Assembly: GCA_029531795.1 (NCBI GenBank)
Contig: JAPEIS010000005.1
Span: 2,168,001 to 2,232,000 of the forward strand
Direction of reading: 5' to 3'
From: Sclerotinia nivalis
Taxonomy: Eukaryota; Ascomycota; Leotiomycetes; Helotiales; Sclerotiniaceae
DNA length: 64,000 bases
Below are positions 1 through 64,000 of the stretch, in pieces. Below the pieces are notes generated by a model, which saw only the letters and a program-made list of their open reading frames with translations, was not told the DNA's origin and made no database searches. Position 1 is the stretch's first letter. Each line of letters starts with the position of its first letter. The translations under genes were made by a program, and so were the position numbers.

Positions 1-97
1 ATTTCAGTTGTCCTTTATAATACAATTAGATCCCTCGATTTCTGATCTTCTTTCCTTTATCATCGCAATCGAGCTTTTTAGTATGTTTTGTTAATAT
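1..97 (-). mobile_element. LINE A3, part of the 3' tail (left of the copia insertion)
   Basis: This is the reverse complement of the family-A LINE 3' tail that follows the internal poly(A) run in A1 (from about 3477) and A2 (from about 9261), and it matches the same tail in A4, A5 and A6. It stops at base 97, where a copia LTR starts with TGTTAGAAC. The LINE resumes at 21129 after the copia 3' LTR. Bases 93-97 (AATAT) are repeated at 21129-21133 and form the copia target duplication. So this stretch and 21134-26612 are one LINE split by the copia element. The true 3' terminus of A3 lies left of the window. Confidence 0.85.
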
Positions 98-159
98 TGT
101 TAGAACACGTGATGCTCGCTAGTACTAGCTTCCGCACTAGCATTATATCTCTTCAAGCT
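98..159 (+). repeat. Copia 5' LTR, left part
   Basis: Bases 1-62 of the 119-bp LTR, matching 21010-21071. It starts with TGTTAGAACA and contains the perfect palindrome GCTAGTACTAGC. It ends in the target ATATCTCTTCAAGCT (145-159), directly followed by the 5'-truncated LINE A1. The remaining 57 bases are at 9580-9636, and 62 + 57 = 119, the exact length of the 3' LTR. Confidence 0.92.
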
Positions 160-3100
160 CGATCTTGCATTCCTTTCAGGATTATATATAGCTAATACAA
201 TATTCGCTTCTCATTTTGATACAATTTCCGATCACAAATCTTTATTAATAACTTTGAATTGGAATACAAGATTTCAAGATCCAATCTGAAGATTACGAAT
301 TGATATATTTGATGAAAAGCTCTTTTCAATTTTATTAACAGAAAACCTAGCAAATCTAGATCTCCAATCTTTATTTACAACTTCTGATCTTGATAATCTA
401 GCTTTGAATATCATTCAATCGATACAATTAGTATATATAGGATCAGTTCAAAGATCACTCGGCCGAAATACAGGTCAACCATAATGGAATAAGGCCTGTC
501 GAATAGTTGTTCAGGAAAATCGAATGAATAGTTTTACAGAATCAAAACAGAATCTTTGAAAGATTGTTAAGAAAGTGAAAAAGGAATTCTGGCTATCTAA
601 ATTTGATTTGGTTAAGAAAATAAAGGATATCTTTAAAATGACAAAATGGTATCAATCAATTGGAATATATCGAACTCTTTTTTTATTAGATCCTTTAGAT
701 CACTCTCTTATTATAATTACTCAAATCAAAAGAGATCTACTCATTAATAATCTGCTAACAAATACAATTAAGATCGGCGATATCTTTTTCGATTCTCCTA
801 CAGTCTTTACTCGTTCCATTCTATTCCCTGAAATTACGATTTAAGATATTTAAATTGCTATCCTCGGTACAGGTAATACAATTCCTGATATGAACAAAAT
901 CCCAACCAAGATATTGCAATTAGTATGATTACAGATTGAATCTAGTATTCTACAACTTTTTCAAAAATGTCTTGAAATAAATCATCATCCTGAATGCTTT
1001 CGATCAGCGATTGTAACTATCATTCCAAAATTGAACAAATCAGATTATACAAACCTCAGATCCTATAGACCAATAACCCTACTTTCGGTATTAGGAAAAG
1101 GCTTTGAATGTTTGATCGTTAAAAAGATATCTTGAATTGTTATAACCCTCAAAGTACTAATCAAACAACAATTCGAAGTACTTCCTCTTCGTTTATCGAT
1201 AGATCTTACAATTTGCCTTATATATAATATAAAAATAATCTTGAATTCAGATTCTAAAATTACTTTATTAATTATAAATATCAAAAATGCTTTTGATACT
1301 GTTCTCTTAGAATACTTAGTCCATCGATTCAGAGAACAAGAATAACCTAACAATCTAATTCGATGGATACAATCGTTTTCGACAAATCGATCAATTCGTA
1401 TTCGGTTTGACAACGAAACAAAGCCTAGTACTAGTATTGAATGTAATTTGCTATAAGGTTCTTCAATTTCGTCTATCTTTTTTATACTTTATATAATCCT
1501 TTTGTTTTAATTGAACAATCCTATTCGAAGATTTAGATATATAGACGATATTACATTAGTAGCTTTTTCTTCAAGCTTATAATCTAATTGTAATCAATTA
1601 CGATTTGAAATACTAAAGACTTTGGAATAAGACAAATCTAAAAGGATCATTTTCGATTCTAAAAAATCCGAATTGATATATTTCTTTAAAGATTTCAGGA
1701 AAGATATCGAAAGTTTAATCATTTATATAGAAAATCTTTCAATAACGAAGAAATCAAATCCGTTAAAATGATTAGGAGTTTATTTCGATAGGGAATTGAA
1801 TTTCAAATTTTATATTCAAATCCTTACAATTAAAGTCTTTACAATTGCAAATGCTTTGCATTCGCTTGAAAAGACAACTCGAGATATCCTATCAATTTTG
1901 TTTCAAAAAGTAATTACTGTTTGTATTTTGAAGAAATGCTATTTTGCAACCGAAACTTGGTAGCCTAATCGAATTAGAAAACGAAATCGAAACTTCATAA
2001 TCTCGAATCAAGTAAAGAGATATTTGAAACTTTTGAATAAAATTATATTAATTAATATTTGAATAATCCTTTCTATATTCTGTATAACTAATATTACTAT
2101 CTTATATAAGGAATCAAATTTGATACCCTCTGAGATAAAACTCAATCTGATATCCCAAAACTTCGTAGTCTGAATAATTTGATTCGATTCTAAATATCCC
2201 TTTTGAATCCGAACCAAAAATATCCTAACTAAAACCGATATCAGAATTGTTAAATCAAAGTTTTCAAAAATTATCCTAGCCCTTCCAAAAGCTGAACATA
2301 TTAATCCAATTGTACTTCCCCCTTGGAGGAATAAAAAACTATATATTATTACGGAAACCAAAATCAATAGTCCTTTCGGTTGTTCAAAGGAACGAGTAGT
2401 TAAGGATTTCGAAAAGTTTATATCTATAATTCTAAAAAGTGATCTGTAAGTTTTCTTCGATGATTCGAAAAACGAAACTTTGGATAATGTTATAGAAGGT
2501 CAATCAGTGATTTATCAATACAACTTGTAAATAGATCAACAGGTTTTCTTATTAGATTGTAATACTGAAATCTTCGATACCGAAGCAATTGCAATTCTGA
2601 AAAATACTCAGATAGCGATTCAATTACCCTCAACTAGATTTGCTACAAACCTTTAGGTTTTCTTGGATAATCTAAAGGTTGTTATATACTTAGACTTTCA
2701 TTTGATTAAATCCTTTTAATCGGTATTTGAAGAATTCTACAAATTAGCTACAGTTTGACTTCTCAGACTTCGTTTGCTACATACCCGCCTTGGTTCAATT
2801 CGAATTCGATAAATTCCTAAACATCTAAATATCTCTGGAAATAAAGCAACAAATAAAACAGCTAAAAAGGGAACAGTATTTCTATTTCTATTTAATTCTA
2901 TTTATATTCTTGTTTTTTTGAAAAGGATTACTAAATCGAATATTAAATTAATAAGATCAAGATTATAAACAATTATAGCATTATTAAATTATAATAATCT
3001 TTTTATAATTTATAGCAATCGATCGATTATACTTTTTTTTGAACGAACGATATTAGAATATATTTTAATAATTAAATCTCAATACAGCGATTTTGCAATG

Positions 3101-3345
3101 TATTATAATCGATTCAATCACAAAGATACTTATATACTATACTCATATAAGAAAAAAAAATCCTCTCTTCATTTTTACTTTTGTAAAATTGGAAATACTC
3201 AAAAAACCCTTTCAAAATTACCACTATCTGAAACCATCCCCTATCTTTTGGAAAGTATAAAAAGAATAACAAAACTAACAATTTGACTCAAATCTACAAA
3301 ATTTTATCAAAATATATATCCTCGATACCTTATACAATTTATAGA
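160..3345 (+). pseudogene. LINE A1 ORF2 remnant (endonuclease C-terminus, RT, RNase H)
   Basis: Encoded a LINE replicase. The reading starts in the end of the endonuclease (residues near the SDHKSLL motif, about 220-250). The segment 575-844 is the longest clean stretch and lies in the linker and RT N-terminus. The RT core is at about 700-1700, with the active-site box YIDD at 1538-1549 still readable, and RNase H is at about 2440-2870. It is interrupted by many in-frame TGA, TAA and TAG codons; several correspond to Trp or Gln codons in the less damaged copy A6. The end is placed at the tryptophan-poor C-terminal region before the internal A-run. No functional product is expected. Confidence 0.82.
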
Positions 3346-3780
3346 TTGAAGAATTACTTTGATTTTCATTTTTATTTTATTTTATTTTTGAATTCTCTTT
3401 ATATAAAGCATTGGGTTTTTGATTCGGAAAGATTGAACTTATATAAGCTTTAAAAAAAAAAAAAAAAAACTTTATATTAACAAAACATACTAAAAAGCTC
3501 GATTGCGATAACAAAGAAAAGAAGATCAGAAATCGAGGGATCTAATTGTATTATAAAGAATAACTGAAATATCTACTCAAAGGATTAACTCAATATACAA
3601 TAGCAATCATATAAACCTTATTGAAGCATTTAATATATATAATAATACTAATAAACTTAGATTAACTAATTAGAAACCCAGAGACCTTTCTCCCCTGGCG
3701 TCCTTTATCCCAATTGGGAATTTGAGACCTGTACTTCGCACAAAGCCTCGGACGAAAAATATCACACATACACACACACA
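160..3780 (+). mobile_element. LINE A1, Tad-like non-LTR retrotransposon, 5' truncated
   Basis: Family-A LINE that begins inside the endonuclease domain and so lacks ORF1 and most of the endonuclease. It has RT, RNase H, an internal A-run near 3455-3470 and the 300-bp family-A tail ending in (CA)n at 3780. It is bounded by ATATCTCTTCAAGCT at 145-159 and 3781-3795, a 15-bp target duplication. The first bases (CTCGATC in other copies) share CT with the target, so the 5' junction is uncertain by about 2 bases. 5' truncation with a long duplication is typical of target-primed reverse transcription. Confidence 0.9.
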
Positions 3781-3795
3781 ATATCTCTTCAAGCT
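3781..3795 (+). repeat. Target duplication between LINEs A1 and A2
   Basis: The 15-mer ATATCTCTTCAAGCT occurs at 145-159, here, and at 9565-9579. In the intact 3' LTR of the copia it occurs once (as CTCTTCAAACT, near 21057-21071). The middle copy separates A1 from A2, so both LINEs entered the same LTR site in separate events. Confidence 0.9.
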
Positions 3796-3855
3796 CATAC
3801 ACAACATTATCGAAAAATTGAATTTTTCGAAAAACGCGTTTATTATCGCGTTTTA

Positions 3856-5368
3856 TTGATCAATCGATCGTTTTTATTATCCATAGGATTTAAAAACGAA
3901 ACTTTTCAGCCCCGGCAAGCGCTATACAAATACATTTCCGCTACCATACCTCCCACTCCCCCAATTTCTTCCCTTTCCCAGTCTCTGATTAATATAATCA
4001 AAGCTACTATTAATAAAGCAAACAAAGATCAACAGATCTTTAGCCCTATTGCTTTATTATAAAATAAATATCTTAATACCGAAACAATTCGAATTCTTTT
4101 TGCTCGACTTTGTAAATCCCTGATTACACTTTACATTGATATTTCTTCTATTGTAAACAAATACTTCGATTTATATATTAATGAATCATATTCTTCTTGA
4201 GTTATCAAATCCTTTATTGCCCTTTCTGTTTAACCAAATCCCAATTTTATACAAAAAACTATACTTCAATATCTTAAAAATTCTATTTATATTCAAAAAG
4301 TTGCAATTCCAACTATACAACCCATAACCTCAAAAGCTGAAAACCAACCCAAAACCCAACCTAAAACTTTGAACAAAACCAACACTTGTCTTTTTGTTCA
4401 CATCGAACTCAATCATTCAATCCAAAAAGCTGGTTCTTTCGTTATACTAATTGTATTAAAAGGACAATTAGAAATCAATACAAAACTTTTTAAAAAAATT
4501 CAAATAATAAATACTGGATTTGCATTATATACGAACTCTCTAACGGACTTAACAACTTTGGAAAACCTTTCAAATACAATTGAAAAAGTATTCGAAACTT
4601 GCAAAATCGAACAACAACAATCATGGATTATCTATCGATTGAACTACATTCCACGAACTATTATAACTCTGAAAGATTTACAACAATTGATCATCATTCC
4701 AATCGAATCGAAAACTATACTCGAAACTATCAACAGTAATACTAAACAACAAACAATTCAAGCAATTGAATCCATACAAAACAAAGAATCTAATTTATAT
4801 CATTCTACTTAGTTTTTGAGTTTTCCAGTTTTGCAATATATAGCTCTTCCCAAGAACTTCCGGATTCTAGAAACTACAATTAACACTTCTCGAATCATCT
4901 TCAAACCCAAGATAATCCAATATACTTGATACTTTCAATAATACAATCTCGAGTTTGCTCTCGTCCTGAAAAATACCGAATCTACAATACAATCAAGTAT
5001 ACAGAAAAAAATCATTCTATTAGATATAATACAATTCATAATTATCCAACAAAATACCTACACTATAATAAACCTCATCCAACAAATAATCCTAAATGCC
5101 CCCTTCGTCTTATTATCAAAAACCCCAAATCCAAAACAGAAAAACAAACTATCCAGAAAATATCAAAGACAATTAGAACCAAAATTTATATCAATACAAA
5201 ATACTTTAAAACTTCAAAAACCGATTCTCCAATAGAAAAACTCATTGCTTTTTCAACCCCAACTCGAATTACTCAAATACTATCCTTGCTAACTCTACCT
5301 CCCTTCAATCATTCCAATCGTTTCATTATATTAGAAACCATCCCTCTTTTGATTCCATTTAATATATA
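3856..5368 (+). pseudogene. LINE A2 ORF1 remnant (gag-like, CCHC zinc knuckles)
   Basis: First ORF of the LINE, which in this class encodes an RNA-binding gag-like protein. The clearest open part is 4369-4812 (147 codons), which aligns by eye with A4 ORF1 at 38622-39197 and A6 ORF1 at 58827-59285. The C-terminal third (4926-5369) corresponds to the triple zinc-knuckle segment that is well preserved in A6. Here several of its cysteines have become tyrosine and the frame contains stops. The start is uncertain: no clear ATG survives and the open frame begins from a TTG at 3856. It is followed directly by ORF2. Confidence 0.75.
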
Positions 5369-5369
5369 A

Positions 5370-8300
5370 TCCAAAAACATCTTCAAAACCCTTAATTATC
5401 TTATAAACTAATATAACTAAAAATACTAACTCTTATAAATTAGCATTTTCCTTAACTGATGATTCTTGTATTGATATAGTTCTAATTCAAAAACCTTATA
5501 TATTCTCAAATATCTTATATCGAATTACCAAATCCCATTCGGCCTACAAAACTTTCATACCACTCAATAACTAGAAAATCTGTTCTCGAGTAATATCTTA
5601 TATTTACAAAGAAACAAATATTCGAATTAACCAATTTCGATTTATCTCTTCTCGGGATTTATTATTTTTATATCTTCAATCTATAACTAATTCTACTCTT
5701 ATAATTATTAATATTTATAATACTCTTAGAAACAATCAAAACAAAAATCAAGTGATAAAAGAATTATTCAATTTACCTTTTTCCTTTTTTAATTCTATAT
5801 TCCTAATAAAAGATTTGAATTTTTATTATACAAGATGGAATCCCTTTTGTTCTATATATTTTAACCTTACAAAACTTTTTACAAATTAGCTAGATAATCA
5901 TTCCTACAATTTTCTTTCTATAATCAGCGAAGCTACTCACAATTTGGATAATGTTCTCGATCTTGTATTCCTTTCAGAATTATATATAACTAATACAATA
6001 CTCGCTTTCCATTTTAATACAATTTCCGATCACAAATCTTTATTAACAACTTTAAATTGAAATACAAGATTCCAAGATCCAATCCGAAGATTACGAATTG
6101 ATATATTTGATGAAAAACTCTTTTCAACTTTATTAACAAAAAACCTAACGAATTTAGATCTCCAATCTTTATCTACAATTTCTAATCTTGATAATCTAAC
6201 TTTGAATATTATTCAATCGATACAATTAACATATACAAGATCAACTCAAAGATCATTCAGCCGAAATACAGATCAACCATAATGGAATAAAGTCTATCGA
6301 ATAACTATTCAGGAAAATCGAACAAATAGCTCTACAAAATCAAAACAGAATCTTCAAAAAACTATCAAAAAAACGAAAAAGGAATTCTGACTATCTAAAA
6401 TTGATTCGGTTAAGGAAATAAAAGATATTTTTAAAATAACAAAATAATATCAATCAATTGAAACATATCGGATCCTTTTTCTATCAGATCCTTTAAATCA
6501 CTCTCTTATTATAACTATTCAAACCAAAAAAGATCTACTCATCAATAATCTACTAACAAACATAACTAAAATCGATAATATCCCTTTCGATTCTTCTACA
6601 ATCTCTACCTATTCTATCCTATTCCCTGAAATTACGATTCAAGATATTCAAACTGCTATCCTCAATACGGGTAACACAATTCCTAATATAAACAAAATCC
6701 CAACCAAGATATTGTAATTAGCATAACTACAGATTAAATCTAACATTCTACAACTTTTTCAAAAATATCTTGAAATAAATCATCACTCTGAATACTTTCG
6801 ATCAACGATTGTAGCTATCATCCCAAAACCGAACAAATCAAATCATACAAACCCCAAATCCTATAAATCAATAGCCCTACTTTCGATATTAAGAAAAAGC
6901 CTCGAACATTTGATTGCTAAAAAGATATCTTGGATTACTATAATTCTTAAAATACTAGCTAAACAATAATTCGAAATACTTTCTCTGTATTCATTAGTAG
7001 ATCTTACAATTTGCCTTATATATAATATAAAAATAATCTTGAATTCAGATTCTAAAATTACTTTATTAATTATAAATATCAAAGATACTTTTGATACTAT
7101 TCTCCCAAAACACTTAATCCATCGACTCAAAGAACAAAGATAACCTGACAATCTAATTCGATAAATACAATCGTTTTCGACAAATCGATCAATTCGTATT
7201 CGGTTTAACAACGAAACAAAATCTAGTATTAGTATTAAATATAGTTTACTACAAAACTTTCCAATTTCGTCTATTCTTTTTATACTTTATATAACCCCTT
7301 TGTTTTAGTTGGACAATCCTATTCGAAGATTTGAATATACAAACGATATTATATTAATAGCTTTTTCTTCAAATTTACAATCTAATTATAATCAATTACA
7401 ATCTAAAATGCTAAAGGCTTTAGAGTAAAGCAAATCTAAAGGGATCACCTTCGATCCTAAGAAATCCGAATTGATACATTTCTTCAAAAGCTCCAAAAAA
7501 GATATCGAAAGCCCAATCATTCATATATAAAATCTTTCAATAATGAAAAAACCAAATCCATTAAGATAATTAGGAATCTACTTCGATAGGAAATTGAGTT
7601 TCAAATCTTATATCCAAATCCTTACAACTAAAGCCCTTACAATTGCAAATACTTTACATTCACTTAGAAAAACAACTCGAAACATCCCATCAATTTTGTT
7701 TCAAAGAATAATTACTGTTTGTATTTTGAAGAAATACTATTTTGTAATCGAAATCTAATGATCTAATCGAACTAGAAAACGAGATCGAAACTTCACAATC
7801 TCAAATCAAATAAATAAACATTTGAAACTTTTGAATAAAATTATACTAATTAATATTCAAACAATCTTTTCTATATTCTACGCAATTAATATTACTATTT
7901 TATACAAGAAATCAAATCTAATATTCTCTAAAATAAAACTCAATCTAATATCCCAAAGCTTTACAATCCGAACAACTCGATTTGATCCTAAATACCCCTT
8001 TCGAATCCGAACCAAAAATATCCTAGCTAAAGCTAATATCAAAACCATCGAATCAAGATTTTCAAGAATTATCCTAGTTCTTTCAAAAGCCGAATATATT
8101 AATCCAATTGTACTTTCTCTTTGAAGAAATAAAGAACTATATATCACTACAAAAACCAAAATCAATAATCTTTTCGATTATTCGAAAAAACAAACAACTA
8201 AAGACTTCGAAAGATTTATATTTACAATTTTAAAAAGTAATCTATAAATCTTCTTCGATAATTCGAAAAACGAAACTCTGAACGATACTATAAAAAATAG

Positions 8301-9148
8301 ATCAATAATTTATCAATACAATCTACAAATAAATCGATAAATTTTCTCATTAAATTATAATACTGAAATCTTCGATACCAAAACAATTACAACTTTGAAA
8401 GATACTCAAACAATGATTCAACTACCCTTAATTAGATTTGCTACAAACCTTTGGATTTTCTTGAATAATCTAGAGATTACTATATATTTAGATTCTCATT
8501 CAATTGAATCCTTTCAATTGGTATTTGAAGAATTTTATAAGTTAACTATAATTTAACCCCTTAAACCTCATTTACCATATACCTGCCCTAATTCAATTCG
8601 AATCCGATAGATTCCTAAACACTTAGATATCCCCGAAAACGAAACAATAAACAAAGCAACTAAAGAAGAAACAATACTCCCATCCCCACCTAACCCTATT
8701 TGCACTCTCGCCTCCTTAAAAAAGATTACCAAATCGAATACTAAATTAACAAAATCAAAATTATAAATAATTATAATATTATTAAATTACAATGATCTTT
8801 TTATAACTTATAATAATCAATCGATCATACTTTCTTTTGAACAAACAATATTAAGATACATCCTAACAATTAGATCTCAATACAGCAATTTCGCAGCATA
8901 TCACGATCGATTCAATCACAAAAATACTTATATACTATACTCATATAGAAAAAGAAAATCCCTTTTTCATTTTTACTTTTGTAAAATTGGAAATACTCAA
9001 AAAACCCTTTCAAAACTATCACCATCTAAAACCATCCTTTATCTTTTAGAAAACATAAAAGAAACAACGAAATTAACAACTTGATTCAAATCTACAAGAT
9101 TCTATCAAGAGATATATTCTCGATTCCCTATACAACTTATAGATTGAA
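5370..9148 (+). pseudogene. LINE A2 ORF2 remnant (endonuclease, RT, RNase H)
   Basis: Replicase polyprotein of the LINE. An AP-type endonuclease remnant lies at about 5440-6240, RT at about 6560-7450 and RNase H at about 8245-8690, followed by a C-terminal tail. The RT active-site box, YADD in copy A6, reads YTND here (7337-7348), which would abolish catalysis. Stops are frequent throughout. The open stretch 7822-8124 lies in the RT thumb and connection region. The opposite-strand open frames at 6861-7211 and 7878-8165 are shadows caused by loss of stops on the complementary strand. Confidence 0.8.
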
Positions 9149-9579
9149 AGATTGCTTTGATTTTTATTTTTATTTTATTTTATTTTTGGATTCTCTTTAT
9201 ATAAAGCATTGGGTTTTGGTTCAATTGAACTTGTATAAACTTTAAAAAAAAAAAAAAAACTTTATATTAACAAAACATACTAAAAAGCTCGATTGCGATA
9301 ACAAAGGAAAAGAGATCAAGAATCAAGGGATCTAATTGTATTATAGAGAACAACTAAAATATCTACTCAAGGGATTAATTCAATATACAACGACAATCAT
9401 ATAAACCTTGCTAAAACATTTAATATATATAATACTAATAAACTTAGATTAGCTAATTAGAAACCCAGGGGCCTTTCTCCTTTAGCATCCTTTATCCCAA
9501 TTGGGAATTTGAGGCCTGTACTTCGCATAGAGCCTCGGACGAAAAATATCACATATATATACATATATCTCTTCAAGCT

Positions 9580-9636
9580 GTACTATAGAATATTAATTAC
9601 ATATACAATAATATATACTTGATTGTCCTTCCAATA
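9580..9636 (+). repeat. Copia 5' LTR, right part
   Basis: Bases 63-119 of the copia LTR, matching 21072-21128. It begins GTACTATAGAATATTA right after the LINE A2 target duplication and ends CCTTCCAATA (CCTTCCAACA in the 3' LTR). It borders the element leader on the right. Confidence 0.92.
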
Positions 9637-9844
9637 AATTATAAGCTTTGTGTAGATATATATATAGAGATTTGCTTACTACAATATGATATTATATTAT
9701 ATTCTTTTTCAGAATGTATTATTTATACAAAAATTAACAATAGCGTTTTCCAATCCAATTTCTGAACCCATTACGGTCTTTACGAAATGAAGCAATATCA
9801 TTATTTTCAATAAAGATAATTGAAGCGAATTCAAGGAATCCTGT
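9637..9844 (+). other. Copia leader (untranslated)
   Basis: About 200 bases between the 5' LTR and the first readable gag codons. A primer-binding site should lie at its start, but the sequence there (AATTATAAGCTTTG...) is too decayed for me to assign a tRNA. It contains a short (TA)n run near 9660. No gene is seen. Confidence 0.6.
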
Positions 9845-12800
9845 TTGTTTGCACTTAATGCAATTGAAGCTATCGATATTATCAATAATATCGAAAATCA
9901 ATTAAATCCTTTTGATCCAGATTATTCCGATGCTTTATTTTATGATTACAAGAAAAGAAAAGATTATACAATTGTTATATTCAATTTTGAAATAAATACA
10001 ATCTATTGTTCAAATTTTATTGAATATATTGATAATTTCGATATTACTTTTATATAAGAAACTTTCAAATTATATAACAATAGTATTCATCTTTATTTCG
10101 TTACTGAAGTTCGTTATCAATTTCTATTCGAAATCTTCGATTCCAAAACTCAAACTCTTCGAAACTTCGTCGAATGTCTTTTTCATTATCAACGACAAAT
10201 TTTCAATAGTATACGATTAATCAATTATGAAAAGGTTTATATTTAGTTTATAAATAAGATTCCCGAAATAGAAGGTTGGTAAGTAGTAAAAATGTTTCTT
10301 CTTAATATTGATCAGAATCTTCAATAAGTAATGATGATCTTTAATATTTATAAAAAACCAATTACTATTATAGTAGTTTACACTGACAACAATTATTCTA
10401 ATACAAAAGGAAATGATCGACGTCGAGAAAAACGAGGTATTTTTAGAGGTAGCAAAAGTAGAAGCGATAGCTGAGGATATAATGGAAACGATCGTAGCAA
10501 ACGAAGTCGAGGCGGTGGTTGTAGAGATCATATATCAAATGGAGGAATTGTAAAAGATCAATATCGATTCTATTATAAATATAATCATTATTAAAAGGAC
10601 TGCTGTACTTTAGTAAAAGCCAAAGCATTTGTTAGAAAAGGCAAGAAAGGGAAGGATAATGATGATGAAAATGAAGAAGCTGAAGTTCAAATAGCTGAAG
10701 GAAATCAATACAACAGTATTGTTTATTTAAGATCTGCTATATATATAACTGATTCAAATACAGATTGAATATTTGATTCAGGAGTTATTCAATATTTCAT
10801 TGATCAAATCGACAATCTTGAATATATTCAATATTGATCGATCCCAAGGAATGTAAAAATTGCAAATAATACCTATATTAAAAATACTACATTTGGAAAA
10901 GCTAAGATCGGCAATTTCGAACTCATAAACGTTTGATTTGTACCAGAATTCAGAAATACACAACTAATATCTGTCAAACTCCTTATGTCGACAAAATATA
11001 AAGTTATCTTTGAAGAAGATTCAGCTTTTTGTTGGAAATTCGGACAATTTCAATTCATTGCAAAACTTATATCCGGATTATATATAATCAAACAATCATT
11101 TCAAATAAATATAACGAATCTTACTTTTCAAAACAACGAAAAAGGAGATCTCGAAGAGACAAACGCAGAATTAATATATCGATGTTTAGAGTATCTCAAC
11201 TACAATCAAATGGATAAACTGAAGAAAAAATCTAAAGGATTGAAATTTATTAAGAGATCCAAAACGAAAGGAAGAAAAGCTTATAGATTATATTTTTCAG
11301 AACAAATAAAAAAGCATTTCAATAAAAAGATAATTATTTGTATATTTAAGAAACTTTGATATATATATTATAATCTTTCAGGAATTCTTTCTTTTTCGAT
11401 AAATGAGAATAGATACTTTCTTCTCATTATAGATGATGTTACAAAAATTGATTGAATATATTATACAAAGGATAAAAAGATTACAATAATGGTTCCTGTT
11501 TTAATAGATCTTATTAAGGAAATTGAAAACGAAACAAAAGAAAAAGTTGTAATTGTTCATACAAATAATGGAAAAGGCAAATTTGATATAGCATTTCAAA
11601 ACGAACTCAAGAAACTTGATATACAATTCGAACTTTCTTTTCCAGGAAAGCATTTTATGAACAGAATCGCCGAGAAATAAATTCAAGATATCAATACTAG
11701 ATCTAGAAGTTTATTCGATCAGATACATATATCAAACAATCAATGGGAACTGACGATTTGTTATACTGTTTAATTATATAATAGAGTTCCAATGAAAGCT
11801 CTACTATTCGGGAAATCAGGATCTTTATCTATAACGATAATTCTTTTCGAAATATACTACAGCGGATTACCGGATTTCTCGAATCTATAAATGTTTGATT
11901 ATAAAGTATTCGCTTTTAATCCTCAACATTTGGGAAAACTAATAAAGAAGTTTGAATTATAAATATTAAAAGAAGACTTTGTATTTATTAAAATAGATAG
12001 ATATTATATTTATTTTCTATTTAGTTTCCTTTCCAAAAAGATAATAAGAATTGTAAATGTTGATTTTAATAAATATAGTTTTCCATTTAAAGAAACTTCA
12101 ATTGAATCAAAATCTAATATAAATAAAACAATCCTAAGATTTAATATAGATAAAACAATTTCAAAGTTTGATATAGACAAAGCAATCTTAAAGTTTAATA
12201 TAGATAGAACAATTTCAAAATCTAGTATAGATAAAAGAGCTCCAAAAGCTAAAAAAAGAAATCTATCGTTTATAATAGAAAAGCTTTAACAAAAGAAAAG
12301 AGAAAGATCTTTGATACAAAAAGAGATTCTATAAACAAATATTAATACAATTAGAAGTTTATTGAATACTATCTGCAAATATTGTTTGAAAAAGATTTTT
12401 AGTGATCAAATTGTATAATAAATAAAAGCTTTGAAAATTGTCGTTATTGATATTGAAAATTCTGTTTAAATCGATAATCCAATAGTACCTTTTAAAACAA
12501 TAGAACTTAAAGAAGCTATACGAAAAGACAATAAGCAATGATTAAAAACCATCAGATCTGAATTGATTAACCTTCGAAAGAACAATATATTCGAGATTAT
12601 ACAAAGGGAAATACTGGGAGGCAAGAAATTGATAACTTCTAAATGGATTCTGTAGAACAAAATGAATCAATTCAATAAAATAGCTAAACGAAAGGCTAGA
12701 TTCGTTGTAAAAGGATATCTACAATAGAAAGGTATCGATTTCAAAAAGATATTTACAAGAATCGGAAGATATTCTATATTGAGAATTCTATTCACTAAAG

Positions 12801-13734
12801 CTATATTTGAAAATCTAGAAATAGATAATATAGATATAAATACTACTTTTCTTAATGAGAAATTAACAAATACAGAAATACTAATGGAAATTCTATAGTT
12901 CTTTAAAGAAATATTCTCTGAAATCAAAGAAATACTTTAGAAAAACCTTCAAGAAGTTAAAGTTTTCCTCAAGCTCAAAAAATCACTTTATAATTTTAAA
13001 CAATCCTCGAGAATTTGATGATTAACAATTAAGAAGTTCTTTAAAGAATTAGATTTATCAATTTCTTTTGTAAATCCAAATCTATTCATTAGCAAAGGCG
13101 TTTCTATTCTTCTATACATCGATAATATACTAATTATCGGGAAACAAATAGATATCGACAAAATCAAGAAAAGGATTAATGAATAATAGAAATACAAGGA
13201 TTTAGGATCTATTCAAATATTTCTAGAACTTCAGATCGAACGAAATAAAACAAGATGAATTCTCAAAATTCATAATTCAAATTACACGAAAAAGATCCTT
13301 CAACGATTTCAAATTGATAATTCTACAAAAAAGAATCTACTATTTCCTTTAGGAATAATTATTTATATAGCAAAGATAAAAGAATTATTCGAAAAGAACA
13401 ATAAGAATTTATATCTGCAGATTGTAAGTTCGACGATATATCTGGCAAATTATAATCGATTCGATATCTCTTTTGTTATAAAACAATTAATTAGAATTAT
13501 ACAATTATCTAAAGAACAATATTTTGTTTATATAAAGCATCTACTTCAATATCTTGCAAATATAATCGATATTGGCTTAGTATACTCAGGACAATTACAA
13601 CAACTACCTTCCGAATACAATACTTTCACAGATTCTATATAGGGTTCTGAACAACGAAATAAATCAATTCAGAGTATTATAATTATAAAATACAAAGGAA
13701 CAATAGTCTGATCGTCCACAAAGCAGAAATCTAC
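9845..13734 (+). pseudogene. Copia gag-pol remnant, part before the G1 insertion
   Basis: Single long frame with stops, in copia order. Gag is at about 9845-10550. A CCHC-type knuckle remnant is at about 10565-10610 (Y-x2-Y-x4-H-x4-C pattern). The protease box WIFDSG is at about 10770-10790. Integrase runs from about 11380 to 12000 and includes the stretch at 11489-11680. A 27-bp minisatellite lies in the linker. RT is at about 12480-13200, with FLNEKL (from FLNG), KSLYNFKQS and the active-site box YIDN (from YVDD) at 13115-13126. The RNase H start breaks off at STKQKSTITVSTS, where G1 is inserted. The frame resumes at 20463. The YIDN change and the stops make it inactive. Confidence 0.85.
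12117..12240 (+). repeat. 27-bp in-frame minisatellite in the copia integrase-RT linker
   Basis: Four to five imperfect copies of a 27-bp unit encode a nine-residue repeat of the form NIDKTISKF / DIDKAILKF / NIDRTISKS. The period is a multiple of three, so the repeat kept the copia frame open. This lies in the variable linker between the integrase C-terminus and RT. Confidence 0.8.
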
Positions 13735-13897
13735 TATCACGGTAAGGGAAAAGGTATGTGTAGGTTTGATCTATTGTTGTACTACGAGGAGGAGAAGAAG
13801 GTCAAGGAGGTGACCTGACTATATAGAAGTGAGTGTATACATGTATGCCTAAAGCATACATGATCACGTATAGGTGAAGGGAGATGAACCTATAATA
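13735..13897 (-). repeat. G1 3' LTR
   Basis: 163 bp. On the plus strand it reads TATCACGG...CCTATAATA, the decayed form of TGTCACGG...CCGTAACA. It contains a perfect hairpin at 13840-13862 (CATGTATGC and GCATACATG arms) and matches 20300-20462 over its full length. Confidence 0.93.
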
Positions 13898-13915
13898 ATA
13901 CTCTTTTTTCAAGAA

Positions 13916-13937
13916 ACCCATTTGACTTCAAATGGGT
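13916..13937. other. 10-bp perfect inverted repeat next to the G1 3' LTR
   Basis: ACCCATTTGA and TCAAATGGGT are separated by two bases, followed on the plus strand by an A-rich run. It lies 18 bases inside the 3' LTR, downstream of pol on the minus strand, so it could be a structure in the element's 3' UTR. No function can be assigned from sequence alone. Confidence 0.6.
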
Positions 13938-14164
13938 ATTAAAAAATAAAGAAAAATAAAGAAAAAATATAGATCTCTTTCCTTAATTAGATCTCTGAAC
14001 AAAAAATGTATAATATCCCTTAATGATATTATATCCCTTATTGTTATAATATATAATATACCTTTAAACGAAGCGAACAATCTTGATGCGAGTGGATCTT
14101 CGTAGAGTGGGTGTAGCAATTGTGCTGTGTGACTCCGATTGCAAATTCTGTGGTTCTGGTTGTA

Positions 14165-17100
14165 ATATAGTAGTGTCGGAGTGCTTTAGGATTCAAGTTG
14201 ACAGTTTTGGCTTCTCTGAATGAAAGCGATGATATTCGATAAGAACCTTCTCGTTACTCTTTAAATCATTAATTGGTTGTCAAGTTGGCGTATGGTGTTT
14301 CCATTTGATCAAATAATGATAGCCATCCTTATTATGATTATCTAGAACTCTTTCAAATATCCATTTCTGAATAGGCTTATCTTTATTGTTGTTCTGCTCC
14401 AAAATTCTGTCCCGTGTAATCAGGGATTCTGATTCGTTAATTGTTGTTTGAGTCGGAAAGTGAAGATTAATATGAGCTGGAAGTAAAAAAGAATGATGGA
14501 AAACAAAAAAGATTTTAATATTCTCAGATAATTGAACAAAATAAGTACAAGGATAAACTTTGATAATCTTGTAAGGATCGATTCATTTATTATCTAGCTT
14601 TTTTGCTTTGCGCGAAGTCTTCATATTCTTGGTATTAATAAAGACTTTCTGGTCAATTGTATAGCGAGGTAAATCAGAGCAATAATAGTTAGTATAGTCC
14701 TTATAAATAGCAATTGTTTATTATGTAAAAGCACAAAATTGCTTCAAAATATATTTCATACAATTTGTAATCCTATTACTTTTAAAGAATTCCTGTTTTT
14801 GTGTTAAAGTTATATCCGATGGGTAAGGTTTACTAGATTCAATATTTAGATATAAATTAAAATTGTAATTAGCAAAAAAAAACAAACAACCAATTGTTTC
14901 AAAGACCAAATTATTGGATACAAATTCGGTTAAGGGTAGTCAATCCAATCAATCGTCTTAATGATAGTTAACAAAAGCTTGTAAATACTACTCCAGAATT
15001 GAATTAATACATCCAATCTGATTATCTATTTGAGGATGAAAAGCTAAAGAATATTTTAAAATAACTCTCAATTGCTCCGAAAGTTGTAATCAGAATCCTG
15101 ATACGAACTGCGTTCCCCGATCGGAAATGATATTATCCGGAAATCCATGAAGTATATAAACACGGCTGATAAAAGCATCGATTAGCTCCTCTATTGTTAA
15201 TGTACGTATACCGATGAAATATCTCATTTTGAGTAGTCTACAAACTACTATCAAGATATATTTATAGGTAGAATTATAACGAATACAATTCAGGAGTAAT
15301 GTAATATAATCGATTGAGATATCAGACCACACACGAAAAAGGATAAGCAACGGTTTCAAAAATCCGGGAGGCACCGATTTGGACGATTTGATGCGAATAC
15401 AAAGTTCGCAAGCCTTTATATAAAACGCGATCTCCAAATATATATTAGATCACCAGTATATACGAAAAACAAGATCGATCGTTTTAGTTCGATCAGAATG
15501 GCCGGTAGGACCAAAAGAATAAATTCGATAGATAATTTGGAGTTTGAGCTCATCATCTAGTGAAACCCAAATCTTATCCCGATAGTAAATTCTATTATTT
15601 TGGACCGAACAATCTTATATAACGATCCGGAGGGTTTTACGATACTCTTTTGGTCATTTAATCATTGATGGATTATTAAAAGCAAAGATAAATTGATCTG
15701 CGATATCGGATCTAGTATATATTGTATCGATTAAAATATCAATTAGTTGATCGTGGAATGATACTATTATCTCCACTGATGCCAAATTGATATACCCAAT
15801 CAAATCCTTATAAAGATCATCATCAAAACAATTCTAAAGGAGGATAACACATTCTCGATTCTTTAAACGCTTATCGTTTGGATCAAAGCGATACAACCGA
15901 TCTTCGTGTTTTCTACTTAGTATATTTAATCGAATAGCTTTGTTTCCTGATCGATAAATTATACAGAAATTATATTGAGATAGAAATTCAGATTATCGTA
16001 TTTGCTATTGATTGAGAGCTTTTGTAGTTATAAAATATTCGAGATTCTTGTGATCAATAAGAATCTCGAATTTCTTTTGTAAACTTTGAAGCTCTGAGTA
16101 CTATTTTTTTATTGCTTTGATAATAGCAAATAGTTCTTTATTATAGATCTTATAATTGTATTCTGCTACTATATACTTAGATGAAAAATAAACGACTGAA
16201 CACAAAACATTATCATCATTGTATTACGAGAGAACTCCTCCTGAAACCCAATCGAAAGTATCGGTTTCCAAAACAGTTTTCCACCTATAATCAAAGTATA
16301 CCAAAACCGGTACTATTGTGAAAGCTCTTTTTAAAGCGTCAAAAGCCTTTGTATAATCTGCAATCCAATCCCATATAATATTCTTCTGTAAGAGATCGTT
16401 GAGAGAGCAACAAATCTTTGAAAAATCTTTTATAAAATGTCGATAGAAATTAGCAAAATCAAGAAATCGTTGTAAATCCTTTACACATAAAGACAATTCC
16501 CAAAATGTAATAATTATAACCTTTTCTTGATCCATTTCGATGCCTTCGATTGTAATGATAAGATCCAAATACTTTGTCTTCGTAGTTTCGAACTTACATT
16601 TGTTAATATCAATCTGTAATCCAGCATTCATTAACTTTTGAACTACTTAGCAAACATACTCTTTATACTCTACAAGATTATCGGAATAGATTAAAACGTT
16701 ATCGAGATATACAATGCAATATTTGTTCAACTCATCGAAAAGCATATGATTGATATAATATTGGAACAATGCAAGCGCATTACAGAGATCGAAAGGCATA
16801 ACCAGAAATTCAAAAAGACCAAAACGAATAATGAATACAATTTTCCATTCATCCCCTTCGGCGATTCGCAATTTGTTGAACACTGCAATGATATCAAGCT
16901 TGATATAAATTTTTGCATTACAAAAAATATCCAGCGTTTCGCAAATGATGAATAATAGATAACGATTCTTTATAGTAACATTATTTAATCTTCGATAATC
17001 TTGACAAATACGGATCCCCCCTCCCGGTTTGGCAATCAATAGCAAAGGAGAGACGCACCACGATTTCGATTCCCGAATGAACCCCTTAAAAAGATTATCA

Positions 17101-18620
17101 TCAAACTATTTACACACCACTACCAATTTCATTAACGATAAAAAACGGTTTTTGAAATAAGATGACTCTTTACCAAACATCAATTCAATTTTGTGATCCC
17201 AGATTCAACGAGATAGCAATTTATCTATATAATATAGAAGGAAAATAGGAAGTTTGTCTTGTAACTATATAAAAAGCCTTTATCGTATTTGATCATCATT
17301 AAGGGAAGGTTTGCGAATTAAAAATTTATCGATATCAGCCTTAGAGATCTTTCGCAAATGGAGTGGCTTGTAACAATCATATATAAAATCATAAAGTTAC
17401 AATAGAGTTTTAAAAAGCATCTCTATTATATTGCCTTGCTTTTATAAAATCGATCGAAAATCCCTTTCTGTAAATATCGAGGATAACATAACCTATCGCA
17501 GATGATCTTGCTTAACAGTTTTCTGTACAGCATCCAATTCATCCTATATCAATCGGATAGCCCGAATGTTATCTTGTTGACAAAACGAAAAAAAACTAGA
17601 AACTTGCAATCAACAAATATTATCTATATTTAGACTTGTATTTTTGTAAATAGGTATAGGGAATTCCTCAACAGAAAGCAAAGACAAACGGTTTTTTGGA
17701 TTGTGAATAAATCGACATCGATCTGCAATCTTTAAAATCGATTTTGGATACAGACAATTAGGAATCATCTGTACTTGATTATTTGATTCTTTGTAGCACT
17801 TTGTTCGATAATGATTCATACCAAACATTAAACCCTACTGAAATTCGAGATCAATAAAAGAATCGTTAGATTGTAATATATAATCTTTATCTGATATCTC
17901 TTCAATAGAAGGTTTTTTATAAAAAGTTCTTTTAAAAATAGAAAACGTTTGAATAAATAAACAATCCTCGATATATAGAAAACGGTATTTATAAATTGTG
18001 CATTTAGCTTTTATATCAGGATTGATAAGGAATTTATTTAAAGGTTCGATAGCATCAACGATCTATTGTAGAATAATTTTTGCTAAATCCTTTTGTTCCT
18101 TGATCGAAGATGGGATTATTGATACAGTAATTGACTCTGAATCATAATACATCAAGCAATTGGAAGCACAATAGTTTGAAGAGAATATTAAACTCATCTT
18201 CATCCAATTGATAGTAGGATTGTAGCGCTGTAACTATAGTAAACCAAAGATTAACAGCATCTCTAATAAAAACTAGATGATATAAAAGAACCAATACTTA
18301 TAATGATTCTTTATAACAATTTCCATTACAAAATATTCTGTAATTCTGTCGACGATCTTTCTATCGGCAAATCGGAGTTCGCAAAAATGAAATAAAAATT
18401 GTATTTCAATATTGTATTTGGAAACAAAAGAATGATCAGCAAAGGTTTCTTCAAAGCATTCACTATCAATAAGATTTATAACAATAAAGGGATTTTTATA
18501 TACAAAGAATATAATGGTTTTAACGAATAGAGATTTGCTATTCATAGAATTAAACTGCAATGATTTATCTCTATCCATTCTTTGATTTACCTTCTTGCCC
18601 TTAGTATTCCTCCACAAACG
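14165..18620 (-). pseudogene. G1 pol remnant (protease, RT, RNase H, integrase, chromodomain)
   Basis: Read on the minus strand. The protease is at about 18500-18400, with DSEC in place of DSGC. RT is at about 17100-16640, with IRICQDYRRLN, KLDI and the active-site box YLDN (from YLDD) at 16698-16709. RNase H is at about 16600-16050 (LETDTFDW). The integrase has a partial zinc motif and core at about 15440-15070, with WSDISIDYI, VVCRLLKMR and IISDRGTQFVS; the central DRG box is intact. The integrase C-terminus is near 14909-14720. A chromodomain-like end is at about 14300-14180 (YHYLIKWK...TWQP). Many stops. Chromodomains in this class are known to bind modified histones and guide integration into heterochromatin. 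Confidence 0.86.
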
Positions 18621-18624
18621 ATTT

Positions 18625-20019
18625 TTCGTAGAGATTAATCTTTTCCTTGTTCAGGATTTTCCTTAACTGAATTGAATATAAAGACAACCTCCTCTGATTC
18701 AATATAGCCTTACCATTATACCTAATTCAGATACTATTGGCTTTATACCCAATTACCAATATATCCTCCTCGAAATCCATTACGATTATTATTAAACCTA
18801 TTGACGCTTCGAAAAACTAAAACAGCAGTATATTGATCGAAAATCGGATTAATTGAAACAGCGGTATTGCGATTGGAAAAGGTATTAACAAGAGCTTGTT
18901 TGCCAAAAAGAAGATTACTATTGATATCATAAATAGCATAACAATCAATCTGAAGATGATTGATTCTACTACAATAATTGCAAAAAACCACAGGATTAAA
19001 CTTCTTTTTTTATTTTGTAGACCTTTTTTCTATTGTCCTTTTTATTTCATTGTATCGAGATCTATAAGATCATTATCAACAACAAAGGCTTTACCAGAAT
19101 TTTTGTTATAATATTCAGTATTATGAAGATTCTGATTCCAAATAGAGAATTTCTTTTGCTAATTATTAATATTATCGATCGTGTAGAGATTCGAATTATC
19201 AATGATCAAAGTTCGAAGAAAGATTGTAATCTTTTGCTTTATCGTATTAACAATTTTGCAATCAGATTTGTAATAAGAGTTAACAAGATGAGATAATGTA
19301 GAAAAAAAAGCCGAAAAGGATTCCTTTGGATTTATAGAAAGCTTGTCGAATTTGAGCGAGGCTTCCTTTTCGATATCCATAGAGATATATAATTTGTTCA
19401 ATTTGGCCAAAAACGAAACAACAAAATCGAAGCAAATAGAATCGTCAATGAATCTAGTAATATCCGTAATACACTTTTGTTGTATTTGATCATCGAGAAG
19501 ATTAATAGTATAGCTAATCTTCTTTTATTCAGAAACAAAAAGTTGTAAATCGATTATTTAACAGAATTGCAAATCCAATTTCCAGGATTGATAATCCTTT
19601 TATCGAACAAGAATATTAGATTTTTCGCTTTTAAAAACAAACAGATTTTTTTGAGTTTAGCAAAAAGTAGTTGGTTTCTGGTTAATAATAGTATTACCGG
19701 CATCCAACTGAACTTGCTTGCCGGCTAGAGTACGAAGAAGCTCGATGTTTTCCATTTTGAATTTCTTGATCTTATTTGTTTGAATAACGATATAGATAGT
19801 TTGAATAGTAAAGCGATCTTCGATAATAGAGAAAATATAATTCAGATAAACAGTTTGTTCGTTAAAACTGGTAATGAGGTTTGGTATTACTAAAGTATTC
19901 AATTCTGTTAGGATTTGTGTAATAGTAGATCATTGGTTGAAGATTCGTTGGATTTCGGTACGAATTCTTTTGATAGAAATAGAAATCGTATTACCAATGA
20001 ATATAGAACCGGAAGTCAT
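18625..20019 (-). pseudogene. G1 gag remnant with an intact CCHC knuckle
   Basis: Minus-strand frame from an ATG at 20019 (MTSGS...), interrupted by stops. Open stretches at 19902-19657 and 19410-19159 carry the capsid-like part. Near 18991-18940 the knuckle CNYCSRINHLQIDC keeps the complete C-x2-C-x4-H-x4-C spacing, unusual among the decayed proteins here. That knuckle lies in a different frame from the gag N-terminus, so at least one indel or a programmed shift lies between. Pol follows immediately. Confidence 0.78.
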
Positions 20020-20299
20020 TGTAAAAAGAATTATAATTATACAAAGTAATCAATAAAGAATTTGCGATTGCATAAAAGCAATCAAAAATAGATATAAAAG
20101 TTTATGAATAAATACGATTGTACAAAAGCAATCAAGGATCAAAAGCTGTACAAAAGTAGATAAGAAATGCGATTGTATAAAAGCAGACGAATTACGATGG
20201 TACGAAAGCAGTCGAAAACAGATACAGAAGCTTGTAGATGATTTAGCAAGGCCAGATCACTTTGTAAAGTAATAGAGCCTTTGAAAGGATAGTACAAAT
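20020..20299 (-). repeat. G1 leader with short imperfect repeats
   Basis: Between the 5' LTR (20300-20462) and gag. It holds four to five imperfect copies of a GCGATTGTAYAAAAGCA-like unit (near 20065, 20115, 20170 and 20200), spaced irregularly by about 30-50 bases. The primer-binding site should be next to 20299, but the sequence there (AATTTGTACTATCC on the minus strand) is not recognisable as one. No gene is seen. Confidence 0.65.
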
Positions 20300-20462
20300 T
20301 ATTATGATAAGGGAAAAGGTATATGTAGGTTTGATCTATTGTTGTACTACGAAGAGGAGAAGAAGGTCAAGGAGGTGATCTGACTATATAGAAGTGAGTG
20401 TATGCATGTGTGCCTAAGGCACACATGATCACGTGCAGGTGAAGGGAGATGAACCCGTAACA
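20300..20462 (-). repeat. G1 5' LTR
   Basis: 163 bp, TATTATGA...CCCGTAACA on the plus strand. The hairpin at 20405-20427 has perfect arms CATGTGTGCC and GGCACACATG around TAA. It is followed by the target duplication TCTAC at 20463-20467. Confidence 0.93.
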
Positions 20463-21009
20463 TCTACTTCTCAAAGTACAATGAAGGTAGAGATCATCGC
20501 TGCAAACGAAGGATCTAAGGAATTAATATAGATAGAAAAACTAATTCAGGATTTAGAGAAAAGATCTTTGATTGAATCATTTATTCCAACGTTATATTGC
20601 AACAATAAAAGCGATATAGATTGAATTAAGAAAAATAAGTTTTACAACAAAGCAAAGTATATTAATATCAAATAGTACTACATTAGAAATGATATAATTA
20701 ATACAAACAAACTTAGAATCTTATAGATTACAGAAATCAATCAAATAACAAATATTCTTATCAAACAATTCATATACCCCGGCTTTTATATACATTGTAC
20801 TGATTTAAAGCTCGATATTGATATAGAATAATTGGGAGTACTCTTATACCATAATATAAACTTAGAATTATAGATTACTGAACTTTTATAAAGAGACTAA
20901 GCAATACAACTATAACTAAAGACTAGAACATTACTACAAAAGTTAACAAAGCTCTATTATACATTTCATATAATTCTTTAATAGTTATGGTTTCTGATTA
21001 TAAATAAGA
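20463..21009 (+). pseudogene. Copia gag-pol remnant, RNase H end and 3' UTR
   Basis: Continues the frame broken at 13734. The residues STMKVEIIAANEGSKELIWI (with one stop for Trp) match the copia RNase H signature of the form STAEAEYIALSEAAKEAIWL. The segment 20463-20780 holds this domain with DLEKRSLIES and SFIPTLYCNNKSDI. After about 20780 only stops and AT-rich sequence remain up to the 3' LTR at 21010. No clear polypurine tract survives next to the LTR. Confidence 0.82.
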
Positions 21010-21128
21010 TGTTAAAACATGTGATGCTCGCTAGTACTAGCTTCCGCACTAGCACTATATCTCTTCAAACTGTACTATAGAATATTAGTTACACACACAA
21101 TAATATATGCTTGATTGCCCTTCCAACA
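21010..21128 (+). repeat. Copia 3' LTR (intact)
   Basis: 119 bp, TGTTAAAACATGTG...CCTTCCAACA. It is the uninterrupted reference that shows how the 5' LTR was split. It is followed by AATAT (21129-21133), the second copy of the copia target duplication, and then by the T-run of LINE A3. Confidence 0.93.
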
Positions 21129-21289
21129 AATATAAAGTTTTTTTTTTTTTTTAAAGTTTATATAAACTCAATCTTTTCGAACCAAAATTTAATGTTTTAT
21201 ATAAAGAGAATTCAAAAAAAAATAAAAAATAAAAATAAAAATAAAATAAAATCAAAACAATCTTTCAATCTATAAGTTGTACAGGGAAT

Positions 21290-24200
21290 CGAGGATATAT
21301 ATTCTGATAGAATCTTGTAGATTTGAATCAAATTGTTAGTTTCGCTGTTCCTTTTATACTTTTCAAGAAGTAAAGAATAGTTTCAAATAATAACAATTTC
21401 GAAAAGGTCTTTTAAGTGTTTTCAATTTTACAAAAGTAAAAATGAAGAAGGGATTTTCTTTTTTTATATGAGTATAAGATATAAGGGTCTTTGTGATTGA
21501 ATCGATTATAATATATTGCGAAATCGTTGTATTAAGATTTAGCTGCTAGAATATATTTTAATATTGTTTGTTCAAAAGAAAGTATAATCGATTGATTGTT
21601 ATAAGTTATAAAAAGATTATTGTAATTTAATAATGTTGTGATTGTTTATAATCTTGATTTTGCTAATTTAGCATTTGATTTAGCAATCTTTTTCAAGAAG
21701 GTGAAAATACAGATAGGATTAAATAGAGATGAAAATATTGTTCTTTCTTTAGTTGTTTTGTTTATTGCTTTATTTTCGGGAATATCTAGATGTTTAGGAA
21801 TCTATCGAATTCGAATTGAATCAAGGCGGATATATAGCAAACGAAGTTTAAGAGGTCAAATTGTAACTAACTTGTAGAATTCTTCGAATATAGATTGAAA
21901 GGATTCAGTTGAATGAAAGTCTAAATGTATAATAATCTTCAGATTATCCAAGAAAACCTAAAGGTTTGTAACAAATCTAATTGAGGATAATTGAATCGCT
22001 GTTTGAGTATCTTTCAAAACTGTAATTACTTCAGTATTGAAGACTTCAGTATTATAATCTAATGAGAAAATCTATTGATCTATTTGTAGATTGTATTGAT
22101 AAGTTATTGATTCATCTTTTGTAATATCATTCAAAGCTTTGTTTTTCGAATTATTGAAAAAGATTTACAAATCATTTTTTGGAATTGTAAATATAAATCT
22201 TTCGAAATTCTTAGTTGTTTGTTCTTTCAAATAATCGAAAGGATTATTAATCTTGGTTTTTATAATGATATATAATTCTTTGTTTTTTCAAAAAGAAAGT
22301 GCAATTGAATTAATATATTCGGCTTTTGGAAAAGCTAGAATAATTCTTGAAAATCTTGATTCAATGGTTTTGATATCAGTTTTAACTAGGATATTTTTGA
22401 TTCGGATTCGAAAAGGGTGTTTAGAATCAAATCGAATTGTTTGGATTGTGAAGCTTTGGGATATCAGATTCAGTTTTATTTTAGAGAGTATTAGATTTGA
22501 TTTTTTATATAAAGCAGCAATGTTAATTGTATGGAATATAGGAAGGATTATTCGAATATTAATTAATACAATTTTATTCAAAAGTTTCAAATATCTATTT
22601 ATTTGATTCGAGGTTATAAAGTTTTGATCCTGTTTCTTAATTCGATTAGATCATCAAATTTTAATTATAAAATAATATTTCTTCAAAATATAAATAGTAA
22701 TTGTTTTTTGAAGCAAAATTGATAAGATACCTTAAGTTGTTTTTCCAAATGAATGTAAAGTATTTGCAATTGTAAGGACTTTAATTGTAAGGATTTGGAT
22801 ATGAAGTTTGAAATTCAATTCCTTATCGAAATAGATTCTCAATTATTTCAACGGATCTGGTTTCTTTATTATTGAAAGATTTTCTATATGAATAATAAAA
22901 CTTTCGATATCTTTTTTGGAATCTTTAAAGAAATATATCAGTTCAGATTTTTTAAAATCGAAAATGATCTTTTCAGATTTATCTCAATCCAAAGCCTTCA
23001 GTATTTCGGGTTGTAATTGATTATAATTAGATTATAAACTTAAAGAAAAAGCTATTAATATAATATCGTTTATATATTCAAATCTTCGAATAGAATTGTT
23101 TAATCAAAATAAAAGGATTATATAAAGTATAAAAAGAATAGACGAAATTAAAGAGCCTTATAACAAACTATATTCAATATTAGTATTAGGCTCTATTTCG
23201 CCATCAAACCGAATACGAACTGATCGATTTATCGAGAACGATTATATCCATCGAATTAAATTGTCAAGCCATCCTTGTTCTCTGAATCGATGGACTAAAT
23301 ATTCTAAAAAAACAATATCAAAAACACCTTTGATATTTATAATTAATAAAATAGCTTTAGAATCTGAATTCAAGATCATTTCTATATTATATATAAAACA
23401 AATTATAAGATCTATTAATGAATACAAAAGAAGTATTTCGAATTGTTATTTAATTAGTATTTTGAGAATTATAATAATCCAAAATATCTTTTTAGTGATC
23501 AAATGTTCGAGATCTTTTTCTAATATCGAAAGTAAAGTTATTGATCTATAGAATCTAGAGTTTATATAATCTGATTTATTCGGTTTTGAAATGATAATTA
23601 CAATCATTGATCGAAAGTATTCAAAGTGATAATCTATTTCAAAACATTTTTGAAAAAATTAAAGAATACTAGATTCAATCTGTAGCTATACTAATTACAA
23701 TATCTTAATTGGGATTTCGTTTATACCAAGAGCTGTATTATCTATACAAAGGATAATAGTTTGAATATCTTGAATTATAGTTTCAAGAAATAAAATAGAA
23801 TAAATAGAAATTATAAGAAAATCGAAAAGGATATCACCAATCTCAATTGTATTTGTCAGTAGATTATTAATAAGTAGATCTCTTTTGGTTTGAATAATTG
23901 TAACAATAGAATAATCTAAAGGATCTACTAAAAAAAGAATTCGATATATTTCAATTAATTGATACCATTTTGTCATTTTAAAAACATCCTTTATTTCCTT
24001 AACTGAATCAAATTTAGATAGCCAAAATTCCTTTTTCGCTTTTTTGACAATTTTTCGAAAATTCTGTTTTGATTCCATAAAGCTATTTGTTCGGTTTTCC
24101 TGAACAGTTGTTCGACAAGTCTTGTTCCATTATAATTGACCTGTATTTCGGCCGAATGATCTTTGAACTGATTCTGTATATACTAATTGTATCGATTGAA

Positions 24201-25050
24201 TGATATTCAAAATTAGATTATCAAGATCAAAAGTTATAGATAAAGATTGAAAATCTAGATTTGCTAAATTTTCTATTAATAGAATTGAAAAAAGCTTTTC
24301 ATCAAGTATATCAATTTGTAATCTTCGGATTGGATTTTGGAATCTTGTATTTCAATACAAAGTTGTTAGTAAGGATTTGTGATCGGAAATTGTATCAAGA
24401 TGAGGAACGAGTATTATATTAGCTGTATATGATCCTGAAAGGAATACAAAATCAAAAATACTATCCAAATTGTAGATAGCTTCATCGATTGTGAAAAGAA
24501 GATTGAAAGAATAATTATCTAATCAATTTGTAAAAAGCTCTATAAGATTAAAGCATATAAAACAAAAGAAATCCTATCTTATATAATAGAAATTCAAATC
24601 CCTTGTAAGAAATATAGAATAAAAAAAAGGAAGAAAGTAAATTGAATAAATCTTTTATCGTTTGGTTTTCATTTTGATTGTTTCTAAAAGTATTATAAAT
24701 ATTAATAATTGTAAAAGTAAATCCAATAATAAATTGAAGATATAAAAATAGTAAATCCCGAAAAAAGAAAATAAATCAAAGCTGGCTAGTTCGAATACCT
24801 GTTTCTTTGTGAGTATAAGACATTATTCGAGGATAGATTTCCCAATTATTGAATAGTATAAAAGTTTTGTAGGTCGAATAGGATTTAGTAATTCGGTGTG
24901 AAATATCTAAGAATATATAAGGTTCTTGAATTAGAATTATATCAATACAAGAATCGTTAGCTAAAGAAAATACTAATTTATAAAAACTAGTATCTCTAAT
25001 TATATTAACTTATAAAATGATCAAGGGTTTTGAAAATATTTTTGGATTAT
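21290..25050 (-). pseudogene. LINE A3 ORF2 remnant
   Basis: Minus-strand replicase with stops. RNase H is at about 22180-21740, RT at about 23900-22900 and endonuclease at about 25020-24180. The best open stretch is 24078-23695 (127 codons), the linker and N-terminal RT. The active-site box near 23080-23065 reads YIND rather than YADD. The plus-strand open frames at 22253-22606 and 23261-23551 are mirror shadows. Confidence 0.78.
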
Positions 25051-25059
25051 ATATTAAAC

Positions 25060-26560
25060 AGAATCGGAAAAGAGATGGTTTTCAATATAATAAAACGATT
25101 GAAAAGGTTGATAAAGGATAAAGCTAGTAAGAATAGTATCTGAATAGTTCGAGTTGGGGTTGAAGGAGCAATGAATTCTTTTATTGGAGAATTAGCTTTT
25201 GAAACTTTAAAGTATTTTGTATTGATACAAGCTTTGATTCTAATTGCCTTTGATATTTTCTGAATAACTTGCTTTTCTGTTTTGGATTTGGGGTCTTTGA
25301 TGATAAAACAAAAAAAGGTATCTAGGATTATTTGCTAGATAAAATCCCTCACAATGTAGATATCTTGTTGGGCAATCATAAATTGTATCGTATTTGGTAG
25401 AATGGTTTTTTTTTAATATTCGGTTGTATTACAGATTCGGTATTTTTCAGAACGAGAACAAGTTCGAATATTATACTATTGAAAGTATCGAATGTATTGG
25501 GTTATTTTGAGTTTGAAAGCAATCCGAGAGATATTAATTATAATTTTTAGAATCTAAAGATTTTTAAAAAGAGCTATATATTACAAAATTAAGAAATTCA
25601 AAAACCAAATAGAATGATATAAATTAGATTCTTTGTTTTATATAAATTCAATTATTTGAATTACTTATTGTTCAATATTATCGTTAATAGTCTTGAATAT
25701 AATTTCCGATTTGATTAGAACGATGATCAGTTATTGTAAATCTCCCAAAATTGTAATAATTCGTAGAATATAATTCAATTGATAGATAATCCATAATTAT
25801 TATCATTCGATTTTATAAATTTCGAATATTTTTTCAATTGTATTTGAAAGGTTTTTCAAAGCTATTAAATCTGTTAGAGAATTCGTATATAATGCAAATA
25901 CAGTATTTATTGTTTGAATTTCTTTAAGAAGTTTTGTATTAGTTTTTAATTGTCCTTTTAATACAGTTAATACAGCAAAAGAATTAGCTTTTCGAATTGG
26001 ATGATTGAATCCGATATAAACAAAAAGACGAGTATTGGTTTTGTTCAAAGTTTTAAATTGAATTTTGGATTGGCTTTCAGCTTTTGAGGTTATAGATTGT
26101 ATAATTGGAATTGTAGTTTTTTGAATATAAATAGAATCCTTAAAATATTGAAATGTAGTTTTTTGTATAGAATTAGAATTTGATTAAATAGGAAAAACAA
26201 TAGGGGATTTGATAACTCGAAAAGGATATAATCCATTAATATATAAATCAAAATGTTTGTTTATAACGAAAGAGATATCAATACAAAGTGTAATTAGGGG
26301 TTTACGAAATCGAACAGGGAAATTCGAACTGCTTCGATATTAAGATATTCATCCTACAATAAAACAATAGGGCTAAAGATCTATTGACCTTCATTTACTC
26401 TATTAGTAGCAGCTTTGATTATATTAATCAAAAACTGAGAAAGACAAAAAGTTAAAGGAGCGGAAGGCATAATAGCGGAAACACATCCGTACAGCGCCTG
26501 CCGGGGCTGAAAAGTTTCGTTTTTAAATCCTATAGATAATAAGAACAATCAATTGATTAA
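25060..26560 (-). pseudogene. LINE A3 ORF1 remnant
   Basis: Gag-like ORF1 on the minus strand. The open part 26048-25803 matches the same region of A2, A4 and A6 (NKTNTRLFVYIG...). The zinc-knuckle part at about 25540-25340 is damaged, with cysteines lost. The N-terminal part near 26510 retains the conserved FKNETFQPRQAL-like segment. Stops are frequent. Confidence 0.72.
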
Positions 26561-26612
26561 TAAAACGCAATAATAAACGCGTTTTTCGAAAAATTCAATT
26601 CTTCGATATCCG

Positions 26613-26936
26613 AAGATTACATAAGCACAGCCAGTGTTAGTATTGGATCAAGCGATCACGTGGTGGACCATACAGGAGCAGATGGTCCTGAAAGGTCCTG
26701 GAGCATCAAGGACCATAGGGGCCTAAATAATCCCTTTACGAAGATCTATATAATTAAGATAAATTCCTTTAAATAATAATTCTTAAATACGAAGCTTTAT
26801 ATTAGTTATTATACAATACGATCATTTATATCCTCACTTTGCCAAGCCCCTGTTTGACCCTTAATAGAAATCACCACGGTCTTTCTATAAGTCCCTTGAT
26901 GACTTCCTAATGACTGAGGATTGTAGTAGCATAACA
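26613..26936 (+). repeat. Truncated gypsy LTR related to the G3 LTR
   Basis: Aligns by eye with the right part of the G3 LTR: GTTAGTAT-GATCA near the start, a TATA-like CTATATAA at about 26747, TTATACAATACGATC-TTATATC, TTTGACCCTTAATAGAAA, CACGGTCTTTCTATAAGTC and an end at GAGGATTGTAGTAGCATAACA, so LTR end ACA at 26936. The left part is missing, because LINE A3 sits at the position homologous to the LINE insertion point of G3. No internal region follows, so it is a solo or broken LTR. Confidence 0.75.
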
Positions 26937-26937
26937 G

Positions 26938-26981
26938 GTATTTCTATTTTTGCTAAAAACATTTAGCAAGAATAAAAATAC
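26938..26981. other. Hairpin with 20-bp arms
   Basis: Arms GTATTTCTATTTTTGCTAAA (26938-26957) and TTTAGCAAGAATAAAAATAC (26962-26981) pair with two mismatches around a four-base loop. It lies between the LTR end and the NLR fragment. It could be a tiny inverted-repeat element or a transcript structure; nothing decides this. Confidence 0.7.
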
Positions 26982-27014
26982 ATTTGGATATTATAAAGAT
27001 GTTGATTTTTATTA

Positions 27015-27471
27015 GGTTTCAAGTGTAAGGATTTTTCAATAGTCTTCAGTCCTTCTGATGTTTTCTATATCGAACATTTCGTGGCCAAAGAGACAGAGCT
27101 TCTAAAGATGCATAGGGAATTAGGCGGCGACAGCTCTCACCGAATAGTTGTTGTTCAAGGTCTAGGCGGAATTGGCAAGACTTAATTCAATGTTGTGTAT
27201 GCAAAGCGGTATAAGGATAGCTACTCGGCGATATTCTGGCTGAATATTAAGGACGAAAATTCTTTGAAATAAAGCTTTGCTAAGGTGGTGAGGCAGATAT
27301 CATGAGAATATCTTTCGGCTCTTCGATTTAGCAATGTAGATACAAAGGAAAGTCTCGATAAAATGATTGATACTATCAAAGTGTGGCTGAATCGGCCAAA
27401 CAATACCCAATGGCTAATGATCTTCGATAATTACGATAATCCCAAATTGTCTAGAACTTCGGATTCTATAC
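27015..27471 (+). pseudogene. NB-ARC/STAND NLR-type pseudogene fragment
   Basis: The translated frame gives a linker (SPSDVFYIEHFVAKETELL), then the Walker A/P-loop GLGGIGKT (about 27160-27183), then YAKRYKDSYSAIFWLNIKD, and a Walker B-like WLMIFDNYDNP (about 27412-27444). This is the start of the NB-ARC ATPase of fungal NLR-like (STAND) proteins, which act in non-self recognition and regulated cell death. In-frame stops occur right after the P-loop, at LK*SFAK and at IS*EYL, fitting RIP of Gln and Trp codons. The fragment ends where an LTR starts at 27472, so the rest of NB-ARC and any TPR or WD repeats are gone. The N-terminal effector domain is also absent. It is the only recognisable host-type protein here. 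Confidence 0.87.
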
Positions 27472-27696
27472 TGTCACGGGGTTGGCGAGCAGGCCCGATC
27501 GGGCGCGCCGGCCCCCCGAGTAAGCGAGAGGCTAGACCTGGTCGGGTTTAGCTCTCGTACATTCTGTATTTATATCTATTCTCTGTTTCTAGAATCGTAG
27601 CTCTTCGAGCTATATCTTATTAATAAAGTTGTATCTGTTATTTATAGTTGTGAATATCCGAAACTTTTTTTCTGAATTATATTAGAAATCGATAAT
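27472..27696 (+). repeat. LTR with GC-rich start (TGTCACGGGG...)
   Basis: Begins TGTCACGGGGTTGG and has a very GC-rich first 80 bases. It then shares TAGCTCTTCGAGCTA and TTATTAATAAA and a TCTGTTATTTAT stretch with the G2 LTR at 28954 (near 29125-29170). It cuts the NLR fragment. The right end is not certain: the sequence runs into an oppositely oriented LTR at 27697, and no matching CCGTGACA end is seen before it. Confidence 0.6.
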
Positions 27697-27974
27697 TATC
27701 ACGGAGGCGGCAGATAGAATAATAGATATAATTTTATTAATAAGATATAGTTTAAAAAGTTATAATTTTATAATAAAACCAATCTTTTAAATATATTTGT
27801 ATATGGCGCTAACCCCGATGGGGGCTAGTTTACATTTATTGGAAAACCGATTCTTATAGATTAAAGATCTTGTCACGGGTTCATAACTCTATCGAGTAGA
27901 TTTGATATCGATCAAACTACTTCTACTCTTTTAAGGGTTTTGTAGCTTAATGATAGAGTTCTAATCCTGTGACA
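27697..27974 (-). repeat. Solo LTR in inverse orientation
   Basis: On the minus strand it reads TGTCACAGGATTAG...CTCCGTGATA (278 bp) and shares ATATACAAATATATTTAA and CTTATTAATAAAA with the G2 LTR. Its first 104 bases form an inverted repeat: TGTCAC...AACTCTATC against GATAGAGTT...GTGACA (27871-27974). No flanking duplication is evident. With 27472-27696 it makes an inverted LTR pair. Confidence 0.65.
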
Positions 27975-27993
27975 GTTAGTTTGATTATACCCG

Positions 27994-28187
27994 AAGATTA
28001 GCTAGTACATCCGCAAAATATTTTGAGCCCCGGAAAATCTCGGAATTAATAAACTCTGTAGTCAACGCCGAAAGAGTACTGATAACGCCCCATATAAATT
28101 CTTTTGATACCGACCGTCTACTGATCGACGTCAACAGAACTAATATAAAGTATCAAAACGATATCAAAATATACTAATAGAACTAAT
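27994..28187 (+). pseudogene. Unassigned coding-like remnant
   Basis: An open frame of about 60 codons (RRLASTSAKYFEPRKISEL...SFDTDRLLIDVNRT) with ordinary amino-acid composition and more GC than its surroundings. It ends in stops inside a tandem repeat. It matches no family I recognise and is bounded on the left by an LTR. It may be a piece of the host gene into which the LTRs inserted, or of an older element. Confidence 0.35.
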
Positions 28188-28254
28188 ATGAAGTATCAAA
28201 ACGATATCAAAATGCATCAACAGAATTAATATGAAATATCAAAACGATATCAAT
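28133..28254. repeat. Three tandem copies of a 42-45 bp unit
   Basis: Each unit carries ACAGAACTAATATGAAGTAT followed by CAAAACGATATCAA, with transition differences between copies. It follows the coding-like remnant directly. From here to about 28430 the sequence is AT-rich with no gene. Confidence 0.8.
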
Positions 28255-28431
28255 TGGTACTATAAATATTAATAGTATTATTTGTTGTTTTATATACTTT
28301 CGGTATATTTAGATAATATTTGCAAAAATATATTAGTTTTTGATATCGATGATAACAATGATATAATAAACAAACAATTACAATTATAGTATAATTATAT
28401 AATAATAAAGTTTCAATCGATATTAAATAGT

Positions 28432-28617
28432 AAGAATGATAAGACTAGTAAGGATAGTTAGAATGATAGGGATGATAAGAATGATAAGGATAATAGGGAT
28501 AGTAAGGATGATAAAGATAATAAGGATGGTAAGGATGATAAGGATGATAAGGATGGTAAAGATAATAAAGATAGTAAGGATGATAAGAATAATAAGGATG
28601 GTTAGGATAATCAAGAT
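28432..28617. repeat. GATAAGGAT-type minisatellite (9-bp periodicity)
   Basis: About 20 imperfect 9-bp units such as GATGATAAG, GATAATAAG and GATGGTAAG. One frame reads as an Asp/Lys/Asn-rich tract (DDKDDKDGKDNKD), so it may descend from a charged low-complexity coding region. The open frames on both strands across it (28436-28633 plus, 28423-28614 minus) follow from the repeat and are not evidence of a gene. Confidence 0.8.
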
Positions 28618-28734
28618 AATAAAAAAGTTGTAAGAAAATAATAAAAGAAGAAAGAAAAAATATTAGAATATATAAGTAAAGTTTGATAATCCAAAGAGAA
28701 TTGAAATATTAATTTATTTGATAATTATACTACT

Positions 28735-28950
28735 TTTTTTTAGCTTTATAATATTTAGTATTATTTCTAATATTATTAGTTTTCTTTAATTGATATTGTA
28801 TTTCTTTAGTTTTCTATTCTTGTTGAATTCTAGAAAGTTTTTGTTCTTTTATTATTTCTTTTTTCATTTCCTTTTCAAACTTTGCAACTTCTTTAATTTC
28901 TAAAAATAGAAAGTCAGGGTGATAATACTTTTGATATTGATCCCAATTAA
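28735..28950 (-). pseudogene. Unassigned charged coding remnant
   Basis: On the minus strand a frame of about 70 codons with one stop reads WDQYQKYYHPDFLFLEIKEV followed by a Lys/Glu/Gln-rich helix-prone stretch. It is cut at its upstream end by the G2 LTR at 28954. I do not recognise the family; a transposase or a host protein C-terminus are both possible. Confidence 0.35.
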
Positions 28951-28953
28951 TTG

Positions 28954-29303
28954 TCACGCGGTCAGGGCCGGGTCACTAGACCGGCCCCTTTAGTAGGCTC
29001 CACCTATCCGATCCGGCACCGAGCGGGGCACACTCGGTGATTATACCCTATAAGAGTGTTAGGGCTTGGAGCCTTAGTATATACAAATGTATTTAAGGAA
29101 ACATTCCTTCTATAGAAATATAGCTTTTCGAGCTACGTTTTATTAATAAAAACGATTTCTGTTATTTTATTTGTTGTCTCTGTAATACTATATAGGTTCT
29201 ATCTATTTATATCGATACTTCTACAATATCGTTCTATCCGTATCCGTCTAGTCAATCCAATTCCTCTAAAGAATTCGCTACTATTGTAATCAGCGATATT
29301 ACA
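28954..29303 (+). repeat. G2 5' LTR
   Basis: Starts TGTCACGCGG with a GC-rich hairpin (GGGCCGG...CCGGCCC, about 28967-28989) and ends near GCGATATTACA. ATCTGGTATT follows, resembling the TGGTATCA-type primer-binding site seen in many gypsy elements. The end position is inferred and could be off by some bases. Directly after it, 29310-29375 contains a hairpin of ATTATTATTTTACCTTC against GAAGGTAAAAATAAT. Confidence 0.65.
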
Positions 29304-29453
29304 ATCTGGTATTATTATTTTACCTTCTTTTACAAATTCAGTATAAAAATGAAGGTAAAAATAATCGATCTATAATCTGCAGTTCAAAAGTTTATTCTCG
29401 ATCTGTAAATCGAGAAAACTATATTTATATAATAAAGAGAGAAGAACGATAGA

Positions 29454-30480
29454 TTGATTACCTATCTGATTCAATTTCATCTTGTTTCTATTGTTCTGTC
29501 TGTTTCAACCCCTACCGATTTGATCGATTTTTCGCCTCTGATTTCTATTACAATCCCGATTGTCGCTTCTGTTTTGTTGAAATTTCAATTGAATAAAAAG
29601 GTATCTAATCCTGTATCGTTTGATGGAACGAAAATCGATCTTGATCGATTTATCGATTAAATATAGAATAAAATGTATACCAATTCCGATTGTTTTACTT
29701 TTCTATATTTCTATTTGATTTACGTAACTGGAAGATTAATTGGATCTATTGTTATACAAATTCGATTGTATAATATCAAAAGATAATTTGTTAAATTTAT
29801 CAATTATAAAGATCTATTGTAAATATTGGAAAGAGTTTATGGAAACTAGAACAAACAAATCGAAACCTGAAAACTCTTGATCAATCTGAAATAGAGGAAT
29901 CAATTGTTTTATATCTTCTATACTGAATTCCAAAGATTAGTATTGAAAACCGGGATAACCGATAACAATAGTACCCTGGTTATTTTATTAGAATAAGCTC
30001 TATCGAATGAATTGAAGAATTAGATTGTTACTATTGAGTTTTCTACGGATAATACCGATGTATTCGCTGTTTTCGTATAGATATTGGAGAATCGCTATTT
30101 GTATCTAATAAGATCGACCAGCTCCGATCGTAATTCAATCGTCCCGTTGCCCTGTACTATTATTCAAAATCTGAATCTTGTTAATCGTATCCCCGTTTTG
30201 TTTTTGAATACTATTATTCGATCTATTGTTTCTACTACAATTATATCTGCTGAAGATTTAATGGATCTCAGTTCTCAAAGATGTATTAATAGATGTGAAT
30301 AAAGGGAATACTTCCATTATAGATTTGTCGATTATTATATAAAAAACTATCTGTTTTCAGATAATCGTTCTGTATAAGTTAAAGTTAATCTTATCAATCC
30401 TGCTTTGCTATCCCCTATTCCGTCCTTTGCCCAGATTCAATTATATATTATGTCACTGTACAGTCTATCCTTTTCTGGCT
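29454..30480 (+). pseudogene. G2 gag remnant
   Basis: Capsid-like frame with NPVSFDGTKIDLDRFID (open 29454-29660) and, after many stops, a C-terminal part at 30084-30302 ending in AEDLMDLSSQRCINR. MDLS-x-R preceding a knuckle is characteristic of the gag C-terminus in fungal gypsy elements. A knuckle remnant (FHYRFVDYYIKNY, from C-x2-C-x4-H-x4-C) follows at about 30310-30350 with its cysteines lost. Confidence 0.7.
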
Positions 30481-30499
30481 CTCCGAGTTCGGGAAATGG

Positions 30500-31773
30500 A
30501 ATCCGTCTAATATAAGTCATTGTTAGACGAAAGCCCCGCGTATATTATATCTATCTGTTACTACAATTCAAAGTTTATTTTTCGTTGAAGAAATAAGTAA
30601 TCAAGTAAATTTGATGATATTGTTTGTTACTATCCTACCAACGCTTGATCGATTCTATCTTATTTATATTATGATAAATAGTGAATATAAAGGATATACT
30701 TTCGTAAATCGAAATTGGATTAAAGCTATTAAACTTCCAATATACAAATTATCTATTCTGTTCGAAGTTATTGAGTTTGATGAGAAAATACTACTTGAAA
30801 ATTGAATAGATTGTTATATTCTAGCCGATCTATAAATCAATAATCACTACAAAAAGAGATCAAAAATCTATATTATTAAATTAACTCATTATTTGATTGT
30901 TCTGAGATTAATATAGTTAAAGAAGTACAATCTCTATATCGAATTTGTATTCAATATATTCTGATTTGATAACAAATTCTATCGAAAATTCTGTAATATA
31001 TTATTGCAATTATTCTATATAAAAACGTTATAGAACATCCTGTAGAAAATCTGTTTAGTATATTTGTCTTTCTGTTTGGATACTTTTCAAAGCAAGGATA
31101 TCGTATTTGTATCAATGAGAGTCTGTACAATATATATTTATTGTAATTATAAGATATTCCAGATTACTACAAACCTGATTGACAATATCCTGTCCCAAAG
31201 AAAAGACCCTATTCCATTTGATTTGTTTGAAGAATTCCGATCCTGGATTGATGTATTCTCCCCGCAAAACACTGACAAATTGCCTCTGTATTGATCGTAC
31301 GATTACAATATCTATCTGAAAGAGAAAGCCAAATTATTATTTAGAGTTTTTTATTTTATATCCCGAAACGAATTTATTACTTTGAAAGATTGATTATTCG
31401 AGAACCTTCAAAAAGAATTTATTCGTTCGAATTTGTTTGCTTTTATTTTGTCTATTCTATTCATCAAGAAACTTAATAAAGGATTACAATTCTATATCGA
31501 TTATCGAACTTTGAATAATCTATTAACAAAAGATCGCTATCCATTATCGTTTATCAAAAAATCCTTGAACAACTTAAAAAAAATAAAGTTCTTTACAAAA
31601 ATCGATATTATTTTTGCATTCAACAATATAAGAATTAAAAAAGAACAAGAATATCTAATTGCTTTCTATACTCATTTCGATTTATTTGAGACCTTAATCA
31701 TACTCTTTGGATTGATTAATATATCCACCACATTTCAGCATTTTATCAATAATACCCTGCAAGAATATCTAGA
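30500..31773 (+). pseudogene. G2 pol remnant (protease and RT N-terminal half)
   Basis: The protease region is at about 30600-30810 (open 30611-30805). A linker with FEEFRSWIDVFSPQ at about 31235-31275 is the conserved pre-RT segment. RT runs from about 31430 to 31773, with LQFYIDYRTLNN, DRYPLSFI, FTKIDIIFAFNNIRIKK, HFDLFETLIILFGLINI and FQHFINNTLQEYLDV. It stops just before the YxDD active-site box because the G3 LTR starts there. Confidence 0.82.
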
Positions 31774-31860
31774 TGTTACGATCACGGATCTTACAGTAAC
31801 CGATCGTGTGAATACACGTTATGATTTAATCGGATTAGTATGAGATTAAGGTGGTTGTAG
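31774..31860 (+). repeat. G3 5' LTR, left part
   Basis: 87 bp, TGTTACGATCACGG... up to AAGGTGGTTGTAG. It matches 53773-53859 over its whole length with only transitions (about 12). The last 13 bases are the LINE target motif. Confidence 0.92.
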
Positions 31861-31901
31861 TGTGTGTGTGTATGTGTATTATTATTTAACGGCCGGAGAC
31901 C

Positions 31902-31916
31902 GGGGACGAAGTCCTC
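31902..31916. other. Conserved hairpin in the family-B 3' tail
   Basis: GGGGAC-GAA-GTCCTC, with outer pairing GAGA...TCTC, 42-56 nt from the LINE 3' end. B2 has the same structure near 39574-39588. Hairpins near LINE 3' ends are known in some families to be read by the RT. Confidence 0.6.
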
Positions 31917-32244
31917 TTTCTCGTTGTATATCTTATTGGGTCAAAGGCTGCCAAGAAGTTATTTTTGGGTTATGAATAGCTACGTATATATAATTATATC
32001 TAAGAATTGAAAGATTCGTAGGCGTATTTCTATAGCTGCTGTGATCTTGATTTTATTTTGTAATCCTTTAAAGGGATTACGTAATATTATCAAATCTGCC
32101 AAACTGTAGTTGATCCGTTTTCGGCCCCATGACTTTCCTAATACAACCGCTTATCCAAAAAAAAAAAAAATTTTTTTTTTTTAACAAAAGAAAATACAAA
32201 GGAAAAATTTCATTATTATCAATTTATTCATCCTTGAGGATATT

Positions 32245-33666
32245 GTTATCTTTTGGGGGGGGTATGAGATTTGATATTGGAGTAGGTTTTAGAGGAAGGT
32301 ATTGGGGGTATATATCGGTGAAGAAATTGGTTCTATTTGTTCATTCTGCTAATTTTCTGGTTTCTTTGTAAGTATTGCAAAGGTATGGAAGGAGGGTTTC
32401 AGATTTGTTTTTCGGATGAGGGTGTTTTCTTTTAGCAATATTGTAGAAGAAGAAGTATAAGGGGGTTTTGTGTATATTGCATCTGTAGAAGGTATATATA
32501 TCCTGATAATGGAATTGTTTATGATAGGTTGTGAAGTCTTTATACCTTGATCGGATAGCTATCAAGTGTTCTAGAAAACTTCTGGGTAGAACAAGTTCTT
32601 TGGGGAATTTCGATGACGAATGGATCTCCAAAGCTTTGTAGAATAAGGGGATCACTATTGATTATAATTTGTTAATGGTTTTCTATTGTAAGCCTTTGGT
32701 TTCTCTTTTGAATTCTATATACGAGAAGTCTGATTCGGATTGTTCAAGGGTGGTTTCTGCCTTCGTTGTTTTATCGGCTATTTCATTCCCTACTACATCT
32801 TTGTGCTCTGGGACCCATCGGATGCAGATCGTATTATGCCTTCAGCTTGATGCTAGTTTTCGAAAGGATGTAAAGATTTCCTATAAGGAACCCGTAGAGC
32901 TCGAGAGAAACCGTACCGCCACTTCGATATTATCAAAACAAATTCAGATGTTCAGGGCCATTTTGGTTTCTAGTAGAGCGATTGCAGCTTTAAAACCTTC
33001 GAATACCGTTTCAGCTTTTATATTATATACTTCTTTATGTTTGCCTATTATGAAGCTAACTTCGCAAAGTTTATATTTATCCAAATATCCGACAATACTA
33101 TATTCTGTATTTCCGTTCGTTTGTTTCGATCCGTTAATGAAAACCACAATATCGTTTTGTAAAAGCAAACTATAGAACTCGTTGAAATCGTTCGCAGCGA
33201 TCCCTTTGCTTCGACCATTGGGGCCATTTATACAGTTCAGGGTTTGTTCCCTTGATTCAGTTTCTAGTTATTTCGGTATTACTAGAGGATTGATCTATTC
33301 TGATAATGGAAAGGATAGTATTCTTCTAGCATATCGGGTTTTGAATATATCCCGGTTTTCTCATATCCAATCTATTTTTTATGCTAAAGGGTGATAAAAA
33401 TCGAATCTCTTTATTCTGATCATTGTTGTTACAGCGATACTATCGAATTCGATTTTAGGAGGTTTGAGTCCTGATTCTCAATAGAGGGTAGCTGTATTTA
33501 TTGTTTTCCAAATTAGCAGAATTGCTCTAGCACATTCCAGAGTCACTTTAGCTAGAACGTTGATATGAGCGTCTACTCCATTGTTTATCCTATATTCTTT
33601 CCCAGGACGTGTCCTTCCCGGCCACCAGGTTTCCGCTCCGTAGTATGCCTTTTTGAGTATGCATAC
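32245..33666 (-). pseudogene. LINE B1 ORF2 remnant (RT thumb, RNase H, C-terminus)
   Basis: Minus strand. It begins with VCILKKAYYGAETWWPGRTR at the truncation point, a segment that in Tad-like LINEs follows the RT palm. RNase H is at about 33170-32700 (FINGSKQTNGNTEYSI with the catalytic Asp replaced by Asn, then AETVFEGFKAAIALL). The C-terminal part is open at 32655-32341. It is less decayed than the family-A copies on the left. The plus-strand frame at 32669-33175 (168 codons) is its mirror shadow. Confidence 0.8.
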
Positions 33667-33679
33667 TAGGTGGTCGTAG
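33667..33679. repeat. Target-motif copy between LINEs B1 and A4
   Basis: TAGGTGGTCGTAG. The same motif, in forms differing at one or a few sites, is at 31848-31860, 39520-39532, 45361-45373, 47657-47669, 53847-53859 and 60472-60484. Confidence 0.88.
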
Positions 33680-33700
33680 TGTGTGTGATATTTTTCGTCC

Positions 33701-33726
33701 GAGGCTCTGTGCGAAGCACAGGCCTC
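33701..33726. other. Conserved hairpin in the family-A 3' tail
   Basis: GAGGC-T-CTGTGC, loop GAA, GCACAG-GCCTC: an 11-bp stem with one bulge, 22-47 nt from the LINE 3' end. The same structure occurs in A5 (about 45401-45426) and A6 (about 53887-53913), and in mirror orientation in A1 (about 3730-3752) and A2 (about 9512-9535). A second stem (CCAGGGG...CCCCTGG) follows about 30 nt further in. Confidence 0.7.
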
Positions 33727-34114
33727 AAATTCCCAATTGGGATAAAGGACGCCAGGGGAGGAAGGCCCCTGGGTTTCTAATTAGCTAATCTAAATTTACT
33801 AGTATTATATATACTAAATGCTTCAGCAGGGTTTACATGATTGCCGTTGCGTATTGAGTTAATCCCTTGGGTAGATATTTCAGCTGTCCTTCACAATACA
33901 GTTAGATTCCTCGATTCCTGATCTTCTTTCCTTCGTTATCGCAATCGAGCTTTTTAATATGATTTTATCAATATAAAAAATTTTTTTTTTTAAAGTTTAT
34001 ACAAACTCAGTTTTTCCGAACCAAAACCCAACGCCTTATACAAAGAAAATCCAAAAATAATATAAAATAAAAATAAAAAATAAAAATCAAAACAATCCTT
34101 CAATCAATAAATTA

Positions 34115-37100
34115 TATAGGGAATCGAGGATATATATTCTGATAGAACCTTATAGATTTGAATCAAATTGCTAGTTTCGCTACTTCTTCTATGCTTCCCA
34201 AAAGATAAAAGATAACTTTAGATAATAATAACTTTGAAAGGATTTTTTGAGCATTTCCAATTTTACAAAAGTAAAAATGAAGAGAGGATTTTCTTTTTCT
34301 ATATGAATATAATATATAAGCATCTTCGTGATTGAAGCGGTTGTAATACGCTGCGAAATCGCCATGTTGAGATCTGGCTGCTAGAATATATTCTAGTATC
34401 GTTCGATCAAAAGAGAGCATAATCGATTTGTTGTTATAAGTTATAAAAAGATCATTGTAGCTTTGTAATGCTGTAGTTGTTTATAATTTAACTTTTGTTG
34501 ATTTGGTATTCGTTTTAGCGATTCTTTTTAAGGAGGCAAAAATGCAGATAGGATCAAATGGGAATAGGAGAGCTATTCCCTCTTTAGCTGTTTTATCCGC
34601 TACTTCGTTTTCGGGGATATCTAAATGTTCAGGAACCTATCGAATTCGAATTGAGTTAGGGCAAGTATATAGCAAGCAGGGCCTGAGAGGTTAAATTGTA
34701 GCTAGTTTGCAGAATTCTTCGAATATAGATTGAGAGGATCCAGTAGAATAAGAGTCTAATTGTATAACAACCTTTAGGTTATCCAAGAAAACCTAGAGGT
34801 CTGTAGCGAATCTAGTTGAGGGTAGCTGTATTGCTGTTTGAGCACTTTTCAAAGCTGCAGCTGCTTCGGTATCGAAGATTTCAGTATTACAGTCTAATGA
34901 GAAAGTCTGTCGATCTATTTGCAGATTGTATTGATAAATCACTGATCTACCTTCTGTAGTACTATCCAAAGCTTCGCTTTTCGAACTATCGAAGAAGACT
35001 TGCAAATCACTTTTTGGAATTGTAGATATAAACCTTTCGAAATCCTTAATTGTTTGTTTTTTCGAACGATCGAGAGGACTACCGATCCGGGTTTCTATAA
35101 TAATATACAGTTCTTTGTTCTTCCAAAAGGGAAAAACAATTGGATTGATATATTTAGCTTTTGAAAAAGCTAGGATAATTCTTGAGAATCTTGATTTAGC
35201 AATTCTAGCTTCAACTTTAGCTAGGATATTTTTGGTTCGAATTCGAAGGGGATGTTTAGGATCTAGCTAAACCGTTCGGGTAGCGAAACTCTAGGATATC
35301 AAATTTAGCTTAATCTCAAAAAGCATCAGATTTGATTCCTTGTATAGAACAGCAGTATTAGTTGTACGGAATATAAAGAGGATTGTTCGAGCATTAGCTA
35401 GTATAATCTTATTCAAAAACTTCAAATATCTATCTACTTGATTCGAGATTGTGAAGTTTAGACTTCGTTTCTTAGTTCGGCTAAACCACCAAGTTTCAAT
35501 TGCAAAGTAACATTTCTTCAGAATATAGATTGTAATTGTTCTTTAAAACAAAATTGATAGAATACCTCGAATTGTCCTTCCAAGCGAATACAATGTATTT
35601 ATAATAGTAAAAGCCTTAACTGAAAGGATCTGGATATGAGATTTGAAACTCAGTTCTCTATCGAAGTAAACCTCTAGCTATTTCAATAAACCTGGTTTCT
35701 CTATTATTAAAAGATTTTCTGTATGAATAATAGAACTTTCGATATCTTTCCTGAAGCCTCTAAAGAAATGTATCAATTCAGATTTCATAGAATCGAAAGT
35801 GATCCCTTCAGATTTGCTTCAATCCAAAGCCTCCAGCATTTCGGATTGTAGTTGATTACAATTAAATTGTAAGTTTGAAGAAAAAGCTACTAATCCAATG
35901 TTGTCTGTATATCCAAATCTTCGAGTAGGATTGCCTAATCAAAACAAAGGAGCTATATAAAGCATAAAAAGGATAAATGAAATTGAGGAGCCTTGTAGCA
36001 AACCATATCCAATACTAATACTGAGTTTTGTTTCGCCATCAAACCGAATACGAATTGATTGATTTATAAAGAACGATTGTATCTATCGAACTAGGTTATC
36101 AGGCCATCCTTGTTCCCTGAGTCGGCAAACCAAATATCCTGGAAGAACAGTATCAAAAGCACCTTTGATATTCATAGTTAATAAGGTAGCTTTAGAACCT
36201 GAATTCAAAGCTATTTCCAAATTATATATAAAGCAAATTGTAAGATCGATTGATGAATACAAAGGAAGCGTTCCGAACTGTTATTTGACTAATACTTTGA
36301 GGGTTATAACAATCCAGGATATCTTCTTTGCAATCAAATGTTCGAGATCTTTTTCTAATATTAAGAGCAAGACTATTGGTCTATAGGATTTAGGGCTTGT
36401 GCGATCTGATTTGTTCGGTTTCGGAACGATGGCTACAATCGTTGATCGGAAGCATTTAGGGTGGTGATCTATTTCGAAGCATTTTTGAAAGAGTTGTAAG
36501 ATATATGGTTCGATCAATGGCTATACTAATTGTAGGATCTTGGTAGGGATCTCGTCTATTCCTGGAGCTGTATTATCCGTACGAAGGATAGCAGTTTGAA
36601 TATCCTGAATTGTGATAGCAGGAAAAGTAATTGAACGAATGGAAGTTGAAAGCGAATCAAATGGGATATTGTTAACTTCAGCTGTATTGGTCAACAGATT
36701 ATTGATGAGTAAATCTCTTTTAGTTTGAATTATTGTAGCAAAAGAATGATCTAAAAAATCTATTAAAGAAGGAGTTCGATATGTTTTAATTGATTGATAC
36801 CATTTTGTTATTTTAAAAACATCTTTTATTTCCTTGATTAAATCAAATTTAGAAAGCCAGAATTCCTTTTTTACTTTTTTGACAATCTTTCGAAGATTTT
36901 GTTTTGATTCTGAAGAGTTGTTTGTTCGGTTTTCTTGAACAGCTGTCCAGCAGGTCTCGTTCTATTATAGTTGATCTATGTTTCGGCCGAGTGATCTTTG
37001 AGTTGATTCTGTATATACTGATTGTAAAGCTTGAGTGATATCTAAAGTTAATTTATTAAGATCTGTGGTTGTGTTCAGAGCTAGTAGATCTAGATTCAAT

Positions 37101-37915
37101 AGATTCTTTATTAATAAAATAGAGAAGAGTTTTTTGTTTAATATATTGATTCAGAGTCTTTGGATCGGGTTCTGAAACTTTGTATTCCAATTCAAAATTG
37201 TCAATAAGGATCGATGATCAGAAATTATATCCAAATACAATACAGAAATTGTATTGGCTGTATATAGTCCTGAAAGAAAAGCTAGATCGAGAACGTTACC
37301 CAAATTGTAGATAGATTTACTGATTGTAGAAAGAAAATTGAAAGAATTTGTATCTAATCAGATTATAAAAGATTTTGTAGAATTTGAATGTGAAGAGTAA
37401 AAGGGATTCCATTTCGAATAATGAAGGTTTAGATTCTTTGTAAGAAGTATAGAATTTAAAATATTCGAAAGTAAATTAAAGAGAGTTTGTATTGCTTGGT
37501 TTTTATTTGTACAATCTTTAAAAGTATTATAAATATTAATGATTGTAAAAATAGAATCAATTAAAGATTGAATTTGTAAAAATAATAAATCCTGGGAGGA
37601 TACAGACCAAAGCTAACTAGTTCGAATGTCTGTATTTTTTCGGGTATAAGATATTATATGAAGTTGGGTTTCTCAATTGTCGAGTGGTGTGAAAGTTTCA
37701 TAAATAGGATGGGATTTAATGATTCGGTGTGAGATATCTGAGAATGTATAAAGTTCTTGAATTAGAATTATATCAATATAAGAATCATTAGTTAAAGAAA
37801 GTGTTAATTTGTGTAAAGTAATGTTTTTGGTTATATTAGTTTGTAAAATGATTAATGGTTTAGAAGATAATCTAGGATTATATATTAAAAGGAATCGAAA
37901 AAGAAGGAGCTTTTA
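34115..37915 (-). pseudogene. LINE A4 ORF2 remnant
   Basis: Minus strand. The C-terminal domain is open at 34420-34163 (HGDFAAYYNRFNHEDAYILYS). RNase H is at about 35010-34560, with FFDSSKSEALDS, DTEAAAALKSAQTAIQ and a later HLDIPENE-type box. RT is at about 36600-35700; the active-site box near 35915 reads YTDN (from YADD). The segment 36517-36281 covers the FQKCFEI-HHPKCFR and NKSDRTSPKSYRPI motifs at the RT N-terminus. Endonuclease is at about 37900-36980. Interrupted by stops but clearly better preserved than A2 and A3. Confidence 0.82.
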
Positions 37916-37919
37916 ATGT

Positions 37920-39455
37920 AATGAAACGATTAGAAAGATTAGAAAAGGATGGTATCAATGAAGATAATATCGAAAGAATTCGGATTGAAGTTGAAGGAAT
38001 AATAGGTTCCTCTATAGGGGAATCGGTTTTTAAAATTCGAAAGCATTTTGTATTAGTACAAGTTCTAGTTTTAACTTCTTTTGAGGTTTTCTGGATAGCT
38101 TGTTTTTCCGATTTGCTTTTGAAGCTTTTGTTAGTTAGACAAAGGGAGCAATGTAGATCGTTTGCAGGATAGAGGCCTCTACAATGTAGGCACCTTGTTG
38201 GGTAAGTATAAATTGTATTGTATCAAATTGAATGATTCTTTTCTGTATATTCAATTGTATTACAGATTCGGTATCTTTTTGGACGAAAGCAAACTCGAGT
38301 ATTGTATCATTGAAAGTATCGAGTATATTGGATTATCTTGGATTTGAAAACGATTTGGGAAATGTTAATTGTAGTTTTTAGAATCCGAAGGTTCTTGGGA
38401 AGGATTGTATATTGCAAAATTGGAAAACTCAAGAATCAAATAGAATTATATAATCCGGATTCTTTGCTTTATATAGATTCAATTGTTTGGATCGCTTGTT
38501 GTTCTGTATTATCGTAGATAACATCGAGTATAGTTTCCGATTTGATTGGGACGATAATCAATTATTATGAGTTATTTAGAATTGTAATGGTTTGTGGAAT
38601 GTAATTCAATCGATAGGTAATTCATGATTGTTGTCGTTCGATTTTGCAAGTTTCGAATACTTTTTCGATTATATTTGAAAGGTTTTCTAAAGCTGTTAAG
38701 TTCGCTAAAGAGTTTGTATATAATACGAATCCAATATTTATTGTTTGGATTTCTTTTAGAAGTTTAGTATCGTTTCCTAATTGTTTTTTCAATGTATTAA
38801 GTACAACGAAGGAACTGGCTTTTCGAACTGGATGATCGAGTCCAATTCGAATAAAAAAACAAGTATCAGTTTTGTATGAGATTTGAGATTGAGTTTTGAA
38901 TTGAGATCCGGTTCGGTTCCCAGTTTTTGGGTTTGTAGATTGTATAATTGATAATAAAGGAATCGTAGTTTTTTGAGTATAAATAGAATCCTTGAGATAT
39001 TGGATTGTAAAAGGGGTTCTTATAGGTTTAGCGATTTCAAATACAAATACCGATTGAAAGGTTTGTATATTAGGGCCAAGAAGATTGATAGAAGTTTTAA
39101 TAAAAGGTTTGGTAGATCGAAAAGGATAAGATCCATTGATAAATGTATCGAAGTATTTATATGCTATAAAAAAGATATCGATATATAATACAATCAAAGG
39201 TTTTCGAAATCGAGTAGAGAGAGTCCGAACTGTTTCGATATTGAGATAATCGTTTTATAACGAAATGATGGGGCTAAAAATCTGTTGATCTTTATTTGCT
39301 CTATTAGTAACAGTATTAATTATATTAATAAAAGCTTGGGAAAGGAAGAAAGTCAAGGGGACGGGAAGTATAATAACAGAAACGCGTTTGTATAATACTT
39401 ACCGGGGCTGAAAAGTTTCGTTTTTAAATCCTATAGATGATAAAAACGATCGATT
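37920..39455 (-). pseudogene. LINE A4 ORF1 remnant
   Basis: Gag-like ORF1. The open part 39197-38622 (191 codons) covers the middle, with KPFIKTSINLLGPNIQTFQ, YLKDSIYTQKTTIPLLSIIQ and FALYTNSLANLTALENLSN. The zinc-knuckle part at about 38340-38150 matches that of A6, with stops. The protein is basic and lacks membrane segments. The start lies near 39450 by comparison with A2; no clean ATG is seen. Confidence 0.75.
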
Positions 39456-39507
39456 GATTAATAAAACGCGATAATAAACGCGTTTTTCGAAAAATTCAAT
39501 TCTTCTC

Positions 39508-39532
39508 AAGATGATTGTTAAGATGGTCGTAG
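39508..39532. repeat. Doubled target motif between LINEs A4 and B2
   Basis: AAGATGATTGTTA is followed at once by AGATGGTCGTAG. The first unit matches the motif AAGATGGTCGTAG except at four positions, three of them transitions, so two copies appear to lie in tandem with no element between them. Confidence 0.65.
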
Positions 39533-39836
39533 TGTGTGTATGTGTGTGTGTTATTATTTAACGGCCGGAGACTGGGGACGAAGTCCTCTTTCTCGTTGTA
39601 TATTTTATTGGGTTAAAGGCCGTTAGGGAGTTACTCCTGAGTTATGAATAACTATATATATATAATTATATCTAAGAATTAAAAGATTTGTAGACGTATT
39701 TCTATAGTTGTTGTGATTTTGGTTTTATTTTGTAATTTTTTAAAAGGATTATGTAATATTATCAAATCTGCTAAGCTGTAGCTGGTCCATCTTTGGCCTT
39801 GTGACTTTTCTAATACAACCGTTTATCCAAAAAAAA

Positions 39837-39873
<37 letters not shown>

Positions 39874-39924
39874 AGAAAATACAAAGGAAAAATTTCATTA
39901 TTATTAATTTATTTATTCTCGAGG

Positions 39925-42900
39925 ATATTGTTATCTTATAGGGAGGGTATGAGATTTGGTATCGGGGTAAATTCCAAAGGAAAATGTCGAAGGTATATAT
40001 CGATAAAGAAATTGATTCTATTTGTCCATTCTACCAATTTTCTGGTTTTTTTGTAAATACCGCAAAGATATAAAAGAAAAATCTCAGGTTTGCTTTTCGG
40101 ATGAAAATATTTTCTCTTAACAATGTTGCAAAAAAAGAAATACAAAAGAATTTTGTATACACCATATCTGCAAAAGGTACACATATCCTGATGATGGAAT
40201 TGTTCATGATAGGTTACAAAGTCCCTATACCCTGATCGGATAGTTATCAAACATCCTAAGAAATTTCTAGGTAGGGCAAATTCTTTGGGGAATTTCGATA
40301 ACGAATGGATTTCCAAAGTTTTATAGAATAAAAAAATCATTGTCGACTACAATTTATCAATGGCTTTTTATTATAAACCTTTGGTTTCTTTTTTGAATTC
40401 TACATATGAGGAATCTGATTTGGATTGTTCAAGAGCAACTCCTACCTTCGCTGTTTTGTCGGCTGTTTCATTCCCTGCTATATCTTTGTGCTCTGGGATT
40501 TATCAAATGCGGATTGTATTATATCTCCAGTTTGATACCAACCTTCAAAAGGATATAAAGGTTTTCTATAAAAAACCCATAAAGCTCGAAAGAAGTTGTA
40601 TCGTTACTTCGATATTATCAAAACAGATTTAGATGTTTGGGGCTATTCTGACTTTTAATAGAACAATTACAGTTTTAAGATCTTCAAATACTGCTTCAAT
40701 TTCTATATTATATATTTCCTTATGTTTGCCTATTGCAAAGCTAATTTCGCAAAGTTTGTATTCATTTAGATATCCGATAACACTACATCCTGTATTTCTA
40801 TTTGTTTGTTTCAATCCGTTAGTGAAAACTACAATGTTGTTTTGTAAAAGCAGGCTATAAAACTTGTTGAAATCGTTTGTAGTGATCCCTTTGCTTCAGC
40901 CATTGGGGTCATTTATATGATTCAGGGTTTATTCCCTTGATTCAGTTTCTAACCATTTTGACACTACTAAAGGATTGATTTGTTCTAATAATAAAAGGGA
41001 TAGTATTTTTCTGGTATATCAGGTTTTGAATATATCTCGATTTTTTTGTATCTAATTTGCTTTTTATACTAAAGGATAATAAAAATCGAATCTCTTTGTT
41101 TTGATTGTTGTTGTCGTAGTGATACTATCGAGTTCGATCTTAGGGGGTCTAAATTCTGATTCTCAATAAAGAGTAACTGTATTTATTGTTTTCCAAATTG
41201 ACAAAATTGTTTTAATACATTCCAGAGTCGTTTTAGTTAGGATATTAATATAAACATCTACTCCATTGTTTATTCTATATTCTTTCCCAAAACGTATCCT
41301 TCCCAGCTACTAGATTTTTGTTCCATAATATACCTTTTTAAGTATACATACTTTGGTTATTTATCGAAATAAATTGGTTAAAACATTCCTTATCGAATTG
41401 TTCAAAGATTTAAAAGCCTTAACAATTATTATTGTCTTTGCTATGAATTCTCTTATATACTATTTGAAAAAAAGTTTCTTGTTAAACAAAATTCCGAATC
41501 ATTTAAGGTATAATCTCCCGTTATTTAATTCTTTGATTGTAAAATTCTTTATTGGGATTGTCGAAGTTGTACTTGAATTCTGGTTCGTTCTTTGTTTCAA
41601 GAAATAAATCAATTCGGATTTGTTCAGATCGAAAATGATCTCTTCCGAGATACCCCAAAAAAAGATCTCGTTGATTGTAAAAGTAAAATATTTGATATTA
41701 TTGGATAGGGAGTTTAAAACTACTACAATAGCAATATTGTTTGTATATCCGAATTTGATTGTGTTCTTTTTTATTCTGAAGATCGGGGCGATGTATAGTA
41801 TAAAGAGAATTGATGAGATAAATAATTCTTGAAGGAATTTGTAATCAATTTCTGTTTTTGGATCGATGATCCCGTTCAGTTGGATTTGTATAGATTTTTT
41901 TATAATAAAAGAGATTAACCATTTGATTAGATTATATAACTATCCTTGCTCACACAATTTGTATATAAATCAACCTAGGAGGATTACATCGAAAACTCCC
42001 TTGATATCTAATATTAGCAAAAAAGCTGATTCATTTATACTAAAGGATTATTCAATATCATAAGTAAGATATATCATTAAATCAACTACTGATTTCAAGG
42101 GAAGGGCTCCAAATTGATGTGTGGTTATAACCTTGTAGGTGACCGATGTCTAGGATATCTGTCTAACAACCAACCATTCTAGTCCCTTGCCTAGTACTGA
42201 TAGAAGAACAATAGATCTGTACGATTTCGGGGTCAATAGATCTATCTTGTTAGGCTTAAATATAATAGCTAGGATTACACTCCAAAAGAGTTTCGGATGA
42301 TAGTCGATATCTAAACAACTGTGAAATAATATAATGACATGTGATTCAATAAATGATCAAACTTCCTTCAATATCACTATTAAGAGTTTGTTTACCCCTA
42401 AAACTATATTCCCTGTTTTGAGGATAACATCCCGTATTGAAGAATTGTTAATAATTGGGGGAAATAAGGAAATGAATAAGACTGTAAAACAATCGATGGG
42501 GATATCTCCTACTTCAATTACTCTTTTTAGAAGATTATTGATTAGGATTCTTTGTTTGACTAAGGTAGCCGTTACTAATAACGAATTGAGCACCAAAAAG
42601 TTCTTCAAAGAAAATGAATGAAAAGACCCTGTAATCCTATACCACCTAATCATTACAAAAACGTCTTTGGCCTGTTATACCTGATCCATTTTTGTATGAT
42701 AGAAGGATCTCTATACTTTCCTAATCGTTTTTCTGAATTCGCTTTTACTTGATAGCTGATGATAGTACTAAATGCGAACATCACTGCATTCAATATTCCA
42801 CCACAATTATCCTTTGTTTTAGCCTGTTGTTCTTTTAGTTACTCCATTATAAGCACTATAGATTACCGATATCAGATTTTCAGTGTACAAATCAAGATCC

Positions 42901-43735
42901 TATTCATTTCTTAAAGCCTCTTTGATTGTGGTCAGATTTGTTTCCAGGAGGAGTTTGAAGAGAGTAGAGTTTAGGCTTTTGAGCTTTAACCGTTCTGTAG
43001 TGTATTGTTATTCTGTTTCCCAAGGGATTTCGGTTATAAATAAGAAGTGATCCGATATGATATCCAGATAGATTGTTACCCTTGTATTGAATCCCATTTG
43101 AGTTAATACATTGAAACCGAAAACTAAATCTAGGATATTACCAGTTGTGTATATAGATTTGTTAATCTCAGATAAGAAGGTCAGTTATAAATTGTTTAGT
43201 TATCTAATAAAGGGAGAGGCTTCTGGAAAGTGAATGTTTTTGTAGAAAGGTTGTTAAGAAGGATGTAATAAATTAAAATCTCTGTATAGGAATATATTTT
43301 TTGTGAAGAAAATATTTGGAATATTCATAAGAGTCTAAATAATTAATTGTACCCGGATTGAAGTTCTATGGGGGGAGTTATATATATTAATAATATTGAT
43401 TTTGTGATTAAATTTGTTTTCCAATTGGAGGAAAAGTATATCCGAAAAGAAATGTAAATCTTCGGTGGAAAATTTGATTTGAGTAATGGGGATGTTTAAT
43501 TCTTTGTGAATATATGAAATCATTTTAGAACATCCGCTTTCTTTCCAATTGTCCGTAGGAGAGTAGTATTGGTATGTTGAATGTTATTTAATTAACCGAT
43601 AAGAAAGGTTTTGTAATATATATGGTTCTTGTATAAGGATAATATCGATATTTTCATTATATGTTGTTGAAAGTGTTATTTCGTGTGTAATTGTACTTCT
43701 GTCTGTATTAATTTGAAAAATGGAAAGATACTATT
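39925..43735 (-). pseudogene. LINE B2 ORF2 remnant
   Basis: Minus strand. The C-terminus is open at 40340-39936. RNase H is at about 40830-40400 (the region 40814-40629 holds the EIEAVFEDLKTVIVLL box). RT is at about 42700-41350. The segment 42653-42357 holds the N-terminal RT linker (LKNFLVLNSLLV, KQRILINNLLKRVIEVGDIPID). The active-site box near 41750-41732 reads YTNN (from YADD), so it is dead. Endonuclease is at about 43735-42900, open at 43523-43335 (SYIHKELNIPITQIKFSTEDLHFFSDILFLQL in pieces). Stops throughout. Confidence 0.78.
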
Positions 43736-43759
43736 TACTTATTATTGTGAGAATTAAAG

Positions 43760-45115
43760 AATTCAATTGCCTTTGAGGTAGCAAATCTGGTGGAGTGGAT
43801 CGTGGATGAAGGTGCTCTTAGGGGGGGTTGTGGGGGAGGGGTGTAAGGTCTAGAAAGGGTGGATTCTTCTGCTGTAGTGTTTATATTGTCGGTTAGTTTA
43901 AGGGTTGTTGTTGTTTTTGGTGCCGAAATATATCTAATTTTGTTTTGAGTATTGTTTATAACAAGGTTTGTTGTTTTTTTGATTTTATTTTTTTGTTTTT
44001 TAGTGAAACTTTTTTTTTGATTGGTATAGAAAAAACATTTTTTATTATCTGCTACATGTAGACTGTAGTAGTATAAACAACGGGGTGGGTAGGTATGTTT
44101 ACCTTATATATCGCATCTATTCGAATATTTATATTCCTTGTGGTTTGTAGTGTTGTAAAGGTAGCATTTGTTAGCTTTAGTATAGCTTCTTTTGTTGTGC
44201 CAGTTTCAGTATTTGTTGTATTAAATGATCTTGTACTTTCGGATTATTGATCGGACGGTGATTGTATATCCGAAAATATATAAGATTTTCGGGATTTGTT
44301 TTATTTTGGTGTTGTGTGGAAAATTGATGAATCAGTTGTAGGTCGAGTTAGACTTATCTGCTTTGTTGTTTGATATTTCTGCAATTGAAAGTAGAATGAT
44401 GTGTGTTAGTTCCTTAATGGTTGTAGATAGCATTTCTGGTGTTATGTTGTTGATTGTGTATTAATTGTCTTCGAAGTATTCAATTCATCTAGGAATATTG
44501 GAGATCTGGTATGAAAATTATTGTGTATTTCATTCTATTTGTACTTTCCCGATCGAAAAGTCAAAGTAGGTATAGATAGTCTATATTTGTGATTCCAGTA
44601 TGTTGATGGAATCTGGTTTGTAAAAGCAAAATGCAAATCCTGATTTTGTGTGTTGCACTTCTTTAAGGACTGTGTTGTATATTTCTAATTGATTTTTGAG
44701 GTTAATGTAAATAGTGTAAATATATATGTCCCTCATCGAATGGTTGGATGGGAGTCGGATGAAGAGTCTATTATCTTCGTTGTTTTTTCGAATGTTCTTG
44801 TCTTTTGTAATCGAAGATTTGTCCTTAGGTTTTTCCGTTTCGTTTGGTGCAGAGGTTGTAGTTTTTGCGTATGTAGTTTTAATATTGGTCTGGAAGGGTT
44901 GAAGAGTGGGGGAGGGGGTTCTAGTAATTATAAATCTTGTAAATATCGTATCAGAGATAAATACTTGAAAGTGGTTTGTTGTTACAGATACGAGTTCGTT
45001 GTTGAGTTTATTTAGGGCCTCTTTTAAATGTCGAGGAAGGTTATGGTTGTTGATGTGGTATTGGTCTAGAAATTTGACCATTGGATTGAAGAGGGATTGC
45101 CCTTTAAACGCTCTA
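43760..45115 (-). pseudogene. LINE B2 ORF1 remnant (gag-like, zinc knuckles)
   Basis: The open stretch 45081-44581 (166 codons) begins VKFLDQYHINNHNLPRHLKE and ends FAFCFYKPDSINILE, the latter analogous to FALYTNSL-x-LT in family A ORF1. Near 44185-44040 a knuckle array survives in part (NRCDI-x-GKHTYPPRC and HVADNKKC), typical of the ORF1 C-terminus in Tad-like LINEs. The middle contains a Lys/Asn-rich hinge. The N-terminus near 45115 has no clear ATG. Confidence 0.7.
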
Positions 45116-45361
45116 GTGGAAGCTGCTGTAACAGATTTCGTTAGAGCTTTCTGAAAAAATCCTTCGAAGGTGATAGATGGTATTATGAGTAATAATATTT
45201 TTTTTTTTTGTTTTTATTACGATACCCGGCGGGCAGTGTTGTTTCGTAATGTAAAGTATAAAATAAACAATATAGTTATAATCGATTTCTCTTCTGATAA
45301 AGAGAAAAGTCGTATGTGTTCCCCGATAATGTATGTTGTATATATATGTGTATGTGTGTGT

Positions 45362-45373
45362 AGATGGTCGTAG
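45362..45373. repeat. Target-motif copy between LINEs B2 and A5
   Basis: AGATGGTCGTAG, identical to 39521-39532 and 47658-47669. Confidence 0.9.
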
Positions 45374-47657
45374 TGTATGTGTGTGTGTGATATTTTTCGT
45401 CCGAGGCTCTGTACGAAGCACAGGCCTCAAATTCCCAATTGGGACAAAGGACGCCAGGGGAGGAAGGCCCCTGGGTTTCTAATTAGCTAATCTAAATTTA
45501 CTAATATTATATATACTAAATGCTTCAGTAGAGTTTATATGATTGCTATTGTATATTGAATTAATCCCTTAGGTAGATATTTCAGCTATCCTCCACAATA
45601 CAATTAGATCCCTCGATTCCTGATCTCCTCTCCTTCGTTATCGCAATCGAGCTTTTTAATATGATTTTGTTAATATAAAGATTTTTTTTTTTTTTTAAAG
45701 TTTATATAAACTTAATCTTTCCGAATCAAAACCCAACGCCTTATACAAAGAAAATCCAAAAATAATATAAAATAAAAATAAAAATAAAAATCAAAGCAAT
45801 CCTTCAATTAATAAATTATATAGAGAATCGAGGATATACATCTTAATAGAATCTTGTAAATTTGAACCAAACTGTTAATTTCGTTGTTTCTTTTATACTT
45901 CCCAAAAGATAAGGGATGACTTCAGATAATGATAACTTTGAAAGGATTTTTTGAGTATTTCCAATTTTACAAAAGTAAAAATGAAAAAAGAATTTTCTTT
46001 TCCCATATAAACATAATATATAAACATCTTCGTGATTGAAGCGATCATGATACACTGCGAAATCGCTGTATTGAGATCTGACTGCTAGAATATATCCTAG
46101 TATCGTTCGATCAAAAGAGAGCATAATCGATTTATTATTATAAATTATAAAAAGATCATTGTAACTTTGTAGTACTATAATTGTCTATAATTTAGCTTTT
46201 GCTGATTTGGTATTCGTTTTAGCGATTCTTTTCAAGGAAACGAGAGTACAGATAGAATCAAATAGGGATGGGAATGCTGCTCCTTCTTTAGCTGTTTTGT
46301 CCGCTGCTTTGTTTCCGGGGATATCTAGATGCCCAGGAACCTATCGAATTCGAATTGAACCAGGGCGAGTATATAGCAAACGGGGCCTGAGAGATCAAGC
46401 TATAGGTAGTTCACAGAATTCTTCAAATACAGATTGAAAGGATTCAGTAGAATGAAAGCCTAATCGTATAACAATCTCTAGGTTATCCAAGAAAACCTAG
46501 AGGTTTGTAGCAAATCTAGCCGAGGATAGCTGTATTGTTGCTTAAATATCTTTCAAAGCTGCAACTGCTTCAGCATCGAAGACTTCAGCATTATAGCCTA
46601 ATGAGAAAGCCTATCGATCCACTTGCAGATTGTATTGATAAATCATTGATCCACCTCCTATAACACCATCCAAAACTTCGCTTTTCGAACCATCGAAAAA
46701 GACTTGCAAATCACTTTTTGAAATTGTAGATATAAACCTTTCGAAATCCTTAGCTGCTTGTTTTTTCGAATGATCGAGAGGGTTATCGATCTGGGTTTCT
46801 GTGATAATATGTAGTTCTTTGTTCTTTCAAAGGGGAAGAGCAATTGGATTGATATATTCAGTTTTTGGAAGAGCTAGGATAATTCTTAAGAACCTTGATT
46901 CAAAAGTTTCAAATGTCCATCCACTTGATTCGAGATTGTGAAGTTTAGGCTTCGTTTCCTAATTCAGCTAAGCCACCAAGTTTCGACTACAAAGTAACAT
47001 TTCTTCAGGATATAGACTGTAACCGCTCTTTGAAGCAAAATTGATGGGATACCTCGAGTTGTCCTTCCAAGCGAATGCAGTGCGTTTGTAATAGTAAAAG
47101 CCTTAGCTGAAAGGATTTGGACATAAAATTTGAAACTCAGTTCTCTATCGAAGTAAACCCTTAATCATCTCAATAAACCTGGTTTCTCTATTATTAAAGG
47201 ATTTTCTGTATAAATAGTAGGGTTTTCGATATCTTTCCTAAAGCCTTTAAAGAAATATATCAATTCAGACTTCATAGGATCGAAAGTGATCCCTTCAGAT
47301 TTGCCCCAATCCAAAGCCTCCAGCATTTCGGATTGTAATTGATTACAATTAAATTGTAAGCTTAAAGAAAAAGCTACTAGTACAATATCGTTTGCATATC
47401 CAAATCTTCGAGTAGGATTGTCTAACCAAAACAAAGGAGCTATATAAAGCATAAAAAGAATAAATGAAATTGAGGAGTCTTATAACAAACCATATCCAAT
47501 ACTAGTACTGGGCCCTGTTTCGCCATCAAGCCGAATACGAATTGATCGATTTGTAGAGAACGATTGTATCCATCGAACTAGGTTATCAGGCCATCCTTGT
47601 TCTCTGAATCGGCGAACCAAACGTCCTGAGAGAACAGCATCAAAAGCACCTTTGATA
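45374..47657 (-). mobile_element. LINE A5, family A, 5' truncated
   Basis: 3' tail from 45374, internal T-run near 45678, ORF2 back to the RT region, where it stops in the AFDAVL segment (CAAAAGCACCTTTGATA). It is flanked by AGATGGTCGTAG on both sides (45362-45373 and 47658-47669), a perfect 12-bp duplication. It carries an internal deletion of about 215-220 bp near 46896 relative to A6. Confidence 0.9.
45810..47657 (-). pseudogene. LINE A5 ORF2 remnant (RT, RNase H)
   Basis: Minus strand. The RT part is open at 47452-47165, with FGYANDIVLVA (active-site YADD changed to YAND), EALDWGKSEGITFD and KSELIYFF. At about 46896 the sequence jumps from an ATTCAA site in the connection region to the KLLN region, losing about 72 residues, so the product could not fold normally. 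RNase H is at about 46720-46300 and the C-terminal domain is open at 46124-45843. Among the family-A copies its sequence is close to A4 and A6. Confidence 0.8.
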
Positions 47658-47669
47658 AGATGGTCGTAG

Positions 47670-48033
47670 GAACAAATAAGTACAGACTATATTAATATCA
47701 GATCATATGATGGAGCATGGAGCATTGGAGTTTCGAAGGCTCCCAATGCTTCTAGAGCATTGGAGTTTCGAAGGCTTCTAATGTTCCCGGAGTATTGGAG
47801 CTTCGAGAGTTCCTAGGGCTTCTAAATATGAAGGTCTATATAAGTAGGATGGATTCCTTTATTTGTAGAGCTTTGTATTCAAGAATAATCATTAATTTAA
47901 ATACTATAGTTATTATACAATACAATTGTTATATTTTTTATTCTTATCAAATCCTTGTTTGATCTTTAATAGAAACTACTACAGTTTTTCTATAAGTCTT
48001 TTGATCATTTCTTAGTGATAAAGGATTGTAACA
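47670..48033 (+). repeat. G3 5' LTR, right part (promoter half)
   Basis: Starts GAACAAATAAG right after the target motif and ends GATTGTAACA. It contains three 35-bp tandem units (47721, 47756 and 47791; AGCATTGGAGTTTCGAAGG core) and a TATA-like CTATATAAG at about 47832, followed by a plausible transcription start area, as expected for an LTR promoter. The 3' LTR has only two of the 35-bp units. Confidence 0.88.
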
Positions 48034-48095
48034 ATGTAATACTTTGAGCACCTTTATTAACTCAAACACCGACTTGGTATATCTCACTTCGAATT

Positions 48096-51000
48096 ATGTT
48101 TTCACAAGACCCCGTCATTAGCACCTCTCCGAACAATAACAATAACGACAGCAATATCGAGCTACCAGATGTCGATTTTGTCCCAATACAGATCACGGAA
48201 ACTTTACAAGTAGCAATGTTCGATAAGTATCACGACAATTGAAGGGAATTCGAAATCTTTCTATTCCAAATCGAAATGTACTTCAAATTCAATGTTATCA
48301 AATTTGTGATTCTCGATAATTATAGTCTGTATATTTTCTTTTACCTTTATGGAAAAACAATCAAATGGATTCAATTTTATTTTAGAGATTACTTTACCAA
48401 ATCTGGAGATCATTATATGATAATCATATGAATCATTTTCGAAAGCTTCGTAGAATTCAAGAGAGAAATCGGACGAGTATTTGGGGATATCGACGAAGTT
48501 AAGATAGCCGAACGAAATTTATTTGCTTTAAAACAAACTAGAGCAGCGATCAATTATATTACGGAATTCAGACGATATATTAATCAAACCGGATGGGATC
48601 AATAGACTTTGCTAAATCATTTCTATCGCGGCCTCAAAGATCATATAAAATTGGAATTTGTAAGAAGTATCGAATTTACAAATATCAATGAAATGATAAA
48701 ACTTGTAATTAAGATTGATAATCGACTTTACGAATATCAGCGAGATAAGAAGTTCCAAAACCATTCAGATCAGAATTATAAGCGAAACGAAGGAAGACAA
48801 TGTTAAGTTAAGAATGAAAGCTATAGAGATCCGATAGAGCTGGATGCTATTATCCGAGGAAAGCTATCCAAGGAAGAAATGGATAAGTGCAGAAATGAAA
48901 AGTTATACTTCGAATGCGGGCAATCAGGATATAGAGCTGCAATTCATCGCCAAAAGAAACAAGGAAACTTCAATCGGAATAAGAAACCTTGGAAAAACAA
49001 GAAGCAATTCAATGCGATATTCGTATTTCAATTATGCACTCTAAATTGTATAAATTTAGATTTTAAAGAACAATTGGAGGATAATCAATTCGAAGAATCA
49101 GAAGATTCAGAAGAAGAATCAATTTTGTGGATCAATCGAAAGCCAAGTTCAGGGGAACTTTGGATTATACAGTATATCGACGAATGGAATCGTTGAATTT
49201 GGAAATTTGGAGAAACAAATGAAGGAACTTATAACGATGATCTAAGTGTGAAAAGTGTTGTAAAGGGAGAAATTTATAAGGCAAGAATTATCGACAAATA
49301 TAGAATCTTATAGTATAGAGTTATGATCAATTCCTTCTTTGTTGAAAAAACCTTATATCATTATATGAAAATGTCTGAATCAGAAGAAATATAGGAAGTC
49401 ATTTACTTCCATCACGATATTAATCATTCTATATACAAGATACACCTAGTACGATAGGTAGGGAATGAATATTTGGTGCAAGCTCAAATCATACAATCTC
49501 TACAGACAATAGGATATTTTCTCTGAGTTATATAAGGACTACCTCTAGTCACTAAATGGAAAAACATATTCGACAACGAGATTTTAATTGGTCAAACAAT
49601 TACAAATGATAAAGAAGAAGATTATTGGAATGTTTCTCCATCGGGTCAGTTAAATCGCTTAATTGACCAAATTGACCAAATTGACCAAAACAATCGAACG
49701 GGTTAAAATAGGCAATTAAACGCTACAGGATACAGCGGATAGATCAACCTGATGGTTATAATCAATGGGCACCGGCTTAAAGCTATGATAGATTCTAGAG
49801 CAACCGGAAATTTTATCGCACAAAAAGCTGCGCAAGAAGCTAGTATAAGGTTCCAAACGAAGAAATACCTATATGTATTGCAATTAGTAAACGGATAACT
49901 AATTGATGCTGAAAATAAGATAATACGAATGAAGACCAAGCCAACAGAAATACAGATAAATGAACATCACGAATTCATACAACTTGATGTAGTTCTATTA
50001 GGGAATCACCAGGTTATATTGGGTATGTTATGGTTGATACAGCACAACCCTAATATTAATTGGAATCGAGGAATTTTAATATTCGATCAATGCGATTACG
50101 ATCATCGAGATATATACAAGTCTGTGAGACTGAGTATATACTTTAGGGAATTGAAGGCAAACAATTTCATCGATGTAGGATACCGAACCCAGGATCCTTT
50201 ATTGACGGATATACTAGTAGAGTATAGGAAATATACAAAACTTTTCAAGAAAAGAAAAGGCTACGAAGTTTTATCAGAATATAAGCTATGGGATTACGAA
50301 ATAATACTAATAGAAAAAAAGATATCTTTATTTAGATCTATTTATCAAATGTCGAAAAGAGATTTGAGGATGTTCAAGGAATATATTGATGATAGTTTAA
50401 AGAAAGAATAGATCAGAGAATCCATCTTATAGATAGTTAGTCTTGTATTATATGTATTTAAAAAGGATGAAACCAAAAGGTTATATGTAGATTACTGCAA
50501 GTTCAACGATATGACAATTAAGGATCGATATTCACTTCCATTAGCTATGGAATTGAGAGATCGATTAGGGAAAGCTAAGATCTTCTTCAAGTTTGATTTA
50601 CGAAACAGTTTCCATTTAATTAGAATGAAGAAAGGTGAAGAATGGAAAATAGTATTCAGAATTCGATATGGATTATACGAGTATCAGGTTATGCTATTTG
50701 GATTAATTAATGTATCAGTAATATGTATGTGTTTGGTAAACAACGTATTGAGAAAGTATTTTGATATTTGTTGTATTTGTTATTTGGATGACATATTGAT
50801 CTATTCAGAGATTCTGAAACAATACATTCAAGATGTCAGCAATATTTTAGTATGCTTGGAAGAAGCAGACCTTCAGTGCAAATTCAGCAAATGTGTATTC
50901 TATGTTACAGAAACGGAGTTTTTAGGTTATACAATCTTTCCAAGAGGATTCAAGATGAGTTCAGACAAATTACAGGCTATTCAAGAATGGAGTTAGTCTA

Positions 51001-53198
51001 CAAGTGTTAAGGAAGTACAATCCTTTTTAGGATTTGCCAATTTCTATTGTAGGTTCATTAAAGATTATTCGAAAATAGCAATTCTGATGTCTGAAATAAC
51101 CAAAAAGAATTAGGGAGAGTTTCAATGAACGGAAAAGACATAGAAAGTTTTCGAATTACTCAAGCAAATCTTTATGAAAGAACCAATACTTTTATTATTT
51201 GACCCTGAATTATTAATTGAAATCGAAACCGATTCTTCGGATTATACTCTGAGGGCAGTATTAAGTTAGCTAGGAGCGAATAAGAAATAACAATCAATAG
51301 TCTACTATTTCTGTAAATTATTGTTAGCAGAATTGAATTATAAGATTTATGATAAGGAGCTGCTAACTATAATCGAAGTATTTAAGGAATGGAGAGTCTA
51401 TTTGGAAGGATCGAAATATACAGTGCAGGTATATACCGATTATAAGAATTTAGTTTATTTCATTACAATAAAGGAATTAAATAGACGGCAGGTCAGATGG
51501 TCCGAAATCATGGTTGCCTACAATTTTCGCATTTCATATATCAAAGGAACAGAAAACGCTAGAGCCGATGCTCTCAACAGAAAACCGGAATATTTACAAA
51601 ATAAAGTATACAAAACATATACGATCTTAAAGGAAGAAGATGGTGCATTAGTATACAACAAACTATAACTCGCTATTTCCTTCAGAGTTGATTATAGTAC
51701 AATCAAGGAGCAATTGAAAGTAGAATATAAACAAGATATTATTACGAAACGAATCCTCAAGAATACAGACAACTTAGAAAAGGAATTCAGTATTAACGAA
51801 GAGTTCATATATTTCTATAACAAATTATATATACCTTTCAGATTAGCTGAAGGATATATTCGAGAACAATATGAGTTTCCAGTTTATAAGCATCAAAAAG
51901 TAATTAGAACTTTTGTCAGAATCAGGAAAAAAGTTTACTTTCCAAAAATGAGGACTACAATTGAGAAAGTAATTGGGAATTGCAATACTTGTATACGGAA
52001 CAAAACCGTTAGACATGCTCTATATAATCAACTCAAAACCCCTGAATTACCTACTCAACCGTGGAAGTCCATCGTATGGAATTTCGTAATGAAACTACCT
52101 ATATCCAAAGAACCAATCATATTAAAGGAATACGATTCCATTCTAATAATGACAGACAGATTAACGAAATTCGTTTATATAATACTATTCTATAAGAAAT
52201 GGATAGCAGATAATCTGATTTATATATTCCTACGAAACATAATCAGCATTTATAGTATACCAGAAGAAATAATTTCAAATAGAGATAAACTTTTTATATC
52301 AAAATTCTGGACCACTCTTATAGTATTATTTGGAATCAAACGCAAACTATCTACTACGTTTCATCCTCAAACAGATGGTCAAATAGAACGTTTAAATCAA
52401 ACAATGAAAGCTTATCTATATTACTATATCAACTATAAACAAAACGATTAGGTTGAACTACTATTCTTAGCTCAATTCGTATATAATACATCGGAGACAG
52501 AAACAACAAAGGTAATACCAGTATATACTAACTATAGATATACTCCATTAGCCTACTGTTCACCACTCTCACAAACAGCGAATACTAACGAAGTTATAAA
52601 AGATATATCGGAAATCAAGGAACTATACGAACAGCTTTCATTGGATCTACAGTTCATAGCCTTGAGAACAGCTACATATTACAACAAATCACGAAATATA
52701 AAACCTACTTTTAAAAAAGGGGATAAAGTTTATTTGATTCGAAGAAACATTCAAATACAACGATCAAACGATAAACTAAACCACAAAAAACTAGAACCAT
52801 TCGAAATCAAAGAAATAATAGAATCTATCAATTTCAGATTGAAACTATCAAATACCATGAATATCCACCCAATATTCCATATATCCTTACTCGAACTAAT
52901 GCTACTAGAAGCGCCGAATGCATCAAAGACCATAATCGAATCCATCAATCCAAATACCAAATACAATATCGAAACGATATTAGATTATAAGTACGTCAGA
53001 AATACAATAAAGTATTTAATCAAATAACTCGATTACCTATATTTAGAAAACATTTGGGAACCCAAGAAGAATCTTAATTGCCCTGAAAAGCTGTAGGCAT
53101 TCTATCAACGATATCCGGATCTACCCAGAAAGAATCAAAGGGATTCGAGAAAGACGAAAAATCGAAACCCTTCAAAAGATCGAACAGAGTATTGCTAA
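48096..53198 (+). pseudogene. G3 gag-pol remnant in a single frame, with chromodomain
   Basis: ATG at 48096 (MFSQDPVIST), ending at TAA 53196-53198; all open pieces share one frame. Gag is at 48096-49196, with the conserved YFECGQSGYRAAIH knuckle remnant at about 48906-48950. The protease box MIDSRATGNFI (from DSGATG) is at about 49775-49815. RT is at about 50420-50990, with FKFDLRNSFHLIR and an intact YLDD at 50781-50792. RNase H is at about 51210-51600 (ETDSSDYTLRAVL, YKIYDKELLTI). The integrase zinc region (CNTC) is at about 51985; its core has DRLTKF, ISNRDKLF and HPQTDGQIERLNQ at about 52090-52430. The chromodomain (IENIWEPKKNL-like) is at about 53000-53120. About 15 stops, mostly former Trp, Gln or Arg codons. 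The best preserved gypsy element here. Confidence 0.92.
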
Positions 53199-53589
53199 GA
53201 TCGAAAGTATTTCCGTTTGCTTTTTCCTTCTCCGCTTACTCTTTTGCTAATCGTTCTTTCTCTTTCAAAGCATCTAATTCATTCAAATATTTAAGACCAC
53301 GATCGGTCATCCGTTTTTTACAATCATATAGGAATTTCTTTTGTTTATACAAACACAAAATTTTAGTAAGCACTTCTTCCTCTTCATGATCTAATTTCTC
53401 TTTTTGTTTATTCAGAAAAATTCAATCCGAAATACAAAACACTTCCCGATCCCAATCTTCTTTCGAAGGAAATTCGGTATCACAAAGAATTCTAACCAAA
53501 ACATACTCGGAATAACGAGAACATTGAAGATTATTAATATCTTTCACATAGCGAAGTTTTTCATTGCGACAATAAGAACAGAAAGACAT
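53074..53589 (-). pseudogene. Antisense ORF of G3 (Cys-rich N-terminus, charged helix)
   Basis: A 172-codon minus-strand frame, ATG at 53589 and stop at 53076-53074, opposite to gag-pol and overlapping its last 125 bases. The N-terminus MSFCSYCRNEKLRYV...LQCSRYSEYV has CxxC plus a further Cys, a possible zinc-binding cluster. Next comes a charged, coiled-coil-prone stretch (KQKEKLDHEEEEVLTKILCL, then KQKKFLYDCKKRM, ELDALKEKERLAKE) and a hydrophobic/acidic tail ending MPTAFQGN. Two in-frame stops (codons 56 and 118) are RIP-type. From memory, similar small antisense proteins are predicted beside gypsy elements in other fungi, but I cannot verify this. Function unknown. Confidence 0.68.
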
Positions 53590-53772
53590 TTCAACTCCAT
53601 AATTATTAATAGATTGAACCAAAAGAATCTATTCGGAACGTTTTCGAGCAAAAAGTAGGGATTTCTTAATTTTGGAAGAAGATATAATAGGAAAAAAGAG
53701 TTTTACATTTTTCTTTAGAATATAGCCCCGTCTTATAAGCTTGAAACAAGCTTTAGCTTAAATAGGGGATAG
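53590..53772 (+). other. G3 3' untranslated region with hairpin and polypurine tract
   Basis: Holds a small hairpin AAGCTTG-AAA-CAAGCTT (53737-53753) and, directly before the 3' LTR, the purine-rich run AATAGGGGATAG (53761-53772), which fits a polypurine tract for plus-strand priming. It probably also holds the start region of the antisense ORF. No other gene. Confidence 0.65.
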
Positions 53773-53859
53773 TGTTACGATTACGGATCTTATAGTAATT
53801 GATCGTATGAATATACGTTATGATTTGATCGGATTAATATAAAATTAAGGTAATTATAG
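53773..53859 (+). repeat. G3 3' LTR, left part
   Basis: TGTTACGATTACGG... to AAGGTAATTATAG, 87 bp, same length and break point as 31774-31860. LINE A6 begins at 53860. Confidence 0.92.
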
Positions 53860-54314
53860 TGTGTATATATATGATATATTTTTCGTCCGAGGCTCTGTGC
53901 GAAGCACAGGTCTCAAATTCCCAATTGGGACAAAGGACGCCAGGGGAGGAAGGCCCCTAGATTTCTAATTAGTTAATCTAAATTTATTAGTATTATATAT
54001 ACTAAATGCTTCAGCAGGGTTTATATGATTGTTGTTGTGTATTGAGTTAATCCCTTAGATAGATATTTCAGCTGTCCTTTATAATACAGTTAGATCCCTC
54101 GATTCCTGATCTTCTCTCCTTTGTCATTGCAATCGAGCTTTTTAATATGATTTTGTTAATATAAAGGTTTTTTTTTTTTTTTTAAAAAGTTTATACAAAT
54201 TCAATCTTTCTGAATCAAAACCCAACGCCTTATACAAAGAAAATCCAAAAATAATATAAAATAAAAATAAAGATAAAAATCAAAGCAATCCTTCAATCAA
54301 TAAATTGTATAGAG

Positions 54315-57300
54315 AATCGAGGATATATATCCTAATAGAATCTTGTAGATTTGAACCAAACTATTAATTTCGCTGTTCTTTCTATGCTTTTCAAAAGATA
54401 GGGGATGGCTTTAGATGGTGATAACTTTGAAAGGGTTTTTTGAGTATTTCCAATTTTACAAAAGTAAAAATGAAAAGGGGATTTTCTTTTCCCACATGAG
54501 TATAATATATAAGCATCTTCGTGATTGAAGCAATCGTGATACACTGCGAAATCGCTGTGTTGAGATCTGGCTGCTAGAATATATCCTAGTATCATTCGAT
54601 CAAAAAAAAGTATAATCGATTTGTTGTTATAAATTATAAAAAGATTATTGTAACTTTGTGGTGCTATAATTGTCCATAATTTAGTTCTTGTTGATTTGGT
54701 ATTTGTTTTAGCGATTCTTTTCAAGGAAACGAAAGTATAGATAGGATTAGATAGGAATGGGAATGTTGCTCCCTCTTTAGCTGCTTTGTCCACTGCTTTG
54801 TTTCCGGGGATATCTAGATGCCCAGGAATTTATCGAATTCGAATTGAGTTAGGGCGAGTATATGGCAAACGGGGCCTGAAAGGCCAAACTGTAGCTAGTT
54901 CGCAGAATTCTTCAAATACAGATTAAAAGGATCCAATGAAATGAAAGCCTAATCGCATAACAACCTCTAGGTTATCCAAAAAAACCTAAAGATCTATAAC
55001 GAACCTAGTTGAGGGTAACTGTATTGCTGTTTGAGCATTTTTCAAAGCTGCAACTGCTTCGACATCGAAAACTTCAGTATTACAGTTTAATAAGAAAGCC
55101 TATCGATCTATTTGTAGATTGTATTGATAAATCATTGATCCACCTTCTGTAGCACCATCCAGAACTTTGCTTTTCGAATTATCGAAGAAAACTTGCAAAT
55201 CACTTTTTGGAATTGTAGATATAAACCTTTCGAAATTCTTAACTATTCGTTCTTTCGAACGACCGAGAGGGCCACCGATCCGGGTTTCTGTAATAATACA
55301 CAGTTCTTTGTTCCTCCAAGAGGAAAGAGCAATTGGATTGATATATTCAGCTTTTGGAAAAGCTAGGATAATTCTTGAGAATCTTGATTCAACAATTCTA
55401 GTTCTAGTTTTAGCTAAAATATTTTTGATTCGAATTCGAAGGGAATGTTTAGGATCTAGCCGAACCGTTCGGGCAGCGAAGCTCTGGGATATCAAATTTA
55501 GCTCAATCTCAGGAGGTATCAGATTTGATTTCTTATATAAAGCAACAATATTAGTTATACGGAATACAGGGAGGATTACTCGAGCACTAGTTAATACAAT
55601 CTTATTCAAAAGTTTCAAATGTTTATCTATTTGATTCGAGATTATAAAGTTTAAGCCTCGTTTTCTAGTTCGGCCAAACCACCAGGTTTCGGTTACAAAG
55701 TAGCATTTCTTCAGAATATAGATTGTAATCGCTTTTTGAAACAAAATTGATAGGATGCCTCGGATTGTCCTTCCAAGCGAACACAATGCATTCGCAATTG
55801 TAAAAGCCTTAGTTGAAAGAATCTGAATATAAAGTTTGAAACTCAATTCCCTATCGAAATAAACCCCCAACCATCTTAATAGGCCTGGTTTCTCCATTAT
55901 TGAAAGATTTTCTGTATAGATAATAAAACTTTCGATACCTTTCCTGGAACCTCTGAAGAAGTGAATCAGTTCAGACTTCATAGAATCAAAAGTGATCCCT
56001 TCAGATTTGCCCCAATCCAAAGCCTCCAGCATTTCGGATTGTAATTGATCACAATTAGATTGTAAACTTGAAGAAAAAGCTACTAGTGCAATATCATCTG
56101 CATATCCAAATCTTCGAATAGGATTGCCTAATCAAAACAAAGGGGTTATATAAAGTATAAAAAAAATAGACGAAATTGGGGAGCCTTGTAACAAACCATA
56201 TTCAATATTAGTGTTGGGCCCTGTTTCGCCGTCAAGTCGAATACAAATTGTTCGATTTGTAGAGAACGATTGTATCCATCGAATTAGGTTATCAGGCTAT
56301 CCTTGTTCTTTGAGTTGGTGGATCAAACGTTTTGGGAGAATAGTATCAAAAGCATTTTTGATATTTATAATTAATAAGGTAACTTTAGAATCTAAATTCA
56401 AAGTCATTTCCAAATCATATATAAAGCAAATTATAAGATCGATTGATGAACGCAAAAAAAGCGCTTCGAATTATTGTTTGACTAGTATTTTGAGGATTAT
56501 AGCAATCCAGGATATCTTCTTTGCAATCAAACATTCAAAACCTTTTTCTAATACTGAAAGTAGGGTTATTGGTCTATAAGATCTAGGATTTGTACGATCT
56601 GATTTGTTCGGTTTCGAAACGATAACTACAATCGCTGATTGGAAGTATTTAGGATGGTAATCTATTTCGAAGCATTTTTGAAAGAGTTGTAAGATATATA
56701 ATTCGATTAGTGGTTATGCTAATTGTAGGATTTTGGTAGGGATCTCGTTTATTCCTGGAGCTGTATTATCTGTACGAAGGATAGCAGTTTGAATATCCTG
56801 AATTGTGATAGCAGGAAAGGCAATTGAACGAATGGAAGTTGAAGGCGAATCAAATGAGATATCGTTAACTTCAACTGTATTGGTTAGTAGATTATTGATG
56901 AGTAGATCTCTTTTAGTTTGAATTGTTGTAGCAAAAGAATAATCTAAAGAATCTATTAAAGGAGGAATTCAATATGTTCCAGTTGATTGATACCATTTTG
57001 TCATTTTAAAGATATCTTTTATTTCCTTGACTGAATCAAGCTTAAAAAGCCAGAATTCCTTTTTCGCTTTTTTGATAATTTTTCGAAGATTTTGTTTTGA
57101 TTCTGAAGAGTTGTTCGTTCGGTTTTCTTGAACAGTTGTCCGGCAGGTCTCGTTTCACCATGGTTGATCTGTATTTCGGCCGAATAATCTTTGAGTTGAT
57201 TCTGTGTATGCTGATTGTAGAGCTTGAATGATATCTAAAGCTAATTTATCAAGATCTGTGGTCATATTCAAAGCTAATAGATTTAGATTCAATAGATTTT

Positions 57301-58060
57301 TTATTAATAAAATAAAGAAGAGTTTTTTGTTTAATATATTGATTCGGAGTCTTTGAATCGGATCCTGAAATCTTGTATTTCAATTCAAAATTGTCAATAA
57401 GGATCGATGATTGGAAGTTGTATCCAAATGCGATGCAGAAGTTGTATTGACTGTATATAATCCTGAAAGAAAAACTAAATCGAGAATGTTGCCCAAATTG
57501 TGGATAGGTTTATCGATTATAGAAAGAAAATTGAAAGAATTTGTATCTAACCAGATTGTAAAAGATTCTGCAGAATTTGAATGTGAAGAACAAAAGGGAT
57601 TCTATTTCGAATGATGAAGGTTTAGATTCTTTGTAAGAAATGTAGAATTTAAAATATTCGAAGGTAAATCAAAGAGAGTTTGTATTGTTTAGTTTTCATT
57701 TATACAATTTCTAGAAACATTATAAATATTAATGATTGTAAGAATAGAATTAATTAAAGATTGAATTTGTAAAAATAATAAATCCCGGGAGGATATAGGC
57801 CGGAGCTGACTAGCTCGAATGCCTGCATTTTTCTGGGTATAAGATATCACACAAGGTTGGGTTTTCCAATTATCGAATAATATGAAAATTTCATAAACAG
57901 GATGGGATTTAGTGATTCGGTGTGAGATATTTGAGAATGTATAAGGTTTTTGAATTAGAATTATATCAATACAAAAATCATTGGCTAAGGAAAATACTAA
58001 TTTATATAAAGTAGTGTTTTTGGTTATATTAACTTATAAAATGGTTAATGATTTAGAAGA
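54315..58060 (-). pseudogene. LINE A6 ORF2 remnant (endonuclease, RT with intact YADD, RNase H)
   Basis: Minus strand. Endonuclease is at about 58050-57180. RT is at about 56850-55900, with an intact active-site box YADDIALVAS at about 56110-56085. The 310-codon open stretch 56032-55100 runs from EALDWGKSEGITFD through the thumb and connection to RNase H (DLQVFFDNSKSKVLDGATEG). The rest of RNase H is at about 55095-54730 and the C-terminal region is open at 54793-54332. Fewer stops than in any other family-A copy, so this is the best guide to the family. Still not continuous. Confidence 0.85.
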
Positions 58061-58070
58061 TAATCTAGAA

Positions 58071-59285
58071 TTATATATTAAAAGGAATCGGAAGAGGAGG
58101 AGCTTCTAATGTAATAAAACGATTAAAAAGATTAAAAGGGAATAATATCAATGAAGATAGTATCGAAGGAATTCGGATTGAAATTGAAGAAACAATAGAT
58201 TCCTCTATAGAAGAATCGGTTTTTGGGGTTCGAGAATATTTTGTATTAGCACAAGCTTTAGCTTTAGTTTTTTTTGAGGTTTTCTGGATAGCTTGTTTTT
58301 CCGATTTGCTTTTGGGGTTTTTGTTAGTAAAACGAAGGGGGCAATATAGATCGTCTGCAGGATGGGGGCCTCCACAATATAGGCATCTTGCTGGACAAGT
58401 ATGGGTTGTATTGTATCGGGTTGAATGATTCTTTTCTGTATGTTCGGTTGTACTACAGATTCGGCATCTTTCTGGATGAGAGCAAGTTCGAGTATTGTAC
58501 CATTGAAAGCATTGAGTACATTGGATTATCTTGGGTTTGAAGACGATTTGGGAAGTATTAATTGTAGTTTCTAGAATCCGAAGGTTCTTGGGAAGGGCTG
58601 TATATTGCAAAGCTAGAAAACTCAAGAACCAAATAGAATTATACAATCCGGATTTTTTGCTTTGTGTAGATTCAATTGTTTGGATCGTTTGTTGTCCTGT
58701 ATTATCGTTGATGGTGTCGAGTATAGTTTCCGATTCGATTGGGACGATAATCAATTGTTATGAATCTCCTAGAGTTGTAACGGTTTGTAGAATATAATTC
58801 AATCGATATATAATCTATAATTATTGTCATTCGATTTTGCAGGTTTCGAATACTTTTTCGATTATATTTGAAAGATTTTCTAAAGCTATTAAGTTCGTTA
58901 GAGAGTTCGTATATAGTGCAAACCCAGTATTTATTGTTTGGATTTCTTTCAGAAGTTTAGTATCGTTTCTTAATTGTCCTTTCAATACACTAAGTACAGC
59001 GAAAGAACCAGCTTTTCGAACTAGATGATCGAATCCAATTCGAACAAAAAAACGAATATCAGTTTTGTATAAGATTTGAGATTGAGTTTTGGATTGAGAT
59101 CTGGTTCGGTTCCCAGTTTTTGGGTTTGTAGGTTGTATAATTGATAGTAAAGGAATCGCAGCCTTTTGAGTATAAATGGAATCCTTGAGATATTGGATTG
59201 TAGAAAGGCCTTTTATAGGTTTAGCGATTTCAGGCGTGAATGCTGGTTGAAAGATTTGTATATCAGGGCCAGGGAGATTGACAGA
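58071..59285 (-). pseudogene. LINE A6 ORF1, partial, with zinc-knuckle array
   Basis: Two open pieces, 59285-58827 and 58754-58071, separated by about two stops. The C-terminal piece carries CTQCFQWYNTRTC, CRICSTTEHTEKNH and CLYCGGPHPADDLYC, a three-knuckle array typical of Tad-like ORF1 proteins, followed by a basic KSKSEKQAIQKTSKKTKAK segment suited to nucleic-acid binding. The N-terminus is missing because the LINE is truncated at 59285. ORF1 ends (58071) just before the endonuclease. Confidence 0.82.
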
Positions 59286-60471
59286 CAGGTATAATATTAT
59301 ATTTGCAAATCTATATATTTTTAACAAAACCAGTGAGACTACAACTATAAGTAAGAGTACCGAATTCTTACTATGCTTTCCCAGATACCAGATGTCAGTC
59401 TTAGTATCCTTCGAGAAGGTTGCCCCTAGACCAAAAACAATCTTTCTATACCCATTATCCTGTTTGCTCCCTAAGCCTACCCGGTATCTCCATCATACCT
59501 TCTGCTTTATAATACCCTATTGTAGACCGATACGCGCATCTGTCCTTTCGAGCCGTATAGACAATGTCACTGTCGCTACCATTATACGCTACGCCCCGCG
59601 GCTTGTGCACCGTTTCGTGTTACCTTGCCAGATCTCTCCTACACAACAAAGCCGACTATATCTTGCAAGCTTTGCTATATCTTAATCCCTAGCCAAATAG
59701 CTTAAAATACAGCGTTTCCAGCTCACTAACCAAAGCACAGCTTACAAAATCCATTCTTTTAGTATATAGATTGTAATCGATAATACAGAGGGTCGTATAT
59801 ATATATCATAAGGTGGTCTCTACCAAAGCTCATCCGCTACCATAATGTCTACCGAATGCTTCGCACAAGAATAAAACTTGCTAAAAACGTCCCTTTCATT
59901 CGTGAGTTCCTCCGTTGCCATAATACCGCTCTTGTACATTCGTAGAGCAAAGTGCTAAAAGCATCCCTTCATCCCTAATCTATTATACCGCCGCCGTCCT
60001 CAATTCTCGATTACTCCCCTCAACCATCTGTAAACTTCCAATCCAGTATACCCGCAGATTGTATACATTATTGGATCATGAAAACTCTGCACGCTAGCGC
60101 CCCAGAGGTGCCCTATCAATCGCCGGCACAACGTTTTCCTTCTCAGGCTCTGCTCCCACACAGATTCGTAAAAGCAGTCCGCTTTGAAATACTCCTTAAA
60201 GCAAGTCTCAGGCTCTGCATTCCACTGCAGATTCGTAAAGGTGGTTCCGCTTCGAATTCCATCGTTGTTTTGTGATTGTCGGGTAGTTTTCATCTCCATT
60301 CGACTGATAAATCCTCTGTTCCGGGCCTAATTCACAATACTTTCACTCCCAGTATCGCTCCTTTTTAAAGCACGACCTTTGCCCAGCTCCAGTCTAATTC
60401 AATCTTGGCTCTGTAAATAAATTACAGGTTCGTAGGATGCACCACGTACAGGTGTTGAATCATCGCATCCC
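59286..60471. other. 1.19-kb segment of unknown origin joined to the 5' end of LINE A6
   Basis: Not similar to any other part of the window by eye, with a higher GC content and fewer RIP-like runs. It lies between the broken 5' end of A6 and the target-motif copy at 60472-60484, with no clear motif copy at 59286. A minus-strand open frame of 99 codons (60299-60000) covers part of it and includes two 65-bp-spaced imperfect repeats (60142-60190 and 60207-60257, CTCAGGCTCTGC...CAGATTCGTAAA). I do not recognise a protein. A template-switch product of LINE reverse transcription would explain its position. Confidence 0.6.
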
Positions 60472-60484
60472 AAGGTAATTATAG

Positions 60485-60769
60485 GAACAAACGAGTACAG
60501 ACCATGTTAGTATCAGATCATATGATAGAGCATAGAGCATTGGAATTTCGAAGGCTCCCAACGCTCCCGAAGCATTAGAGCTTCGAGGGCTCCTAGGGCT
60601 CCCAAGTACGAAGATCTATATAAGCAGAATGGATTCCTTTATTTGTAGAGCTTCGTACTCAAGAACAATCATTAGTTTAAACACTATAGTTACCATACAA
60701 TACAATCGTTATATCTTTCATTCTCACCAAACCTCTATTTGATCTTTAATAGAAACCACCACAGCCTTT
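60485..60769 (+). repeat. G3 3' LTR, right part (truncated)
   Basis: GAACAAACGAGTACAGACC..., matching 47670 onward, with two 35-bp units (60536 and 60571), TATA-like CTATATAAG at about 60610 and an end at CACAGCCTTT. The last 65 or so bases of the LTR are missing: LINE C1, with its (ATTG)n tail, begins at 60770. Confidence 0.88.
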
Positions 60770-60795
60770 GATTGATTGATTGATTGATTGATTAA

Positions 60796-61163
60796 ATTAA
60801 CGTCTACACTGAGTCTAAGACTATCTAAGACGGCTAGGAGCTTTATAGGCTTCTAACAAGTAACAAATGGAGAATTGCTGGCCATATTCAGCTGTAGCTA
60901 ATACAATTTGGGAAGATTGAAGTGGCCTCAATCTACTAATTTTTGAATAAGGGAAGTGAAAGCTAATCTTGGGGAACAAAGCCCATCTTATAAATATTCT
61001 CGTATATAATAAGAAAAATAACAAATGAAATATAATATAATTCGAAATTAGAACGATTTACCCCACATAGAGGGGTAAATTGACCAAATTGACCAAATTG
61101 ACCCAATTAACCATTTTCTCTCAATTCACCCTCTTCACCTTCGCCTTCTTGTTCTGCATCCTC
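60796..61163 (-). other. LINE C1 3' UTR with TTGACCAAA minisatellite
   Basis: Contains a 9-bp repeat (AAATTGACC, about 3-4 units, 61077-61110) and a small inverted repeat around ACCCC-ACATAG-GGGGT near 61061-61077. A 67-codon minus-strand frame at 61024-60821 is not convincing as a gene. I assign this to the LINE because it lies between its ORF2 stop and its tail repeat. Confidence 0.6.
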
Positions 61164-64000
61164 TTACATCCTAATTAAATGCCATGATCTGATGGCTATT
61201 TTTGTTTCCTCGATAAATTCAAGGGTCTTAATAATTCCTGTTTTAGTATGAAATAGGTATTTCATAGTAAATCGAAAAATAGAATTGTTTTTTTTGAATA
61301 TTCTTTTTATTGATTTGTATAATGGGCAACTGAACAGAAGATGATTAGGAGATTCTCTCTTTCCATATCTACAATTATCATTTGCTGAGATTCCGAATCG
61401 TTGTAGGTAAGATTTGAAATATCCATGATTGATTTTAAACTGAAACAAAACACTAATAAAGCTTCTCTTAATATTTTCTAGAATTCCGATCTTTGAGCTA
61501 ATCGTCCAAAAGTATATTTTCGAATAGACCGAATTAGATGAATAAAGAAAAGTATTCCATTCTTCGGATTTCGTCCTTTTGATATCCATTCTTAAGAAGG
61601 CAAAGTTGGTTTTGTTTAATGATGATCTTTGTTTTGTAGTTTCTTTTGTTAAAGTATCAGTTAATTTGTTTCCTTTAACGGAGGTATGCCCTGGAATCCA
61701 ATTAAGGGAGATTTCAGTTTCTTTTCTAAGGAGAGTTTCTGTAATCTTGATTGCTTTAATTTGGTATATCTGGCCAGGAGTATCAGAGGGTATTTTCAAT
61801 CGGTATAATCCAGCTTGATTATCTGAGTAGATTTTGAATTTTTCGTCTGATTGAGTAATGGAGCTAGTATATTCGATTGCTCTAGTGACTCCAAGAAGTT
61901 CATCATTGTAGACAAACTGATTTACTTCAATATTGATGGTTTCCTGATGTGAAATTTGATTATTCGATAGAATAACTGCAATTCCGATACCAATTCTGAT
62001 TCTGTTTAAAGTGGATAAAGCATCAGTATATATTGTAATGGTATTCTTGTATCTATATTTGAATACAAGGTTATGGATAATTGCGGTATTCTTTTTTGTT
62101 AGTTTATTGATATTGATTTTGTATAGAGTATTCCTTTTCCAAGAAGGGAAATGAAAATGATTGATCTTTTCTAGAGTTAAAGAATCGAAATCTTTTTCGA
62201 TTGATTTCATAATCTTTTTAAATTGAATAAGTTTCGATAGTTTCCTTTGAGGAATTGTTATTGTATTTAGAGCTTCCCTTTTGGTAGCTAGCTTGTTCAT
62301 AATTGTATTGACGGGATGGGAAGACGAGATTTTCAACAATCTAAAAGCATATTGTCTGATTCCAATATTTAATCTGATCTTCGGAAAGTATAAAACGATT
62401 TCCATTTCTATTGGCTTTATTGATAAAGTTTTGAAGACTCCTAGAATCTTATATAAAGCAAGATTCTGAAGTAATTGAAGAATCTTTTTGAACGAGGCTT
62501 GATCTTTCCATTAGATGATTGATCCGTAATCAACTATACTAGTGATACATACTATATAGAGCTATCTTAGTACTTTAGGGCTTAACCCTTTCTCAATATT
62601 AGCTAACCTGGCCATTCGATAGAATGAAGCCTTAGCTTGAGTTGTTCGAATAACAATATGCTGTTTGAAGTTGAAGTCGGGATCGAATTATATTCCTAAC
62701 CATCTGACCAATGATAAAAATTGTACAATCTCAGAATTTGGGAGTTTGATTGAAGTATCTTTAGTGTATTTGGATATAAAGAAATACATTAATTCCATCT
62801 TTGCTAAATCAAATTGGATAGCGTTTTTTTCATCGAAAGTATAAATTTGTTTGGCTACTCTTTCGAGGGAAAAAATGTTCTTTTTCCAACTTGAAAAATG
62901 AATGATCATAGCTATATTATCAATATACGAAAGATATTCAACCGAATTCGATTGAAAGAGATCTCGAATATAGATTAGGAAAAGGATTGATGAGATTGGA
63001 CTTTCTTGAGGGATTCCGGTGTTGATTGATTTAAAAGTTTCGGTCTGATTATCGAATAAAAGTTTGAGTAATATTTCTTCCAAAAATGATGAGATCTATG
63101 TAATAAGACTAATTGGAAGATTGAGGTTCTTGTAGATATCTAAAAATCGATTCTTGGATACATAATCGAAGGCCCCTTTGATATCTAGGAAAAAAACTGA
63201 GGTTTTCTTTTTGTTTCTTGAATTCCTTTCGATTTCGATGATAAGCAGAATTGCTGTATCGATGGTTGATTTCTTTTGTTTTCCATCCATTTAAGAATAA
63301 TGAAATAGTTTTGTTGTTTCAGTAAAATAGCTAAACCTTTGAGCTAATATCCTTTCATTTATCTTGCCTAAACAATTCAAAAGAGCGATAACTCTATATG
63401 CTTTTGGAATAGAATAATCTAGTTTCGAAGGTTTTTTGAGTATAGTTCCAATAGTTTGTTTCCAGCAAAAAGGATGATAACTGAGATTAATCAAATTGCT
63501 GAAAAAAGTAAAGAAAGCTTTTAGGATCGCTTTGTAAGCTCGAATAATGATCTCCTGAGTAATTCCATCTAGGCCAAGGATCTTTCCTTTGATTTTAGCC
63601 GAGCAAGCATTGAGAAATTCATTTTCAATGAGATCAGACCATTCCCATTTTTTCGATTGTTTATACCTTTCCCATTCAGGTACAATTGTATATGGGGGGG
63701 GGAAAGAAAAGGGTAGATCTGAAAACCGAACATTTTCCTTCGAATGAGCTTTCAAATTGAAAGAGGCTAGATTGAATATTCGGGATCTTTTCGATTCGAA
63801 GATCTTTTATATATGATATTACTTTGAAGATCGTTTGAGTATCCTCTTTTTCAAGGAATTCATTCCAGTAATTCTTTTTTGCTATTTTAATAGTTTGAAA
63901 GTAATGATTCTTTATTGATTGATAGATTTTCTTGAATATATCGTTTTTAGAGTATCGTTTAGTATTCTTATATACTAATGAGAATTGTTTATGAAGGGTT
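61164..64000 (-). pseudogene. LINE C1 ORF2 (RT, RNase H, C-terminal zinc motif), nearly continuous
   Basis: Minus strand, one frame throughout. The linker and RT N-terminus are at about 64000-63300 (GLDGITQEIIIRAYKAI, YRVIALLNCLGKINERIL). The RT core is at about 63290-62690, with FFLDIKGAFDYV, GIPQESPISSILFL and the active-site box YIDN (from YxDD). The thumb is at 62690-62400. RNase H is at about 62055-61620: TIYTDALS, VYNDELLGVTRAIEY, KIYSDNQAGL and WIPGHTSVKGNKLTDTLTKE, a complete D-E-D-H set. The C-terminal CRYGKRESPNHLLFSCPLY is the usual CCHC-like end of such LINE proteins. The final 413 codons are uninterrupted. Former Trp codons account for most stops. The missing RT aspartate makes it inactive. 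Confidence 0.88.

Follow-up and report, generated by a model that had tools for sequence, protein, structure and literature searches.

The window (the whole 64,000-nucleotide stretch of Sclerotinia nivalis DNA that we analysed) contains an LTR retrotransposon whose 5' LTR is split by four stacked LINEs of two families, A and B (Table 1). Taken as a whole, this arrangement is very probably explained by target-primed reverse transcription (TPRT) at a preferred bond in the LTR, with a TSD that regenerates the site so that LINEs stack. All four LINEs (B1, A4, B2 and A5) lie on the minus strand with their 3' ends leftward, and the halves of the LTR resume on either side of them (at or before 31860 and at or after 47670). 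A further A element, A6, sits in this retrotransposon's 3' LTR, at the same nucleotide as the stack. The internal region is decayed, with a recognizable integrase zinc-binding domain (PF17921, E = 1.2e-10).

A 13-bp unit (AAGGTGGTCGTAG and variants, plus strand) is present in five copies in the stack. Within these copies, AGATGGTCGTAG is matched without mismatch at 39521, 45362 and 47658, with one mismatch at 33668 and with two at 31849. Scanning for AGATGGTCGTAG with up to two mismatches gave 8 matches where 2.3 were expected, and none of 100 shuffles reached 8. The original prediction had placed nearly identical motif copies between the LINEs, in the order motif, B1, motif, A4, motif(s), B2, motif, A5, motif and the rest of the LTR; both the copies and the order agree with the coordinates. 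In alignments, B1 and B2 are 81% identical and A4 and A5 are 88–89% identical, while B2 and three A copies have in common only stretches of 46–54 bp. Immediately left of the copy at 39520 is AAGATGATTGTT, which resembles a decayed second TSD copy, so the wording "motif(s)" was fair.

Table 1. The stack, the remainder of the host retrotransposon, and A6 (positions in the window).
Feature	Position	Strand	Basis or remark
5' LTR, left part	31774..31860	+	matches uninterrupted LTR copies elsewhere and 3' LTR left part
TSD copy AAGGTGGTTGTAG, terminal in 5' LTR left part	31848-31860	+	
B1, B LINE, 5'-truncated, 1.8 kb	31861..33666	-	81% identity to 3' third of B2; B 3' end at left edge
TSD copy TAGGTGGTCGTAG	33667..33679	+	motif scan
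A4, A LINE, 5.8 kb	33680..39519	-	alignment; A 3' end at C5:2201682
TSD copy AAGATGGTCGTAG, derived base	39520..39532	+	motif scan
B2, B LINE, 5.8 kb	39533..45360	-	alignment; piece upstream of RT aligns with matching A6 piece
TSD copy TAGATGGTCGTAG, derived base	45361..45373	+	motif scan
A5, A LINE, 5'-truncated, 2.3 kb, internal deletion of ~0.2 kb	45374..47656	-	alignment
TSD copy AAGATGGTCGTAG, derived base, adjoins LTR right part	47657..47669	+	motif scan
5' LTR, right part	47670..48033	+	end set by eye at GTAACA
LTR-retrotransposon internal region, decayed	48034..53772	+	integrase zinc-binding domain within 51714-52451
3' LTR, left part	53773..53859	+	ends in TSD copy
TSD copy AAGGTAATTATAG, left of A6	53847-53859	+	
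A6, A LINE, 6.6 kb, ribozyme-like 5' end	53860..60471	-	identical 13-bp TSD each side
Second A6 TSD copy AAGGTAATTATAG	60472..60484	+	
3' LTR, right part	60485..60769	+	LTR match

In the sense of the LINEs, the uninterrupted LTR site reads CGTTTGTTC^CTACGACCACCTTAATC, and the (CA)n 3' tails of the LINEs abut the position marked ^. The TSD of LINEs at this site is the 13 bp CTACGACCACCTT, which is present once in uninterrupted LTR copies outside the window. A pattern for the uninterrupted site matched 58 places genome-wide (control, 0), and the LTR's GATT was at the start in 52 of them. For filled left junctions, a pattern covering one LINE orientation matched 37 places, as against 0 for the reversed control; 27 of the 37 retain the LTR prefix GATTA, and 12 carry no A or B family label. 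Among sampled 3' junctions, the target motif was found at 13/30 for A and 9/17 for B (background, 154 of 11,966 windows). Fisher's test gives p = 4e-17 for A and 3e-13 for B, but junctions in the same array are not independent; by our own count, about 10 independent sites lie behind the A junctions and about 8 behind the B junctions. The original prediction had made itself depend on genome-wide enrichment of the motif and of this LTR position, and this is what we found. Junction position, TSD and enrichment are demonstrated at the level of sequence. The LTR site is a strong preference of A and B, and it is non-exclusive: specificity is loose, as the other 17/30 A and 8/17 B junctions fall outside the motif.

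We considered that features of the LTR such as its chromatin, replication or DNA shape, and not base recognition by an endonuclease, might set the hot spot. In favour of this, some insertions have a heavily mutated TSD that matches on both sides: this is true of the single insertions L011 (TTACAATTATTTT, which may depart from the LTR consensus at 6 of 13 bases) and A6 (CTATAATTACCTT). (For L010, the mutated TSD CTATGACCACCTT was matched against C10:118649.) Such matched TSDs also count as evidence for the TPRT reading, while the 6 departures in L011 count against tight specificity. Also, A and B both insert at a second target in another repeat, which has 156-bp direct terminal repeats. However, the 22 motif junctions all have one orientation and agree in position to within one base, and we consider this explanation unlikely.

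The order of insertion also fits regeneration of a preferred LTR site. We assembled 14 arrays by hand, and 7 were informative through mutations in their TSD copies. In 7/7 informative arrays, the newer LINE had entered the TSD copy on the TTTGTTC side, where the older LINE has its 5' end, although the arrays were hand-picked and the pattern that supplied their left ends detects little-mutated copies more readily, either of which may bias this test. Shared mutations indicate both the order of insertion and a tolerance of mutated TSDs; systematic C-to-T mutation (RIP) could, however, hit two copies independently, and this would weaken the arguments about order and timing.

We propose that A, B and their short non-autonomous derivatives insert by TPRT and strongly prefer a single phosphodiester bond of the LTR. 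The element's endonuclease would nick the plus strand of the LTR at GGTGGTCGTAG^GAACAAACG, and the freed ...GTAG-3' end would prime cDNA synthesis on the (CA)n tail. Cleavage of the second strand 13 bp away would then produce the TSD. We infer this nick and its enzyme, and also that recognition is mainly on the TTTGTTC side. Since the TSD copy on the 5' side retains its TTTGTTC neighbour, the site would persist and be hit again, and LINEs would stack at the 5' ends of older ones.

If one insertion and its TSD had been multiplied by unequal crossing-over or local duplication, a TSD copy would likewise stand between units, and in some arrays units of the same family are ~5.8–5.9 kb apart. But family, length and truncation point vary among the units in the window, and the fillers that follow the TSD vary from unit to unit, which makes recombination a very improbable source of the arrays. 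It is just as hard to believe that one LINE insertion in an LTR was multiplied by movement of the LTR retrotransposon, so that many filled sites represent one event. Filled LTR copies do have differing outer flanks, as moved copies would, but the LINE family, the 5' start and the mutations of the TSD change from one filled site to another, and the two LTRs of the element in the window hold different LINEs. The same objection came up for Celine, a LINE of poplar, and was set aside there (PMC11288735). The least credible alternative is that one TPRT event joined several LINE RNAs by template jumping or read-through: the filler of L105 does include part of the second target (CTTCTATATAGTCAG), as though the source element's 5' flank had been carried along, but units at the LTR site are separated by TSD copies, neighbouring copies have common derived bases, and every tail-to-5'-end junction that we read has intervening bases (in L013, L017 and L042 these are not recognizable as a TSD copy). 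The fixed position, the 13-bp TSD between units and the varied 5' truncations and fillers also bear out, genome-wide, the original claim of separate insertions.

Judging from their sequences, A and B are sister families of LINEs with an APE-type endonuclease, and part of their ORF2 has 47% amino-acid identity. Open frames of 1270 amino acids at C3, C6 and C8 contain both PF14529 (endonuclease) and PF00078 (RT); we assigned them to A on the strength of the A 3' ends found downstream of them. The C8 copy (L021) and the B copies L045 and L049 have RNase_H. With an APE-type endonuclease, RT and RNase H, ORF2 has the features of Tad-like LINEs, and A and B are candidate Tad-like fungal LINEs. Named relatives are from Sclerotinia, Lachnellula, Aspergillus, Talaromyces, Monilinia and others. 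Pfam found no LINE domain in the decayed LINE pieces of the window or in two A6 frames, and a Cys/His-rich stretch seen by eye in A6 ORF1, a possible zinc knuckle, had no Pfam match. The original prediction took two families at one target to argue for a site-preferring endonuclease or a shared feature of the chromatin or DNA. The common LTR target holds genome-wide, but A and B are sisters, so the target may be inherited, and their preference is non-exclusive. Because open A frames exist, the A endonuclease is directly testable.

Short non-autonomous elements have a ribozyme-like 5' start and a core of ~0.68 kb, and one core bears either the A or the B 3' end. The start resembles an HDV-like ribozyme, a nested pseudoknot of P1, P2, P3, P1.1 and P4 placed exactly at the 5' end. 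We scored the 5' ends of 9 sequences on P1, P3 and P1.1 only, because MAFFT misaligned P2 and P4. In these helices, 96.3% of 108 cells are paired, which 0/500 shuffles reached (slid structures, 29–55%). Three pairs were changed on both sides, and 102/500 shuffles reached as many. Rfam gave no ribozyme match at E ≤ 1 for 7 loci and window positions 31000–64000, and the A6 5' end, folded as a single sequence, did no better than shuffles (z = -0.81). For the 5' ends and the window segment together, Rfam gave one weak snoRNA match, which was far below its gathering score and which we attribute to chance. We speculate, with more doubt than belief, that a lineage of fungal LINEs has become specialised for set positions in the LTRs of other retrotransposons (at least 2 such repeats), that it builds mixed stacks of autonomous A, autonomous B and non-autonomous elements by way of the regenerating TSD, and that a putative self-cleaving 5' ribozyme cuts read-through transcripts of the stack into units.

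Listings of the literature gave no paper on a LINE aimed at one LTR site, though one may exist; Celine is the nearest and differs. Tx1L, a Xenopus LINE, has a favoured site inside another mobile element, a DNA transposon, and to our knowledge no stacking of Tx1L is known. Celine (a centromeric LINE) is comparable in being mostly inside Gypsy-like LTR retrotransposons, but each copy has its own TSD sequence and the association is ascribed to common centromere enrichment, with no fixed LTR site described (PMC11288735). MoTeR and FoTeR are also site-specific fungal LINEs, with RIP in FoTeR copies, but they target telomeres and have a restriction-like endonuclease (PMC12857005), whereas the A endonuclease is APE-type and the target here is an LTR. 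The short elements differ from SIDEs, which are non-autonomous R2 and R2/R1 hybrid elements (PMC3414825), in that one core of ~0.68 kb bears an A or B 3' end and in that self-cleavage is putative here.

The closest parallel is R1 in Drosophila 28S genes, where tandem arrays were inferred to result from new copies entering the 5'-side TSD of an older one (Stage and Eickbush 2009, PMC2718515). In both systems, tandem LINEs at one target have a TSD between them (14 bp for R1, 13 bp here), and 5' junctions vary and carry non-templated bases (same source). In all 7 informative arrays of the 14, a TSD lies between tandem copies and the newer copy is at the 5' TSD of its predecessor, though parallel mutation may contribute to this pattern. 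Unlike R1, the target is an LTR instead of the 28S rDNA site that defines the R1 clade, two families use it, the preference is looser, the target decays, and RNase H is present. As stacking at the LTR follows the route inferred for R1, we view it as R1-like behaviour in a fungal LINE and not as a new mechanism. The LTR target, the second terminal-repeat target of A and B, matched TSD mutations on the two sides, and short ribozyme-like elements with A or B tails are new details. Mutations in TSD copies (many of them C-to-T or G-to-A, as expected of RIP) can record the order of insertion, so the tolerance of the endonuclease may be readable from nature. Our results suggest that R1-style, self-renewing use of a target is not confined to rDNA and here has an LTR for its landing site.

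Four LINEs of two families (B1-A4-B2-A5) lie head to tail on the minus strand between positions 31,848 and 47,669, and each is bounded by 13-bp copies of AAGGTGGTCGTAG or a variant. Beyond the outer copies are the halves of one LTR, which is found uninterrupted elsewhere in the genome (50.3 Mb in 31 contigs; the window is C5:2168001-2232000). This confirms the original prediction of four stacked LINEs separated by a target motif. A further LINE, A6, occupies the same nucleotide position of the 3' LTR, so one retrotransposon was targeted in both of its LTRs. The decay of these repeats is AT-rich and C-to-T-like, which seems compatible with RIP.

Read in the sense of the LINEs, the uninterrupted LTR is CGTTTGTTC CTACGACCACCTT AATCTC. 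Where a LINE occupies the site, its (CA)n tail adjoins CTACGACCACCTT, and the other 13-bp copy stands after TTTGTTC. The uninterrupted pattern occurs at 58 places in the genome (up to 3 mismatches; 0 for the reversed control). The GATT of the LTR starts 52 of these matches; each of the other six is probably the right-hand junction of a filled site, as is the one we inspected (C10:880038, locus L070). The pattern for filled left junctions occurs at 37 places (control, 0), with GATTA retained in 27. We inspected seven of the 10 without GATTA: four continue into another LINE (L027, L043, L050, and L106), two continue into other sequence (L049 and L075), and L008 holds an LTR that has a small deletion. 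A search for the right-hand half (TTTGTTC with a degenerate 13-mer) matched 140 places in the genome with at most 1 mismatch, against 4 for each of two reversed controls.

We also surveyed flanks at loci that resemble a single 3' end of each family, A and B, and that were chosen blind to the flank. (With up to 2 mismatches, there are 181 occurrences of the A 3' end in the genome.) These loci are 30 of the 40 scored matches for A, among 203 candidates, and 19 of 19 for B. Identical flanks were treated as one junction, and the motif had to match at no fewer than 12 of 13 positions, with C-to-T and G-to-A changes taken as compatible. The motif stands at 13 of 30 distinct A junctions and 9 of 17 distinct B junctions (a tenth, L049, scores 11), versus 154 of 11,966 sixty-base windows from the loci and the window, and 38 of 5,983 base-shuffled windows. 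The expected enrichment at the 3' junctions of both families is thus borne out. Since several junctions share one array, we read these as about 10 separate LTR sites for A and about 8 for B.

The two families had been described as having different proteins. Their sequences do differ, but the type of protein is the same: the C-terminal parts of ORF2 share 47% identity across 465 columns. Pieces upstream of the RT also align (27/70). Judging by position and by eye, these pieces are the endonuclease; a Pfam search of them gave no match. These alignments indicate that A and B are sister families, so a common target is expected. Open 1270-amino-acid frames with both PF14529 and PF00078, with A 3' ends downstream, are found on contigs C3, C6, and C8, so family A may still be mobile. 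An unnamed protein, at 79% identity, is the closest match to a 464-amino-acid stretch of ORF2 from A; the named relatives belong to ascomycetes, among them Sclerotinia, Lachnellula, Aspergillus, Talaromyces, and Monilinia. We also noticed another LINE, possibly a recent family, whose eight copies have identical RT and endonuclease scores (C9, C16, C19, C20, C21, C22, and C26; six copies are on C19-C22 and C26). Its open frame is 1265 amino acids in seven copies and 816 in one.

A mutation that arises in a TSD copy ahead of the following insertion would be duplicated into the new copy. In the window's stack, the three TSD copies nearest TTTGTTC are CTACGACCATCT, the two far copies retain C there, and the outermost copy has its own G-to-A change. 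In six further arrays, an inner TSD copy agrees with the derived state on the TTTGTTC side and not with that on the AATCTC side. All seven informative arrays agree (two-sided p = 0.016; seven others were uninformative), with arrays assembled by hand and left ends taken from a pattern biased towards copies with few mutations. Most simply, each later LINE would have entered at the 5' end of an earlier one, in the TSD copy whose TTTGTTC neighbour is intact. RIP could also have made the same change twice, mimicking this order; but RIP prefers a CA context, and the window's change sits in CC.

Locations of repeats, short elements, and arrays (positions without a contig are in the window)
Feature	Location	Description
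156-bp direct repeats	13735-13890 and 20300-20455	92% identical, 6.6 kb apart; contain second LINE target CTTCTATATAGTCAG
Paired 3' LTR	53,773 to ~60,769	carries A6 at same nucleotide as 5' LTR stack
Short elements	L015, L075, L077, L063, L040, L048	~0.9-1.0 kb; common core ~0.68 kb
Informative arrays besides window	C2:2534-2545k, C1:4154-4162k, C2:1852-1860k, C18:623-631k, C7:640-647k, C5:2153-2160k	
Uninformative arrays	C1:762-775k, C12:1712-1723k, C2:1705-1717k	no derived base in copies seen
Uninformative array	C11:351-363k	derived base common to all copies
Uninformative arrays	C16:598-606k, C4:1210-1216k	change private to right copy
Uninformative array	C4:47-53k	right end not seen

Some TSDs are altered alike at both ends of an insertion: a 1.6-kb A copy (L011) has TTACAATTATTTT on each side, and A6 has CTATAATTACCTT on each side. 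Both TSD copies may have mutated in parallel, but most simply these LINEs would have arrived at an already decayed target, and as many as 6 changes in 13 bp would not have prevented insertion. We infer that recognition depends mostly on sequence beyond the TSD, towards TTTGTTC. At the LTR site, five A copies (L004, L011, L014, L023, and L079) share a near-identical internal start ~1.6 kb from the 3' end, at CCCCCTCCGAATCC or a few bases within; this start may reflect repeated truncation at one point or a distinct short RNA.

A second recurring target, CTTCTATATAGTCAG, is found in A (L022, L029, and L097/L098) and in B (L037); the 156-bp terminal repeats that contain it are probably the LTRs of another LTR element. 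Another target, ATATCTCTTCAAGCT, is shared by A1/A2 and by L024/L025 (two places with the same flank). A1 and A2 (3778-9575) are stacked head to tail, with ATATCTCTTCAAGCT between and after both, so stacking is not confined to the LTR site. Other such stacks are L021 with L101 (target TAACCAAAATGACCA) and L098 with L097. By our reading, 11 of 30 A junctions and no fewer than 5 of the 17 from B lead into another LINE or a short element, either at its 5' end or where it is truncated. At stacked junctions of both families, the TSD or target is followed by 0 to ~35 filler bases before the next element. (At L105, the filler between the TSD and the next LINE holds a piece of CTTCTATATAGTCAG, as if the source element's 5' flank came along.)

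The short elements end with the last ~230 nt of A (L015, L075, L077, and L063) or the last ~300 nt of B (L040 and L048), and those of L015, L075, and L077 occupy the LTR site. Their core begins GGCCGGCGAAGACGG, where some copies are 5' truncated or mutated. In several, a ribozyme-like start immediately follows the TSD. The first 44 nt of the short elements, A6, and the A copy next to L021 are compatible with P1, P3, and P1.1 of an HDV-like ribozyme: 96.3% of 108 cells are paired and the covariation score is 0.326, neither of which was matched in 500 shuffles, and slid structures are 29-55% paired. Against a ribozyme, the count of three pairs with changes on both sides is equalled by 102 of 500 shuffles and the number of pair types by 72 of 500, and all compensatory changes come from the two A sequences, so the covariation is in effect one comparison. 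An Rfam search of the 5' ends gave no ribozyme match, and plain folding of the A6 5' end was not significant.

The use of an LTR as the target looks new, as do a target that two sister families share with mixed passengers, and the record of target mutations in TSDs. Stacking itself has a precedent in R1, and our results support the original prediction of separate insertions at a recurring target. The short A- or B-tailed elements resemble the R2/R1 hybrid SIDEs that occur inside R1 arrays (PMC3414825). Stage and Eickbush inferred the same order for R1 arrays in Drosophila (PMC2718515): there as here, a new copy would enter at the 5'-end TSD of an older one.
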